This document shows positions 1-57,355 of a DNA stretch of 57,355 nucleotides, piece by piece. A model generated the notes under the pieces. It saw only the letters and a program-made list of their open reading frames with translations. It searched no databases and was not told the DNA's origin. The stretch comes from Bacteroidota bacterium (lineage in GTDB: Bacteria; Bacteroidota; Bacteroidia; Palsa-965). The position numbers were made by a program, and so were the translations under genes. The stretch spans positions 1 to 57,355 of the forward strand of contig PLYR01000107.1 in assembly GCA_003153435.1 (NCBI GenBank). The letters are read 5' to 3'. The stretch's first letter is position 1. Every line of letters begins with the position of its first letter.

Positions 1-516
1 CAGGCTTCCAAAGAAGGGTTTAAAGGTATTGTCCTGCCGGCAGAGAATGCTCGTGAGGCAGCGGTGGTGAAAGGCTTGGAAGTATATGGAGCGAGAAACA
101 TTATGGAAGTAATTCTTTTTCTGAATGGAAAAGGAGGAATTGAACGTACTGAATTAGACACTGATTCTGAATTCTACAACAAAACAGCCGATTCAGATGT
201 TGATTTTGCGGATGTAAAAGGACAACAGAATATCAAACGAGCGCTCGAGGTAGCAGCAGCCGGTGGACATAATCTGATTCTCATCGGACCTCCGGGCGCA
301 GGAAAGACGATGCTGGCAAAGCGTCTTCCAACCATTTTACCTCCGATGAATATGACAGAAGCTCTGGAAACAACCAAGATTCATTCTGTGGCCGGAAAGA
401 TAGGGAAGAATCTTGGATTGGTTACCCGAAGACCATTTCGTTCTCCACATCATACCATCAGCGATGGGATGTTATTACGTAGGTGGCGTATGAATTTGCA
501 AGTAGCTGATATTTAG
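1..516 (+). pseudogene. comM: ComM/YifB Mg-chelatase-like ATPase, 5' part, interrupted by the integrative element
   Basis: The frame is open from base 1, so the start lies outside the window. It carries the end of the N-terminal Lon-substrate-binding-like (ChlI) domain and the start of the Mg-chelatase AAA domain, with Walker A GPPGAGKT near base 295 and the family signature RPFRSPHHTISD just before the break. ComM is a hexameric branch-migration helicase that acts on incoming DNA during natural transformation. True comM sequence ends at GATG (463-466); the last codons to the stop at 514-516 come from the inserted element. The rest of the gene resumes in the same frame at 33312. The encoded fragment lacks Walker B and the lid, so it should be inactive unless the element excises. 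Confidence 0.95.
455..487. other. attL of the element
   Basis: Host comM bases (ACC ATC AGC) lead into the shared core GATG at 463-466. The element arm GATGTTATTACGTAGGTGGC follows at 468-487. This arm is an imperfect inverted match of the right-end arm, as expected for half of a serine-integrase attP site. Confidence 0.8.
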
Positions 517-609
517 GAACGTACCAAATAGCGGAATTGCAAATGACCTTAATTGAAAAGTAAGAAAATAGGTAAGAAACGGGAAGGGGGGGGGGCGCCT
601 TGATTCCGG
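517..609. other. Left-end non-coding segment with a G10 tract
   Basis: Short non-coding stretch between the end of the comM fusion frame and the recombinase stop. It holds a run of ten G at 586-595. No terminator hairpin with a T run was found here. Confidence 0.5.
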
Positions 610-2310
610 TCAACTACCTACTTTGGCTTTAATTTTGGGAATGCTGAGCCCATGGTGTGGAATCTGAAGGGGGGTAGCATTTATTAATCGCTGCATTTCA
701 AAAACACTCAACTCTCTTTGAGTAATCGTTAGTGGCTTGTTACTCGCCACCATGGCGCAATATTGGGTGACTACAAACCCCGCTAGTTCAACTTTAATCT
801 CAATAATATGCTGCCATTCACTGGGAATCCAGTGAACGATTATGTCTCTCACCTTTCGATCTACAAAAGCTTTTTTTTCTTCATCGGTCCAGGAGCTAAT
901 CGTTTTAAGAATTTTTGAATCTGCAAGGGATTCTTCCAATAAATCTACTTTTTTGCTAAACTCATTGATCTCATCAGTCGTCTGTTTCTGTAAACTCACC
1001 AACTGAATTCCTTCCTCTTTAAGAATAGCACTCCTTTTTTCAAATTGTTCCATTGTAATTTTATCATTAACATACAGAGTAATCAGATTTTCATTCCTCC
1101 CTTCAGTTGCTGCTATTTGGTTTGCTATGCTGGACTTCTTTTTTGCAAGTTCCTTTAATTTTTCAGGTGCATTAATTGTTTTCAGTTCATCCTTTATTGT
1201 CGTTTGCTGAATCTTGTTACTGACAATTAAGTTCCATATTTTATCATTAAAGCTATCGAGATTTACAGACCTTGCCCCACATGGGACTTGCCTTTTTGAA
1301 CTACACATATAAACCCTTTCATCAATTTTTATTTTTCCGTACCAGTTTGCTCCACATTTTGCACAACGGATTTTTCCCTTAAAAAGGTAAAAATGAGTAG
1401 CGTGATTGCCGGAATTGTTTTTGTTATGCTTTAAATTAGCTTGGATCTTATCCCATGTTTCCTTGTCGATTATTGCCGGAACAGGAATAATTTCCTTGCT
1501 GAAAATTCGGTGACCATAGTACAAGGGATTAGTCAACATACAATAGACTGTTCCCGCTCGCCACACAAAATCTTCGTTATTTACCACCCTTATACTGCCC
1601 GTATGTTTATTCTTAACTTTTGTACCATTGAGTAAAACTTTCTTGCACCGTGTTTCAATATCAAGTTTATTTAATTTCAACGCGATAGTATTCGTTCCAT
1701 GCCCGGAGAGGGACAACTCAACTATTTTCCGGTATACTTCGGCTTCTTCAGGATCAATTTCTATAAATCGATCGCTATTCCTACGGAAACCATAAGGCAG
1801 AATTACTCCCGGCCACCTGCCCATTTTCGCACCTTCGATTACAGCTCTTTTGCTTCGCACAACGAACATTTCACGCTCCTGTCTTGCGATTAATGCAGTT
1901 AAGTCGGCAACGAATGATTGCTGTGGGTCTTGTAAATTGATAGTTTGGTTTATCGTGTGAAGGTTGATGTTGTTTTTAAGAAGAATTTGTTTGATGAAAA
2001 AGGTAGCAACGGGCGATCGAGAAAGGCGATCTTGTTCCGTAACAAAGATGTCCGATACTTTCCCTTCGGTACAAAAATCAAGAAGTGCTTTAAGGACGGG
2101 TCTGTTTTTAAATTCAAGATCGTCGCTCGCTCCTGATTTCCCCTTTTCAACGTGTATTCTGTAGTTTAGCCCTAAACTTTTCGCTTTTAATTTACCTGCA
2201 TTCTCCTGCGCCAAAAGCGAATGCCCCTTCTCTACCTGTATATCGGTAGAAACGCGACAGTACACATCTAAAGTATTTTGGCTGCTTTTGTTCACGGTAT
2301 TAACACACAA
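610..2310 (-). CDS. Large serine recombinase (integrase)
   Basis: This 566-residue site-specific recombinase very probably inserted the element into comM. The N-terminal resolvase-type catalytic domain (about residues 13-155) has the nucleophile in YCRVS (Ser21) and the conserved EQDRLSR segment near residue 92. A Recombinase domain follows (about 165-290). Next is a zinc beta-ribbon with four cysteines (Cys316, Cys319, Cys336, Cys344), and then a long coiled-coil-rich segment from about 380 to 460, which in this family controls integration versus excision. The gene reads toward the left end and is the terminal gene of the element. It lies 48 bases downstream of the polymerase-like gene and may share its transcript. 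Length and domain order fit the large serine integrase family; no recombination directionality factor could be identified. Confidence 0.95.
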   Translation of the reverse strand: MCVNTVNKSSQNTLDVYCRVSTDIQVEKGHSLLAQENAGKLKAKSLGLNYRIHVEKGKSGASDDLEFKNRPVLKALLDFCTEGKVSDIFVTEQDRLSRSPVATFFIKQILLKNNINLHTINQTINLQDPQQSFVADLTALIARQEREMFVVRSKRAVIEGAKMGRWPGVILPYGFRRNSDRFIEIDPEEAEVYRKIVELSLSGHGTNTIALKLNKLDIETRCKKVLLNGTKVKNKHTGSIRVVNNEDFVWRAGTVYCMLTNPLYYGHRIFSKEIIPVPAIIDKETWDKIQANLKHNKNNSGNHATHFYLFKGKIRCAKCGANWYGKIKIDERVYMCSSKRQVPCGARSVNLDSFNDKIWNLIVSNKIQQTTIKDELKTINAPEKLKELAKKKSSIANQIAATEGRNENLITLYVNDKITMEQFEKRSAILKEEGIQLVSLQKQTTDEINEFSKKVDLLEESLADSKILKTISSWTDEEKKAFVDRKVRDIIVHWIPSEWQHIIEIKVELAGFVVTQYCAMVASNKPLTITQRELSVFEMQRLINATPLQIPHHGLSIPKIKAKVGS

Positions 2311-2358
2311 TTGGTTTGCTATTATACTAAAGAGAGGGTTGTGGTAAAACCCTTTTGA

Positions 2359-3795
2359 TCACTTAAGGGTCGGAGGATGAACCCCTAAAGCATGGAATTC
2401 ATTTCTGATCGCTTCTTCGACAGCCTTTAGATGATGAGGTGAAACAATGACTGAATCGTGGACAGTCAGGAACGGTCCTGCACCGATTTCAATGAGCTTA
2501 GGAACGATCCTGCCAAGAAATATTCTAGATTCCATTCGTTGCATCATACATGCCAGGCTCTTGTGATAACCGCTTGGTCCTTCGAACTTCCCTTTTTTAT
2601 TCAAAAAAATGGTTTCAATAAAAGGCAGTTCCTTTTCGGAGAGAGCCTTAATCTTTCTAAAAGCAGCATTTACAGATGGGAACTCTGTGTTGAAAATTTC
2701 ACGAATGAGACGTTTAGTTACGGCTCCCAGTTTTTCCCATTTCTTCGGAGCACGATTTGGAGAAAACATCAGGTAAAATATTTCTTCTTTTGCAGTATCT
2801 CTGTCTATTCCTTCCCGAAGTGACATCCAATACTCATAGAGTTTTCCCGTAGCACAGAGTTCAGCGTATTTTTCAAAGTCTGATTTCCCTTTCAAGTTCT
2901 GTAGCGCTGGGATGCAGGCTTTAAATTCTGGAAGTATAAGGTCAATTAGAGTTGGATTGATTGCGATTGAGCTAAAATACGGCTGACTATTGGCAATGTC
3001 CGTCACGCCGGGAGCATCCTTAGATCCCTCAATCCGAATGAACGGCCTTAATTGCTTCCACAGGTTGCTGAATGGTGTATGAAGGCGCTCACCGTATGCA
3101 TCGACCTTTCCTTCTCTAGCATAGCCATCATTGCACATGTGCATTTGCAGTAACATATCCGGATAGTTTCGTTCCTCGCCTGATTTGGTATCCCTGACAA
3201 TGATTTTCCCTTCTGAGACTTTCTGTAAGAAAGATTGGGCATTCCGGAGGTCAAATTTGACTTTTGTCATCATCTTCATTAGCTCTCTGTGAGTAGAATT
3301 TAATTCTGGGTTCCGCTCCTCTCGCCTGCGTTTTTGAGAAAGTTTCAACTTATGTAGACTTTTAAGTGTACAATGATCTGTTATAATTTCCTTGCGAAAG
3401 TGGCATACGCTATTGTTTTCATGGAGCAATGTTGAAGGAATCCGGTATTGCTGGCTCTGCTCTCCAGGAGTATACTTTAACCCACCTGTTAAGTGATCTC
3501 GGCGTAATTCCAATAATCCTTTTAGCTCAAAAAAATCTACAAATCTTTTATACTCAAAGGTTACAGATTTCTGAAGCAGATCGGAGTGCAAAGTGACCCA
3601 ACCAGTTCTATGCATAACAGATTGTTTTATTTCCGTATTCGACATTTGATTCAAGCGTGACAAATACATCTGGTGATAGAATGCAATAATCCTACCTGGA
3701 TTCAATCCGCTGATTTTTGCCAATTCTTTGATGGGAGGCAGACCCCGTGGTACATAACCTTTTATGGGTTTATACCTTATTATTTTTTTTGGCAT
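2359..3795 (-). CDS. Stand-alone polymerase palm protein resembling family A DNA polymerase / T7 RNA polymerase
   Basis: A 478-residue protein without a recognisable exonuclease or primase domain. The C-terminal half shows the ordered motifs of the family A/T7-type palm and fingers. Motif A-like DIANSQPYF has Asp266. Motif B-like R332-x3-K336-x7-F344 compares with the family pattern R-x3-K-x7-Y(G). A Q-helix-like stretch spans about 414-434, and motif C-like HDS has His446-Asp447. The N-terminal 180 residues look helical and basic, with a winged-helix-like start. It reads in the same direction as the integrase, directly upstream of it, with a stand-alone hybrid-binding domain next upstream. 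The motif spacing argues for a real nucleotidyltransferase palm; whether it makes DNA or RNA cannot be told. The assignment is inference from motifs only. Confidence 0.6.
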   Translation of the reverse strand: MPKKIIRYKPIKGYVPRGLPPIKELAKISGLNPGRIIAFYHQMYLSRLNQMSNTEIKQSVMHRTGWVTLHSDLLQKSVTFEYKRFVDFFELKGLLELRRDHLTGGLKYTPGEQSQQYRIPSTLLHENNSVCHFRKEIITDHCTLKSLHKLKLSQKRRREERNPELNSTHRELMKMMTKVKFDLRNAQSFLQKVSEGKIIVRDTKSGEERNYPDMLLQMHMCNDGYAREGKVDAYGERLHTPFSNLWKQLRPFIRIEGSKDAPGVTDIANSQPYFSSIAINPTLIDLILPEFKACIPALQNLKGKSDFEKYAELCATGKLYEYWMSLREGIDRDTAKEEIFYLMFSPNRAPKKWEKLGAVTKRLIREIFNTEFPSVNAAFRKIKALSEKELPFIETIFLNKKGKFEGPSGYHKSLACMMQRMESRIFLGRIVPKLIEIGAGPFLTVHDSVIVSPHHLKAVEEAIRNEFHALGVHPPTLK

Positions 3796-3842
3796 TTTCT
3801 TTCGAATTTATTACGATAGGTACATTCTTACAGCATTATATA

Positions 3843-4088
3843 CTATACATTTTCTTTTCTGTCTTTGTTTTGATCTAGCCATTTTCTCAGAGCTATTTTC
3901 GCTTCCATATAGGAATTGTATTTCTGGTGTAGATTCCCCAAAAACTTATCAGTTTGTTTTTTTACATCAGCCCAATTATCGTAGATACCCGGATTTCGGC
4001 CTATAAAAACGACGTAGTATTTCTTTGCGCCATTACCTTTTCCTTTGAAATACTGACTATGGAATTCATCTGGGAATAGTTTTTGCAT
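3843..4088 (-). CDS. Stand-alone RNase H1 N-terminal-type (viroplasmin / hybrid-binding) domain protein
   Basis: An 81-residue protein that is almost entirely one caulimovirus-viroplasmin / RNase HI N-terminal domain. It shows the YYVVFIGRNPGIY strand-turn, the W-x-x-x-K-x-Q segment and a closing K-YNSYMEAKIAL helix. In RNase H1 this small domain binds RNA:DNA hybrids or double-stranded RNA. There is no catalytic RNase H domain (no DEDD residues) in this frame or nearby. It lies 47 bases upstream of the polymerase-like gene, so the two may be co-transcribed and may act together on a hybrid substrate. Confidence 0.75.
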   Translation of the reverse strand: MQKLFPDEFHSQYFKGKGNGAKKYYVVFIGRNPGIYDNWADVKKQTDKFLGNLHQKYNSYMEAKIALRKWLDQNKDRKENV

Positions 4089-4142
4089 GTTGTTTAATTA
4101 TTTGAGTTTAAGTCTTTTATGTAAAGTAGTTTTGGAGGTTTT

Positions 4143-5369
4143 TTATTTGGAGAAATATTCGTCGTTCATTATGATTGGTATTGCTTTAAACAAGGCAATT
4201 ACATTGTCTTCGTCCGGGCTGTTAAACTGTTTTCCTATTTTGCCAATTGGGTTTGCCACCATACCCCCGTCAATCAGTACGTTCAGCTCTGAATTCCAAA
4301 CACCACCATAAGTTGAAATAATACACTTTCCCAAAAATATTCCCAAAGCATTCCATTCACCTTTTTCATTCTCAATGGGTTGAGTTCTGATGTGATTAAT
4401 ATACTTTGACAACCATATTACTCCCTCTTCATTAAATGCAAGAACCTTTCTAGCATATTGGGATAATCTATATCGGACATTTTCTGCGAGAAAGTCCATC
4501 TGATGATTCACGGCCTCTAATCTCTCGAGAGGGGTTAAACTTTCCTTTTTATGAGCATCTGCTGAATTGAGTTCTTTGAAATACTTGCTTATATTCTCTA
4601 ACGGAGCACTTGCATACTGGCTAAAAACTAAATTGGCTGGATTCAGGAGATAGCCATCTTTTATCTGAATATTTTTGATTAGGTATTCCCCTTCGACCCA
4701 TAAACCCCCGACTTTTCTGATAATGCACTCCCCCAAAAACGCTGATAGATATTCCTTTGTAAGTCCCGCGCCCTCCATTTTGAAAAACATATTGATGAAT
4801 TGTTCTGCCAGCAAGACTCCTTCCTCATCAAAGGCAACTTCCTTGCCCGCATAGGCTGAAACATACATTCTGCCGAGCTCTGCACAATATTGCATGTATT
4901 CATTTACATCGTAACTTGTGCTATTTAATTTGGCTGTGAGACTCGCAGCTACGCTTTTGTATGTACCATTCCGTTGGAGATTGTTCATAAACTGGAAGTA
5001 TATCACCTTTTTATAAAGAGAGAAATCGGGCCCTTCTTCCAACTGCAAGGTCATATAGTAAAGTGGAAAGAAGTAAGCTCCAGATGGGAATAGAATCACT
5101 AAATCGTCTTCATTAAAGACCAACTCGCCTCCAAGAATTTTGTGTACTGCCAATGTCACAAAAGCATTCAGTGATTGAATCTCGCCTTCCTTTGTTTCGT
5201 CATTTTCTGCCTTTATTGTTTCGAGATAATCAGTAATGCTTAATATTCCGGCCATTCCAAGTACCATCTCTTTTCCAAGAATTTGCTTCGCTTTGCCTGA
5301 ATCTGTAACTAACTGTTCTTTTTCTTTTTCAGAAAGTGGGCGGAATTGAAAGTTTTGAGTCGTATCCAT
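4143..5369 (-). CDS. Hypothetical protein with an internal duplication
   Basis: No family assigned. This 408-residue soluble protein contains two copies of a roughly 75-residue unit: one around residues 180-230 and a second around 310-370. Both run AF(D/N)EEGV, then a helix, then FLG(E/K)CII, a K/Y-GG(L/V)W turn and a variable end. The repeated LG-C-II-GG-W pattern is reminiscent of small immunity-type domains, but I cannot confirm that. There is no signal peptide or membrane segment. It is the middle gene of the leftward block that ends with the integrase, between an unknown gene and the hybrid-binding domain gene. Confidence 0.75.
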   Translation of the reverse strand: MDTTQNFQFRPLSEKEKEQLVTDSGKAKQILGKEMVLGMAGILSITDYLETIKAENDETKEGEIQSLNAFVTLAVHKILGGELVFNEDDLVILFPSGAYFFPLYYMTLQLEEGPDFSLYKKVIYFQFMNNLQRNGTYKSVAASLTAKLNSTSYDVNEYMQYCAELGRMYVSAYAGKEVAFDEEGVLLAEQFINMFFKMEGAGLTKEYLSAFLGECIIRKVGGLWVEGEYLIKNIQIKDGYLLNPANLVFSQYASAPLENISKYFKELNSADAHKKESLTPLERLEAVNHQMDFLAENVRYRLSQYARKVLAFNEEGVIWLSKYINHIRTQPIENEKGEWNALGIFLGKCIISTYGGVWNSELNVLIDGGMVANPIGKIGKQFNSPDEDNVIALFKAIPIIMNDEYFSK

Positions 5370-5451
5370 TTTATTTGAAGATTTAGGGTTATTTTAAAAT
5401 TGTTTTCTTTATTGCTACACAGTTACACCCATGATTGACGGACAGACGGGA

Positions 5452-6306
5452 TCAATAGTGAATATATTTGCAGGATTTTCTCCTGTTCCCATGATAGGAA
5501 TTAATCCAAACTGTGCTGATCGGATTGGGATCTTTTCCTATTTCACCTGTTATTTCGACTTTCATTATTCTTTCGCTAACAGATTCCACATAATCATCTC
5601 TGTCTATAGAATGCACTCCTTTTTTTGTATACCACTGATCTGAAAATAGGTCTTTAGACTGGTGGATGAAGTCTATGTCCCCTTCCCCTTCTGAAAAGGC
5701 TGGTGTTTTTTCTACAACTTCACCTTCGGAGTTGATTTCAATTTGCTTTTCATAGTGATGATCAAAATAATGTACCCTCTCTGTATATTCTGGAATGTGA
5801 TCTCCCCGGTCGTGGCTGTAATGTGTTTTGAATACACGACAGAGAAGCTTGCCTTTTCTGAAAATGGATGTCGATATTCCTTGAGGGTCTGAGGAATTGA
5901 TGATTAGATTCGCACCTTCATGATCATAATATGTCTCCTCCGTTTTTTGCCAGTGCAAGTTGCAGCAACACACGATCTCTTTATTTTGGATTATGAATGT
6001 CCCATCTGAATCGGTTCCACTCCCAGGTTTTGCTGGAAAGAATCCGACACGGAGCCGTTTTGTTGGGTCAAATATTCCGAGAAATCCGTCGGCTGATGTA
6101 ACCAAAGAACCATCATCAAATCCTATTCTAGTTAAGTCTATTGTGTTGAACTCTTTGCTAGCGAATTGAACCAATTCTCGATTACCGGGAGAGCCTAATA
6201 TCGATTTGTACTTCGTTAAGTGGCTCTGGATATTTTTTAATTCGATTTCCGGATCAATGGATTTATTATCATTTTTCCTTTTGATTGCTTTTTTCTTTGC
6301 TTTCAT
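5452..6306 (-). CDS. Hypothetical protein
   Basis: No family recognised. The 284-residue product starts with a strongly basic N-terminus (KAKKKAIKRK) and is otherwise rich in beta-type segments and in Asp, His and Tyr. A Cys-Cys-Cys run lies near residue 111. No membrane segment is present. Six bases separate it from the C5 methyltransferase stop upstream, so it is very probably translated from the ParB-methyltransferase transcript. Confidence 0.7.
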   Translation of the reverse strand: MKAKKKAIKRKNDNKSIDPEIELKNIQSHLTKYKSILGSPGNRELVQFASKEFNTIDLTRIGFDDGSLVTSADGFLGIFDPTKRLRVGFFPAKPGSGTDSDGTFIIQNKEIVCCCNLHWQKTEETYYDHEGANLIINSSDPQGISTSIFRKGKLLCRVFKTHYSHDRGDHIPEYTERVHYFDHHYEKQIEINSEGEVVEKTPAFSEGEGDIDFIHQSKDLFSDQWYTKKGVHSIDRDDYVESVSERIMKVEITGEIGKDPNPISTVWINSYHGNRRKSCKYIHY

Positions 6307-6312
6307 TTGAGG

Positions 6313-7233
6313 TTATTTTAAAATTGTTTGCTTAATTGTTTCTGCTATTTTTCGCATGACCGGTGGGCATACAGCATTCCCAAGGATGCGCATATTCACT
6401 GATCGGGACTTTGATACCATGCGAAAGTCTGCTGGAAAACCCATCAATAGTTTTGCATGATCCACGCTGAGAAGTTCCCATTTCCCATCAATGAAAAGTT
6501 CTGTCTGATTGCTTGCAGTGATGGTACACATGTAATGGTTGGAAGACTTTGCTTTTGCCTTAAATTGTCCTGGACGAAAAAATTTAGCTTCTGGAATGGC
6601 ATGCTTTAGACGGAGGAGCCTTGCGCCTTCAATATTTGGTTCTGGAAATTGTATTTCCACGCCCGGATTCACGTCCCGCCGTTTTCCAATCAAAAATAGC
6701 CTTCTTCGATCCTGATAGACCCCATAGTAGGGCGCTGTAACCAGTTTAAATTTGAAGTCGTAATTGCCTAATTCGTTCAGCTTTTTTATCATTTCATTGT
6801 AGTAGGGTTTCTTGGCACCTGTAACAACGCCATCGACATTTTCACCGGTAAAGGATCTTGGTTGCAGGTCTTTTATTTTATCAACAAAATGGTTGAAATT
6901 TCTGTTGATGTCTTCCGGCGGTTTTTTACAGAATTTGGCATTAGCCTGAGAATAGAGTTGGCATGGCCACGAACAGTGAAGCAAATCCAATTGACCTTTT
7001 TCCAGCCCAGTCAATCGAAAAATTTCCTCGGCAGAAACCTGCTCCATTCTTTTTTCGAGAACTAATGTTTGCGGAAAATTTGCGATATGACACTCCACCG
7101 CCTTTTGAGCGAAGTCAATTCCAAGAACCCCATCCAAGCCAGCCTGGGAAATCCCTAGGCTGGCTCCGCCACCTCCACAACATAAATCGATAAACGTGAG
7201 TTGTGGTCGTTTTAGCACTTTGTTCGGTTTCAT
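6313..7233 (-). CDS. DNA C5-cytosine methyltransferase
   Basis: Transfers a methyl group from S-adenosylmethionine to cytosine C5 in DNA. Motif I is FIDLCCGGGGASLG (about 14-27). The catalytic motif IV is WPCQ with Cys91, motif VI is GENVDG, motif VIII is QDRRRLFLIG, and motif X is LGNAVCPPV near the C-terminus. At 306 residues it is compact, with a short target-recognition region, so specificity cannot be read. The ATG overlaps the TGA of the ParB-like gene (ATGA at 7230-7233), indicating translational coupling. No restriction endonuclease lies beside it, so it is probably an orphan methylase, for regulation or anti-restriction of the element. Confidence 0.93.
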   Translation of the reverse strand: MKPNKVLKRPQLTFIDLCCGGGGASLGISQAGLDGVLGIDFAQKAVECHIANFPQTLVLEKRMEQVSAEEIFRLTGLEKGQLDLLHCSWPCQLYSQANAKFCKKPPEDINRNFNHFVDKIKDLQPRSFTGENVDGVVTGAKKPYYNEMIKKLNELGNYDFKFKLVTAPYYGVYQDRRRLFLIGKRRDVNPGVEIQFPEPNIEGARLLRLKHAIPEAKFFRPGQFKAKAKSSNHYMCTITASNQTELFIDGKWELLSVDHAKLLMGFPADFRMVSKSRSVNMRILGNAVCPPVMRKIAETIKQTILK

Positions 7234-8507
7234 ATTTTGTCCTCCATTTTAACGATGCTCACCATCTTATTATAGCATTCACATTCTGGGTGCTTGCACC
7301 GGTAGAAGACGGATTTATTCTGTGGTAATGCAACAATCTCTGTGGTAGAGTTGTCCACTGCCTCCTGACCGTCATCAGCCTTAACCGCTTGTAGATAATC
7401 GTTAGCCGCATTTTCGGTATGCTCATCCTCCTCTTCGTCATCCTCATCCTCATCTGTATCTTCTTTTTGATCCTCCAGTTCCTCCTCTTTTTTATAATCG
7501 TTCGCCTCAGCTTCGATATTCTGCTCGTCATCACCCTCATCTTCATCTATATCTTCCTTTTGATCCTCCCGTTCCTCCTCTTTCGCCGATAAATCATTTT
7601 CTTCCATTCCCTCATGGCTTTCTTCATCCTCATTCTGAGAATTTTCATTGGATATTTCCTTTTCTGGGTCTTGACCAGGGTCAGTTGAAATATGTGTTGA
7701 GGTCTGAAGGGGCGTGTTATTGAGTTCAACTTCCTTTTTGGGTGTATAAAAGGATTCTGTTGAGAGCCCTCGAATGCAAGAAAAAAAGGCTTCTTCAATA
7801 CTGAACTCGCCCGAGGTGATTCGCTGATGGTATTTTGGCTGCATTTCATCGATCAACCGATTCCATACAACAGTAATATCCTCCTTTTCCAATGCATATT
7901 TCTTGATAAACTTGATCAGTTTGCAAGCACCATCAACACTCATATTTCCCTTCTCAATATCATCGAACAATTCGGGCCTGTTCCTGAGCACATTGAGATA
8001 CTTGTTAATTGTTGCAGGGGATTTTTTAAATCTAACTGCCAGCCGTTCATCTGTTGTTCCTTTTTCCGTTTCTCCTAATCGCATCTTATCAGTGCGAGTT
8101 CCTGGCTTTCGCCCCCACATCTGTTTTGTAAATTCGATTATTCGAGCCGTTTGGTATTCTGTCAGTTTGGTCGCCTCGTTTCCTGCAATAATGGCAGCTT
8201 TGATTTTATCCTCGGAAGAGTATTCTTCTACGAGCACTGGAATTTGTTCAATTCCAAGTATTTTGAAAGCAGCAATTCTTGTATTTCCGGAAATGCCCAG
8301 CCACTTTCCAATATTGATATAATCTGGTGTTACACTTGGCAAGTGTTTGAGTCCGTTTTCTGCAATGGACAGTGCAATTGCTTGTGCGTCTTCCTTAGTT
8401 CTTTCAAAGAAGGAGAAGTGGTGCGGCGAAACATCATTTACGTTTACTGTAATAATCTTCAGTTCTTTGTTTATCGAACCTACTGCGTTCAGGGTTTCTT
8501 CGGCCAT
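7230..8507 (-). CDS. ParB-like nuclease-domain protein with acidic C-terminal tail
   Basis: The 425-residue protein has an N-terminal ParB/Srx-type domain (about 15-110) including GISGNTRIAAFKILG, the equivalent of the ParB GERR/nucleotide-binding loop. A helical DNA-binding core follows, with the KSPATINKYLNVLR helix-turn-helix at about 160-180. Residues about 275-390 are an extended acidic, Glu/Asp/Lys-rich tail with low-complexity repeats. A C-terminal patch with Cys-x3-Cys-x-Cys and YNKMV may be a small metal site. There is no ParA neighbour, so it is more likely a ParB-like regulator or CTPase/nuclease of the element than a segregation protein. It is the first gene of the leftward ParB-methylase transcript. 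Confidence 0.88.
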   Translation of the reverse strand: MAEETLNAVGSINKELKIITVNVNDVSPHHFSFFERTKEDAQAIALSIAENGLKHLPSVTPDYINIGKWLGISGNTRIAAFKILGIEQIPVLVEEYSSEDKIKAAIIAGNEATKLTEYQTARIIEFTKQMWGRKPGTRTDKMRLGETEKGTTDERLAVRFKKSPATINKYLNVLRNRPELFDDIEKGNMSVDGACKLIKFIKKYALEKEDITVVWNRLIDEMQPKYHQRITSGEFSIEEAFFSCIRGLSTESFYTPKKEVELNNTPLQTSTHISTDPGQDPEKEISNENSQNEDEESHEGMEENDLSAKEEEREDQKEDIDEDEGDDEQNIEAEANDYKKEEELEDQKEDTDEDEDDEEEDEHTENAANDYLQAVKADDGQEAVDNSTTEIVALPQNKSVFYRCKHPECECYNKMVSIVKMEDKI

Positions 8508-8676
8508 TTTGTTTAAAGTTTAGATTGTTAATATTCGAACCTTCCGTTATTTTATGTGAGGTTGGTTGAGACCAGGAGTGATTCTACCACCGAGCCGTCA
8601 GGGTGGTTTCTTTACAGGAAGACGTATATGTTGGATGGCAATCATCAATTGGATTTTGATGATGCAAGAAAGCCAC

Positions 8677-8709
8677 AAAAAAAGTCGGACCTACGTCCGA
8701 CTCTTTTTC
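8677..8709 (-). terminator. Rho-independent terminator, probably bidirectional
   Basis: Perfect 8-bp stem AGTCGGAC (8683-8690) / GTCCGACT (8695-8702) with a CTAC loop. It is flanked by seven A on the left and a T run on the right, so it can terminate in either direction. It sits 28 bases past the stop of the leftward gene at 8730-9782 and upstream of the ParB operon. Confidence 0.85.
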
Positions 8710-8729
8710 CTACTAATGTTCCTACTAAT

Positions 8730-9782
8730 TTATTTTAGGTACTGCTTTTTATAATCACTTATTGCTCTCTTCATAAAAGCGGGGAAACCGGCAGGCTCTC
8801 TTTTAAATGTATCTTCAAGGGTTTTTGGTAGGATGTCTTTAAAATCGATAAAATTTAACGGTAAAAGTTGTCTGTACAACTTTAAATCGGAGCTTCGGTT
8901 GCTGACGGCTTCATAAATTTTATATACAAAATATTTTAAGTACGATTTTGTAATGGTTGTAATCAAATGTTTACGGGGTAACTTCTCTCCGAAATCGAAA
9001 AAATTTGCCTGTAAAAAATAATCAATATCAGTTGGTGACATCATGTGTTCATCAGAAGCATTGCCTTTCTTATCAAGCGCAAGTAACCCAAAACATGCTT
9101 CAACGAACAGTTTTTCATTTGGCGCCAATTCAATTCTGTCGTCAAATTCCTGGGCAGGGATCAGTGAGAAGCTTATTCCTCGGTATTTTGCGCCGTCAAA
9201 GAGTTCATCTAATCTCCCGTCCAGAATGGAATTAAGCGCTTGCTTGTATTCCTCTCCAATACTTCGTAGCCCTTCGACCAGTACCTGAAGGGAATCTTCA
9301 TCTGTCACTATTTTATCAAAGTGTGATGTTGGGACGCTTACAATTTCCCCTTTGCTTATGGAGGCAGCTATTTTATTGACCATGAAAGGAATGTTGTTGT
9401 AGGAATCGATCACAGTGCCAATGAAGCCCGGAGTAAACTTTCGTTCTATTTCCTCAAACTCCTGTTTCATCTGAAGACCGAGAATGAAGAACCTGGTTTC
9501 TGAACTCAATCCTTTCATAGCGGAATTTAAGCGAAGCTCCATAATGTGTAGGAGGCTTTTGATCGTCCGCTCAGTACTTTCAATATACTGAAGTTCTGGC
9601 ACATCTTCTGCTTTCGCACCGTCTTTATTCCTGGCAATCACAATACAGGCTCGGCGAATAAATTCACAATCATTGGCAAGTGATATAATATAATTGAAGG
9701 CTTTATCCTTTTCAGAATAAGTAGGCCTTGTTCCGTGCGTGGCTTCAAAAGGTACAATGGTTCTTGGGGCTGTGTTCATCAC
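8730..9782 (-). CDS. Hypothetical protein
   Basis: No family recognised. The 350-residue product is predominantly helical and soluble, without signal peptide or zinc motif. Features are an ETRFFILGLQM stretch near residue 94 and a basic C-terminus. It stands alone: a terminator follows it at 8683-8702, and about 850 bases separate it from the next gene upstream. It may be a defence or accessory gene, but nothing in the sequence proves it. Confidence 0.7.
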   Translation of the reverse strand: MMNTAPRTIVPFEATHGTRPTYSEKDKAFNYIISLANDCEFIRRACIVIARNKDGAKAEDVPELQYIESTERTIKSLLHIMELRLNSAMKGLSSETRFFILGLQMKQEFEEIERKFTPGFIGTVIDSYNNIPFMVNKIAASISKGEIVSVPTSHFDKIVTDEDSLQVLVEGLRSIGEEYKQALNSILDGRLDELFDGAKYRGISFSLIPAQEFDDRIELAPNEKLFVEACFGLLALDKKGNASDEHMMSPTDIDYFLQANFFDFGEKLPRKHLITTITKSYLKYFVYKIYEAVSNRSSDLKLYRQLLPLNFIDFKDILPKTLEDTFKREPAGFPAFMKRAISDYKKQYLK

Positions 9783-10130
9783 TTTAGTATTTGGGTGGTA
9801 ATACGGACATATTAGTTACTCTGCCGGACGCCTTCTTAATTCAATTTAAACGCTTTCTTTTGACAAATGCAAACTTTAGAACGCAAATCCGTTATTTATG
9901 GACAAAATGGCAGAAAATGAATGGCTTACTGGGGCGTGGCGGTAAGTATTGCTTTGAAAAGGTATAATTGCCTTCCAAAAACGACGATTTTATTGCAAGA
10001 GATACAGTCGCTCCACCGGTCCAGCCATGGGTGCTTTTTTCATAAATGCCCCTGGAACTTAGGCTGAATTTTGCCTAAGTCCTTATGTTGGCAGCCTTTC
10101 GGTTACATTATTGAATATCAAAGAAAACCT
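9783..10130. other. 348-base intergenic stretch
   Basis: Upstream of the leftward gene starting at 9782 and downstream of the leftward gene ending at 10131. It should hold the promoter of the former. No coding frame of credible length, repeat or clear hairpin was found. Confidence 0.5.
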
Positions 10131-10622
10131 TTATTGCCCCTCTATTGTTGTTAAAACGGATTCCACCCATCCCTTCAGAGCCGGAAATTGTATATCCTTA
10201 ATGGTATCAAGCGATTGTCTGCCAACCGGTATCATAGTATTGCGGATCAAATATTCCCCTCCTTCATAAACTACAAGCATCAGTCTACCAGTGGAAGTAT
10301 TCCAATAAGATACTTTAAGAATACTCCCTACGGGCGTCAGCGGGCTTTTCGATTTTTCCCTATTTTGACCATCTACAGACCGTATGATATACACTATCCA
10401 TTCTTGTAGAGCGGGGAATTGGATTTCGTCGATAGTGCTTAACGATTGTCTTCCTTTCGGAATGCTTGTATTTTGTATAAGGAATTCGCCTGACTTAAAG
10501 ATTGATAACATGAGCCAGCCGGCTTCGGCTGTGCGAAGATGGGCCACAGTGCTGGTTTTTTCCTTATCGGTGTTGTCCGCGTTTAGTAGGTCGGGTACCC
10601 GCATTAGTCTTTTCGTTTCCAT
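10131..10622 (-). CDS. Hypothetical two-repeat protein
   Basis: No family recognised. The protein is two copies of a roughly 55-residue unit with the shared core G-LML, then GE(F/Y)LI(Q/R)NT, IP-GRQSL-TI, IQFPAL and W. The copies are joined by a short linker. The ATG chosen (10620-10622, METKRL) gives 163 residues. The frame is open upstream to a GTG at 10724, which would add 34 residues, but those show no resemblance to the repeated unit and overlap an inverted repeat. The conserved strand-turn-strand pattern suggests a small beta-rich binding domain. Confidence 0.65.
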   Translation of the reverse strand: METKRLMRVPDLLNADNTDKEKTSTVAHLRTAEAGWLMLSIFKSGEFLIQNTSIPKGRQSLSTIDEIQFPALQEWIVYIIRSVDGQNREKSKSPLTPVGSILKVSYWNTSTGRLMLVVYEGGEYLIRNTMIPVGRQSLDTIKDIQFPALKGWVESVLTTIEGQ

Positions 10623-10718
10623 GGTGTGTGTAAGTTGCTTTCTCTTATATACTGCTGAAATATTCATCAACGGAACGGCAGTATCAGAAAGGGGACTGGC
10701 TTCCACGAGCCAAAATAG

Positions 10719-10752
10719 CTTCACTTTCTTCAGAAATCCTACGTAAGTGAAG
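10719..10752. repeat. Inverted repeat CTTCACTT/AAGTGAAG
   Basis: CTTCACTT (10719-10726) and AAGTGAAG (10745-10752) are perfect 8-bp arms 18 bases apart. They lie in the roughly 400-base region between the two-repeat protein gene (leftward) and the resolvase gene (rightward). They could be a regulatory site for the leftward gene or a weak hairpin; no function is proven. Confidence 0.45.
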
Positions 10753-10904
10753 CACTTTTTATCACCCGGAAGGCTTCAGTTTGTTTAACGGATTGACTTT
10801 CAATTAGTGTACTGAAATATTCAGTTGCGTGGTGAGGTGATCCAACATAGCCTCATTATTTCGTTCAGTCCTTATTGGTACTTTAGCTAAAGGAAACCGG
10901 TTTT

Positions 10905-11012
10905 GGTACTGTGCAGTAAACCCCCTAAAAATGGATGTCCCGAAAGTATTGACTTTAAAGCCTTCCTACTTTGTAAAAACACTGTGCAAATAACAAATGT
11001 TAACTGCACACT
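10905..11012. promoter_or_regulatory. Candidate resolvase binding region with repeated TGTGCA half-sites
   Basis: ACTGTGCA occurs at 10908-10915 and 10981-10988, and the inverse TGCACA at 11005-11010. The last two form an inverted pair 16 bases apart. The cluster ends 15 bases before the ATG of the serine resolvase at 11026. Resolvases usually bind and regulate at such multi-half-site arrays (res). The assignment is by position and repeat pattern only. Confidence 0.4.
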
Positions 11013-11025
11013 TTAAAAACGAAAT

Positions 11026-11604
11026 ATGAAAACAGCTATTTATGTCAGGTGTTCAACAAAACACCATAATCAGGATGTAGAAAACCAGTTGTTGCAGCTT
11101 AATGCCTTTTGTGAAAAGCAAAACCATAACGTGTTTAAAGTATATTCGGATTATGAAAGCAGTGCCTCTGAAAATCGGTCGGCCTTTAAAGCCATGCTTT
11201 TAGATGCTAGTAAACGGGAGTTTGATCTGCTTCTTTTTTGGTCGTTGGATAGATTTAGCAGGGAAGGTGTTCGTCAAACAATAGGTTATCTGCAAATTTT
11301 GGAAAGTTACGGGGTTACTTATAAGAGTTATTCAGAACAATATATTGATTCGTCGGGTATATTTAAAGACGTAATAATATCAATCCTGGCGACACTCGCA
11401 AAACAGGAAAAAGTAAGATTAAGTCAAAGAGTAATTGCAGGTTTGGAAAAGGCTAAACTAAAAGGTCGTATCGGCGGCCGAAAAAAGATTGATAAGGAGA
11501 TAGTGACTAAAATTTCAGCGTTAAAGAATTTAGGATATTCAAATCGAAAAATAGCGAGAGAGCTTAAAATTAGTAATAATACAGTTGGAGCCTATACCCA
11601 GTAA
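11026..11604 (+). CDS. Small serine recombinase (resolvase/invertase family)
   Basis: A 192-residue resolvase. The catalytic domain begins YVRCST, with the serine at residue 10. Further motifs are the SLDRFSREG segment near residue 70 and LATLAKQEKVRLSQR leading into the E-helix. The C-terminus after GGRKKID is a helix-turn-helix of the Hin type (LGYSNRKIARELKISNNTVGAY). It lies in the middle of the element, not at an end, and faces opposite to its left-hand neighbours, so it may resolve multimers or invert a segment, or be a passenger. It is distinct from the large integrase at the left end. Confidence 0.93.
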   Translation: MKTAIYVRCSTKHHNQDVENQLLQLNAFCEKQNHNVFKVYSDYESSASENRSAFKAMLLDASKREFDLLLFWSLDRFSREGVRQTIGYLQILESYGVTYKSYSEQYIDSSGIFKDVIISILATLAKQEKVRLSQRVIAGLEKAKLKGRIGGRKKIDKEIVTKISALKNLGYSNRKIARELKISNNTVGAYTQ

Positions 11605-11624
11605 ATTTCCACGCTCAGGCTAAA

Positions 11625-12401
11625 TTAAAAGTCTTTTCCACAAGGACACTCTTCAATTAAATCGGTTTCGTAAAAGTTAAGAAAATCCCGAACGTGTTGT
11701 AGCGTTTCGTTATAATTGAAATCCAAAGATGTTGTGTATAGATTTTTGAAATATCTAGGCGGGAAACCATCATCTGATTTGGAGTGCATTATAGCATCTC
11801 TAAATTCTTTCAATTTGGCAATACTTTCATGCTTATGTGCGAATTCAAGATGAAAAGCCTTTCCCATTATTTTAGGAATAACTTTCTTTATTTTCTCTTC
11901 AAAAGGAACAAATCTTTGTATTTGAAATCGATCCAGGATTTCAGTTTTTTGCTCCAAGTGCCTTTCGTATTTATACGAATCTGGAATAAGGCTATTCATA
12001 AACGCCTCTATTGTATTAAAAAGGAAAATTGCGGTAATGCTTGCTGTTGAATAGAAAGTGTAGAAATTATCACGGGTTTGATAAACCTGATCGATTTCCG
12101 TAAAAACCTTTTCTCTTTCTGCTGGAATACGCATTGATGAGTGTCTCGCAGTTTCAAAATAGATGATGATCGGGTTCGGTTCAGGAATTACGAAAAGTTT
12201 GTCAGAATCTTTATAGGTGAATCCTTGAATTATCTCGTTGTCCTCAGTTTGAATATTTGCAGAATATTGATCTAAGCTCTTTGAAATTTCCAAAGGCATG
12301 ATTGATGCAATGCTTCCATGTCCTTCTAATATGGCAGTGACTTCTTTAGATACTTTTTCTGCTTTGACGAATTTTTTCTTTACGTGCTTCATTACTTTCA
12401 A
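11625..12401 (-). CDS. HEPN-like protein, last gene of a putative nuclease trio
   Basis: A 258-residue protein. Its helical C-terminal half ends with a segment containing LKEFRDAIMHSK, which fits the HEPN Arg-x4-His motif (about Arg201-His206). A Cys-x-Cys tail (ECPCGKDF) follows at the extreme C-terminus. HEPN domains of this type are often RNases or toxin-linked helical bundles in defence loci. The gene is separated by 35 bases from the HNH-like gene upstream and is probably co-transcribed with it and with the PD-(D/E)XK gene. The motif call is moderate; catalytic activity is not assured. Confidence 0.65.
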   Translation of the reverse strand: MKVMKHVKKKFVKAEKVSKEVTAILEGHGSIASIMPLEISKSLDQYSANIQTEDNEIIQGFTYKDSDKLFVIPEPNPIIIYFETARHSSMRIPAEREKVFTEIDQVYQTRDNFYTFYSTASITAIFLFNTIEAFMNSLIPDSYKYERHLEQKTEILDRFQIQRFVPFEEKIKKVIPKIMGKAFHLEFAHKHESIAKLKEFRDAIMHSKSDDGFPPRYFKNLYTTSLDFNYNETLQHVRDFLNFYETDLIEECPCGKDF

Positions 12402-12436
12402 ATCTAGTTCAAAGTCTGAGTGTTATTCATTTATTT

Positions 12437-13243
12437 TTATTCCGAATCGGGTTTCATACTATCCCTTGCTAAAATACCTGCTTCAATATCCTTTTCAATT
12501 TGTTCCTTGGGTCTATAGTCTAATGGGAATGGGAGATATGTTGGCAATTTTACAAATTCGAGACTCAAATCCGTTTTTTGATCAAATGAATACGTTTTGA
12601 AATTCGTGATGTTCGTCATCCGATTAATTATATTGGGAAAATTAATTGTCAAGACATATCCAAATGGTGGAAAAACGAGTTCAGAAGAAGTTAAAATACC
12701 AAATTCAGGGGTGAAAGAAACGGTATACTTGGAAAATCGCATCTGGCCCTCATTATTGAGAAACGCAAATACTTTAAATTTATCTGGCAGTATTCCATTA
12801 TCACGGTCTTTAACAAATTCGATTAATTCCGGATATGCTTTGCCATACCAGTCATTATTCATCGTCAAAAACATGGAAATTATTTGCTTTAATATTTTGA
12901 GTGGCTCTAAATCTCTGATTGTACATTTGAAATGATTGTACTGATTGCCTGAAATTACCTGAAATGCCGCTTTTGCCCATCTTTCGTAAGCATTCACATA
13001 GTTTACCCCTAAGAAGCTATTACATTCTTGACAAAGGGCATAGTACCCGGTTCCTCCTTGCACCACTTTGCCTTTCGGAGGAGTTTTCATTGGGTTATCT
13101 ATTTTGACATAATCATCAAAGGGAACTGATAAGTATTTAGTATTCCCGTTGAAGGCAATTCTAGGAGGTACATGCTCAAAGCTGAGGTTTTTATTATCTC
13201 CGCAAACTCGACATACCCCCATCTGCATTTTACGTCTTGCCAT
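12437..13243 (-). CDS. HNH-type zinc-finger endonuclease-like protein
   Basis: The 268-residue protein starts with a zinc and HNH-like core. Cys11-x2-Cys14 is followed by an E-H-V-P-P motif around residues 23-27 and a second LCQECN pair near residue 72; this C-C/EH/C-CN order is typical of HNH nucleases. The C-terminal two thirds have no recognisable family. It sits 8 bases downstream of the PD-(D/E)XK gene and 35 bases before the HEPN-like gene, all leftward, so the three look like one operon. Confidence 0.7.
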   Translation of the reverse strand: MARRKMQMGVCRVCGDNKNLSFEHVPPRIAFNGNTKYLSVPFDDYVKIDNPMKTPPKGKVVQGGTGYYALCQECNSFLGVNYVNAYERWAKAAFQVISGNQYNHFKCTIRDLEPLKILKQIISMFLTMNNDWYGKAYPELIEFVKDRDNGILPDKFKVFAFLNNEGQMRFSKYTVSFTPEFGILTSSELVFPPFGYVLTINFPNIINRMTNITNFKTYSFDQKTDLSLEFVKLPTYLPFPLDYRPKEQIEKDIEAGILARDSMKPDSE

Positions 13244-13251
13244 GATGTGTT

Positions 13252-14853
13252 TTATTGAGATAGTTCAAGTTTTTCCCAGTCGAAAGATTGATAACGCAAT
13301 GGAAGACCATACATCTTGCCAATATGTTTGATGTAGCTCTTTACCTGCTCATCATGCTTATGTGGCTGCGTAACAATGATTAACTCATCTGCTTTTCGTT
13401 TATTCGGCCAGCTATGATATTCAATTATTTGCCCAAGAGCCTCACGTATAGAAGTTCTTAACGAGGTGTATGTCTTTATTTCATAAAAGATGAATCTACC
13501 CTTGTCCCGAACCACAATGTCAATGCGGTTCCCTCCATATCCGGCAGGATGCTCACGCTTTACGTTGCCAGCGCCATAAAGGTTTTTCAAATATTTTGTC
13601 AATGACTTACTTATTTTGTCATGCAAATAGGTGATTTGAACTGCCTTAGGGGGGCGAGAGTGAATTTTTGTCTTTAGTCCGTTTTCATTATCATCATCCT
13701 CGGGTATTTCCTCTTCATTAAATTGAAAAAGTTCGTCCTCTGTTGTTGTAGGAATTCTATATGCTTCTTTTAAATGTGCAAAGGTATAGCGCGACTGCTC
13801 GTAAATTTCATGGCCTTCCTGCAACTCAATATAGGGATCGTTGAATTCAATATCTATTGAACGAAATCTTACATTGAACAAATCTACGCCCTTCCAATCT
13901 GAAAAACCTTTTGCACTTGCGCCAGACGCAACGATCTGTTGCTCCATTTGCTCAAGCCAATTTACTTCAATGTATTTCTTTTTGATTTCCTCGGCTTTCT
14001 TTTTGTTTAGAACTTCGACGTTTTTAATCTCACCAACAAAGAACCGTTTTTTTGACGCACCATCAATTGTATAAAGCCAAACATTATAGAACTTGTTTGA
14101 GTATGCATTTTGTTGCTTTCGTATTGGCTCCAGGAAACCGTAATGGTACCCGTCAATGGTCTTACTAATATCGAAAAGCCACTCTTCATGACCGTAACCA
14201 TGTCTACCTTCATGAGTACCACGGTTGTCACTTTTCCCGAATGAGCCAGATGGCATGACCCATCCGTTTGTATTCCAGGTTAATCTAGCTATTCGGTTTT
14301 CAACGGATAGACTTTGTAAATTGCGAAATAAATCAATAAACACTGGGAGGCTTTTGTTTACAAAGTCCACTGAGAATTTAGTTAAAGCCTCCCACGTATA
14401 CTCGTTATAATTTTGGATCGGTACAGCGGTCCAAAAAGGGCTGCCGTTATTTTGAATAATAGTTTGCTTTAAGTAAAGAATTTGCGATTCATTTAACAGC
14501 TTTGGTTTCTCTCTTTGGTAATCAATTTTAATAATTAAAGCATGTTTTTTGCCATCAACTCCAATTGTGAAAAAGAAATCGGGGTGATAATATTCATCAG
14601 GATATAAACGATACCAAGTATAATGCTTAAAGCGAAATACACTTTTCCCAGCACTTTCTTTCCAATCTGCCTTTCCTTTTCGTTTCAGCGAAGGGACTTG
14701 TTTCATCAATAGGTCCGCCCATTCCCTTGAAGGCCCCCACAGATTTTGGGATATTTTCTTTGAAGCAACACGATGTGTTTTATTGGTACGGTCGTAAACT
14801 ACGTTACCCCATTGGCCTAAGAAAGTGATTTCGGCGTCTTTGAAAAAATCCAT
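13252..14853 (-). CDS. Protein with C-terminal PD-(D/E)XK nuclease domain
   Basis: The 533-residue first gene of the trio. The C-terminal about 100 residues hold a restriction-endonuclease-like core: the NRIDIVV strand with Asp, then FYEIKT (E-x-K), then the REALGQIIEY helix with the typical Q-x3-Y. The N-terminal about 330 residues are of unknown family, aromatic-rich and possibly a target-recognition module. A short acidic linker (EEEIPEDDDNENG) separates the halves. The architecture resembles nucleases of restriction or anti-phage modules, but no methyltransferase is in this operon. It is divergent from the dynamin-fusion gene across a 237-base region. Confidence 0.75.
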   Translation of the reverse strand: MDFFKDAEITFLGQWGNVVYDRTNKTHRVASKKISQNLWGPSREWADLLMKQVPSLKRKGKADWKESAGKSVFRFKHYTWYRLYPDEYYHPDFFFTIGVDGKKHALIIKIDYQREKPKLLNESQILYLKQTIIQNNGSPFWTAVPIQNYNEYTWEALTKFSVDFVNKSLPVFIDLFRNLQSLSVENRIARLTWNTNGWVMPSGSFGKSDNRGTHEGRHGYGHEEWLFDISKTIDGYHYGFLEPIRKQQNAYSNKFYNVWLYTIDGASKKRFFVGEIKNVEVLNKKKAEEIKKKYIEVNWLEQMEQQIVASGASAKGFSDWKGVDLFNVRFRSIDIEFNDPYIELQEGHEIYEQSRYTFAHLKEAYRIPTTTEDELFQFNEEEIPEDDDNENGLKTKIHSRPPKAVQITYLHDKISKSLTKYLKNLYGAGNVKREHPAGYGGNRIDIVVRDKGRFIFYEIKTYTSLRTSIREALGQIIEYHSWPNKRKADELIIVTQPHKHDEQVKSYIKHIGKMYGLPLRYQSFDWEKLELSQ

Positions 14854-15023
14854 GTTTGATTTGATGTAAATTATTATTAAGACATACTTTCGATAGGCCC
14901 ATCCAGCATATTGGGTATGCTCTAAGATAATTATTTTCTACCAAACTCTTTACTACCTTTAGTTATAATTTCATAGCTATTTTCAACTACATCGATAAAA
15001 CATCAAAACTTTAATCAGTAATT

Positions 15024-15090
15024 CAAGGTTATAGAAACCTTGAGAGGCTCAGATTGGGTTTAAACGTTTAAACAGGCTTTATCCTAGGAT
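15024..15090. promoter_or_regulatory. Three palindromes in front of the dynamin-fusion gene
   Basis: CAAGGTT/AACCTTG (15024-15030 and 15036-15042) can form a short hairpin. GTTTAAACGTTTAAAC (15058-15073) is a perfect 16-bp palindrome that is also a direct repeat of GTTTAAAC. ATCCTAGGAT (15081-15090) is a perfect palindrome touching the ATG at 15091. Such stacking just before a start codon suggests operator sites or control of translation. The divergent gene at 14853 may share the region. Confidence 0.55.
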
Positions 15091-17397
15091 ATGAAAAAAC
15101 AGAAACTACCGATTCGGACTTCGGCCCAAAGAAAGGAGGACATATCGAGAAGAGCAATAGAAGCTTTAATCGACCCGTGGGTAGTATGTTCTTGGGAGCA
15201 GAGAGATTATGGTATTGACGCAACTGTGGAAATTCACAAATTAATTGGAGATACTCAGAACTCACATCCAACATCCAAAAGATTCTTGGTTCAATTAAAA
15301 GCAACGAATACCATTGATATATCGAAAAGTAAATTTCTTTATCCCGTGGATGTCGAAAAAATAAATTATTGGTATAACTCGAATTTGCCCGTCATGCTTG
15401 CCGTGTACCATATTTCGAGCCAAAAACTGTTTTTTAGATGGATGAACAATAACAACGAATTGATTAATTACTTTGATAAGAAGTCCCCTGGTTGGGCACT
15501 TAAGGCGAGCATTGGTGTTCCTGTTGAGACATCTTTAGTATTTAACAGTAATAGCTCTGAAGGAATTGAGGAATTTGTATTTAATTGGAAGGTGCCCATA
15601 AAGAAAATAATTATACCCGGAAATTATTTTGCTTTAAAAACAGATACGGTTAGCAAGATTAATGACTTAGAAGAGATCGCATCTCGGTATAAATTCCCGT
15701 TTATTGCTGAATCATTAAAGAATCTAAAAGACCTATCCGAACAGGCCATTTATAGAATTGCGATTACAGGTCCGTCAAGAGTGGGTAAGAGCACCCTGAT
15801 CAATTCTCTTCTTGAATATGATATTTCACCCGTTGATATGTTTCAAACAACTGGGGTGCCAATCAATTTTCTACCGGGAAGAGAAGAACGAGTTCATATA
15901 TTTAAAAATGATGGCTCTACAATAACTGATAAACTGTCAGAGAAGAATATTCGAAGATATGCTTCACAGCAGGAAAATCGAGACAATACAAAGGATGTTA
16001 AACTTGTTTCGGTATTTCTTCACAATAAAACATTGGAGCGCGGTGTTGCATTATACGATATTCCGGGATTAGATGACCCTAATGATGACATCAGATCTCT
16101 TACATGGATGACAGCGATGCAATCAAATGCGGTTGTTTATATGATCGACGCTTCTCCGTTTAGAAACCATGGTTTTATTTTTAGAAGTGATTTTAGATCG
16201 GCATTGAGTGATCTCGGGAGTAAATTAGATAAAGTGTTTTTAGTATTAAACAAAGTAGATGATTTGCACCCAGGTCAATTAGCATTGTTGAAAACTAGAA
16301 TTGAAGAAGAATTAAAGAGATTCGGTTTGTTTACAAAAATTAACCAAAGAATATTTTACTTAAGCGCAAAAAAAAAGAAGGGAGGAGGCAAAGAAGGAGC
16401 CGACTGTGTTCTTGATTTGGAGAAGGAAGTTTGGGAATATTTGTTGAAAGAAAACAAAGTGGGTCTTGTTAAGATGAATGAAGTTATTATTGAAACAGGG
16501 AATATAGTAAACAACTTTAAATCCTTAATAAATGTTCGCCTAATTGACAACGACCGAAGAAATGAAATTGAGGGTCTAGTTATAAAAATTGGAGAAAAGA
16601 TCCCGCAATTTGGTAAAGAGATCGGCGGTGAGAAAAAAAACATTGTCCGGACTGTTCATGCCCTAGTGGAGTCCCGAAAAAATAATATTTATGATCAATT
16701 ATTAAGTTACTTAGAGAGCATTCATGAGGATAAAGATCTTCCTACAAGCACAGAAGTAAAAAAATTGTTGCGTTACAATGTAAATCAAGCGATTAATAGT
16801 ACAAATATTGATTATTTAGCGCAATTGACTAACCTGAAGCTGCGAATAGATTCTTGGTTACTCGAGAATATTAGGGCTGTTCAAGATGCAATTTCCAATA
16901 ACCATTCTTCAAGATCTGTTGATTTATCAAATCTTGAAAGATTAGAGTTCAAAAATTTAGGGGATGCATCAAGCTCAGTTGGTATGGGAATATTCACGGG
17001 AATTCTAGGGCTTTTAATAGCTCCTCCATTAGCGTTGCTTACTGGTATAGGAGGGTTTATTATGAGTTGGTTTCTTACAAAAAAGGAGCGTCGGGATAGG
17101 GCTATAAATAAAATCATGGTTAGTTGCAAATCGGAGTGTAATGAAACCTTTGATTTGATTAAAACTCAGTATGCTGGGCTGCTGGATGACAATTTCACGC
17201 AAATGCTTGAATATGCGAATTCATACTTGAGCAAATATTTTTTAGACATGAATGAACAATTGAACAAACTTGATACGGCTTTGCCAAAGGAAGAACTGAA
17301 AACATTGAGAAAGTCCTTTGCTGACATTGACAAGCTTTCATTTGAGCTTAAAGCTGTGAAGGATAGGATTGAGAATTCCTATTTTAGCCTAAGCTAG
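15091..17397 (+). CDS. DUF4365 nuclease-like domain fused to a dynamin-like GTPase
   Basis: A 768-residue two-part protein. Residues about 10-165 match the DUF4365 pattern: SRRAIEALI helix, RDYGIDATVEI with Asp43, then FLVQLKAT with Gln68-Leu-Lys70. This is a PD-(D/E)XK-like core with Q-x-K. Residues about 215-450 are a dynamin-family GTPase with G1 GPSRVGKST (227-235), G3 DIPG (323-326) and G4 NKVD (387-390). A long helical stalk follows, with a hydrophobic Gly/Leu-rich hairpin at about 630-665 that could insert in the membrane, and a helical tail. It should be a membrane-remodelling GTPase that carries a nuclease-like sensor or effector. Its stop overlaps tail-to-tail (CTAG) with the DUF4209-type gene. 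Domain fusion is seen in the sequence; a defence role is inferred. Confidence 0.85.
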   Translation: MKKQKLPIRTSAQRKEDISRRAIEALIDPWVVCSWEQRDYGIDATVEIHKLIGDTQNSHPTSKRFLVQLKATNTIDISKSKFLYPVDVEKINYWYNSNLPVMLAVYHISSQKLFFRWMNNNNELINYFDKKSPGWALKASIGVPVETSLVFNSNSSEGIEEFVFNWKVPIKKIIIPGNYFALKTDTVSKINDLEEIASRYKFPFIAESLKNLKDLSEQAIYRIAITGPSRVGKSTLINSLLEYDISPVDMFQTTGVPINFLPGREERVHIFKNDGSTITDKLSEKNIRRYASQQENRDNTKDVKLVSVFLHNKTLERGVALYDIPGLDDPNDDIRSLTWMTAMQSNAVVYMIDASPFRNHGFIFRSDFRSALSDLGSKLDKVFLVLNKVDDLHPGQLALLKTRIEEELKRFGLFTKINQRIFYLSAKKKKGGGKEGADCVLDLEKEVWEYLLKENKVGLVKMNEVIIETGNIVNNFKSLINVRLIDNDRRNEIEGLVIKIGEKIPQFGKEIGGEKKNIVRTVHALVESRKNNIYDQLLSYLESIHEDKDLPTSTEVKKLLRYNVNQAINSTNIDYLAQLTNLKLRIDSWLLENIRAVQDAISNNHSSRSVDLSNLERLEFKNLGDASSSVGMGIFTGILGLLIAPPLALLTGIGGFIMSWFLTKKERRDRAINKIMVSCKSECNETFDLIKTQYAGLLDDNFTQMLEYANSYLSKYFLDMNEQLNKLDTALPKEELKTLRKSFADIDKLSFELKAVKDRIENSYFSLS

Positions 17398-19271
17398 GCA
17401 TGTTTATTTGTGAGCCGATATTCGCTTAACCTTAGAATTATTGATAGCAGGGTAAGCGGAATCGTTGTGGAATACTCGTCGGCATCCATGAGTCCATGTG
17501 CGATATGATTTCTTATATTTAATCCGCCCTTCTCATTTATTAGGTGCTTAATAATAAGAACATCATCAACCAATAAAATATTCTCCAAGCTCTCTAAAAG
17601 TTTGCCTAAAGGCTTTTCATCTGTCAAAATTACACCGCGTTGCTCATCATATCTGAATGTTGGAATTCCAACCGTTTTGCACATATATCTTAAAATCATT
17701 TCTACTTTGGTGGCCATACTATCAGAGCAAAGAATGAAATTTGGCTTATAACTGCTGTCTTTAGCCCATTGCCCCAGCTCGAAAAATAAATTATCCAAGC
17801 CCGGTAAAACAGCATTTAAAAGCACGGTCGAATGGGGTTCCCCGTTTCTTAGCCATTCCAGAGGTTCATTGAGCCAGCTATTTTCTAATTTACTCTTAAT
17901 GGTGGAATAGGATATTGTGCCTTTGTGTAATGAATGTATTAAGATTTGGAAAGTGATTTGGAGCCCAATTTGATGTGACGTTCCCAAAATGCGGGATAAA
18001 TGAAAAAATTCTCGTTCTTCTTCAGTCGAGTAAATTCTTATCGTGTTTCCGTATTTGTCCATACTCTGCAGTCTTGCAAAGTTCAATAAGGAATTACTGT
18101 TGGCTGCTTTTTGGGCCTCTGCAATTAATGCAGTTCCACTTTTAATGATATTATAACCACATAGAAAGCGAATAATTAGTTCAGAAGAGCCTGAGTCAAT
18201 GACCTGTTTGATCAGATCGGTTATTGCTCTGGATTCATTTTCATCAGTTTGAACACTAATAGTGGCCGGTTTAAATTTAGCTTTGTCTACTTCGAATTTT
18301 TTACTGACCCTTTCTATCCCAACGCTATTTTTCGCTGAATTGTAGTATTTAAGCGCTTCTTCATAATCTTTTATTGATGAGAAGGGGTTTTCTCCTTGAG
18401 AAAGTAGATCTCCTTGCCCTTCATAAAATTCGGCCAACTTAAGAGAGTATTTCGATTTGTCATTCGGTTTATACGAGGCACAAAAAAATAGAGCTTTTTC
18501 TGAAGTAAGTATTGCTGACCTCATGTCTTGGGTCAAAAAAAAGGCAATCGCTTCATCAAACTTTTTAAGAATATTTGTTGAGTTTATGGATTGTTGCACT
18601 TGTTTTTTGCAATCAACGAAATTCAGAGCAGTGAACTGGCATAGAAAAATGAATGACTCATTGTTTAAAGGCCAATCTATGAACCAAGATTCGATTAATT
18701 TAACAAAGGAATCTAGCTCCGATTGCATAGAATCGCCGGACCGAACCATAATTAAAAAAACGTCCAGTAGTCTTTGGTGAAATATATGTGAGTGAGTAGC
18801 CCATGTAGAATTGGGGTCTAGCAGCTTTGCTTTATAACGCTTTATAAGATTAATCAGGTGAGCACAAAGTTCAAGCCTTTTATTATTATGCTGTAAACGA
18901 TTGCTGAGAAATAGCAAAAGGCCATACTCAACCTTTAGAAAGATGTTTAGTGATTCATTGTATCTTTTCTCAAAATAGTCATATTCAATTTTTCCATAGA
19001 GACTAAAATCCGGCTGCATTATTCGGATCGTCCTTCCGTCTTCCAGAATTCTCTTCTGTTCAAATAATGGAATTAATCCATCATTAATTGATTTTGTAAT
19101 ATTATGAATATCGCTTTCTAGTTGAAGAAATTTGGGGCCCTGTATGTCCTGATGAACCACCATTTTGGATGCATAAGCATCCAATAAGACTCTAATTTCG
19201 TTTTGTGAATTTTCGGTATCGAAATCTGACCCATCAATTTCATCAATATAGGATTTGAGTAGCTCTGACAT
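17394..19271 (-). CDS. DUF4209-type protein with C-terminal HEPN-like motif
   Basis: A 625-residue, mostly helical protein. The C-terminal part has GLNIRNHIAHGLMD (about Arg587 to His592), the signature of DUF4209 and equivalent to the HEPN Arg-x4-His motif. The N-terminal 340 residues contain TPR-like helical pairs (for example KDYEEALKYYNSAK). It converges with the dynamin-fusion gene, and the two stop codons overlap by four bases, so antisense effects are possible. It could be a predicted RNase effector or a sensor. Alternative: a non-catalytic scaffold. Confidence 0.8.
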   Translation of the reverse strand: MSELLKSYIDEIDGSDFDTENSQNEIRVLLDAYASKMVVHQDIQGPKFLQLESDIHNITKSINDGLIPLFEQKRILEDGRTIRIMQPDFSLYGKIEYDYFEKRYNESLNIFLKVEYGLLLFLSNRLQHNNKRLELCAHLINLIKRYKAKLLDPNSTWATHSHIFHQRLLDVFLIMVRSGDSMQSELDSFVKLIESWFIDWPLNNESFIFLCQFTALNFVDCKKQVQQSINSTNILKKFDEAIAFFLTQDMRSAILTSEKALFFCASYKPNDKSKYSLKLAEFYEGQGDLLSQGENPFSSIKDYEEALKYYNSAKNSVGIERVSKKFEVDKAKFKPATISVQTDENESRAITDLIKQVIDSGSSELIIRFLCGYNIIKSGTALIAEAQKAANSNSLLNFARLQSMDKYGNTIRIYSTEEEREFFHLSRILGTSHQIGLQITFQILIHSLHKGTISYSTIKSKLENSWLNEPLEWLRNGEPHSTVLLNAVLPGLDNLFFELGQWAKDSSYKPNFILCSDSMATKVEMILRYMCKTVGIPTFRYDEQRGVILTDEKPLGKLLESLENILLVDDVLIIKHLINEKGGLNIRNHIAHGLMDADEYSTTIPLTLLSIILRLSEYRLTNKHA

Positions 19272-19409
19272 ATCACCTTCTTAAGGTTGTGAATATAAGG
19301 TAATCATTGAAGAGGTAGGATGGTTTTATTCTTGTCAGAAAATGTTCCTCGTTAATCTAGTTATAAAGAGGTGCAGATGTAGAGTAAATTCCGCTTAAGA
19401 TGTGAATTT

Positions 19410-20609
19410 TTAAACACTTTTTTTCTTTTCCTTGAAAGTGTCGGTAGTCCAAATTCCCAAGGCCTTTCTTTTCATGGCGATTTTTGGAGGGAATAGAATG
19501 TTATAGTTCTCTCTTATCGTTTTTAAGTATTCCCTCTCTTCATTGATCTCTTTGAATCGATCAATTATTATTTTGCAAGAATCAAGTTCAATGCCAATCC
19601 ACTTCCTTTTTTTCATTTCTGAAACCACGTAAGTTGTTCCTGAACCTCCAAATGGGTCCAAGATTGTATCGCCTTCTTCGGAAGACATTTCAATAATTCT
19701 ATCCATCAACTTTACCGAAAGCTCATTTGCGCCTTGTCTCTTTTTGTATTTAGTGTGTCTGACAGGAGGGATGTCGTACCAAACATCAGTCAAATTAATT
19801 CCTTTTGGATTCATTTTGTCCTTATACCCTCCGTAATCTTTGGTTTCATTCGAACATTTTCTGCAAATCTCCATAGGAAGTCTGTCAGGATGAAAAGTTG
19901 CCGGTTTGTCACCTTTGCAATAGTATAAAAGAGAATAATGAGATGGGTATAATTTGTTTTGAATAGGCAAGGAAAACTTAATGTCTGCCGCGATTAAATC
20001 CCTGAATTTTAATCTGTGATTGAGGAACTCTCCGAGGTATAGGTTCCATTCCGGTAGGTTCCACACGAAAATGCTACCACCATATTTTAAGAGCCTAACG
20101 CATTCTGTGAGCCATTCCTCGCACCAAAGTATGTATTCAGAGTCACTCAAATTATCATCCATACCAGATGGATATATTTTATTCAAATTAAATGGAGGAT
20201 CAGCGAATATTAAATCAATAGATTCATCCTTAAGTGTTTTCATTACCTCGATGCAATCACCTTGAAATAATCTTCCCGAATTCGTTCTAAAAACAGGTTC
20301 TATTGCTTTCGGCTTTTTTAGTGTAGGTGTTTTAAGATTTTTGGAAATCTTTTTGGCCTCTTTTTGTAATAAGGACTTTAATGAATTGTCGTAAATACCC
20401 ATTGAGAGCATTAATTCAAATTTAGAAATTGATAGGGCCTTTTCAATTTTCACTAAATCTTCTGGGGATGGGAGAATGTTATTTGTATGGTAATAAAGAA
20501 GACGTTTAGAGTCAATTTGCAGAATTACGGAGAGCTTTTTAATAGACCCGTTGCCATCATACTTGAAATTTAATGCGTGAAAGAATTTACTAGAATGTGC
20601 TGTGCCCAT
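19410..20609 (-). CDS. DNA methyltransferase, beta class (N6-adenine or N4-cytosine), with N-terminal HTH
   Basis: A 399-residue modification enzyme. The catalytic motif IV, ADPPFN (DPPF at 137-140), precedes the S-adenosylmethionine motif I, LDPFGGSGTT (about 317-326), which is the beta-class order. The first 75 residues resemble an XRE-type helix-turn-helix, so it may repress its own promoter, as many type II methylases do. A cluster of three cysteines lies near 249-252. It is divergent from the BamHI/BglII-like endonuclease gene across 108 bases; the two form a type II restriction-modification system. Confidence 0.9.
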   Translation of the reverse strand: MGTAHSSKFFHALNFKYDGNGSIKKLSVILQIDSKRLLYYHTNNILPSPEDLVKIEKALSISKFELMLSMGIYDNSLKSLLQKEAKKISKNLKTPTLKKPKAIEPVFRTNSGRLFQGDCIEVMKTLKDESIDLIFADPPFNLNKIYPSGMDDNLSDSEYILWCEEWLTECVRLLKYGGSIFVWNLPEWNLYLGEFLNHRLKFRDLIAADIKFSLPIQNKLYPSHYSLLYYCKGDKPATFHPDRLPMEICRKCSNETKDYGGYKDKMNPKGINLTDVWYDIPPVRHTKYKKRQGANELSVKLMDRIIEMSSEEGDTILDPFGGSGTTYVVSEMKKRKWIGIELDSCKIIIDRFKEINEEREYLKTIRENYNILFPPKIAMKRKALGIWTTDTFKEKKKSV

Positions 20610-20717
20610 TTGGAATATTGTTGATTACCAGTATCTTTGAACGGTTATTGAAGTGAGGTAAATATACTTAAAATCCGCTTAAATAGTTTCAAAATAATTC
20701 CCTGCTAATTCACCGGT

Positions 20718-21314
20718 ATGAAAATTGTTCACGAAAACTTTCTTTTGAAAAGAGGAGATTTCCACGAAAGTGAGATTTTTAAAACAATTCTTAGTGAAAT
20801 CAGAACAGCTATTAGCCATGTGTCTTGGCCTGAAAACGAGCAAACTTTTTCCATTCGGCCAGAAAGGATGGGCAATGGAGTTAAGCCTATTAAAAATAAA
20901 TTCATAAAGCATTTGATAAATCACGGTTGGAAGGATGAGATACGACTTTCCTTGGTGAAGGAAGTCGGTTCTGGTCCAATTGATGCTATTAAAAATACAG
21001 ATGCAGGAATTTTCGCTGTAGAATGGGAGACTGGCAATATCAGCTCTTCCCATAGAGCATTGAACAAAATTGCAATGGGTATTTTGCAAGATAATATTAT
21101 TGGTGGGATACTTATACTTCCCGTTTGGAATTTAGCTCAGTATTTAACTGATAGGATTGGAAATTATGAAGAATTAAAGCCATATTTTCCGCTTTATGAT
21201 TTTTTAAAATCAGAGAAAGGATTGCTACTTGTTATTTCTGTTGATTATGACGACACCTCCTCATCAGTCCCCTTGATTCCGAAAGGGAAGGACGGCAATT
21301 CTAAGGGGAAATAA
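20718..21314 (+). CDS. Type II restriction endonuclease, BamHI/BglII-like
   Basis: The 198-residue product is the right size for this family. The core runs GPIDAI with Asp89, then FAVEWETGNISSSHRALNK with Glu102 and Glu104. The E-x-E active site, in place of E-x-K, followed by a GNISSSHR loop is characteristic of BamHI/BglII-type enzymes. It cleaves unmodified DNA. The divergent methylase at 19410-20609 is the natural partner. The expected recognition site is GATC-centred by family analogy only; it cannot be read from the sequence. Confidence 0.82.
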   Translation: MKIVHENFLLKRGDFHESEIFKTILSEIRTAISHVSWPENEQTFSIRPERMGNGVKPIKNKFIKHLINHGWKDEIRLSLVKEVGSGPIDAIKNTDAGIFAVEWETGNISSSHRALNKIAMGILQDNIIGGILILPVWNLAQYLTDRIGNYEELKPYFPLYDFLKSEKGLLLVISVDYDDTSSSVPLIPKGKDGNSKGK

Positions 21315-21333
21315 ATTTGGTGATTGTAATTGA

Positions 21334-21888
21334 CTACTCAAGATCCAGGGCTCCAGTAAAGAGTGGCGCACTTGTTTTAATTCTCTCAATGCGTACCCTT
21401 AGCAATTCCAATATTTTATCTTGTTTTTCTTTCTCCCGAAAAAACAAAATCCCCTGCTGTTCCATCCTTTCAATTAGTAAAATATATTTCTTCAAGCCGC
21501 TACCTAATGAGGCAGAGAAGCCTAGGCGTCTTGCATAGTCATCTGCAAAGAATTCACATGAAGCACCTTGATCTTTTGGCTCCTTATTCAAATAATGGCC
21601 AATCTCGTGCATAATTTCGGCTCCTATTTCGGTCGGATCAAATTTTAGCAGCTCCCGTGTAAGTGTTTTATCAATTACAATTAGCCTGTTAATTTGCCCT
21701 TCTGTTTCTTTGAAGCGAAATTTTGTTATGCACCCAGGGCCTTCAGAATAGAATAAAAACACCCTTGCAGCTCTAATCTTTTTCTGTTCTTCCTCTGGTA
21801 CCCGATTTTTCAAAATGTCTAATGTCGCCAATAGACCTGTTATGGATGGAGTATTATTATCAATGAAGTGTAAGAATGATGAGGTCAT
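21334..21888 (-). CDS. Putative zinc metalloprotease (HExxH)
   Basis: The 184-residue protein has EIMHEIGHYLN, an HExxH zinc motif (about residues 93-97). Downstream is FFADDYARRLG, with the Glu/Asp-rich third-ligand helix typical of gluzincin peptidases such as M48/M78-like enzymes. No transmembrane segment is present, so it is probably cytoplasmic. It converges with the restriction endonuclease gene, with 19 bases between stops. In mobile elements, small proteases of this type often cleave a repressor; no such partner is proven, though an HTH-like regulator lies 0.9 kb away. Confidence 0.72.
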   Translation of the reverse strand: MTSSFLHFIDNNTPSITGLLATLDILKNRVPEEEQKKIRAARVFLFYSEGPGCITKFRFKETEGQINRLIVIDKTLTRELLKFDPTEIGAEIMHEIGHYLNKEPKDQGASCEFFADDYARRLGFSASLGSGLKKYILLIERMEQQGILFFREKEKQDKILELLRVRIERIKTSAPLFTGALDLE

Positions 21889-21949
21889 AATTCGATTTTG
21901 AGATAACTACTTAATTTATTTGATCTAAATAAATGGCTCAATCAGTTAT

Positions 21950-22564
21950 TCATTTTTTTTGAAATTCCTGAAGCTCCGTTAATATCTTTTGCCTGATTTC
22001 AGGCGGCATATCATCGAGTAAGGTCTTCTTTTGAAAATTGTTTTCGATCAGTTCGTTGATGGAATTGAAAATTTCTAGCGCTAATTTACTATCTGTAAGT
22101 ACAGGATCTTTATTCGATTTGTCAAGATATATTCTTAGGGCGAAGTTGTCTTGCTTTGCTTTAAGTATTTCTGTTGCTTCATAGGTAAGGCTGTTGGCGG
22201 TTCGAAGCACAGCTAAACGGAAAGGAATAATTTGCCCAGATTTAATTTCTAATAAGTCATTCTCCATTTTCTCCAGGCGAATATTGAGTCCGGAAAAATC
22301 CATAAGATGGACATTAATTAGAGGGATCGTAACCTTGCTGTTGTTCTGCACGCTAAGCATTAAGTTGGGATCTTTTGTTATGCCATCTTCTAAACATTTT
22401 TCCCAGATCCAAGCCTGTAATAATATGCGACTATAACGTTTATTGAATAGGTTAGTGAAAAATACGCCCAGTATTGCTCCTAAGACTGCGCCAATAACCG
22501 TCCATAAAATTGTATTGCTGCAGATTTCAAACATTTGCTCAGTGGTTATTTTCTGAAAATCCAA
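21950..22564 (-). CDS. Hypothetical membrane-anchored protein
   Basis: The 204-residue protein has one N-terminal membrane segment (about residues 18-40, TVIGAVLGAILGVFFTNLF) and a cytoplasmic-type C-terminal domain with no recognisable family. It ends with a Pro- and Glu-rich helix. The gene is leftward, 61 bases upstream of the metalloprotease gene, and the two may share a transcript. Confidence 0.7.
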   Translation of the reverse strand: MDFQKITTEQMFEICSNTILWTVIGAVLGAILGVFFTNLFNKRYSRILLQAWIWEKCLEDGITKDPNLMLSVQNNSKVTIPLINVHLMDFSGLNIRLEKMENDLLEIKSGQIIPFRLAVLRTANSLTYEATEILKAKQDNFALRIYLDKSNKDPVLTDSKLALEIFNSINELIENNFQKKTLLDDMPPEIRQKILTELQEFQKK

Positions 22565-22756
22565 TATGGTAAAGTGAGTTTTTAATCCATAGTATGAATG
22601 ACGTGTTTCGCGTTTCTAAGATAGTGGAAAATACTTAGTGAGTGAAATGAGAAGAATTCCATTCTTAATAAATGTATCAGGTAAGAGGCTGAATTGGGAT
22701 ATTCGCTGAATTTTGTTGATTTATTGAAGGAATCCGGTTTGATATTTTCGTACTAA

Positions 22757-23308
22757 TCAGATAATTTTCCGAATGTCTGTGATTCCACTCACCTTTGCTT
22801 CAACCAGCTTTCCTGTTTGTTCCCCTTTGCGAGTTATTTGAAGAATAAAAAGAGGATGATGCAATGACACCTGATGCACTTTAAATATATCATCAGGAAG
22901 CAATTGACTATTTCTTGAAGAGAGGACTTTAAATTCTGATTTTCCTAGATACTGAACTATTACATTTTTATCCGGCTTGTAAGCCAATTCAAATTTATCC
23001 CCTTTCCGAAGATTTTTTGTATTAAGCTCAGTGATTTTCGGTGATGTGTCCTTTGATTGTGGGGCCAAGGTTTCCAAAAGCTCATCATAGGATTCGTGTC
23101 CTAAATAGTTTGCGATCAAATCCAGAGAGTGCTGTCTGGGTGATGTGTCCCCTTTTATGAAGCCCAGTAATCTACGTAAGGTTGACGAGCTAACACGATT
23201 TTTACATTTTGTGTAAATATCTTCGGCTAAAGCATTGCAGTCCTTGGGATACCTTATCGGCTGTCCCAGTTTCTCTATTATCCTTTTCTTGATTAATTCG
23301 CTCAGCAT
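22757..23308 (-). CDS. Bacteroidota-type DNA-binding regulator
   Basis: The N-terminal half has the pattern CNALAEDIYTK, VSSSTLRRLLGF, SPRQHSLDLIANYLGHESYDELL. This is a helical DNA-binding module seen in many Bacteroidota regulators. The C-terminal 75 residues are beta-rich and may sense a ligand. The start was set at the ATG giving MLSELIKKRI (183 residues); the frame is open to 23344, adding 12 residues. A GTTGATT-N8-AATCAAC inverted repeat lies 126 bases upstream, before the divergent T9SS gene, and may be its operator. Confidence 0.7.
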   Translation of the reverse strand: MLSELIKKRIIEKLGQPIRYPKDCNALAEDIYTKCKNRVSSSTLRRLLGFIKGDTSPRQHSLDLIANYLGHESYDELLETLAPQSKDTSPKITELNTKNLRKGDKFELAYKPDKNVIVQYLGKSEFKVLSSRNSQLLPDDIFKVHQVSLHHPLFILQITRKGEQTGKLVEAKVSGITDIRKII

Positions 23309-23433
23309 GTCCAAAAATAGCCCACAAACGTGAGTGGAAGTCAATTTGAACTTTATGGTTGAATTGAACTAAATGAATGATTTGAACGGAAAGAATACTT
23401 CTCACCTACAACCGATATTTTCCAGAACTTACA

Positions 23434-23455
23434 GTTGATTAAATTCACAATCAAC
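23434..23455. promoter_or_regulatory. Inverted repeat GTTGATT-N8-AATCAAC (candidate operator)
   Basis: Perfect 7-bp arms at 23434-23440 and 23449-23455, just before the ATG of the secreted protein gene at 23470. They lie in the divergent region shared with the regulator gene ending at 22757. A dimeric repressor site is the likely meaning. Confidence 0.5.
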
Positions 23456-23469
23456 CAATCCCTATTCGC

Positions 23470-24732
23470 ATGAGAAAAATCATTTCAATATCAGCATTTC
23501 TACTGTTTTCAAGTTTGACATCGTTTCTGATCGCTCAAACCTGGTCTTCTTTGGGTACCGGAATGCCTCACCCATCCCTGTCTTTGGAATCGTTTTATAA
23601 ACATTCCAATGGGAAACTGGATATTGGCGTTTTTCAATTGGGAACTTCTGGAGTAACGCAAGACACAATTTGGAATTGGAACGGTTCTGCATTTGACACA
23701 GTAATTAGTCCACTGCCTTCCGGGCCAATTTCAGTGAATTGTGCGGCTGAATTCAACGGATCTTATTATGTCGGGACGGATAAAAAGCTCTGGACCTGGA
23801 ATGGAGCTTCATGGATAAACCCATTAACAAATCCGTCAATTTCCGGAACGACTTCAATCAATTGCTTGCAAGTTTATGGCTCCAATTTATATCTCTGCTA
23901 TAATGCGGCAAAATTTCAAAAGTATGATGGAACAACTCATGTAAACGCCGATGTCCAGTTCTCAACGGGAAGCCAATTTAGTTGTATGATCCAATCCAAT
24001 GGTAATTTGTATGTAGGAGGAAAGATCACGTTCAATTCGGTTGCAGGTTATCCTGTGGCAATGATCTCTGGGTCCACAGCTACTGTTCCGTTCACAAATA
24101 CCTTGGGCTTCGCTGGCACGATGGGGGTGAGTTGTATGGAGTTCTACAATAATGAACTTTACGTTGGTGGATTCTTTAGCAACGGCTCTTTAGCAAAGTG
24201 GAATGGGGCAGCCTGGGTGATAATTCCTGGATTTACAAGCACGTCTTGTGCTCCAAACGCAATTAAAGCATACCATAACAAGCTTTATATTGCTTATTGT
24301 GACACTATTTTTTCCACGGATGGCACTAACACACCAACTGTCGTGGGAACTGTTCCATCAGGGTCATCTTCTTTTTCAGCTATGGAAGTGTACAATAACC
24401 GATTGTACCTCGGTGGTGCGTTTTCATCGGTAAATGGAGTTACAAATACCACCAATGCTGCGATGTTCAACGACTCCATAGTTGGTGTTACAGGGATTCG
24501 TGCAAGTGGTACATTCCTCTCGCTGGATAAAATATATCCTAACCCATTCTCCAATGACTTTACCGTCCAGGTCGAAGCACCGTCAAATCTCAGCATTACG
24601 GATGCGATGGGTAGGGTTGTTTATTCAGCAAAAATCGAGAAAGGATCAAGCAATATTGGTTCAAATCTTGCAAAAGGAATCTATTTTGTAGTTCTTAATG
24701 GAAGAGTGAGTTCCAAGATGGTAAAGCAGTGA
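23470..24732 (+). CDS. T9SS-secreted beta-propeller-like protein
   Basis: The 420-residue protein starts with a Sec signal peptide (MRKIISISAFLLFSSL, ending IAQ). The body has repeated blade-like units such as LYVGG, WNGAAW and YNNRLYLGGAFSSVNG, similar to delta-60 / kelch-like propellers. The last about 75 residues are a type A type IX sorting domain (KIYPNPFSNDF, then ITDAMGRVVY, GIYFVVL, KMVKQ). It should be exported to the cell surface or medium. It is the only clearly surface-directed cargo gene of the element. Confidence 0.9.
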   Translation: MRKIISISAFLLFSSLTSFLIAQTWSSLGTGMPHPSLSLESFYKHSNGKLDIGVFQLGTSGVTQDTIWNWNGSAFDTVISPLPSGPISVNCAAEFNGSYYVGTDKKLWTWNGASWINPLTNPSISGTTSINCLQVYGSNLYLCYNAAKFQKYDGTTHVNADVQFSTGSQFSCMIQSNGNLYVGGKITFNSVAGYPVAMISGSTATVPFTNTLGFAGTMGVSCMEFYNNELYVGGFFSNGSLAKWNGAAWVIIPGFTSTSCAPNAIKAYHNKLYIAYCDTIFSTDGTNTPTVVGTVPSGSSSFSAMEVYNNRLYLGGAFSSVNGVTNTTNAAMFNDSIVGVTGIRASGTFLSLDKIYPNPFSNDFTVQVEAPSNLSITDAMGRVVYSAKIEKGSSNIGSNLAKGIYFVVLNGRVSSKMVKQ

Positions 24733-24736
24733 AGTT

Positions 24737-24928
24737 ATGCTGAGCCTGGAACGAATTAGGAAACTATTGAACAAAAACGGGAAATGTTATTCCGATGAAC
24801 AACTTGAAAAGATTCGTATTTTCTTTGGTCAATTAGCTGAAATCGAATACGAAGAATACATCAAAAAATTAAAGGCAGAAGAAGAAATGGATCGGTTACC
24901 CGAAAACAAAGATTTATCCCTTAGATAA
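24737..24928 (+). CDS. Small hypothetical protein
   Basis: A 63-residue, charged, helical protein (LERIRKLLNKNGKCYSDEQL, then EYIKKLKAEEEM). It starts 4 bases after the stop of the secreted protein gene, so it is probably co-transcribed. It has no signal peptide. It resembles small Bacteroidota helical proteins of unknown function. Confidence 0.65.
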   Translation: MLSLERIRKLLNKNGKCYSDEQLEKIRIFFGQLAEIEYEEYIKKLKAEEEMDRLPENKDLSLR

Positions 24929-25112
24929 ATTCATCTGGGCCTGACAGTTCATTTGTTATCACAACAATCCTGTCGCGGGCTATACAAGCGACCTCATACT
25001 TCTCTTGTTCAACAAGGGATTCAAGAAGATAACTAAGAGCAGTCATTTCAGTTTGAAGCTCAGCTTTGCGGCTGAGCTTCTTCTTTTTCTGTCTGCTTAT
25101 ATCATAGCGCAT
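24921..25112 (-). CDS. Small UVR-motif-like protein
   Basis: A 63-residue, basic, coiled-coil-rich protein. The segment LESLVEQEKYEVACIARDRI resembles the UvrB/UvrC interaction motif. It sits 3 bases downstream of the DnaB-like ATPase gene, leftward, and so belongs to the histone-deacetylase operon. Such a motif might dock on UvrB/UvrC; this is a weak call because the motif is short. Confidence 0.55.
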   Translation of the reverse strand: MRYDISRQKKKKLSRKAELQTEMTALSYLLESLVEQEKYEVACIARDRIVVITNELSGPDEFI

Positions 25113-25115
25113 AAC

Positions 25116-25808
25116 TCATTTTATTTTAGAGAGGAACGGAGCATATTCATCATCAACCCGGCAATCATAAACCCGTAGCGGACCAAATGAATTTTTGAGT
25201 GCAAACAGTTTGGCAAGATCACCAGGATCATTTCCCGAAACATCGGTAGTGATGCTATAAACAGAAGCCTGGTATATTCCAAGCACGACATCAGGGAAGA
25301 TTTCAAGGAAAGGATTCTTTAGATCTTGCAATTCCGGATAACGGCCCCCACCTCGCTCATCAACAGAGGAATAGAGATGAGCTGAGATAATAAGAGTGAC
25401 GTCATGCTCTTTACACATCCAATGGACAGTCTGTAGCACTTCAAGAGCCTGTTTCTTCCAATCCTTTCCTGAGGAAAGACTAACCAGACGTTCAATGCCG
25501 TCTATAATGATGTAATCAGGTTGTTTCCTTTCTATTGTAAGAGCGAGGCCGTGCTTAAGAGTTTCCATATCCCATAGTTGTTGATATTCAAAATGCACCA
25601 TAGGGTTTTCAGAAAAGAAAGAGGAATCTTCGATTTGACAAGGAAAGAAGGCAAGACACTTATATGGGTTTTGCTGGATTATTTCTTTTAAATAAGAGGT
25701 AACGCCCATGCCGGGTCTGCCGGAGATAGCGCAAAAGGATGCCTTTGGTAAGGAAATAGCCGTAAAAGGAAGTGTAATATCAGAAGGAGTATGTGCTTTG
25801 GTTTTCAT
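25116..25808 (-). CDS. DnaB-derived RecA-fold ATPase with a degenerate Walker A
   Basis: A 230-residue stand-alone RecA-like domain. The P-loop reads SGRPGMGVTS, in which Val36 replaces the invariant lysine of the DnaB GRPGMGKT/S motif. Walker B is DYIIIDGIERL with Asp103. The ISAHLYSSVDERGGGRYPELQDLK stretch is the counterpart of the DnaB LSQLNR...RP.LSDL segment. The N-terminal DnaB domain is absent. It probably binds nucleotide poorly or not at all, and may be a scaffold or regulator of replication or of the neighbouring deacetylase. It is second in the leftward operon starting with the deacetylase. Confidence 0.75.
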   Translation of the reverse strand: MKTKAHTPSDITLPFTAISLPKASFCAISGRPGMGVTSYLKEIIQQNPYKCLAFFPCQIEDSSFFSENPMVHFEYQQLWDMETLKHGLALTIERKQPDYIIIDGIERLVSLSSGKDWKKQALEVLQTVHWMCKEHDVTLIISAHLYSSVDERGGGRYPELQDLKNPFLEIFPDVVLGIYQASVYSITTDVSGNDPGDLAKLFALKNSFGPLRVYDCRVDDEYAPFLSKIK

Positions 25809-25841
25809 GGGAAAGAGTTTTGTTTTATATATTCCAAACCC

Positions 25842-26090
25842 TCATGACTGATTTGTGAGAAGAACAACGGTTTTCATCTTCTTAGCCATATCCAGAAGTT
25901 TACTGCACATAAGTTCTTCCGACTTCTCAAAATGTTGAAGCTTATTATTCTTTGCATGCTGCTCCATAAGCTGAATAAAGAGCAGGAGGAGTTTCAGTTC
26001 TGACATAAGTTCTCTTTTAACCAGCTTATTTAAAAGATCTACTTTCTGTTGTTCGGGCAATTTTGACCATTCGGGGAGTGGTGTGTTCAT
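25842..26090 (-). CDS. Small hypothetical helical protein
   Basis: The ATG at 26090 overlaps the deacetylase stop (ATGA, 26087-26090), giving 82 residues beginning MNTPLPEWSKL. The frame is open to 26168, but that start would lie inside the deacetylase. The product is a helical, Leu- and Lys-rich protein with no known family. Translational coupling suggests it acts with the deacetylase or the DnaB-like ATPase. Confidence 0.65.
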   Translation of the reverse strand: MNTPLPEWSKLPEQQKVDLLNKLVKRELMSELKLLLLFIQLMEQHAKNNKLQHFEKSEELMCSKLLDMAKKMKTVVLLTNQS

Positions 26091-27055
26091 CTGATACAAT
26101 ATTGAGGTCCTTTTGATTTTACTTCTGTTTGGTATTGGATCTGTGTTCCACAGAGTGTATTGAGGCATATAACAAGATCGGCACTGTGAAGTGATAATAC
26201 AGAGGTGTAGTCGTCTTTCCGGTATCCTCCAAAGAGACTAAGAGTAACAGGAAAGGGTTTCTGCCGATACCGGTTTAACTCTTTGAGCCATTCATAGAAT
26301 ATTTTGGAGCAGGTTACCCATTCTTCTGTATTGCATTGGTAACCAAGATCATCTTCGCAATGACTGTCAGCACCATGACACCAAACCAGATAATCTATCT
26401 CATTTCGATCAATAGCAATGGAGAGTTTTCTCAAAAGGAATTCCAAATCTTCAATATACTCACCATGTTTACCTTCGGGATTCATGTTAAAACCGGGAGG
26501 AACCGCCTTGTTTAAATCCCTTACGAATTCCCGGCTGTCTTCGATACTGTTGCCATAATGTCCATCAAGATCTAACCACGCGCCTCGGAGTCCCAATTCC
26601 CGGAAAATCTTAACAGAGGCAATGACCTGACCGGAAAATGTGCAAAAACCGGAACCTTGTCCGGGTGTCGCATGATGAAAGCCGCTTGTCGGAGAAAAGC
26701 AGATTGTTTCAGGATTTTTCACGGAATGCCGGATGGCATGGTAGAGACTTGAATTGGTCCAGCATACGGATTGGACAAGTTCCGGACTCCAAGGAAGACA
26801 ATTTGATGTACAAAGAGGAGATTTGCCTTCAAAAACTGCATTTACATACTCCTCTGTATGGGCAATCAGGAAATTATTCTTCTCAAATGGAAAAAAGTCG
26901 CTGTTGATTTCAAAATGGCGAAGCAAATTCTTCTGTTCAAGGTAATTCAACAGCAATTTTGGTTTTTCCGGACTGCGAGAACCGGATTTTGAAATTTGTT
27001 TGGTTACTGATTGATTCTTGTTGTAGAATATTTTGATCAAATGTTCGGTATCCAT
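26087..27055 (-). CDS. Histone-deacetylase-family (arginase-deacetylase fold) enzyme
   Basis: A 322-residue member of the HDAC / acetylpolyamine amidohydrolase fold. The active-site pair is SGFHHAT (His127-His128). The zinc site is DLDGHYGNS (Asp162, Asp164, His166) plus GADSHCEDDLG (Asp230, His232, Asp235-236). All catalytic positions are present, so it should remove acetyl groups from a protein lysine, polyamine or other small molecule. It leads a leftward operon with an 82-residue protein, a DnaB-like ATPase with a lost Walker lysine, and a UVR-like protein. This neighbourhood is unusual for an HDAC. Confidence 0.9.
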   Translation of the reverse strand: MDTEHLIKIFYNKNQSVTKQISKSGSRSPEKPKLLLNYLEQKNLLRHFEINSDFFPFEKNNFLIAHTEEYVNAVFEGKSPLCTSNCLPWSPELVQSVCWTNSSLYHAIRHSVKNPETICFSPTSGFHHATPGQGSGFCTFSGQVIASVKIFRELGLRGAWLDLDGHYGNSIEDSREFVRDLNKAVPPGFNMNPEGKHGEYIEDLEFLLRKLSIAIDRNEIDYLVWCHGADSHCEDDLGYQCNTEEWVTCSKIFYEWLKELNRYRQKPFPVTLSLFGGYRKDDYTSVLSLHSADLVICLNTLCGTQIQYQTEVKSKGPQYCIR

Positions 27056-27435
27056 AACTATTAACTGTTTTGGTTATGACAGTGAAAGTAGGCCGAGAAT
27101 GGGAATGGAAAATATCTATTGGGGTGCTGGGAAGGCCAAATCGAAAGGCGAGGAGTAAATTAAATTTCGGTTGATATTTCTGCCATGCCAGGATGATTTC
27201 AGATGAGCTTTCGGCCAATTCTACATATCGTACATTAGAAATGACCTGAAATGAGCCAGAGGAGACCTTTTTAGCTTGTTTATTTTTTAAAATAATGGTC
27301 AGATATTTTTTCCTGTTGTTGGATTTGGTATGGGTGAAGAAACGATCATTTTTTTCTTTCGCCTGATTTTATACGCGGAACGAAATTCCCTCTAGGGAGA
27401 TTCATACTTCATTAAAGTGTGAAATTTGAAAGAAA
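27056..27435. other. 380-base intergenic stretch
   Basis: It lies upstream of the deacetylase operon and downstream of the PP2C gene, both leftward. A short hairpin TCCC-TCTA-GGGA is present at 27387-27398. The deacetylase promoter must lie here; no coding frame is convincing. Confidence 0.5.
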
Positions 27436-28158
27436 TCAAGGGATTGTTACTGCTACCAAAGAGAAATTGTCATCAATTGCTTTCGTTTTCATGAGAAGCT
27501 GAACTTTGGAGCAAAATTCCTTTGAAGTTATTGATGTAATGGAAAGATCACGCATTTCTATGGTAGATATTTTATTATGAAGTCCGTCTGTTGTCAATAT
27601 TATCCTGTCCCTGGGATTAACTTGAAATTCAAATTCTTGTATGGTCACCCTTGAAGTGGGCATTCCCAAAGCGCTTTCGAGAATATTCTTTCTCGGGTAT
27701 TTCTCAGCCCCCTCTTTGCTTATTAAACCTTTTCTAAGTAACCTTTTTACCTCAGTGTGATCTTCAGATAATTGTTTTAATCCATTACCCCTTAGAATAC
27801 AGAGGCGGCTATCTCCAACATGAATCCCTCTTAAAATATAATTACTATCGACCAAAAAACCAGTAAGAGTCGTCGCTATGCCTTTGCAGTCGGGATTTGA
27901 GATTGACTGGTTTGAAAGAAAATCATTAATTTCTAAAAGAACTTGCCTTTTATTTTCTACTTGTGAACTAGATAGTGTGATAAATCTTTCTACTGCATAA
28001 CTTGATGCCATCGCTCCGCATCTTCCACCTCCTACACCATCAGCGATACAGGCTTTAAAGACACTGCCCTTGAGAAAATTGTCAAACCCTAAGGCATCTT
28101 GATTTTCACTTCTTGGCCCTTTATCCGAAAAACTATCAATGTCAAAAATCATTAACAA
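27436..28158 (-). CDS. PP2C-type Ser/Thr protein phosphatase
   Basis: The 240-residue metal-dependent phosphatase shows the PP2C motifs: GPRSENQDA at the start, then IADGVGGG with the metal Asp, IHVGDSRL, LTTDGLHNK and DNFSLVAV near the end. It overlaps the kinase gene upstream by 7 bases (28152-28158), so the two are translationally coupled and should act as a phosphorylation switch on the same target. Confidence 0.92.
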   Translation of the reverse strand: MLMIFDIDSFSDKGPRSENQDALGFDNFLKGSVFKACIADGVGGGRCGAMASSYAVERFITLSSSQVENKRQVLLEINDFLSNQSISNPDCKGIATTLTGFLVDSNYILRGIHVGDSRLCILRGNGLKQLSEDHTEVKRLLRKGLISKEGAEKYPRKNILESALGMPTSRVTIQEFEFQVNPRDRIILTTDGLHNKISTIEMRDLSITSITSKEFCSKVQLLMKTKAIDDNFSLVAVTIP

Positions 28159-29483
28159 ATTTGCTTTAGCGCAGAAACAAGCTCTGGATGGAAATTATTT
28201 CTGTTAAAATTAATAGATTTTTCTAAATGGTGGATGGCATGACATACTCGATCTTCTTCCACTCGAAATTCCAATGCCAGTCTTTTAGCATAATCCGCAT
28301 CCATATTAGGCTTCGTATGAGAGGTGAATTTGTCCTCAACATAAAAACGATTGTGAGAAGTCCCAAGATATAACATTGCCATAAGACATTCGACTTTAGT
28401 TTCAATCTGACAATGAGATATGAAAATTTCAAGCCGACTCGCCAAACCATCCGTGTTTGAAAAGGGGAAAGAACTGTTGCCTGTCCACTCTGAAAACAAT
28501 GTCCCCAACTGAGGTGCGAGAAGAGGAAAGTCAATACAAAGGGAAGTTATTTGATCACTGGAAAGCTTTCTCAAGAGTTCTAAACAATCATCTTCATTTT
28601 TGTTTTCCTCAATATATGTTAGTAAGGATTCCCAGGACTCTTTTGAAAGAGGATTGGGGTCTTCCAATATTTTAGCTAATTCCTTCGCGCCAGCGGACTT
28701 TATTAGAATGTCACCTTCTGAAATTATTGCATCTCTCAAAGAGTTAACAGACTTGAACCTTTTATTCGGATCAAGTTTCGTGCACTTATGAATAATTGAG
28801 CCAAATGGCCCCCGTTCGTTAATTTCTTGAAATGGAACTCGGGAGGCTGAACCAGAAACCATATCGTGCAATATGCATCCTAAAGAATATATGTCAGACT
28901 GTGGAGACGCTTTTTTCAATCCGTTTGCAATTTCCGGGGCAGTATAAAAATCCGACCCTTTTTGCATGTCTGTATTTGTGAGCGTCGTAACACCTGCCTC
29001 CCTTTGAGACATTAATCCGAAATCTGTAATTGAGTAATAAAACTTAGTTGAATCCTCAGGTTCAGGATACTTAAGAACATTGCCGGGTTTAAGATCCCTG
29101 TGAAAGACCCGTAACCGATGGATTGCTTCAAGACCAGCAATAATATCCATGATTACTGTCAAATAATTGCCTCCAATCGTTTTGTCAACTTTAAGGTCAG
29201 CTTCTAAAGAGCATATCGCCTGGGGCATTATAAAAAATGGAGGATCTGTTTTTAAATCATGGTCTAGAACTGGAACAATATTTTTATGCTTTATATCGCT
29301 TTGAAAAATTGCCTCCCGCCTAAATCTTGCTTTTACATTGGTAACCAGCTCGGGGGGGAGTCTATGGGGTTGATTTTGAAGCGAAAACGTTTTTCTTGCA
29401 AAAATCTCACCTGTTTCTGAAATTACTTGATCTACAATTCCAAATCCTCCAGATCCAATATCTTCAACATGAGTGTACTTCAT
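28152..29483 (-). CDS. Hanks-type Ser/Thr protein kinase
   Basis: The 443-residue protein has an N-terminal kinase domain (about 5-270). The glycine loop is IGSGGFGIV, Lys31 lies in ARKTF, the catalytic loop is HRDLKPGN (128-135), DFG is at 154-156, followed by APE and SDIYSLGCILHDM. All catalytic residues are intact. The C-terminal about 170 residues are helical and unknown, probably the signal-sensing part; there is no membrane segment, unlike PASTA kinases. It is paired with PP2C downstream. No VWA (TerY-like) partner is adjacent, so it is not a full TerY-P triad. Confidence 0.93.
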   Translation of the reverse strand: MKYTHVEDIGSGGFGIVDQVISETGEIFARKTFSLQNQPHRLPPELVTNVKARFRREAIFQSDIKHKNIVPVLDHDLKTDPPFFIMPQAICSLEADLKVDKTIGGNYLTVIMDIIAGLEAIHRLRVFHRDLKPGNVLKYPEPEDSTKFYYSITDFGLMSQREAGVTTLTNTDMQKGSDFYTAPEIANGLKKASPQSDIYSLGCILHDMVSGSASRVPFQEINERGPFGSIIHKCTKLDPNKRFKSVNSLRDAIISEGDILIKSAGAKELAKILEDPNPLSKESWESLLTYIEENKNEDDCLELLRKLSSDQITSLCIDFPLLAPQLGTLFSEWTGNSSFPFSNTDGLASRLEIFISHCQIETKVECLMAMLYLGTSHNRFYVEDKFTSHTKPNMDADYAKRLALEFRVEEDRVCHAIHHLEKSINFNRNNFHPELVSALKQIC

Positions 29484-29635
29484 ACCAAATTAAATTTTCC
29501 AAATCCCTAAAATGGGTATTTATCCAAAGATATGTAGAAATATTAATGAATTGCGGCATTTGTCAGGCGCTTTCAACCAGATAATAATATTCTCCATTGA
29601 GTTTAGTAGTTTAATTTGGCCATAAAGCAGGTATT

Positions 29636-30049
29636 ATGCTCATAGATTTATCTAAATACGGAAGTGCCTTCATCAAAGGGCCGGAAGATGTTCGAAAAAT
29701 GATCAATAAGATTCTTGCCGGGAAGCACCTGTTTGACAGAGAAAAAGAGTTTCTCTTTGCAATTGCATTGAATACTGCAGGACGGGTTAAATACATAGAC
29801 CTCGTTTCCATGGGAAGTGTTCGGGGGACGGTCGCAGAACCGAGGGAGATTTTCCGATTTGCAATACTTCACGGAGCAGTAAACCTTATTATAGCACATA
29901 ATCATCCTTCCGGCAACTGCAAGCCCTCTGAGGCAGATAAAAAACTTACGGCAAAATTATTTCAGGCCGGCGAAATCCTCGAAATAAAAGTGCTGGATCA
30001 TATAATAGTTACAGAGGACGCTTTCTATTCTTTCACTGAAAATGAGTGA
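29636..30049 (+). CDS. RadC-like JAB-domain protein
   Basis: The 137-residue protein consists of the RadC JAB/MPN+ fold only, without the helix-hairpin-helix of chromosomal RadC. The signature is AHNHPSGNCKPSEAD, with the zinc-binding His, Ser and Asp, preceded by a conserved glutamate segment. Short RadC proteins are common on plasmids, phages and integrative elements; their enzymatic role is unknown. Placement near the right end of the element fits that pattern. Confidence 0.93.
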   Translation: MLIDLSKYGSAFIKGPEDVRKMINKILAGKHLFDREKEFLFAIALNTAGRVKYIDLVSMGSVRGTVAEPREIFRFAILHGAVNLIIAHNHPSGNCKPSEADKKLTAKLFQAGEILEIKVLDHIIVTEDAFYSFTENE

Positions 30050-30104
30050 ATTTTGGATTCCATTCATATTTACTTGAATCTAACCCCTCTTTTGGGTCTT
30101 TTTT

Positions 30105-30197
30105 ACCTATTCTATTGGAAACCTATGTTATAGGTTTTAATGGAAATTGTCTTCTGTCATCTATACGGTCTAATTTAGCTTAACCCCTATGGATAGG
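30105..30197. promoter_or_regulatory. ACCTAT/ATAGGT operator-like cluster
   Basis: AACCTAT-GTT-ATAGGTT forms a perfect hairpin (30120-30136). CCTAT-GG-ATAGG follows at 30186-30197, and a single ACCTAT lies at 30105-30110. All precede the winged-helix gene at 30233, so they may be binding sites for that or another element regulator. Confidence 0.5.
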
Positions 30198-30232
30198 TGG
30201 TTTAAAGGCAACAATTAACCAAACAACCAAAC

Positions 30233-30868
30233 ATGAAAACAAATGAAAAGGCGAAAGCCGATGAAAAGGTGCTTGAGTATATCTCAGATCATCCGAAGAC
30301 AGATGCCAGGACGGTGGCAAAGGAATTAAACATGAAGCCAATTTATGGGGTAGAAAAACTGCTGAAGCAACTCGTCAGGAAAGGTCTGGTGGTTTTGCTT
30401 GAAGAAGATGGAGTAATGCTTTATTCGCAAGCCGCCTCAGCTGAGAAATCCGGAGACGAAACTACTTCTGTTGAAGAACCGGTGAAAAAAACTACGACAC
30501 CAACAGGTAAAAGGGATTTCACCAAATATACTTTGACACATTCAGGAGGTAAAACGGAGCCCCTTTCTAAAGGACGATTGGCAGTTGCAATTGTAAAGGC
30601 ATTTGTAGGGAAAAATAAAAGTGCCACTCTTGCGAAGGTTCGGGAGATCTTCCCCGATGAAATTGTAAAGAACTATTGTGTCGTTCAACCTTTGGCTGAA
30701 GCGAAAAAGAAATCTGTTGCCAGTGGGCGCGACAGGTATTTCATGGATGCCGACTCCCAGATCACATTAAAGGATAAGAAGGTAATAGTCGTTACTTCTC
30801 AAATCTCTGTCAATGAGATCAAGCCTATTATCGCCATTGCACGTAAGTTAGGCATGACAATAAAATAG
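30233..30868 (+). CDS. Winged-helix-type element protein
   Basis: The 211-residue protein begins with a winged helix (residues about 8-68: AKADEKVLEYISDHP, then LLKQLVRKGLVVLLEEDGVML). A Thr/Lys/Glu-rich linker follows, then a conserved-looking second domain from about 115 (GRLAVAIVKAFV, FPDEIVKNYCVVQPL, RDRYFMD). It is probably a DNA-binding maintenance or regulatory protein of the element. A strong terminator follows at 30894. Confidence 0.7.
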   Translation: MKTNEKAKADEKVLEYISDHPKTDARTVAKELNMKPIYGVEKLLKQLVRKGLVVLLEEDGVMLYSQAASAEKSGDETTSVEEPVKKTTTPTGKRDFTKYTLTHSGGKTEPLSKGRLAVAIVKAFVGKNKSATLAKVREIFPDEIVKNYCVVQPLAEAKKKSVASGRDRYFMDADSQITLKDKKVIVVTSQISVNEIKPIIAIARKLGMTIK

Positions 30869-30893
30869 CCAAAATAATTGCCGTGATTGAACT

Positions 30894-30924
30894 AGGAGCG
30901 TCCTGAATGGCGCTCCTTTTTCTT
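30894..30924 (+). terminator. Rho-independent terminator
   Basis: Stem AGGAGCG (30894-30900) / CGCTCCT (30911-30917) with a 10-base loop and a following T-rich run (TTTTTCTTTT). It ends the winged-helix transcript, immediately before the converging OLD-type gene. Confidence 0.85.
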
Positions 30925-33078
30925 TTATGTAAGAGGGCTAATTGTTTTAGGATCGGCAGCAAGGTTGGGTTCTGTCAGCGATTCGTTAATTTTTTCAACC
31001 GTAGCATTAGGAGCATCTGTTTTTGGTAAGTTATTCTGCACTTCAGTAGATAAAAGTTCTTCAATCTGCCCTTCTATTATGGCATTCTCGACGGGATCTA
31101 ATTTATCTTTAGGCTTGTTCGCCTCAAAAAAATTGACGATCTCCTTTGTCCATAAAGGCGTTTCTGCTTTTTCATAGCTACAATACTCCTTTGAAATTGA
31201 GAATTTGTTTTTATCTACAAACTCAGCAATCAAACACTTATCTTCCATTGCGTTTCTGCCTTCGCCTGGAGTTGGTATTAAAATGCTCAAATCGTTTTTT
31301 ATGAAACTCTGTTGTGCTTGTTCGTTGAAACGAAAAAACGAAAATGCAGTTTTTGTCTCTACGTTATCTATTTGTTTAATTACGCTATCAACTGCTTTGT
31401 AAAACTGAGAAGGGTTTAAAACCTCCTCTATTTCTGTTGGACTAACAAATTGAGAATTTATCTGAACCAGTTTCACTTCTTTGTGTCCATTACTACTTTG
31501 GCATTGTAATCTTCTAATGATAAGTTTATCTTTTTTGCTTCCGCTATTTTCAATATCCAATAACTGGTTATCGGTATCAACTAAGCAGTATACCCTACCT
31601 TTAATGGATTCAAGATTTTGTTTCATGGAAAGGGAAATTGACAAATGCTGATATAAAACCTTTACAGAACAGCAACCGCCTACAGGGAGGATTCGTAGAT
31701 TTGGAATGTCATCTTTTAAGTAATACTCTAAATAATTTTTATCTTCTGGCCCTTCAACGATCAGCCAGTTAATTTCTCTACTCCTTAATGAAGAGAGAAT
31801 TGATAAAGCCAAATCAGAAAAACTCTTGAAGTAAATGTCATTGGGGTCGTTTTTCCTGTCTTCAAAATAGTTTCTTGATGTGTATATTCGAATATTTGGC
31901 ATGTTGTCCTCAACGGGCTCAAAATGATGTATGATCCCGTTTTGCAAAATTGGCAATGACCCATACCAATGAGTTGCAATGAGTATTTGATGGTTTTTAG
32001 CTAACTCTTCAATTCTCTCAAATTGAGCATATCTTACTGACATGTCCAGTGAGGCTTCAGGCTCGTCAATCGCTAGGATAATTTCCTTTTCTTTGCTTTC
32101 TCTTTGAATTAGAAACGAATAGATTATATCAATGAGGGCTTTTTTCCTTTCCCCTGAACTTAAGTCGGCAATTGACTTGCCATTTATTTTTAATTTTCTT
32201 TTGGTATAGTATGCATTAATTATTTGGGCACTAATATCTTTAGTCGTGAGTGTAGCGCCGCCTTCAGCCTGGAACTTATAGCCACTGTCAATTTGTTGTA
32301 TGGTTTTTTCTACTTCGTCAACGTATGGCTTTAGGTTAGCATTTATTGTATCAAGAATATTTTTCAATTCGCCATTATCTCCGTCAGGAATTTTCTTTGT
32401 CGTTAAAATAGAATCTATGTCATTGATAATTTTTTTATCAATTAACTCCTGCATGTTTCTTGATTCAAGTCTGAGAAATTCAGAAATGTTTGTTTCTGTT
32501 GGGATATAGATATATGTGAAAATATCCTTTAACTCTGTAAATATTTTATTTAAAGCTAATTGTTCCTTTTGCAGTAGTTTCTCCCCATCGGCAGTGTATT
32601 CTAATTTTAGAATTTGGTCTTTTATTATTTGATCGAACGTAGCAAAGGAAATATCGCGCTTTATTTGTGTTTGACTTATAAGAAGCAAATAGTAGTTATC
32701 CTGATATTTTGATTTTAGACGATCCTTAAAATTGAAAAAATCAGGGATGAAATTGAAAGAGGTCTTTTGGTCATCCTTGTTGATGGACCATAAAAAATTG
32801 CTAATGGCAATTATGTGTTCCTTCGTTTTGTCTGAAAAGGTTGCGATCTTAGTTTTTTCGATAAGAAAAATAGGGGCAACGTATGAATCCGGGGCTTTTG
32901 TATTCTGAATCCATTTGCTGGCGTTAAAAAAGGCGTTTAATGCCTCCAATATCGAACTCTTACCAGCTCCGTTTGGACCAATAAACAATTTCATGTTTTC
33001 ATTCTCTGTTTCAAAAAGAGGAATGAATTTGACATTCTTATAGACCTTATAGCCTTTTAATAGGACACCTGCTAACAT
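30925..33078 (-). CDS. OLD-family ATP-dependent nuclease (ABC ATPase + TOPRIM)
   Basis: The 717-residue protein starts with an SMC/ABC-type ATPase: Walker A GPNGAGKSS (34-42), signature LSSGE (306-310), Walker B ILAIDEPEASLD (about 335-345) and the switch histidine in ATHW. A TOPRIM domain follows, with WLIVEGPEDK (Glu442) and LVDTDN (Asp501, Asp503). This is the OLD/GajA layout. No UvrD-type GajB helicase or PtuB-type HNH gene is next to it, so it is a lone class of OLD nuclease rather than a complete Gabija or Septu unit. It lies directly inside the right end of the element; the last about 60 residues are low-complexity. Confidence 0.9.
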   Translation of the reverse strand: MLAGVLLKGYKVYKNVKFIPLFETENENMKLFIGPNGAGKSSILEALNAFFNASKWIQNTKAPDSYVAPIFLIEKTKIATFSDKTKEHIIAISNFLWSINKDDQKTSFNFIPDFFNFKDRLKSKYQDNYYLLLISQTQIKRDISFATFDQIIKDQILKLEYTADGEKLLQKEQLALNKIFTELKDIFTYIYIPTETNISEFLRLESRNMQELIDKKIINDIDSILTTKKIPDGDNGELKNILDTINANLKPYVDEVEKTIQQIDSGYKFQAEGGATLTTKDISAQIINAYYTKRKLKINGKSIADLSSGERKKALIDIIYSFLIQRESKEKEIILAIDEPEASLDMSVRYAQFERIEELAKNHQILIATHWYGSLPILQNGIIHHFEPVEDNMPNIRIYTSRNYFEDRKNDPNDIYFKSFSDLALSILSSLRSREINWLIVEGPEDKNYLEYYLKDDIPNLRILPVGGCCSVKVLYQHLSISLSMKQNLESIKGRVYCLVDTDNQLLDIENSGSKKDKLIIRRLQCQSSNGHKEVKLVQINSQFVSPTEIEEVLNPSQFYKAVDSVIKQIDNVETKTAFSFFRFNEQAQQSFIKNDLSILIPTPGEGRNAMEDKCLIAEFVDKNKFSISKEYCSYEKAETPLWTKEIVNFFEANKPKDKLDPVENAIIEGQIEELLSTEVQNNLPKTDAPNATVEKINESLTEPNLAADPKTISPLT

Positions 33079-33288
33079 AAAAATGGGGATTTGTTAAATG
33101 AAAGGTAACATAAAAAAACGAATAATTACAAGGAAACTATAAGGAACAGAACTGAAAACATCCGAGCGGAGACTACCTGGATTTGAGCAACCCCGTCCCC
33201 TCTGAACCGGAACTTTAAGTCTGTATGGTATGTAACTTAAGAGTTGTATGGGAAAGCTATCTTTCTGTTTTTCAATTAGTTGATATTC
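33079..33288. other. Right-end non-coding segment of the element
   Basis: About 210 bases between the start of the OLD-type gene and the right attachment arm. The OLD promoter must lie here. No gene or strong hairpin was found. Confidence 0.5.
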
Positions 33289-33320
33289 GGCACCCCCGTA
33301 ATAAGATCACAGATGTAGCT
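33289..33320. other. attR of the element
   Basis: The element arm GGCACCCCCGTAATAAGATC (33289-33308) is followed by ACA, the shared GATG core (33312-33315) and then host comM codons GTA GCT CTC. The arm mirrors the left arm with 16/20 matches. The GAT codon has the same frame as GAT 463-465, so excision would restore comM exactly. Confidence 0.8.
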
Positions 33321-34013
33321 CTCGTAGGTGGAGGAGGAGTACCCCAGCCGGGCGAAATATCCCTGGCTCATAATGGGGTTTTGTTTCTGGATGAGTTGCC
33401 TGAATTTAAGAGAACTGTCCTTGAAGTCATGCGACAGCCGCTGGAGGAAAGAGTCATACATATTTCCAGGGCACGTTTTTCGGTGGAATATCCGGCCAGT
33501 TTTATGCTGGTAGCATCGATGAATCCATGTCCCTGCGGATTTTATAATCACCCTGAAAAGAATTGTGTTTGTGGTCCAGGCATTGTCCAAAAATACCTCA
33601 GTCGTATTTCAGGTCCATTGCTCGATCGTATTGATATTCATGTGGAAGTGACTCCGGTTTCTTTTCGTGAGCTTTCAGGAGAAAATGCTGCAGAAGGAAG
33701 TGAAGCCGTAAGGGCAAGGGTGATTAAAGCAAGGGAAGTTCAGGATAAACGCTATTCAAAATCAGATGGAGTGCACTGTAATGCCCAGATTGCTACCCGT
33801 GAACTGCAAGCCGTGTGCAAACTAAATGAGGAAGGGCAGCAACTCATGAAAACTTCTATGGAGCGTCTGGGTCTTTCTGCCAGAGCCTATGACAGAATCC
33901 TGAAAGTAGCGAGAACAATTGCCGACCTTGCAGGGGCCGAACGCATTGAGAATGATCATCTGGGAGAAGCTATTCAATACAGGAGCTTGGATAGGGAAGG
34001 CTGGGCTGGGTGA
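33312..34013 (+). pseudogene. comM: ComM/YifB, 3' part, downstream of the element
   Basis: Codes for the remainder of the Mg-chelatase AAA domain and the C-terminal domain. It shows VALVGGGGVPQPGEISLAHNG, the Walker B-type FLDELPEF, the SMNPCPCG signature with the C-x-C cluster, RISGPLLDRID (arginine finger region) and the C-terminal Mg_chelatase_C helices (LGLSARAYDRILKVARTIADLAG). The open frame extends left to 33225 into element DNA, so a spurious start there could express a headless fragment. Joined to the 5' part at GATG, it gives an intact family sequence. The 132 bases at its 3' end recur at 37267-37398. Confidence 0.95.
33882..34013 (+). repeat. Direct repeat: comM 3' end, copy 1
   Basis: The last 43 codons plus stop of comM. 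It matches 37267-37398 without gaps at 121 of 132 positions; most differences are silent (two amino-acid changes). A block of 49 bases (33922-33970) is identical. Confidence 0.9.
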
Positions 34014-34040
34014 AGTCAGAGCGAGAATGAGAGCGAGAAT
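34009..34040 (+). repeat. Dispersed 32-base repeat, copy 1
   Basis: Matches 49725-49756 at 30 of 32 bases (core TCAGAGCGAGAATGAGAGCG). It overlaps the comM stop codon and is followed by a T run. It is probably a member of a chromosomal intergenic repeat family. Confidence 0.6.
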
Positions 34041-34124
34041 CTTTTTTGAAATTCGACCATCCAGCTCCTTTTTAATAAATTTCTTTAGTCAGCTTTCTAT
34101 ATTAAATATTGATAATTCTGATGT

Positions 34125-35114
34125 TTAACCTAACATTATCTTTTGAAGTTGATTCAAATAAAGATTGAATCGCCTGTTAGAAATACCTAAATGAAGAGGG
34201 AGAAGCAGATGAGGAGAGAACTCCAGGTTTTCAAACCTGAAATGGCTACTCTTATTGCGAATCATAAAATCAGTGGTCACAGCTTGTTTCTGGATGAATT
34301 TCATTGGTATCGTTAATACAGACGGACAACGTCCCTTTTTCAAAGAAGTGTTTGCGATTTTATTTAAAAGGTGATTTACACCAGAAAGTCTTTCTATCCT
34401 TTCGAGAATTAGGCTTCTGTTTAGGGTATAATTCTTCAAATTGGTTGAAATGTTATTCAAACCATTTTCATCAATAGAAGTATTCAAATGCTCCATTAAG
34501 CTCCAATCAGAGTATTTCGCATTGAGTTTTTTTGCAGACAAATACTTTAAACGGGATTGATAAATACCTAATTCGATATTTCCTTTAAGTCCCTCTCTCA
34601 ATGTGGTTGTCAATTGTTTATTTCGGATAAGAATAAGACCTCCGGAGTAGGTGCCTATTGTTTTGGGAAGAGAAATTAATTCATATTGACCGTTATTCGG
34701 AAATAAGGAGGAGGAATCTTTAAAAATAGAATCAACAGAATCTTCAATAACAAGAGCTTTGGATTTTTTAGGAAGTTTATAAACTTCAGCCCATTTATGA
34801 ACCGCGAGGGCAACGTCTACTTTTTCGTTAAATTGAATTGTCGGGTTACAATGTCTTCCAATCGCTTCCCATACACAAAAGGATGAAAATGGAGGTGAAT
34901 AACAACTGTGCGACCTACCTATCTTGTGATGTTTTAAAAGGAGAGATATTGCCGCCCTGCCGGATGGAACAAGTACAACATTAACATTGAATTCGTCTTC
35001 AAAAAAGGATTCTATTTTTTTTGTTGTTAAATCCTGTTTTCTGAGAGAAGTCGTCATTGCACTCTTAAAGGAGGATGGTAGGCAATGATTGGATGGCCAT
35101 TGATAATCAGTCAT
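34125..35114 (-). CDS. DegT/DnrJ-like PLP-dependent aminotransferase
   Basis: The 329-residue protein has a fold-type I aminotransferase outline. GRAAISLLL lies near residue 53, KALVIEDSVDS is the PLP-Asp region, and SLPKTIGTYSGGLILI contains the candidate Schiff-base lysine before the GG turn. It is shorter than typical DegT enzymes (about 360-400) and diverges at several positions. The likely role is amino-sugar synthesis for a surface glycan. It overlaps the methyltransferase gene upstream by 8 bases. Confidence 0.7.
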   Translation of the reverse strand: MTDYQWPSNHCLPSSFKSAMTTSLRKQDLTTKKIESFFEDEFNVNVVLVPSGRAAISLLLKHHKIGRSHSCYSPPFSSFCVWEAIGRHCNPTIQFNEKVDVALAVHKWAEVYKLPKKSKALVIEDSVDSIFKDSSSLFPNNGQYELISLPKTIGTYSGGLILIRNKQLTTTLREGLKGNIELGIYQSRLKYLSAKKLNAKYSDWSLMEHLNTSIDENGLNNISTNLKNYTLNRSLILERIERLSGVNHLLNKIANTSLKKGRCPSVLTIPMKFIQKQAVTTDFMIRNKSSHFRFENLEFSPHLLLPLHLGISNRRFNLYLNQLQKIMLG

Positions 35115-35880
35115 TCATATTTGTTATTAAGACATCCTCTCTGGTAAAGGAAAATGGTAATTGCACAGGTTGTGGCAAGACAAATACTTCATGCCCAGTT
35201 TCACGACATTTTTTCATCAGACTCAAGATCAGTTTGTCATTAATTTTCAGGTTGGACATCTTCCTGTTCTGGCGGATAAAATCAGTTACATCCTTATACT
35301 TGGGCAATTCCTGAACAGTTATATTTTTGTAATTGGCATCAAATTGTGCACCAAAATCAGACATAATAAACCTTGCTTTTTTGTTTACATTAGGCAGATC
35401 ACCGATCAGAAATTTTCCGAATGGTTTAAGCAGTGGCACAGCGGAAAAAATAAATTCAGATGGCTTAGAGGTGCAATGAACAACCGAATAAGTAAGTATC
35501 CGGTCAAATTTTTTGTTTTTGATATCCGTTCCTATTACTGACGGAAAGTTACCCTTAATAAAGCTAATATTGTCAGGTACAATTCCATTTAAAAAATTAC
35601 TAATTATTGCATCTACTACAGCAGGTATATCTAACAACGTTAAATGGCAACTGTTTATCATTGAATATTCTATTAGTTCTTTTGTCAGGTGTCCATAACC
35701 ACATCCAATATCTAAAATGGTTTGATCTTTTTTAAGATCTAATTTTTGTTTTATATCCATCCATATATCTATTTCCTTCCCTTCATCAAAAGCATATCGT
35801 CCCGCTATTTCGCATAAATTTTCATTTTTCAATGCTAAGCGTGTATATTCTTCATTTGATTTTTGTTGCCTGGAATCCAT
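35107..35880 (-). CDS. SAM-dependent methyltransferase
   Basis: The 257-residue class I methyltransferase has motif I TILDIGCGYGHLTKEL near residue 54, an acidic LTLLDIPAVVD strand end, and FDRILTYSVVHC as the motif IV region. The substrate is unknown; pairing with the overlapping aminotransferase gene suggests a sugar or glycan precursor. It lies between the two copies of the comM 3' end. Confidence 0.85.
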   Translation of the reverse strand: MDSRQQKSNEEYTRLALKNENLCEIAGRYAFDEGKEIDIWMDIKQKLDLKKDQTILDIGCGYGHLTKELIEYSMINSCHLTLLDIPAVVDAIISNFLNGIVPDNISFIKGNFPSVIGTDIKNKKFDRILTYSVVHCTSKPSEFIFSAVPLLKPFGKFLIGDLPNVNKKARFIMSDFGAQFDANYKNITVQELPKYKDVTDFIRQNRKMSNLKINDKLILSLMKKCRETGHEVFVLPQPVQLPFSFTREDVLITNMND

Positions 35881-36065
35881 TTTCTATGAAAGATTTATAG
35901 TTTTAGAGAAAGTGTTGCCATCCGATTCGAATATGCTTTTCTTTCTTAAAATAGTAAGGATCAATGTTAATCTACCTAAAGGGCTCTATTGACTCGTTTT
36001 TTGAGATCGGTATTCAGTAAAATTAATCAAAATGTAAGTTGATTTTAAGGATTTCGAATGTTTGG
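35881..36065. other. Non-coding stretch upstream of the methyltransferase gene
   Basis: A+T-rich, probably containing the promoter of the methyltransferase-aminotransferase pair. No repeat or RNA gene was recognised. Confidence 0.4.
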
Positions 36066-36260
36066 TCAATCATTGACAGGTTTCAATGTTGCTAAATAAA
36101 CAAGTTCCGGATATAGATTGGTTGAAAATCCTCTTTTAAAATTATTAATCTCGTTTAATTTAGAATAAGTATCGGAACGCACATCTATACCTCCTACATT
36201 ATATTTTTTGAGCCCAATTGACTTAGCATGAATTATGGATTGAAAAATCAGGATAGTGAC
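36066..36260 (-). pseudogene. Remnant of a FemAB/GNAT-type peptidyl transferase gene (3' end)
   Basis: A 64-codon frame with no start ends at TGA (36066-36068). It reads FQSIIHAKSIGLKKYNVGGID, then LNEINNFKRGF, then YPELVYLATLKP. The A-G-Y-x-GG and FK-GF layout is the C-terminus of FemAB-like acyltransferases. A stop precedes it directly at 36261-36263, so only a fragment remains. Confidence 0.6.
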
Positions 36261-36263
36261 TTA

Positions 36264-36679
36264 TTGGCAATTTTTCTTTCATTAGATTCCGGTCATGAAG
36301 GACAAAGGTAATAGAAGTTTTCCTGCCTAAGGTACTGATTTATTTTGATTTGAAATTCTAGAAATATGAATTGGCGAAGAAGGAGAAAAATAAGTGAAAT
36401 CAACGCAAGTGAATCTGACTAGATCAAAGGGAAATAATGATAATGTTAAGAACGAGGATTTAGGAGACCTTGTATTCGAAACGGCCTAACTTTCGTTTCC
36501 CGAAAATTAGCTGGTAATTAGGAGATCTTCAGAATATCGGTAATCCCGCTCAATCCCGACATGATAATTACTACATGAAAGTATTGGAGGCTATATCATT
36601 GGTGCGTGCGGTATCCCATAGAAAGAAATAAGCAGGATGTAGCTAATGGTATATTAATTGTATGTAGCTTGAAATACTC
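36264..36679. other. 416-base non-coding stretch
   Basis: Lies between two gene remnants. I found no frame, repeat or hairpin that I can interpret; it is probably decayed sequence. Confidence 0.4.
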
Positions 36680-37266
36680 TTAGTTTTTTTTAAATGTATC
36701 TTTCCAAGCTGAAAAATCTCTGATGTCTTGTTCAATTTCTGTTTTAGTTGGTAATTGTGGGATTGTTGAAGTTCCGCCATCGTGTTCTGTTATGGAATAC
36801 TTTCCAAATAAAGCTAAAAGAAAATCAACGTCCGTTTGTTCCGTGATAATATAACTTGATAAGTTACCTTTTTTAAGGTGAATGTTTTTAGAAAATCGTT
36901 CGTAAGTTTAGCCTGATAAAACTTCTTCAACAGAACGCTCAAGCAAAATTCTAAATCTTTCCTTGCAGAATCAAGCTTTGTTTCTCTTCCATGTGCATCA
37001 TTTAATGAAAGAGCATCATGTTCATTCAAGATTCTTTTGATAGAGTCAACTCTTTCTTGAGCGTTTTTAGCTAAGTATGGAATTTCGTCTGAAACAATTC
37101 CGCTGATTCCAATGTAATTGTTAATTCCTAAAATTGAACAATCCGTTGTTATGATTGCTTTATGTGTGTCAATAAGCAAACGCAAAAATGATAATTCATG
37201 GGTAAATACAATTATTTGTCTATTTTGTGGAAGTTGAACAATTTTGTTTGCAATTAAGTCTCTACT
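36680..37266 (-). pseudogene. 3' fragment of an AAA/SMC-like ATPase gene, 5'-truncated at the comM repeat and frameshifted
   Basis: Leftward frame beginning exactly where the second comM tail ends ([13 protein letters not shown], then RQIIVFTHELSFL, the post-Walker B strand and switch histidine). It continues with GIVSDEIPYLAKN and helices. At 36869-36874 the coding strand reads A-AAA-AAG. The first frame ends at 36814, but a -1 shift there continues with SSYIITEQ, VDFLLALFGKYS, EHDGG and TEIEQDIRDFSAW to a TAA at 36680-36682. The combined product fits the C-terminus of defence-associated AAA ATPases. The N-terminal two thirds, including Walker A, are missing, so it is not functional. Confidence 0.7.
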
Positions 37267-37398
37267 AGAGCCTATGACCGAGTACTTAAAGTAGCCAGAA
37301 CGATTACCGACCTTGCAGGGGCCGAACGCATTGAGAATGATCATCTGGGAGAAGCCATTCAATACAGAAGTTTGGATCGGGAAGGCTGGGCTGGGTGA
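37267..37398 (+). repeat. Direct repeat: comM 3' end, copy 2
   Basis: An orphan copy of the last 43 comM codons and stop ([17 protein letters not shown] and onward), 121/132 identical to 33882-34013. It has no upstream comM sequence and abuts the truncated AAA ATPase gene. Mostly silent differences show that it diverged under selection, i.e. in another genome, before arriving here. Confidence 0.9.
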
Positions 37399-37409
37399 GG
37401 GGTAAGTTG

Positions 37410-38306
37410 CTATTGCTGCGACTCAGCCAGCTTATTAAACAAGCGGGTTTGTTCTTTCCAGCGCCGATAGCTTGCTCTTCCGATGGCATAGGTTACTGCT
37501 CCCTGCATCCAATGGGTTTCTATGTTGCAGCGTTTAATGAACCATGGAGAAGGATTTTCTGCATTTGATCCCGGATAAGTGGAAAAGAAAAAGCGGTAAT
37601 TATCCTTGATTAGTTTCATTTCTTTTTTTCCTGTGCTGTACAGGCTGTCGTTCGGAGCACAGTAAGCTGTGATCGGAACTCTCAGTTCTTTTTCTATACG
37701 TTGCTTACTGTTGATAATCTCAAAACTTGAATTTTCAGGCGACGAAGCCGAAGAGCATAGTGTATGCGTGTAGGTATGTGCACCAACAGCATGACCCGAT
37801 TGGATCAATGTGCGGAGCTGTGACCAACTGAGGGCAGAAAAATCTTCTTTTTCTGAATCCACTTCCGGGATAATGGTTGGGCGTATATTCCTTAGGAAAA
37901 ATTCTTTTTGAGACTCCGCAGGAGAGTCTATGAAACCGGGAATGACAAAGAATAGGGCTTTTATTTTTTCCTGATCAAGAATTTCAACGGCAAACAGATT
38001 ATTTAATATTCCATCATCAAATGTAAGGAGTATGGATGGAGGGCTATCAGCCATCTTCCCCTCATAATAATCTGCGACCTGAGCGGGAGTGATGAACCGG
38101 AAATATTTTCTGAAAAGTGAAAGCTGCTCCCTGAATTCTGGGATAAACCTGCGCTGGGTTCCATGATAATTGACAACGAGAAGTTCCCCTTTTGGAAAAT
38201 GAAGAGCACCTGTCATTTTTCCGGTTATTCCCAAAATGGATTTCAGAATGTGTTTGCTGTTATGAAGAGAGGGGTTATAGTGCATTTCACCAGGTGTCAA
38301 TATCAC
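37410..38306 (-). CDS. Polysaccharide deacetylase (NodB/CE4-like)
   Basis: The 298-residue protein has the NodB-homology motifs: LVVNYHG at the start, LLTFDDG (catalytic/metal Asp-Asp) around residue 95, and GAHTYTHTLCS (H-x3-H metal site) about residue 175. No signal peptide is evident. It removes N-acetyl or similar groups from a glycan. The start overlaps the end of the GNAT gene by 20 bases, so the two are coupled. Confidence 0.9.
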   Translation of the reverse strand: MILTPGEMHYNPSLHNSKHILKSILGITGKMTGALHFPKGELLVVNYHGTQRRFIPEFREQLSLFRKYFRFITPAQVADYYEGKMADSPPSILLTFDDGILNNLFAVEILDQEKIKALFFVIPGFIDSPAESQKEFFLRNIRPTIIPEVDSEKEDFSALSWSQLRTLIQSGHAVGAHTYTHTLCSSASSPENSSFEIINSKQRIEKELRVPITAYCAPNDSLYSTGKKEMKLIKDNYRFFFSTYPGSNAENPSPWFIKRCNIETHWMQGAVTYAIGRASYRRWKEQTRLFNKLAESQQ

Positions 38307-39252
38307 TGCGGTAGAGTTGCCAGAATGATGGATTCAGAAAATATGAAGGATTGGAAAAAGGTTTCACCATGAAGTAGATTTTCCTGTTCAGCCCTTTGAA
38401 CCGGAGTGATTCAATGATTTGAATCAGCCCTGAAGGATCGGACCGGTTCAGTGCAATAGAAATAAAACTGATGCAGCCACATGAAAAAGCTTTTTTGAAC
38501 AAATCGGCAAATGCCCTCCGGACAAACTCCGGATTGCCCTCTGAGACGATTATATTGCCAATGATAAGTTCCTTGATGAAAAACTTTTGTACCCGGATTT
38601 TCATCGTGAAATGAACCGCCTGACTCCCTTCCCGGTATTCGTGAGTATAATAACGGTTATTGCGCTGGTAGGCATACCTCCATTCGGAAAATGAATGCTC
38701 ATTCGTCAGGCGAAAGCTGTCCGCTGTGGTGGTTTCCTCGCGCTGGTTTTTGCGAAAGGGAAATATTCTGGAGAGGCGTCCGTGATTTAGCGGAAGAATA
38801 AGAGAAAGCGGATTTGAAATTTTTACATACCAGTAAAGGTCAAGGATATTTGTCCAGCCATTCCGTAATAAACTGTTTTTGGAAGCTTCGATCGGAAAAC
38901 CAATCAGGAAATCAATTCCCAGTTTTTCACGATTGGTTTCAATATACAAAAGTAGTTTTTGAAAAATACCCTCTCCTCTGTAATCAGGATGAACCAGGGA
39001 GTTTCCGCTTTGAAAGGAGTTGAAGATCTGTCCGTTTTTCGCATAAGGCCAATAAAAGAAGGATTGAAATCCAATGACCTTTTCTTTATCTAAAGCTACA
39101 ACACGTATACACTTATTCTTTTGGTAAGGATGGTCATAGAAGTTGTCCATCAGTTCGGAAAATTCCGATTTGTCCACCCCGTATTGTTGCTGAAATAATC
39201 CCGCCACCTCGTCCTTCATGTGTTCCTGATACGAAACTATTTCGGCTTCCAT
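38287..39252 (-). CDS. GNAT-family acetyltransferase
   Basis: The 321-residue protein has an N-terminal GNAT fold: VVALDKEKVIGFQSFF, then NSLVHPDYRGEGIFQKLLLY as the acetyl-CoA-binding motif A (about 90-110), then FLIGFPIEASKNSLLRNGW. The C-terminal half looks like a second, degenerate GNAT-like lobe. It is probably a glycan- or lipid-modifying acyltransferase acting with the deacetylase encoded directly downstream. Confidence 0.82.
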   Translation of the reverse strand: MEAEIVSYQEHMKDEVAGLFQQQYGVDKSEFSELMDNFYDHPYQKNKCIRVVALDKEKVIGFQSFFYWPYAKNGQIFNSFQSGNSLVHPDYRGEGIFQKLLLYIETNREKLGIDFLIGFPIEASKNSLLRNGWTNILDLYWYVKISNPLSLILPLNHGRLSRIFPFRKNQREETTTADSFRLTNEHSFSEWRYAYQRNNRYYTHEYREGSQAVHFTMKIRVQKFFIKELIIGNIIVSEGNPEFVRRAFADLFKKAFSCGCISFISIALNRSDPSGLIQIIESLRFKGLNRKIYFMVKPFSNPSYFLNPSFWQLYRSDIDTW

Positions 39253-39307
39253 TGAGGAATTGTTAGTATTTTAGTAGGCCTTTCAAAGGTATTAATTTTT
39301 CCCATGC

Positions 39308-40357
39308 ATGAAATTGCTATTTCTTTTTGAAGAATTGTCGGGTTACTTTCTTGCATGTGTAAATGAGCTCGCTCTAAGTCATGAAATTGAAGTGCATGTC
39401 ATTCACAAAGAGGTGAATGTTCAGGCTCCGTTCACTTTTTCAAAGACAGACAACATAAATTTATACGATCGTTTGAAGTTTAAGGAGGACGAATTGGCGG
39501 CATTTATCCATCAACTTAATCCCGGTGCTATCTATTGTGGAGGCTGGGCAAACTCTTCTTATAAGAAAATTTGCCGGAACTATGTTTCGCACATGCCGGT
39601 TATCCTGGGGTTTGACAACCAGTGGACGGGATCATTAAGGCAAAGAATTGCCGGACGGCTTGCCTTTTTTTACATCACCCCTTATTTCAACAGATGCTTT
39701 GTGCCGGGAATGTTGCAGAAACAATTTGCAAGAAAGCTCGGATTTCCGGAGAACAGGATTTTTACCGGAGCGTATTCGGCAGACCAGCCATTCTTTGCTT
39801 CAATTTGCGAGAAGTATGAGGCAGAAAAAGAAAAACAATTTCCCCGGCGGTTTGTTTTCGCCGGTAGGTATGTGAAGGAAAAGGGAATTGATATACTCTG
39901 GCAGGCTTTTTCAGAACTTGCAACGGAGGATGGAATGGATTGGGAACTTTGGTGTCTGGGTACAGGACCGGAACCGGCATTTGAGCATCCCCGGATCAGA
40001 CATCTGGGATTTGTACAACCGGAAGAAATGTCCGGGATAATGGAACAAACCGGTGTGTTCGTGCTGCCGAGTCGTTTTGAGCCTTGGGGGGTGGTTGTGC
40101 ATGAATTCGCTGCTGCCGGGTTTCCTTTGATTTGCAGCGATCAGGTAGGGGCTGCTGAAGCTTTCCTGAGAAATGGAGTGAACGGTTATGTTTTTCCAAC
40201 AAATAATACTGGAGAGTTGAAGCAAGCACTTCGCAGGATGATAAAACAAGATACCTCAGGGCTACTCGAAATGGGGAGGCAAAGTAGCCAGCTGGCAAAG
40301 CAGATAACTCCGATGACATGGGCATCAACAGTTTATAAAATGATACAGCCTTCATGA
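39308..40357 (+). CDS. Glycosyltransferase, GT4 family
   Basis: A 349-residue GT-B enzyme. The C-terminal donor site has FVFAGRYVKEKGIDIL and the E-x7-E motif in SRFEPWGVVVHEFAAAG, with GVNGYVFP after it. No signal or membrane segment was found. It should add a sugar to a cell-envelope glycan. It is divergent from the GNAT gene across 55 bases. Confidence 0.92.
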   Translation: MKLLFLFEELSGYFLACVNELALSHEIEVHVIHKEVNVQAPFTFSKTDNINLYDRLKFKEDELAAFIHQLNPGAIYCGGWANSSYKKICRNYVSHMPVILGFDNQWTGSLRQRIAGRLAFFYITPYFNRCFVPGMLQKQFARKLGFPENRIFTGAYSADQPFFASICEKYEAEKEKQFPRRFVFAGRYVKEKGIDILWQAFSELATEDGMDWELWCLGTGPEPAFEHPRIRHLGFVQPEEMSGIMEQTGVFVLPSRFEPWGVVVHEFAAAGFPLICSDQVGAAEAFLRNGVNGYVFPTNNTGELKQALRRMIKQDTSGLLEMGRQSSQLAKQITPMTWASTVYKMIQPS

Positions 40358-40362
40358 TCCTC

Positions 40363-40387
40363 TTCCACTTGTGGAATTAATTTTTAT
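40363..40387 (+). terminator. Probable Rho-independent terminator
   Basis: Stem TTCCAC (40363-40368) / GTGGAA (40371-40376) with a 2-base loop, followed by TTAATTTTTAT. It lies just past the glycosyltransferase stop. Confidence 0.5.
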
Positions 40388-40420
40388 CTTTAGCTATCCA
40401 ACTCACTCAAAACAAAACTT

Positions 40421-41221
40421 ATGGGAACTGAAACCGGAATCATCTTTACCGTTCTGTCATCAAGCAGAGGAACGATCAACCGCAACAATGGCGCACTGCC
40501 AAACCCTATTCCGTATGTCGACCCTACGCTGGATCAGCAGGGCATCAGGCTCCTTCCTGGAGAACCTGTGAGCTATGACCTCTCCGCCGACGGATCCACG
40601 GCGATCAATATTTCTGTGGCTCCGGTGGTCCCGGTAGATCCCGATTTTCCGCCTGATCAGGGAACTGTTATTTCGACCCCGGTTAATGGTGACTTGGTGG
40701 TTGCAGCAGGTACCGTCACTACTATTTCTGGCACTACGGTATCTGGAAGTATCACCGTAAAAGGAGGTACTCTGATCCTTAAATCATCTGCACAAGATGG
40801 TGCTACACAGGCTCAGGTAACCGGTAATTTGGTTTGCACCACCAATTCTAACCTTACGATATACAAATCCAAAGTAGCAGGTAATCTTTCCTTTCATGAC
40901 AGCGGAACACTGGCCATTAAGGGAGGATCTGTAGGCGGAGATACCGATATCCACAACTCTCAGCGCATAAAAAACCAGGGATCAGTAGGCGGAGATACCG
41001 ATATCAAAGGCTGCATGGTGGTCGACATCAGCGGATTTACTGTAAATGGCAAGGGTGCCAAAAGTGACCTCCGGGTGAACAACACGGCAACTACCACAGC
41101 CATAGCTAATGTGGTTGTCAGTAATGGAAATGCCTTGATACACAATAACACCGGTTGCAATTATTCCAACATTACCGCTCCCCAGGGCAAAGTAGATATC
41201 ACGGGTTGTACCGGTTCCTGA
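40421..41221 (+). CDS. Hypothetical beta-repeat protein
   Basis: The 266-residue protein has no signal peptide. From about residue 85 it has regular short beta repeats rich in Gly, Thr and Asn (GDLVVAAGTVT, GSITVKGGTLIL, GNLSFHDSGTLAIKGG, GSVGGDTDI twice). This is the pattern of a right-handed beta-helix or bactofilin-like polymer. It lies 7 bases before the TPR-SpoIIE gene, so it is likely in one operon and possibly under its control. Confidence 0.7.
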   Translation: MGTETGIIFTVLSSSRGTINRNNGALPNPIPYVDPTLDQQGIRLLPGEPVSYDLSADGSTAINISVAPVVPVDPDFPPDQGTVISTPVNGDLVVAAGTVTTISGTTVSGSITVKGGTLILKSSAQDGATQAQVTGNLVCTTNSNLTIYKSKVAGNLSFHDSGTLAIKGGSVGGDTDIHNSQRIKNQGSVGGDTDIKGCMVVDISGFTVNGKGAKSDLRVNNTATTTAIANVVVSNGNALIHNNTGCNYSNITAPQGKVDITGCTGS

Positions 41222-41228
41222 TACGCTT

Positions 41229-43181
41229 ATGCGCAACATACTACTACTTCTCTGTTTCCTGATCCCCCTTGCTCCATTAAGAGCAGGGGGAGATTTGGAT
41301 TCACTTCGACAACTCCTCGAAAAAGCCCCTTCCGAATCTGCCAAAGCTGAACTGGAACTCAAGCTCAGCGAACATCTGGCAAAAAATGAATGCAACAAAG
41401 CAAAAGAATATGCCCTCTCGGCACTCTCCTTCTATACAAAGGCTGGAGATGCACTGAACCAGGCAACAGCGTTGGAACGCTGTGCCGGCGCCTGCACTTT
41501 CGCTTCCGATTTCGAACAGGCCATTGCATACAATATGCAGGCCCTTGGCATTTATGAAAAATTCAACAAGAAAAAATCGGTCAGCTATGTACTCAATAAG
41601 CTTGGACTTGTTTATTATCAATTAGGCGATTACAGAAAAGCCCTGGCCTATTATAAGGATGCCATGAATTTTTACCGCGAAACCAATGATCTCGAAGGGC
41701 AAGGTTTCCTGCTTAACAACATCGGTAACATTTACGAAAAGGAAAAGAAATACGATTCCGCCCTGGTCAATTTTCAAAGCTCCCTGAAGATCAAAGAAGG
41801 CCTGCAGGATAGGCAAGGTATGGCCACCAGCATTAACAACATCGGTAATATCTATTTCCATAAGGAAGAATACCCCCGCGCTGTGGAGTATTGGAAACAG
41901 AGCCTGGAGATCAAAGAGAAACTGAACGATAAGCCCGGTATCTCGAATACACTACAGAATATAGGTTATGGTTATCTCTATATGAAACAATACGATGAGG
42001 CTATTTCCTGGATAAACCGCGGCCTGGCATTGGCTCAAAGCATTAACAATAAGCATTATGTCAAAGAAGCCTATGTGAAGCTGAGCGATGTGTATCAGGA
42101 AATGAAAAACTTTGAAAAAGCTTTGGAATACACGCAGCTTTATGGGGCCATGAAAGATACGATCTACAATGAAAACAGCTCGCGTCAGATTGCTGAAATG
42201 GAAACCAAGTACCAAACTGAACAAAAAGAAAAAACATTGCAACTTCAGAAACTGGAGCTAAATAAAAAACAACTGGTGATCTATTTTGTCGGAACGGGGA
42301 TGGCCCTTATGCTTCTGCTGGCCTTCTTTATTTACCGAGGATACCGGCAAAAGAAAAAGGCTCACCTGATCATCAGTTTACAAAAAGAAGAAGTGGTCAA
42401 ACAAAAGCATATCGTCGAAGAAAAAAACAAGGAAATGCTGGACTCCATCAATTATGCCCGCCGGATCCAGGATGCCTTACTCAAAGAACAAGATCATGTA
42501 ACCTCCTACCTTCCTGCTCACTTTATATTGTTTAAAGCCAAGGATATTGTGAGCGGCGATTTTTACTGGGGTGCAGAAAAAAAAGGACATTGGTTCGTAG
42601 CCGTTGCCGACTGTACCGGGCACGGTGTTCCTGGCGCTTTTATGAGTATGCTCGGAATCGCGTATTTGAATGAAATCAATGCACTCGAAGCCTTGCTGAC
42701 TCCTGCTGAGATCCTCGATAAGCTTCGGGAAAAAATTGTCAAAGAACTCAAGCAAGCCGGTAATCCGGGTGAAAGCAAGGACGGCATGGACATCTCTATC
42801 CTGCGCCTGAACCTGGCCACCAACGAAGTTCAATGGGCCGGAGCTTACAATCCTTTGTACCTGATCCGAAACGGAGAGTTGACCGAAGTAAAGGCCGATA
42901 AACAACCCATCGGGTTTTCGTATAGTCCGCTACCATTTACCAACCATACCGTGCAAGTGGCCAAAGGAGAACATATCTACCTGCTAAGCGATGGATATGC
43001 CGACCAGTTCGGTGGCCCTAAAGGCAAAAAATTCAAATACCAGCAACTCAAACAAATCCTCGTCGATATTCATCCCCAACCCCTTCCCTTTCAGAAAGAT
43101 TTCCTGAATAAAAGCCTTGAAAGCTGGAAAGGATCTCTTGAACAGGTAGATGATATTACTCTAATCGGAATCCGGATTTGA
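41229..43181 (+). CDS. TPR-containing SpoIIE-type protein phosphatase (membrane sensor)
   Basis: The 650-residue protein has a signal peptide (MRNILLLLCFLIPLAPLRAG) and about seven TPR units (residues 35-330; repeats of NNIGNIYxxKxxYDxALxxxxxSLxIK type). One membrane helix follows (about 350-372), then a coiled coil and a C-terminal SpoIIE/PP2C domain (SGDFYWGAEKKGHWFVAVADCTGHG, GMDISILRLNL, YLLSDGYADQFGG). The periplasmic TPR part likely senses envelope state and the cytoplasmic phosphatase relays it, probably to an anti-anti-sigma-like partner. This layout is very common in Bacteroidota. Confidence 0.93.
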   Translation: MRNILLLLCFLIPLAPLRAGGDLDSLRQLLEKAPSESAKAELELKLSEHLAKNECNKAKEYALSALSFYTKAGDALNQATALERCAGACTFASDFEQAIAYNMQALGIYEKFNKKKSVSYVLNKLGLVYYQLGDYRKALAYYKDAMNFYRETNDLEGQGFLLNNIGNIYEKEKKYDSALVNFQSSLKIKEGLQDRQGMATSINNIGNIYFHKEEYPRAVEYWKQSLEIKEKLNDKPGISNTLQNIGYGYLYMKQYDEAISWINRGLALAQSINNKHYVKEAYVKLSDVYQEMKNFEKALEYTQLYGAMKDTIYNENSSRQIAEMETKYQTEQKEKTLQLQKLELNKKQLVIYFVGTGMALMLLLAFFIYRGYRQKKKAHLIISLQKEEVVKQKHIVEEKNKEMLDSINYARRIQDALLKEQDHVTSYLPAHFILFKAKDIVSGDFYWGAEKKGHWFVAVADCTGHGVPGAFMSMLGIAYLNEINALEALLTPAEILDKLREKIVKELKQAGNPGESKDGMDISILRLNLATNEVQWAGAYNPLYLIRNGELTEVKADKQPIGFSYSPLPFTNHTVQVAKGEHIYLLSDGYADQFGGPKGKKFKYQQLKQILVDIHPQPLPFQKDFLNKSLESWKGSLEQVDDITLIGIRI

Positions 43182-43234
43182 TTCTTTTCTTAGGAGATCA
43201 CCCTTCAGTTGACTGATAACATAGTTTTCCAGAA

Positions 43235-43987
43235 TCAATGCAGGCTGCCTACCTTGATGCCCACAAACCATTGATTAAACGCTCCGGGTGTATATTCGTT
43301 ATTTCCAAAGCTGCCCGGGGTTGAATTCTGGTAGGTGAGGTATTCATCCTGGAAAGTGAGCCAGATTCTTTTCTTCTTCGTGATTGGTAAATCCAGGTTG
43401 AATCCCGAATTGTTCTGGAGGGAATTGAAATTGCTCCAGGCCATTATCACCACTTTATAATAAGGGGAGCCATTTATCTTGTACTCCCCTCTGAGCATGT
43501 AAGGATGTGTGACACCCATGAATTTATCACCAGTAAGGTGACTACTTCCCACAAAGGCATCTTCCACCTGAAACCTCATTCCGGCATACACGGCAAACTG
43601 GTTGGTGTTATAGCCAAGCAAGGCTTCGTAGCCGAACATAAAGGCTGTGGCTATCCCAAATTCCTGACTGGCGTAATAGTAAAGAGGCTTGCTGGTGAGC
43701 TTACCCAAACTTAAATTGCAGTAGAATTCATCGTAGAACATGATGGTATGCTGTTTCTTGATGAAACTGGAAACAATGCCTCCTGCCAGTTTGGTATGGA
43801 TACCGCTTCCCATGCGTATGGGAATTCCCTTGTATTGAAGGCTCATCTCAGCAAAGGCGATATCTCCACGTATAACATCTTTCTTAATCATAATATATTC
43901 ATTCCCGAATCTATCCGTTACTATCTGTGATAACATAGAGGAAAGGGAAAGTACGATAAATACGAGGAAAAGAAACAGCTTTTTCAT
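43235..43987 (-). CDS. Secreted or outer-membrane hypothetical protein
   Basis: The 250-residue protein has a Sec signal peptide (MKKLFLFLVFIVLSLSSMLSQ). The mature part is rich in Tyr, Phe and Gly with alternating strands (LYYYASQEFGIATAFMFGYEALLGYN, then VYAGMRFQVEDAF), which suggests an outer-membrane beta-barrel. There is no sorting domain. Confidence 0.75.
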   Translation of the reverse strand: MKKLFLFLVFIVLSLSSMLSQIVTDRFGNEYIMIKKDVIRGDIAFAEMSLQYKGIPIRMGSGIHTKLAGGIVSSFIKKQHTIMFYDEFYCNLSLGKLTSKPLYYYASQEFGIATAFMFGYEALLGYNTNQFAVYAGMRFQVEDAFVGSSHLTGDKFMGVTHPYMLRGEYKINGSPYYKVVIMAWSNFNSLQNNSGFNLDLPITKKKRIWLTFQDEYLTYQNSTPGSFGNNEYTPGAFNQWFVGIKVGSLH

Positions 43988-44026
43988 GACAGATGGTTTT
44001 ATAAGCCGGTTATGTATATAGCTCAG

Positions 44027-45682
44027 TTAATTGGTCTTGTACTTGGCAATATCTCCATCTCCTTTCGTAAACAGATAGAGAAATTTTCCGTCTTTGGTTA
44101 ATTTCCATTTCAGATCCCCTTTTTCAAACTCGAAAGTTCCGGTTGTTTTTCCCGTATTGAAATCAAAGCCAATGAGGTTGGTTTTTGATTTGAGAAAGTA
44201 ATGACCTCCATACAAGTAGAACTCTTCTTTCAGATCGTCAATCGGAGCGATGTAGGCGGTGGTGCCGTCGGAGGTGTTATAGGTACAGACCCCATCCTGA
44301 CTGAGTACAGCAATCTTCTTATCAAAAGAAAGGAGTTGGCGGGGTTCTCCAACTTTGGCCGCTTTGTGTTTGATTTCAAACGCAGGCACACCTGTTTTGG
44401 AATTTAGTTTGTAGAAGAATTCCTCGCTGGCCACATACAAGCTGTTGTCATCAGCAACCAAATTGGTGACAAGCCCTTTGAATTTTTCGCTTTCCCAAAT
44501 CATTTTCCCGCTTTCAACGTCAAAGGCTTTCAATCCGAAGGGGCCTTCCCATTCCCATTTGCTTCTGGAGGTAACCACTCCATTGTTGTGCTCAATGCTT
44601 TGACGATTTACGTATCCTCCAATTTGAGCAACCACCATTCCGTTTACATATACCAGTTCGGGGATAATGGTTTTCCTGCCATCGATTTCTTCGTTTGTCC
44701 AGATCAACTTCCCCGTGTTCACATCAAATTTTTTAAGCACTTTCTGTTTCCCCTTGGGTGAAAATTCCACGATATATACTTCGTTTCCGACAATTAGGGG
44801 ATCTGCGATGGCATTGTAAACCTGAACCTCGCTATTGAAGAGGAGGTGTCCTTTGTCCAATGACATGTTAAGGTCTTCGCTCCAAACGCTCGTTCCTGTT
44901 TTCAAATCAAATACCTGCAAACCGTCCAGTTCAACCAGTATCTTATCTTTTCCCTGAGCCAGCTGCCAGCTCACAACCGGGTCTTTGGTGACTATCTTTG
45001 ATTCCACCACTCCTCTGTATTCAGTCGTCCATTTCACCTCACCTGTTTCGGCATTGATTAGCATGAGCTGGTTTTTAAATCCCGCAAAAAGAGATTTCAG
45101 AGAAACCGGACGGTAGTTGAGCAGGAGTAGTTCCTTGGTGTCTGTGAAATACATCGATTTGGCAATGGCTCCGCTGAAGCGGGTGACAGACCATTTCAAT
45201 TTCCCTGTTCTGGCATCAAGCATGTCCATGCCTTCTTTGAGGTAAATACCAAAGGCGCTTAGTTCGGGCAGGTAAATGAGGTTGTTTCCTGTAACTCCTT
45301 CGTATTTTTCACTTGTCCAAAGGGCTTTGCCTGTTTTGGTATCAATACAGGTCATCTGATCCGCTCCTCTCTTTTTGTTGAATACAAAGATTACTCCAGC
45401 ATCTTCCATGTAACGCTGGTAGTCGGAATCCGTCATGCCGGCAATCTTTTCAAGATCTCCGCTCCAGGTAATCTTACCATCGACACCGTTCAGAACACAG
45501 ATCTCTTTCTTGGTGGTGGCCACTACTTCGCCTCCATCGCTTGCACAGGTGGTGAGAAAATTTGTCTTGTTGTCGGATTTCGACTTCCACACAAGGGGGA
45601 AGGTAATATTCTGACCGCTGGCCGTGCCCATCCACAATGCCGTGGCGAGGGTTAAAGATTTTATTTTAAGTGAAAAAGTCAT
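44027..45682 (-). CDS. PQQ-like beta-propeller protein, exported
   Basis: The 551-residue protein starts with a signal peptide (ending TASGQ). It has repeated blades with the PQQ-enzyme pattern: TGKALWTSEKYEG, TGKLKWSVTRF, TGEVKWTTEY, TGTSVWSEDL, TGKLIWTNEE, SGKMIWESEK. No dehydrogenase active-site residues are apparent, so it is probably a binding or scaffold propeller (BamB-like). It lies 25 bases downstream of the T9SS protein gene and so is likely co-transcribed. Confidence 0.88.
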   Translation of the reverse strand: MTFSLKIKSLTLATALWMGTASGQNITFPLVWKSKSDNKTNFLTTCASDGGEVVATTKKEICVLNGVDGKITWSGDLEKIAGMTDSDYQRYMEDAGVIFVFNKKRGADQMTCIDTKTGKALWTSEKYEGVTGNNLIYLPELSAFGIYLKEGMDMLDARTGKLKWSVTRFSGAIAKSMYFTDTKELLLLNYRPVSLKSLFAGFKNQLMLINAETGEVKWTTEYRGVVESKIVTKDPVVSWQLAQGKDKILVELDGLQVFDLKTGTSVWSEDLNMSLDKGHLLFNSEVQVYNAIADPLIVGNEVYIVEFSPKGKQKVLKKFDVNTGKLIWTNEEIDGRKTIIPELVYVNGMVVAQIGGYVNRQSIEHNNGVVTSRSKWEWEGPFGLKAFDVESGKMIWESEKFKGLVTNLVADDNSLYVASEEFFYKLNSKTGVPAFEIKHKAAKVGEPRQLLSFDKKIAVLSQDGVCTYNTSDGTTAYIAPIDDLKEEFYLYGGHYFLKSKTNLIGFDFNTGKTTGTFEFEKGDLKWKLTKDGKFLYLFTKGDGDIAKYKTN

Positions 45683-45707
45683 CAGGGTTCGGGTTTTAGG
45701 AATTTAT

Positions 45708-46637
45708 TTATTGTTTGATAAACTTGGAGGATTCTGTTTTGCCAGCAAAGGTGACTCTGACAAAATATACGCCTGCTGGAAGTGCTGCAATGTCAATGAG
45801 GGATTGATGGGATGTAATCAACATATGTCCGGTGATGTTAAACACCTCCAGTTTAATTATGGGTTGTTGATTGAGCACATGCAGTTCGGTGGTGCAGGGG
45901 TTAGGGTAAAGCTGAAAGCTGAGTGCCTTCTCCTGCTCGGTGATTCCGCTGGCAGCAGCAACCTGCCAAAGGGTAACTCCGTTGTTGTCGCCCTGTAAAA
46001 CGGGATATACTGGAGAGGCATTCCACCAAAGCGCCTGGGAGGTTCCTGTTCCGTTGTCTGTGCTGTAGTCCCGTATCAGGCCGGTTACATTACCGCTGGG
46101 AAGGGTCAGGGTTCCGAAGGAATCGTAGATATGGGTAATTGTAGTGGCCGACTGCCCGCTTTTCTGGTAGGTGTCCGTATTGCTCATGTTAAAGGAGTAC
46201 GGAAAAAGCAGGGCTGTACGATAATCGAGAAAGGAGGTGGGATTGGAAGTTCCCACATTGTTGGCCACTTCTTCCAGTACGGAGGAGGTAAGGTTAAATA
46301 AACTGTATGTGATGTTTGTTCCAACCGTAAACTTCATTGCAAAGTTGGCAGTAGGATATACTGCCGCGTAGGGTGTACTGGACATGTCCTGAAAATCAGC
46401 TGTGCCTATCAATGTGGCGTTGCTAGTGCTTAAATTCCAGGTGACATTGGCGCCTGTCATGGTTAAGCTGGAAGGGGTGACATTGCCAAGCGTATAGAGG
46501 TTGAAATGCTTTCCGGTAGTTAAATCCGAACTTTGAAGTGTGGGTTGTGCACAAAGAGCGGTGCACCATGTGAATGAAAAAAGGAAAGCTTGAAGAGTAA
46601 GTTTGTTCATGTGGGAGTGTTTAAGTTTATGCAGCAA
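45708..46637 (-). CDS. Secreted protein with T9SS type A sorting domain
   Basis: The 309-residue protein has a signal peptide (LTLQAFLFSFTWCTALCAQ). The middle is beta-rich with no known family (TMTGANVTWNLSTSNATLIG). The C-terminal about 75 residues are a type IX sorting domain (LSFQLYPNPCTTELHV, then VFNITGHMLI, LPAGVYFVRVTF, KFIKQ). It is exported to the surface or medium. A 16-bp palindrome lies 29 bases upstream of its ATG and may be the target of the adjacent LuxR-type regulator. Confidence 0.88.
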   Translation of the reverse strand: MLHKLKHSHMNKLTLQAFLFSFTWCTALCAQPTLQSSDLTTGKHFNLYTLGNVTPSSLTMTGANVTWNLSTSNATLIGTADFQDMSSTPYAAVYPTANFAMKFTVGTNITYSLFNLTSSVLEEVANNVGTSNPTSFLDYRTALLFPYSFNMSNTDTYQKSGQSATTITHIYDSFGTLTLPSGNVTGLIRDYSTDNGTGTSQALWWNASPVYPVLQGDNNGVTLWQVAAASGITEQEKALSFQLYPNPCTTELHVLNQQPIIKLEVFNITGHMLITSHQSLIDIAALPAGVYFVRVTFAGKTESSKFIKQ

Positions 46638-46665
46638 AAGTCAGAATAGACAAGGAGTCTGACAA

Positions 46666-46681
46666 TACTACTTAAGTAGTA
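46666..46681. promoter_or_regulatory. Palindrome TACTACTTAAGTAGTA, candidate LuxR/NarL-type operator
   Basis: A perfect 16-bp palindrome between the T9SS gene and the small LuxR-type gene. The GTAGTA half-site recurs at 46952-46957, before the small LuxR gene, and at 47631-47636, before the response-regulator gene. The arrangement suggests autoregulation plus control of the secreted protein. Confidence 0.5.
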
Positions 46682-46683
46682 AA

Positions 46684-46938
46684 CTATCCCCGTGGACCGT
46701 ACACTTTGTTCAAAGCTTCAGTCCTCGATTTGACTTCCAACTTCCGGTAAATGTTGCGGACGTGCGTGCGGATGGTTTCTGTACTCACATGAAGGGAGGC
46801 AGCAATGTCTTTGTACCTTAAGCCATCGGCAAGTAAGGGAAATATTTCTTGTTCGCGAACGGATAAATCGGCCCATAAAGATTTTTTCATACAGTGTGCG
46901 TTTGCAAGGAACAAACTTCGCGTTCTCCCTGACGGCAA
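46684..46938 (-). CDS. Stand-alone LuxR-type HTH regulator
   Basis: The product is only the GerE/LuxR DNA-binding domain (LSVREQEIFPLLADGLRYKDIAASL, then STETIRTHVRNIYRKLEVKSRTEALNKV). It is closely similar to the C-terminus of the response regulator encoded next to it at 46963, so it is a duplication without a receiver domain. The start is uncertain: ATG at 46938 gives 84 residues, and ATG at 46890 (MKKSLWADLS) gives 68. Lacking phosphorylation control, it may bind constitutively or dimerise with its neighbour. Confidence 0.7.
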   Translation of the reverse strand: MPSGRTRSLFLANAHCMKKSLWADLSVREQEIFPLLADGLRYKDIAASLHVSTETIRTHVRNIYRKLEVKSRTEALNKVYGPRG

Positions 46939-46962
46939 TCAATCACACTTTAGTAGTAATCT

Positions 46963-47586
46963 TTATTTTTTGAAAATCTTGTTGAGGGCGTCGGTACGGG
47001 AATTGACCTGAAGCTTCTGGTAGATATTGCGAATGTGAGTACGAATAGTTTCTGTACTCACCGAAAGGTGATCGGCAATTTCCTTATACCTCAATCCCTT
47101 GGAAAGGAGGAGAAGAATTTCCTGTTCACGCTGGGACAATTTCTGAAGTTCATTATTCTCCTGAACTCCTTGAAAGGAAGCCACCACCTTGCGAGCAATG
47201 TGGCTGCTCATGGGAGAGCCTCCTTTGTAAACCTCCGTAATGGCATCCAGGAGTTTGGATGGCTGGGTAGTCTTGGTCATATAGCCGGTGGCTCCGGCTT
47301 TGAGGGCTTTGAAAACAGATTCGGTGTCCTCGAAGGAAGTACACATGAGAAACTGAGTATCGGGGCAGAGGGGTTTTAATTCAACGATGCACTCTATTCC
47401 TGTTTTATCTGGCAGATGTATGTCTGTTAGAACCACATCCAGGTAAAGGCGGGGAATTTTTTCAATGGCCTCTTTTGCTGATTCAAATGTATCCGTGCAG
47501 GAGAACCCTTCACTTCCATTGATCAGGAGCTTCAGGCTTTGGGCTATTTCCCTTTCATCTTCTATAATTCCAACTTTGATTTGCAT
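46963..47586 (-). CDS. NarL/FixJ-type response regulator
   Basis: The 207-residue protein has a receiver domain (residues 3-120: IIEDE, phospho-acceptor Asp in VVLTDIHLPDKTG, LMCTS, then KAGATGYMTK) and a LuxR-type HTH (LSQREQEILLLLSKGLRYKEIADHLSVS). It lies 50 bases downstream of the TPR histidine kinase gene, so the two form a two-component pair. Likely targets are the GTAGTA-type sites around 46666-46681, 46952 and 47631. Confidence 0.93.
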   Translation of the reverse strand: MQIKVGIIEDEREIAQSLKLLINGSEGFSCTDTFESAKEAIEKIPRLYLDVVLTDIHLPDKTGIECIVELKPLCPDTQFLMCTSFEDTESVFKALKAGATGYMTKTTQPSKLLDAITEVYKGGSPMSSHIARKVVASFQGVQENNELQKLSQREQEILLLLSKGLRYKEIADHLSVSTETIRTHIRNIYQKLQVNSRTDALNKIFKK

Positions 47587-47636
47587 AACACAAAAGTATA
47601 AATAGGCTTTACTGTCGGGATAACAAAAAAGTAGTA

Positions 47637-49613
47637 TTATGCTTTTTCAATTGCTTTAAAGGTCACGAGTAAACAGACGCAAGTGCCACCTGTTTTCACC
47701 GAGGTCATTTCAACAGTTCCTTTGATTGCACCTGCTCTTTGCCGGATGTTGTTCAGTCCTTCACCCGGGCTAATCAAGTCAGTGGAGTATCCCTTTCCGT
47801 TATCGGTCAGCATCAGTTTGAGCTGATTGTCCCTCAGGGATATGCTTAAGTTTACCTGTGTGGCCAGGGCATGTTTGACAATATTCTGCAAGACCTCCTT
47901 TACGATGAAGAAAATATTCCGGTGTGCTTCCTTACTGAGTTCCATGTCTGGAATGGATTCGGAGATGTTGATAGTCAGTTGGATTGGGAAGTCCCCGAGG
48001 TAATCGGTGCTGTATTCCCGGATACGCGCAATCATATTCTCCAGCTTTGTGTTTTCGGGGTTTAAGGCCCAGATGAGGTCACGCATGTTCTCCACCAGAA
48101 AGGTGGAGGTCTCGGAAATGGATTGTATTCCTGTCTTTATTTCTGGGCTGTTGTCCGATTTGGATGAAACCAGTTCAGTCATGAATTTTATTTTGGAGAG
48201 GCCAGAGCCCAGGTCGTCGTGAATGTCCTTAGCCATACGTACCCGTTCGCTTTCCTCTGCCTGTCTCACGGCCTCCTGCTGCTTTTGCAAAGCATTGATC
48301 TTTTGTCTCGAAAAATAGAAATACCCGGCCAGAATCAGGGCAATAATCACCACCGCGCTGGCAGCAAGGAGAAATTTTCTTTCCTGCAAAACGGTCTGTT
48401 GTTCCAGCAACTGAAGGGATTTAATCTCTTCCCCTTGTTTTAACGAGGTGATTTCCGATTCTTTCTTTTCGGTATCATAGAGCACCCGCATATTCGCAAT
48501 ATCCTTGTTGTAACTTTCATTGGCCATGGAGTCCCTCAATTCTGCAAACTGATAATAGGAGGCGTGTGCTTTTGCAGGATCGTTTAACTTCTCGTAAACG
48601 TTCGACAAGCCAGCATAAGCTTCCATCTGCCATTTCTTATGTCCTATTTCCTTGGCCACTTTTAGGGCTTTCTCAAAATGAGATAATGCCTCGGGGTTCT
48701 TTCCCATTTTCTGATACAATTCACCGATGTTAATTTCCAAAGCCGCCTGACTGGCTTTACTCCCCAAGGCTTCGTTGATCATAAGACCGGCCTTCAGACT
48801 GTTCAGCGCCTCTTCATACTTGTTCAGGTCTTTGTAGGTGAGCCCAAGATTGCTGTAACATTTGGCTAACAGATAATTATCTTTTAGAGGGGCTGCAAGG
48901 GCAAGAGCTTTTAACTGAAAGTCAAGCGCCTCGTTGAATTTTGTTTGATCTGTAAGCGCAGAGGCGATGTTGATGTAACAAGCAGCAATACCCCTGGTAT
49001 CATGCCTCTTCTCCCGGATAGACAAAGCCTTCCGGTTATAGGTAATGGCCTCTTCATAACTTTTCTGAGCCTGATAAGCCAATCCGAGATTAGAATAAAT
49101 GGCCGACATGCGAGCTGAATCACGAAGGGTTTCTGCTGTTTTCAGAGAGGCCAAACAGTATTGAGTTTCCAGTAAGTGATTTCCCAGGTCCTTGTAAACC
49201 ACACCTATATTGGAATTAGCAATCATCAAACCCTTGAGATAATGTGATCGTTGACTTACTTCCAGTGCTTTTTTGTGATAGTCCAGAGCAGCTCCTAAAT
49301 TGCTTTTTAAGTAGCTTATACTGCCAAGGGCCGTATAGCTGTCAAAGATTCCTTTCTCCCAATGTGCTTTTTGGGAAAGGCTCAACTCTTCCATACCATA
49401 ACCTTCTGCCTGTGAGGGGTTATTATAAACGACTTCCCAGACCAGGTCATTCAATAGTTTGGCCCGGACGGTATCCGCTTGTTTGGTTTTCAACAAACCA
49501 ATCAGACTGTCGGCATAGCGATTCTGTTGTGCAGGAATAAGAAGTGGGACAAAAACAAGGAAGAAAAGGAGAGAGGTAGTTTTTTTACCCATATGCACTA
49601 AAGCTTGCCGCAA
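47637..49613 (-). CDS. TPR-containing histidine kinase (HisKA_3 type)
   Basis: The 658-residue protein has an N-terminal signal peptide (after MRQALVHMGKKTTSLLFFLV), then about eight TPR repeats in the periplasmic part (about residues 70-360). One membrane helix (about 415-435) and a coiled coil follow, then the HisKA_3 phosphorylation helix (MAKDIHDDLGSGLSKIKF, phospho-His) and a HATPase domain (N-box NIVKHA, G-box DNGKGY). It senses an envelope signal and phosphorylates the NarL-type regulator downstream. Its TPR architecture matches the SpoIIE protein at 41229, suggesting related inputs. Confidence 0.93.
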   Translation of the reverse strand: MRQALVHMGKKTTSLLFFLVFVPLLIPAQQNRYADSLIGLLKTKQADTVRAKLLNDLVWEVVYNNPSQAEGYGMEELSLSQKAHWEKGIFDSYTALGSISYLKSNLGAALDYHKKALEVSQRSHYLKGLMIANSNIGVVYKDLGNHLLETQYCLASLKTAETLRDSARMSAIYSNLGLAYQAQKSYEEAITYNRKALSIREKRHDTRGIAACYINIASALTDQTKFNEALDFQLKALALAAPLKDNYLLAKCYSNLGLTYKDLNKYEEALNSLKAGLMINEALGSKASQAALEINIGELYQKMGKNPEALSHFEKALKVAKEIGHKKWQMEAYAGLSNVYEKLNDPAKAHASYYQFAELRDSMANESYNKDIANMRVLYDTEKKESEITSLKQGEEIKSLQLLEQQTVLQERKFLLAASAVVIIALILAGYFYFSRQKINALQKQQEAVRQAEESERVRMAKDIHDDLGSGLSKIKFMTELVSSKSDNSPEIKTGIQSISETSTFLVENMRDLIWALNPENTKLENMIARIREYSTDYLGDFPIQLTINISESIPDMELSKEAHRNIFFIVKEVLQNIVKHALATQVNLSISLRDNQLKLMLTDNGKGYSTDLISPGEGLNNIRQRAGAIKGTVEMTSVKTGGTCVCLLVTFKAIEKA

Positions 49614-49724
49614 ATATAATTTATTATTGTCAAGCTATATAGTTTGTAATAGAAGTTTTAATGCAGTTTGTCCCTAGAAAAAAACAGGAAACAGAATCCG
49701 ATTTTGGATATGGAAGAAAGGCAA

Positions 49725-49756
49725 GGTGAAATCAGAGCGAGAATGAGAGCGAAAAT
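49725..49756 (+). repeat. Dispersed 32-base repeat, copy 2
   Basis: Matches 34009-34040 at 30/32 bases. Here it is followed at about 49790-49813 by a partly complementary CATTCTCATTCTC segment, so the transcript could form a long imperfect hairpin. It lies in a 250-base gap between the kinase start and the methyltransferase gene. Confidence 0.6.
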
Positions 49757-49866
49757 GAAAATAGGAATGAACTTGCGGGATACCCATTTTCCTCATTCTC
49801 ATTCTCTCTCTGAGTATATCGGGGGTTAAATATTATGACTAATTTTGCTGAAAATAAGCAACATAT

Positions 49867-50610
49867 ATGTCTGATTCTGTCAAAGCAGCCCTTGGTGCAG
49901 GTGTGAGAGCCCTTACATTGAAAGACCAGGCTCCTGATTGTGAAATCTATGTCAATCAGTCCATTTACGAACTAAGCGATCTGGTAAAAAACAAACGAGT
50001 CATTGATATCGGATGCGGTTATGGCAGAAATAAGGCTCTGGTCGAATCTCTGGGTGGAACGTGGGTTGGTGTGGAGCCTTTTGAAGGTGGAGCGCATACG
50101 GTCGTTGCCAGTGCAGAAGATCTGCCTTTTGAAGACAATACCTTTGACGTGGCTATCATGGATGCTGTACTTGAGCATATCCCACATGTAAGTCTCGCAT
50201 TTGCCGAAGTTGCCAGAGTATTGAAACCCGGAGGAGTATTTGTGGGTTACTCCGCATTCATGGAATGTTTTCACGAAATATCTTATTCCCACCTTAGTTT
50301 TAAAGCCCTGGAATATTATTCTAAAATCAATGGAATGACATTGGAGAAAATTTCTGGTGGTGGGGCATTTGGAATAGACTATCACCTGCGGGTCATTGCC
50401 TATCCGCTTCCATTCAAATTCATTAGGAGAGTCATTGCTTTCTTAATCCGGCGAACATTCAGACTGAAATCCAGATTCGCTTATCTCGGACTTCGTTACA
50501 AGCGAAAATTGAGTGCATTGGAAGCCCGGGAACTGGCAAGCCTCTATTATAAAATAGAATGTTTAAGACAGTCGAATGGATTCCAGTTTCAGATCCGCAA
50601 AAACGCTTGA
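49867..50610 (+). CDS. SAM-dependent methyltransferase (class I, Methyltransf_11-like)
   Basis: The 247-residue protein has motif I RVIDIGCGYGRNKALVE at about residue 40, the ASAEDLPFEDNTFDVAIMDAVLEHI motif typical of UbiE-type enzymes, and ARVLKPGGVFVGY. The substrate is unknown; placement beside glycan genes suggests a sugar or O-antigen methylase. Confidence 0.9.
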   Translation: MSDSVKAALGAGVRALTLKDQAPDCEIYVNQSIYELSDLVKNKRVIDIGCGYGRNKALVESLGGTWVGVEPFEGGAHTVVASAEDLPFEDNTFDVAIMDAVLEHIPHVSLAFAEVARVLKPGGVFVGYSAFMECFHEISYSHLSFKALEYYSKINGMTLEKISGGGAFGIDYHLRVIAYPLPFKFIRRVIAFLIRRTFRLKSRFAYLGLRYKRKLSALEARELASLYYKIECLRQSNGFQFQIRKNA

Positions 50611-50631
50611 TCTTGGATGGTCAGGGTAAAC

Positions 50632-51324
50632 TCAGGTCAGGCGACTGAGATACTTTTTAAGGGTAGCGTAGTTATAGGCGTCCTTATCGAAATTGATATG
50701 GTTTCGTTTCAGAAGGGAGGCGAATTCTTCGGTATCAAAGTCATAAAAAGTTCCACGTTCTATCACTTCTTTTTTAGCCTGTTTGTTTAGAATTTTCTCA
50801 AACAAACTGACCAGATCCGGAACACGCGCTGCATTTTGATAAACCAGATTGAGCACCTTTCCTCCTTTACCATTCTCTTTGATAAGCAGAGGTACAAATT
50901 GAGAAAGGTCTTCGGCATCAAAAATATACCTCCAGGCATTTTTATAGACTTCTAATCTTTCCTGATTCAGTACCCGGTTTGCGATATAATTATAAAAGGT
51001 ATTCTGATTAGGAGTATTGGCAATCAACAAGGGCAGGCGTAAAATCAGGTAGTTTGGGAAGGTCTTGGCAATAAGTGCCTCCATTTTCTTCTTGTGAATG
51101 GTATAAGCACTGGTGGCAGCATCAGGATCGAAAATGCTGCAGGTGCTGAAATAGACAAGTTTAGAAGGAGTATCTTTTACAGCCATCAGAAGCTGCTCTT
51201 CTTTATCATAAGCATGCTGATTCTTCTCCCCGGAATTGGAAACTCCGGAGGCAAAAATAAGTACCGATTTATCATCTTGAAAAGCCAGTAAATTATTGGC
51301 AACCAAACCGTTTCCGAGAATCAT
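50632..51324 (-). CDS. NAD(P)-dependent epimerase/SDR-family protein, short
   Basis: The 230-residue Rossmann protein opens with MILGNGLVANNLLA (nucleotide-binding loop). LVYFSTCSIFD and the YTIHKKKME segment (Tyr-x3-Lys) give the SDR catalytic residues. It is shorter than typical epimerases (about 300), with a trimmed C-terminal lobe. It lies 11 bases downstream of the GT4 gene and is co-directional with it. The likely role is nucleotide-sugar interconversion. Confidence 0.8.
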   Translation of the reverse strand: MILGNGLVANNLLAFQDDKSVLIFASGVSNSGEKNQHAYDKEEQLLMAVKDTPSKLVYFSTCSIFDPDAATSAYTIHKKKMEALIAKTFPNYLILRLPLLIANTPNQNTFYNYIANRVLNQERLEVYKNAWRYIFDAEDLSQFVPLLIKENGKGGKVLNLVYQNAARVPDLVSLFEKILNKQAKKEVIERGTFYDFDTEEFASLLKRNHINFDKDAYNYATLKKYLSRLT

Positions 51325-51335
51325 TTAGAACATTT

Positions 51336-52526
51336 TTATAGTGGAGATGCGGAATTGTTTTCTAATATGTGCTCGTAATATCTTCCAAACATAGGGATTC
51401 TCTCATTTAGATTGAACTCCTTGATCACTTTTTCTCTATTTATTTTTAAAAAACCCATTGCTTGTATATCATGCATCCGTTTCGCCAAATGGTCTACATC
51501 GTTTTCTGCAACGAGATACCCGTTTACTTCATCCTCTACCAAATCCGGAATTCCGGCATGCCAGGTTGATAAGACAGGCATTTCCAGTGCCATCGCTTCT
51601 GCAAGAGCAGTAGGGATCCCTTCTGTTTGACCATTGATGGTACGGCTATGCTGTACGAAGCAATCAGCCTCGAGCATAAGGGAGAGAGATTCTGCCGGGG
51701 TCAGCCAATCTCTAAATTCAATGCGGTCGGCTACCCCAAGCTCTGCAGGAAGCTTTCTCATCGCGACGCATGTGGCATCGTCATCTCCTCCGGCAAAAAT
51801 CAGTTTAAAGCGAGTCCGGTCTTGTACCTTCTCCATCATCCGGGCAAAGGCTCGGATCGCAATTTCCTGCCCTTTCCGATAGGAGAAAGAAGCAATCTGT
51901 AAAAAAGTAAATGCTTTATTTTTTGGATAAACTCCTTTACGATCGAAGAAATCGAGTCGTACCCCACTATGCAAAACTTTATTTTCACGAAAAAAGATCT
52001 TCTTTGCTTCCAGATTCTTTTTAAGAAAATGATTGTTTGAAGTGGCATATACATTCGGGAGTTTGGCCAGTTTAATGAGCTTCTTCACGTAGGATGGCCG
52101 GCCCAGATGCAAGGAAGCATCATACCCCAAAAAATTAATGACCAAAGGTATCTTCCTGTTCTTTGAACTTAAATTGTCGGTCAGCTTTAAAGCTTCAATC
52201 CCAAAGTTGCATTGAATAATATCCGGTTGGAAGTCGTCTATGATTGCATTTATGCCTTTCGCAAAGGCTCTGTTAGAAAAGTTCAGATACCAGCCTTTCG
52301 TTTCAAGTATGAAGTGAATCTTGGTGCTCAGGGCATTCCTCGAAAATTTTACAGCCACTGCATCGTGGTATTTGAATTTACCTACAGTATCGAATTGAGC
52401 GCTGAGATGCTTTACCGTATGTATTTTGGAAAGCTCTAGGAGGTCATTCTGAATGAAAGTGGTGGTGGGTCCTCCGAAATTCTCACAGTACATTAAAATC
52501 TTCATGGAGACAATCGGATTGCTCAC
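51336..52526 (-). CDS. Glycosyltransferase, GT4 family
   Basis: The 396-residue GT-B enzyme has FLQIASFSYRKGQEIAIRAF as the donor-site start, KLIFAGGDDD, and the C-terminal GIPTALAEAMALEMPVLSTWHAGIPDLVEDEVNGYLV region with the E-x7-E-type motif. It is a cytoplasmic or membrane-associated sugar transferase for a surface polysaccharide, co-directional with the SDR gene downstream. Confidence 0.92.
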   Translation of the reverse strand: MSNPIVSMKILMYCENFGGPTTTFIQNDLLELSKIHTVKHLSAQFDTVGKFKYHDAVAVKFSRNALSTKIHFILETKGWYLNFSNRAFAKGINAIIDDFQPDIIQCNFGIEALKLTDNLSSKNRKIPLVINFLGYDASLHLGRPSYVKKLIKLAKLPNVYATSNNHFLKKNLEAKKIFFRENKVLHSGVRLDFFDRKGVYPKNKAFTFLQIASFSYRKGQEIAIRAFARMMEKVQDRTRFKLIFAGGDDDATCVAMRKLPAELGVADRIEFRDWLTPAESLSLMLEADCFVQHSRTINGQTEGIPTALAEAMALEMPVLSTWHAGIPDLVEDEVNGYLVAENDVDHLAKRMHDIQAMGFLKINREKVIKEFNLNERIPMFGRYYEHILENNSASPL

Positions 52527-52758
52527 CTAAAAAGGCAGGGAGGAAATTTGAAATATATATTATTATGCAATATTACTAGGATCTGGGTCTTGTACAAATT
52601 TACTAATTAATCGCTTACTTAATTATTTCGAGGAATCTCATCGAAAAAACATATTTTTGTAAAAATAACCTGAATTTCAAGCAAAAAGCAGAGCTCTTAG
52701 GAGGACATTCTGGCTGATTATAATAAATTAGAGAGCCATTATATTTAATTTCCATTCA

Positions 52759-53832
52759 ATGAAAACAGTGATCATTACAGGTTCAAACGGACTGATCGGA
52801 AGTGAGGCGGTGAAATTTTTCCAAAAGCAGGGATTTCGCATTATTGGGATTGATAATAACATGAGGCAGTATTTTTTTGGGGAGGAAGCCAGTACCTTAA
52901 AGAATAAGATCAAGTTTGAAAAGGAGTATCCAACCTATGTTCATCATAGCATTGATATTCGGGATGAAGCGGGCATTAATGCGCTCTTCGCTAAATACAA
53001 TACTGATACCACCTGTGTCATCCATACTGCCGCACAACCCTCACACGATTGGGCTGCCAGGGAACCCATCACCGATTTTACCATCAATGCCAATGGTACG
53101 CTGAACCTGCTGGAAGCCACACGTAAGCATTGCCCCAAAGCGGTTTTTATATTTACAAGCACGAACAAAGTATACGGAGATACCCCTAATTTTCTCCCCC
53201 TGGTAGAGTTGGAAACCCGTTGGGAGATTGACAAGACTCATCCTTTTTACAAGGAGGGAATAGATGAGAGCATGAGTATTGATAATTCCAAGCATAGTAT
53301 TTTCGGTGCCAGCAAACTGTCGGCTGATATCCTGGTGCAGGAATACGGTAAATACTTCGGTATGAATACCGCTGTGTTCAGAGGAGGTTGTCTCACCGGA
53401 CCCGCACATAATGGAGCGGAGTTGCACGGCTTTTTGGCTTACCTGATCAAATGTGCAGTGCACAACCGGCCTTATACTATTTTCGGATATAAAGGGAAAC
53501 AGGTACGGGACAACATTCACAGCTATGATCTGATACAGGCATTCTGGTTATTTTATCAGGCTCCCCGTCAGGGTGAAGTTTATAACATGGGTGGAGCCCG
53601 TCATTCGAATATCTCCATGCTCGAAGCTATTGCTGCGATTGAACGGATAGCGGGTTACAAATTGAAGTATTCCATTAGTCCCGATGCCCGTGTAGGTGAT
53701 CACATCTGGTACATCAGTGATGTCGGTAAATTTAAAGCTCATTACCCAGCTTTTAATTTCAGTTATACCATGGAGCAGACGCTCTCCGAAATGATCACTG
53801 CTGCAGAAACCGATTTGATCGTTCAAAGATGA
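52759..53832 (+). CDS. NAD-dependent epimerase resembling CDP-paratose 2-epimerase
   Basis: The 357-residue extended SDR has [16 protein letters not shown] at the N-terminus, [23 protein letters not shown] and the YxxxK-type motif region near [11 protein letters not shown]. The QPSHDWA and [11 protein letters not shown] segments are typical of the RfbE (CDP-tyvelose epimerase) group. Its stop overlaps the fucosyltransferase start (ATGA, 53829-53832). It probably makes a dideoxy-sugar donor for the glycan; the exact substrate is inferred. Confidence 0.85.
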
Positions 53833-54728
53833 TACTGATCAGGCCAACCGGGGGAATGGGCAATCAGATGTTTCAGTATGCTTTAGGAACCTTCCTGGCA
53901 AAAAAAAATAAAACTGATCTGAAAGTCGATTTGACTTTGCTGAATGACCGGAGCCAACCTCATGAAATAGTCACACACCGGAATTTCGATCTAGACGCAT
54001 TCCGCATCCCCTTTCAATTTGCTTCTGAAAAAGAAATCGCTCATTTCAATGGGAAATCGTATTCGCATCTCGCCGGGAAAGTTATGAATAAAATTTTCTG
54101 GGAATTAAGCGCAAAGAAACGTTTGGTGGTGGAGCAGGAAAGGAATTTCCAACCGCAAATCTGTGCTTTGCCCGATGATCGTTGTTTGGTTGGTGCGTGG
54201 CAATCTGAAAAGTATTTCAAGCCGGTGGAGAGTGAAATACGGAAATTATATGCGATGCCGGGACCCCTTCAAGGGAAAGCCTTGGAACTTGGGAACAAGA
54301 TCTTGTCTGGTAATTCCCTTTGCGTGAACGCAAGGAGAGGAGATTTCGTCACTAGTTCCGTTTACAACAAGATGTTGGGTGCCATGCCGATCTCCTATTT
54401 TCAGAAGGCATTTGAGAAAATGAGTGGGCTGGAGAAAATTGATTCAATATTTGTTTTCAGTGATGACCCGGATTGGGCAAAGGAGAATCTGCATTTTCCT
54501 GTTATGACTGAGTATGTTGGAAAGGAATATTTTGGACCCAAATACATCACATATCTCCATCTGATGACTTTATGCCGGCATTTTATAATTCCCAATTCCA
54601 CCTTTGCCTGGTGGGCGGCATGGTTGAATACCAATCCCCAAAAACGGGTGGTTGCTCCTCTTCAATGGTATCTGGATCCTGCTATGGATTCTTCCGATAT
54701 TATTCCTGAAACCTGGCTTCGGGTTTGA
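53829..54728 (+). CDS. Alpha-1,2-fucosyltransferase-like enzyme (GT11)
   Basis: The 299-residue protein has the GT11 N-terminal [16 protein letters not shown] motif and the donor-binding VNARRGDFV (H/N-x-R-R-G-D) motif near residue 165. [14 protein letters not shown] and [12 protein letters not shown] also match the family. It transfers fucose (or a similar GDP-activated sugar) to a glycan. It is translationally coupled to the epimerase gene. Confidence 0.92.
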
Positions 54729-54729
54729 T

Positions 54730-55767
54730 TCATGCTTTATGCAGAACATCTGCGATTCTCTCCACTTCCTGCTCAGGCAGACTTGCTTCTGTCGATATTT
54801 CAATAAAGGAAGGAGCATGCTTCTGAAAATTTGGGTTCTTTTCAAAGACTTCCTTCCCTAAATGCAAGGAGGAATAAAGAGAAAAGAAGGGAACCTGATG
54901 TTGGCGTAAATAATCCAGAAACGAAGATGAATTTATTTTCAGTATCAATTTAAAATGGAGCCCTTCCCCGCTTGTAGCAACTTCGGTAATCCTTTCTGAT
55001 TTTTCTATTGCACTGCACAGAAGGTTGTAATGCTTATTCCGTTCCGGTTGCAACTCCTTCACTAATTTCATAGCCACTACGGCGGCGTTCTTTTGAAAAG
55101 AACTCGCCTCTCTGATTTCATCATCTTGCTGAAGGGGTCCGACAATTTTCAACAACAATTTATCCAACCAGCCGAATGTATAGCTATACAATCTGGATTT
55201 CAAAAATAAAGAAGCCCGGAGCGATTGAAATGGACCCGGCTTTGCCATCTGTTCTCCGTAAAAGACCTCCGTAATTCCCTTAACAACAGCTCCACCAGCG
55301 GCTGTGGAAGATTTTCCGGGACCAAAGGAGTAAACGATTCCGGAACTGTAGGAAAGCTTTGTTTCATCCAGACCGAAACTCTGAGCAGCATCATGCAGGA
55401 GCGGAAGTTTTCTTTCTTTGCAGAAGTCCATCACCGCATTGGTATCGGGGTGAATGAACCCATAGAGGTGAACGAGAATGACTACGGAAACAGAAAGCCC
55501 GGCCAGTAAATCCGGGTGATAATCCGACCAAAAGGTCCCGTCGCCTTTCAGGTCAAGGTATACCGGTGTGAGCCCTTCCTTCAGGACTGCCGTTTTAAGT
55601 GAATCACAAACAAATAAAGGGAGGGCAACACGAGCGCCTTCGGGTAGATCATAGCTTCGGAGCAGGAGCCGGATTCCATTTTCCCCGCTGTTTACTGAAA
55701 AAGGAAGATCGGAAGCAGATTCAACGCTTTGAAAAGAAGGGATTATGGAGGGAAAATAATAAGACAT
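54730..55767 (-). CDS. DegT/DnrJ/EryC1-family aminotransferase
   Basis: The 345-residue PLP enzyme has SGENGIRLLLRSYDL near residue 27, the LLHDAAQSFG segment (PLP Asp) at about 132-141, and VYSFGPGKSSTAAGGAVV with the Schiff-base Lys just before the AGG turn. It converts a keto-sugar nucleotide to an amino sugar. It converges with the fucosyltransferase gene, with one base between stops. Confidence 0.85.
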   Translation of the reverse strand: MSYYFPSIIPSFQSVESASDLPFSVNSGENGIRLLLRSYDLPEGARVALPLFVCDSLKTAVLKEGLTPVYLDLKGDGTFWSDYHPDLLAGLSVSVVILVHLYGFIHPDTNAVMDFCKERKLPLLHDAAQSFGLDETKLSYSSGIVYSFGPGKSSTAAGGAVVKGITEVFYGEQMAKPGPFQSLRASLFLKSRLYSYTFGWLDKLLLKIVGPLQQDDEIREASSFQKNAAVVAMKLVKELQPERNKHYNLLCSAIEKSERITEVATSGEGLHFKLILKINSSSFLDYLRQHQVPFFSLYSSLHLGKEVFEKNPNFQKHAPSFIEISTEASLPEQEVERIADVLHKA

Positions 55768-55784
55768 GAAACAAAGGTAGGATA

Positions 55785-55825
55785 ACCCTGAAGTAATCCC
55801 GCCTGGCGGCGGGATACTTCAGGGT
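55785..55825 (-). terminator. Long hairpin between the OMP and aminotransferase genes
   Basis: ACCCTGAAGTAATCCCGCC (55785-55803) pairs with GGCGGGATACTTCAGGGT (55808-55825) with a single bulged A and a TGGC loop. It lies 20 bases past the stop of the leftward outer-membrane gene. A strong T run is absent, so termination is likely but not certain. Confidence 0.65.
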
Positions 55826-55844
55826 AAACAAAGAGGGGGGATGA

Positions 55845-56759
55845 TTATTTTCCTCCCAGAGTGATATGGACACCGATGTTGAAACCGATAGAACTGAATG
55901 GTGCGTTGATAGAGGCTGCCTGTTGAGCAGTGCCTGGACTAGCAACAGTCGCCTGGTTGGTAGTCACAGTGTAGGAAGAAGAATAATCCGTCTCCGTTTG
56001 GCTGGTAGTCAAGGTGCTTAATTTGTCGGATCCATTTACAGTATAAGTGGTCAGCACTTGTTTGGATGGATGAGCATTCTGCAGATTAGCAGAAATTTCA
56101 CCGAAAATACCAATCATACCGCTTACCGCATAATTCACACCAATCGAACTGTGCAGACCCCAGCTCATGCCCCCTGAAAAAGTACTGATTCTATCGGTAG
56201 TGGTTGTAGCCACTCCGGTTGATGATACAACTTCATTTGATTCATTCGTTACTTTTCCAGCCACTCCGATGATAATTCCAACGGTTGCATAAGGCTTAAT
56301 TTTCTTTTCTCCAAACTGCATACGCAGGCCAGGAACCAGACGTACCATAGAACCTTTAATAGTAGTAGTCGTCTTGTCGTCAGAGGAGCTGGACCCACCA
56401 CCGAAGTTCAGGGTGGTTGAAGATATGTCGCTCGTTCCCACGCTGCTTCCTCCAATGAGGTAAGCAATGCCCAATTCGGCGCCAAGATTTTTGTTGAACA
56501 TATAACCTCCATAAAGGCCAATGTTCATACCTTTTCCTACAGAGAAACTTCTGGCATTCCAGGTTTCCGTTTTAGACCAAGTATTAGGGAAGGCTGTATT
56601 ATTGTTGCTGGTAGTGGAAGTATAGTCCGCTCCCATATCCTGTTTCCCGGCAGCAAAACCGTATCCTCCTCCTAAGCCAAAATAAATTTGGGCAGAAGTG
56701 CTCATTGATAATACCAGGCCTAATCCTAAAAGGGCCATTCCGATTTTTGTTTTTTTCAT
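55845..56759 (-). CDS. Outer-membrane beta-barrel protein
   Basis: The 304-residue protein has a signal peptide (MKKTKIGMALLGLGLVLSMSTSAQ). A repeated Gly/aromatic strand pattern follows (IYFGLGGGYGFAAGKQ, NIGLYGGYMFNKNLGAELGIAYLIG, WGLHSSIGVNYAVS), ending with FNIGVHITLGGK. These are features of an OmpA/OprF-like beta-barrel porin domain. The loops are Ser/Thr-rich. Confidence 0.88.
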   Translation of the reverse strand: MKKTKIGMALLGLGLVLSMSTSAQIYFGLGGGYGFAAGKQDMGADYTSTTSNNNTAFPNTWSKTETWNARSFSVGKGMNIGLYGGYMFNKNLGAELGIAYLIGGSSVGTSDISSTTLNFGGGSSSSDDKTTTTIKGSMVRLVPGLRMQFGEKKIKPYATVGIIIGVAGKVTNESNEVVSSTGVATTTTDRISTFSGGMSWGLHSSIGVNYAVSGMIGIFGEISANLQNAHPSKQVLTTYTVNGSDKLSTLTTSQTETDYSSSYTVTTNQATVASPGTAQQAASINAPFSSIGFNIGVHITLGGK

Positions 56760-57237
56760 TTTAATAGTTTTAGTGTTGGTTTGAATTGAAAGGATTACAA
56801 TCCGGAAATTCTCAAAGTATTCTTCCCGTTTTAAAGGCTAACATTTAATATTTGAATGTTAACTTTGATTGAATGGGTCAAAGGTATTGTCCAACCCTTC
56901 CCTTCTTCCACCTCGTGTTTTTATGTTATCAAATGAGATATTAACAATTCGGTAAAATAGAGCCAGTTCTTATTGATTATCAGTTAGATGTGAGGGCTGT
57001 TGTCTGCTACTTGAGGTCAGAATTGCACACGGTTCTTCTCTTCTTCTTTATGCTTAAAGAGGTATTCTTTCCATTAAGATACCACGAGAGGATGCTTCCA
57101 TTGATACTTTCTTATCTATTATGCTTCCTGCAGGAGCTAAGATTTGGTCTTCGTTTAATGCAATTCGTTCCCGGCAAGTTACGATAGGATCTTTTTTTGT
57201 TGGAATCTGTCGGATGTCAGTTATCATCTCGGCTTCT
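56760..57237. other. 478-base stretch without a convincing gene
   Basis: Upstream of the outer-membrane gene, holding its promoter. A 66-codon leftward frame (57054-57254) is open, but it has no family resemblance and overlaps the repeat-coded frame, so I do not call it. Confidence 0.4.
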
Positions 57238-57355
57238 TTAACTGAAAGACCCATTTCTTAAGTTGATGTTTGGTCTCCATTCATTGCTAAACGTATTTCT
57301 TAAGCTTACGTTTGGTCTCCTTTGATTGCTAAACGTATTTCTTAAGCTTCCGTTT
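57238..57355 (-). other. Open frame with 14-residue repeats running off the window end
   Basis: The 42-bp tandem repeat is open in one leftward frame and encodes a 14-residue unit (TFSNQRRPNVSLRN, TFSNEWRPNINLRN) ending at TAA (57238-57240). It may be the C-terminus of a repeat protein beyond the window or chance; coding is not shown. Confidence 0.3.
57253..57355 (+). repeat. 42-bp tandem repeat, at least 2.5 copies, continuing past the window
   Basis: ATTTCTTAAG starts units at 57253, 57295 and 57337, a period of exactly 42 bases. The units end GGTCTCC-TTGATTGCTAAACG. The first two full units differ by a handful of bases. The third is cut by the window end. Confidence 0.85.

Follow-up and report, generated by a model that had tools for sequence, protein, structure and literature searches.

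Putative TV-Pol-like family A polymerase in an element integrated in comM of a Bacteroidota bacterium

The stretch of Bacteroidota DNA analysed here (57,355 nucleotides, hereafter the window) carries, inside an integrated element, a gene for a predicted minimal family A polymerase of the kind described as TV-Pols, or transposon-virus polymerases (Iyer, Abhiman and Aravind 2008; PMC2579912). We consider it rather probable that this enzyme synthesises DNA on the excised element and may prime this synthesis as well. The first-pass annotation had listed the replication of an excised form among the possible roles, and the analysis supports it as the leading idea. The gene (2359–3795, minus strand) has exactly the coordinates first assigned to it; it starts with ATG and encodes 478 amino acids in an intact frame with zero internal stops. 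The ORF, the conserved residues, an AlphaFold2 model and Foldseek matches support the assignment and the following predicted parts: a winged helix-turn-helix domain (residues ~12–128), a thumb or helical region (~140–222), a hairpin arginine (Arg237), the palm with Asp266 and His446-Asp447, and the fingers with Arg332 and Lys336.

The protein has no named match in Pfam, PHROGs, NCBIfam, PADLOC or a PDB sequence search, and scanning viral and genome contigs with the single protein revealed no close relative. The only library match within its family is an unnamed PHROG, which is found in five relatives. The DNA_pol_A model (PF00476) matches neither the window polymerase nor nine relatives; the host's own full-length PolA, encoded elsewhere, matches it at 551 bits. 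HMMER comparisons of the family with the host PolA and with the phage Ma-LMM01 gave no significant match. The family is a divergent representative of a known kind, and it has no name in Pfam, NCBIfam or PADLOC. The gene is present in a single copy in the 4.0-Mb host genome. As the host has a full-length PolA of its own, the element polymerase is presumably dispensable for the cell.

Homologues of the polymerase share 20–27% identity; for those in the 21-sequence alignment, the range is 20–25%. The alignment of 10 sequences was too diverse for a pattern search, and relatives were found with smaller alignments. A profile search detected them in 16 of 395 sampled Bacteroidota genomes (~4%); others occur on Hymenobacter plasmids, in huge phages and viral contigs, in 15 more Bacteroidota loci and in one Planctomycete. 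In the phylogenetic tree, the window polymerase groups with a viral contig (L052) and a clade from Hymenobacter plasmids and chromosome; the group of eight has support of 97/91, and the branches are long. One of the relatives (L037, 9323–11383) has approximately 200 extra C-terminal residues that look GIY-YIG nuclease-like by eye.

Residues D266, N269-S270-Q271-P272, Y320, K336, Q419, E422, H446 and D447 are invariant in the 21-sequence alignment, and R237, R332, F372, P373, K383 and T444 are conserved in at least 90% of it; R332 and R237 are fully invariant in the 10-sequence set. The resulting family patterns are D-I-x-N-S-Q-P for motif A, R-D-x-x-K for the fingers and T-x-H-D for motif C. 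The residues first assigned to motif A (Asp266), the fingers (Arg332 and Lys336) and motif C (His446-Asp447) are found where they had been placed and are conserved in the homologues. The fingers signature R-x3-K-x7-F proposed at the same time stands for R332 and K336, but position 344 is aromatic (F or Y) and not strictly Phe. The fuller pattern, R332-x3-K336-x3-F340-x3-F344, has the same spacing as R-x3-K-x3-F-x3-Y in the O-helix of Pol I. An HHalign comparison of 40 family members with 30 Bacteroidota PolA proteins puts R332, K336, F340 and F344 on the O-helix and HD446–447 on motif C; the alignment is marginal (probability 7.5%, P 0.0047) and was used for the register alone. A search of the PDB with the 21-sequence profile at E-values up to 10 matched only six Pol theta chains, weakly and at motif C. 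A chance origin of the motifs is excluded by their conservation across homologues this divergent and by the fold search described below.

The steric-gate position is Glu in Pol I and Gly in the T7 RNA polymerase. In motif A of the window polymerase, Gln stands at Asp+5, which is the steric-gate position if the register, taken from sequence motifs alone, holds. The choice between dNTPs and NTPs therefore cannot be presumed.

The AlphaFold2 model, computed from the 21-sequence alignment, has a pLDDT of 79 and a pTM of 0.80. The confidence is mostly above 90 from residue ~250 onward, a region that covers the palm and fingers. The model has strands at 263–267 and 442–445 and a helix at 332–344; R237 sits in a short strand region immediately before motif A, and helices at 141–161, 167–176, 183–194 and 211–222 lie ahead of the palm. 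In the Foldseek search against the PDB, all 50 of the 50 matches listed are family A or T7-type polymerases. M. smegmatis Pol I is the best match (E 2e-4 at a probability of 1.0); next come the Aquifex Pol I, the apicoplast polymerase of Plasmodium and Taq. Against known polymerases, the global TM-scores stay low (0.2–0.4), since the domain arrangement and the N-terminus differ and the core alone is common. The best full-length structural matches are two phage proteins from BFVD, A0A8D9FR19 and A0A516L5C2, of ~400 amino acids and 18% identity (TM 0.61–0.64 by query, 0.71–0.74 by target). The former (TM 0.61/0.71) comes from an uncultured marine phage and is annotated as 'Putative DNA polymerase I'. 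As judged from the predicted fold, these matches and Pfam, the ORF encodes a stand-alone family A polymerase palm without exonuclease, and the first-pass annotation was right in this respect. The fold and the motif residues had been named beforehand as the points that could refute the assignment; the predicted fold is that of a family A polymerase, and the motif residues are conserved. The conserved catalytic residues, the confident model of the palm and fingers and the family A structural matches favour the synthesis of element DNA.

A single-subunit RNA polymerase that transcribes the element genes would likewise contain a family A palm, and mitochondrial RNA polymerases are among the lower-ranked structural matches. 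However, these are outranked by Pol I and Pol theta among the PDB matches listed, one of the viral proteins matched over the full length is annotated as a DNA polymerase I, and the N-terminal and promoter-recognition parts of T7 RNA polymerase need more than the 478 amino acids available. We therefore regard a transcriptional role as highly improbable, and the original description of the protein as 'T7 type' was dropped, as single-subunit RNA polymerases rank lower than Pol I and Pol theta.

In place of an exonuclease domain, for which Pfam gave no match, the N-terminus of the polymerase (~120 residues) is predicted with moderate confidence to form a winged helix. Residues 12–128 folded alone give a helix-strand-helix-helix-strands arrangement with a pLDDT of 83. 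The best structural matches of this domain are mostly winged-helix proteins, for example MarR-type regulators, TubR and the N-domains of plasmid initiator Rep proteins (4pt7, 4pql, 5kbj), at E-values of 0.1–0.5 and probabilities of up to 0.5. The first reading of the sequence had described accessory domains as absent, which is correct for exonucleases but missed this predicted domain.

The element (463–33315) lies inside comM (yifB), a competence gene of the Mg-chelatase-like type that is split in the window and whole in relatives. Comparison with the intact comM of relatives defines two junctions on the plus strand with the same GATG core: the left one (463–466) at the end of the 5' part of comM, and the right one (33312–33315), from which the 3' part of comM runs to 34013. 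The element ends around GATG are palindromic at 21 of 31 positions, a level matched by 6 of 200,000 random pairs, and by sequence appear to be attP-like sites of a serine integrase. The split comM, the shared GATG and the palindromic attP arms together give an element length of 32,849 bp. The integrase itself (610–2310, minus strand; 566 amino acids from a TTG start) is a large serine recombinase with the Resolvase, Recombinase and Zn ribbon domains (Pfam E 7e-24, 2.5e-16 and 1e-6), and the polymerase gene lies directly behind it, as originally described. This enzyme thus apparently integrated the element in comM. The adjoining integrase, the att dyad and the intact comM in relatives also favour DNA synthesis on the element. 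A second copy of the comM 3' end (37261–37398 versus 33876–34013; 138 bp, 91% identical) is located 3.4 kb downstream and suggests that this site underwent another insertion or exchange.

The proximity of the two genes could also mean that the polymerase fills gaps or repairs ends made by integration, a function that had been considered from the start. Serine recombinases leave no gaps, as they break and rejoin all four strands, and relatives of the polymerase are found in phages and plasmids. Repair synthesis at integration was therefore rejected, and we consider it extremely improbable. Between the polymerase and integrase genes there is a terminator-like hairpin, although such sites are equally common in shuffled sequences; transcription of the two genes as one unit is at most tentative.

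On the other side, 47 bp upstream of the polymerase gene and on the same strand, is a gene (3843–4088, minus strand) for an 81-amino acid protein that consists of a solo RNase H1 N-terminal hybrid-binding domain (Cauli_VI, PF01693, E 7e-15) without the RNase H catalytic domain. A hybrid-binding domain next to the polymerase had been noted before and is confirmed here; it is the only Cauli_VI domain in the whole host genome. It is followed upstream by genes for a 408-amino acid protein (4143–5369, minus strand; no Pfam family over the cut-off) and a 284-amino acid protein (5452–6306, minus strand; no Pfam match), neither of which has a plasmid match. The 284-amino acid protein matches a PHROG SSB family at E 0.13, which is at chance level, and either of the two could possibly hold an OB fold. 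Further upstream are genes for a C5-cytosine DNA methyltransferase (6313–7233, minus strand; Pfam E 1e-40) and, overlapping the start of the methyltransferase gene, a weakly recognised ParB-like protein of 425 amino acids (7230–8507, minus strand; ParB_N E 0.01, HTH_ParB E 0.027). A 34-bp repeat with 88% identity (5381–5414 and 6305–6338) is found just upstream of the genes for the 408- and 284-amino acid proteins, and possibly represents a shared promoter or operator.

The position of the hybrid-binding gene and the uniqueness of its domain in the genome might point to a polymerase that copies RNA or acts on RNA:DNA hybrids, in an RT-like or R-loop-primed manner, with the hybrid-binding protein as a targeting subunit. 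However, reverse-transcriptase motifs are absent, the architecture is that of family A, and no Rfam RNA was found in the window; no tRNA was found either. In addition, a search around 40 sampled relatives of the polymerase found no hybrid-binding domain, so that the RNA-templated system suggested in the first-pass annotation gains little from this neighbour, and we judge such an activity very unlikely. The pairing of the hybrid-binding domain with the polymerase is so far particular to the window element.

Related polymerases have other neighbours. In Weeksellaceae, the polymerase gene is situated between genes for a tyrosine integrase and an AAA_24/Sak4-like ATPase, and on a Hymenobacter plasmid it is close to the gene for a Rep_3 initiator. 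In a 595-kb phage (L009), the related polymerase gene (5446–6609) and a second family A polymerase gene directly behind it (6606–7892) have a 4-bp overlap; the product of the second gene matches PF00476. The occurrence of relatives beside tyrosine integrases and AAA_24/Sak4-like ATPases, beside a Rep_3 initiator and in huge phages again favours a role in the synthesis of element DNA.

The remaining cargo of the element includes a BamHI-family restriction endonuclease (PF02923, E 2e-59) with an adjoining N6/N4 methyltransferase (19410–21314), a kinase-phosphatase pair, and, near the right end, an AAA ATPase-Toprim protein (30925–33078) that resembles the fused AriAB of PARIS (PADLOC E 4e-11). 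A gene for a dynamin-like GTPase with DUF4365 (15091–17397) overlaps a DUF4209 gene on the opposite strand (17394–19271). The DUF4209 protein is similar to PDC-S39 and is a candidate defence gene; a relative of it is located near the related polymerase on a Hymenobacter plasmid (L007). A RadC-like JAB protein is encoded at 29636–30049, with relatives near related polymerases in three other loci. A conserved neighbour of 137 amino acids was considered as an SSB and rejected, as the protein is RadC.

From these data we propose the following model. The serine integrase would excise the element at comM, and the polymerase would then synthesise DNA on the excised circle. The winged helix may position the polymerase on element DNA, and the core of thumb, palm and fingers would extend, and perhaps also make, primers from dNTPs, with priming analogous to that of CcPol-MP. 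In this way, the circle would not be wholly host-dependent for its copy number or survival. The hybrid-binding protein might serve the polymerase by recognising an RNA primer or R-loop, but the two are seen together in this element alone. The closest precedent that favours DNA synthesis on the element is biochemical: CcPol of SCCmec acts with MP as a DNA primase-polymerase, likewise in an element with a serine recombinase (PMC7581432), and it is assigned to the TV-Pol group, for which replication of such elements was proposed (PMC2579912).

Several observations argue against a role in element replication. No D5/COG3378 helicase was detected among the element proteins scanned, including the polymerase neighbours, and no SSB family exceeded the threshold in Pfam or PHROGs for an OB-fold gene next to the polymerase. 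A single helicase-like gene was recognised in the element; it encodes a DnaB_C-like RecA core of 230 amino acids (25116–25808, minus strand; Pfam E 1.5e-8) and lies 21 kb from the polymerase. Iterons or an origin were not found, and the intergenic hairpin and the low global TM-scores weigh on the same side. A new replicase type, in which a winged-helix family A polymerase and a solo hybrid-binding domain start at an R-loop or RNA primer and not with a D5 helicase or OB-fold partner, seems unlikely.

DNA synthesis on the excised element remains our preferred reading. The protein also has a wider interest. It has been proposed that polymerases of the TV-Pol kind stand close to a minimal ancestor of Pol I and the T7-like RNA polymerases, and the present family is spread over Bacteroidota elements, plasmids and huge phages. 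The window polymerase is a soluble-sized test case for priming by element-borne polymerases, and also for the question of whether integrative elements with serine integrases replicate once excised.

The window polymerase shares with Pol I the predicted fold of the polymerase core and the positions of the O-helix and motif C. In contrast to Pol I, it has neither a 3'-5' nor a 5'-3' exonuclease, is missed by PF00476, and has D-I-x-N-S-Q-P in motif A where Pol I has D-Y-S-Q-I-E. It differs from T7-like RNA polymerases in that, among the structural matches listed, its model is closer to Pol I and Pol theta than to mitochondrial RNA polymerases.

CcPol-MP and the PolA-SSB primases of SCC and other Bacillota elements likewise comprise a family A polymerase lacking exonucleases at least in part, in a large-serine-recombinase island with restriction-modification genes (PMC7581432, PMC10061031). 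By this analogy, the window protein could be a primase or primase-polymerase that supplies host polymerases with DNA primers on the element, while the winged helix or a neighbour (the hybrid-binding, 408- or 284-amino acid protein) provides the MP-like binding of single strands or hybrids. The window protein has the minimal architecture and the element type of CcPol and TV-Pols, priming was predicted for TV-Pols (PMC2579912) and demonstrated for CcPol-MP (PMC7581432), and a small protein with a nucleic-acid-binding domain is encoded directly upstream of the polymerase. However, CcPol alone has no priming ability (PMC7581432), and no OB-fold partner was identified with Pfam or PHROGs. In the CcPol systems, an OB-fold SSB gene stands between the polymerase and helicase genes, neither of which partners was recognised beside the window polymerase. 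Moreover, CcPol is close in sequence to the housekeeping Pol I, and relatives of it that have OB-fold partners occur widely among Bacillota (PMC10061031), whereas the window family is missed by Pol I models. We consider a function confined to priming possible but doubtful.

Most of the TV-Pol features compared are found in the window polymerase. TV-Pols have 400–600 amino acids, a minimal thumb, an arginine in a beta-hairpin, a palm with two Asp residues, RxxxK fingers and no nuclease; they are found in elements with serine recombinases of the gamma-delta-resolvase type or with tyrosine recombinases, among restriction-modification genes and in phages, in Bacteroidetes and other phyla, and both priming and polymerisation were proposed for those in resolvase-bearing elements (PMC2579912). 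CcPol was the only member with biochemistry as reported in 2020 (PMC7581432). The window polymerase has the invariant D266 and D447, on or next to the modelled strands of motifs A and C; the RxxxK fingers with Asp, as R332-D333-x-x-K336; R237 before the palm as the putative hairpin Arg; and no nuclease domain in Pfam. A serine recombinase is encoded beside it, and tyrosine integrases beside its relatives. Unlike a subset of TV-Pols, it has no linked D5 helicase; its N-terminal domain is predicted to be winged-helix-like, whereas the extra N-terminal domain in a subset of TV-Pols was predicted to be all-helical (PMC2579912); and its neighbour is a solo hybrid-binding domain. Direct homology to a named TV-Pol is weakly supported: the best ORF of the Microcystis phage Ma-LMM01 is MAP_030, a candidate TV-Pol, which aligns only with the N-domain (HHalign P 0.013). 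The match in features suggests that the window protein is a divergent TV-Pol-like polymerase.
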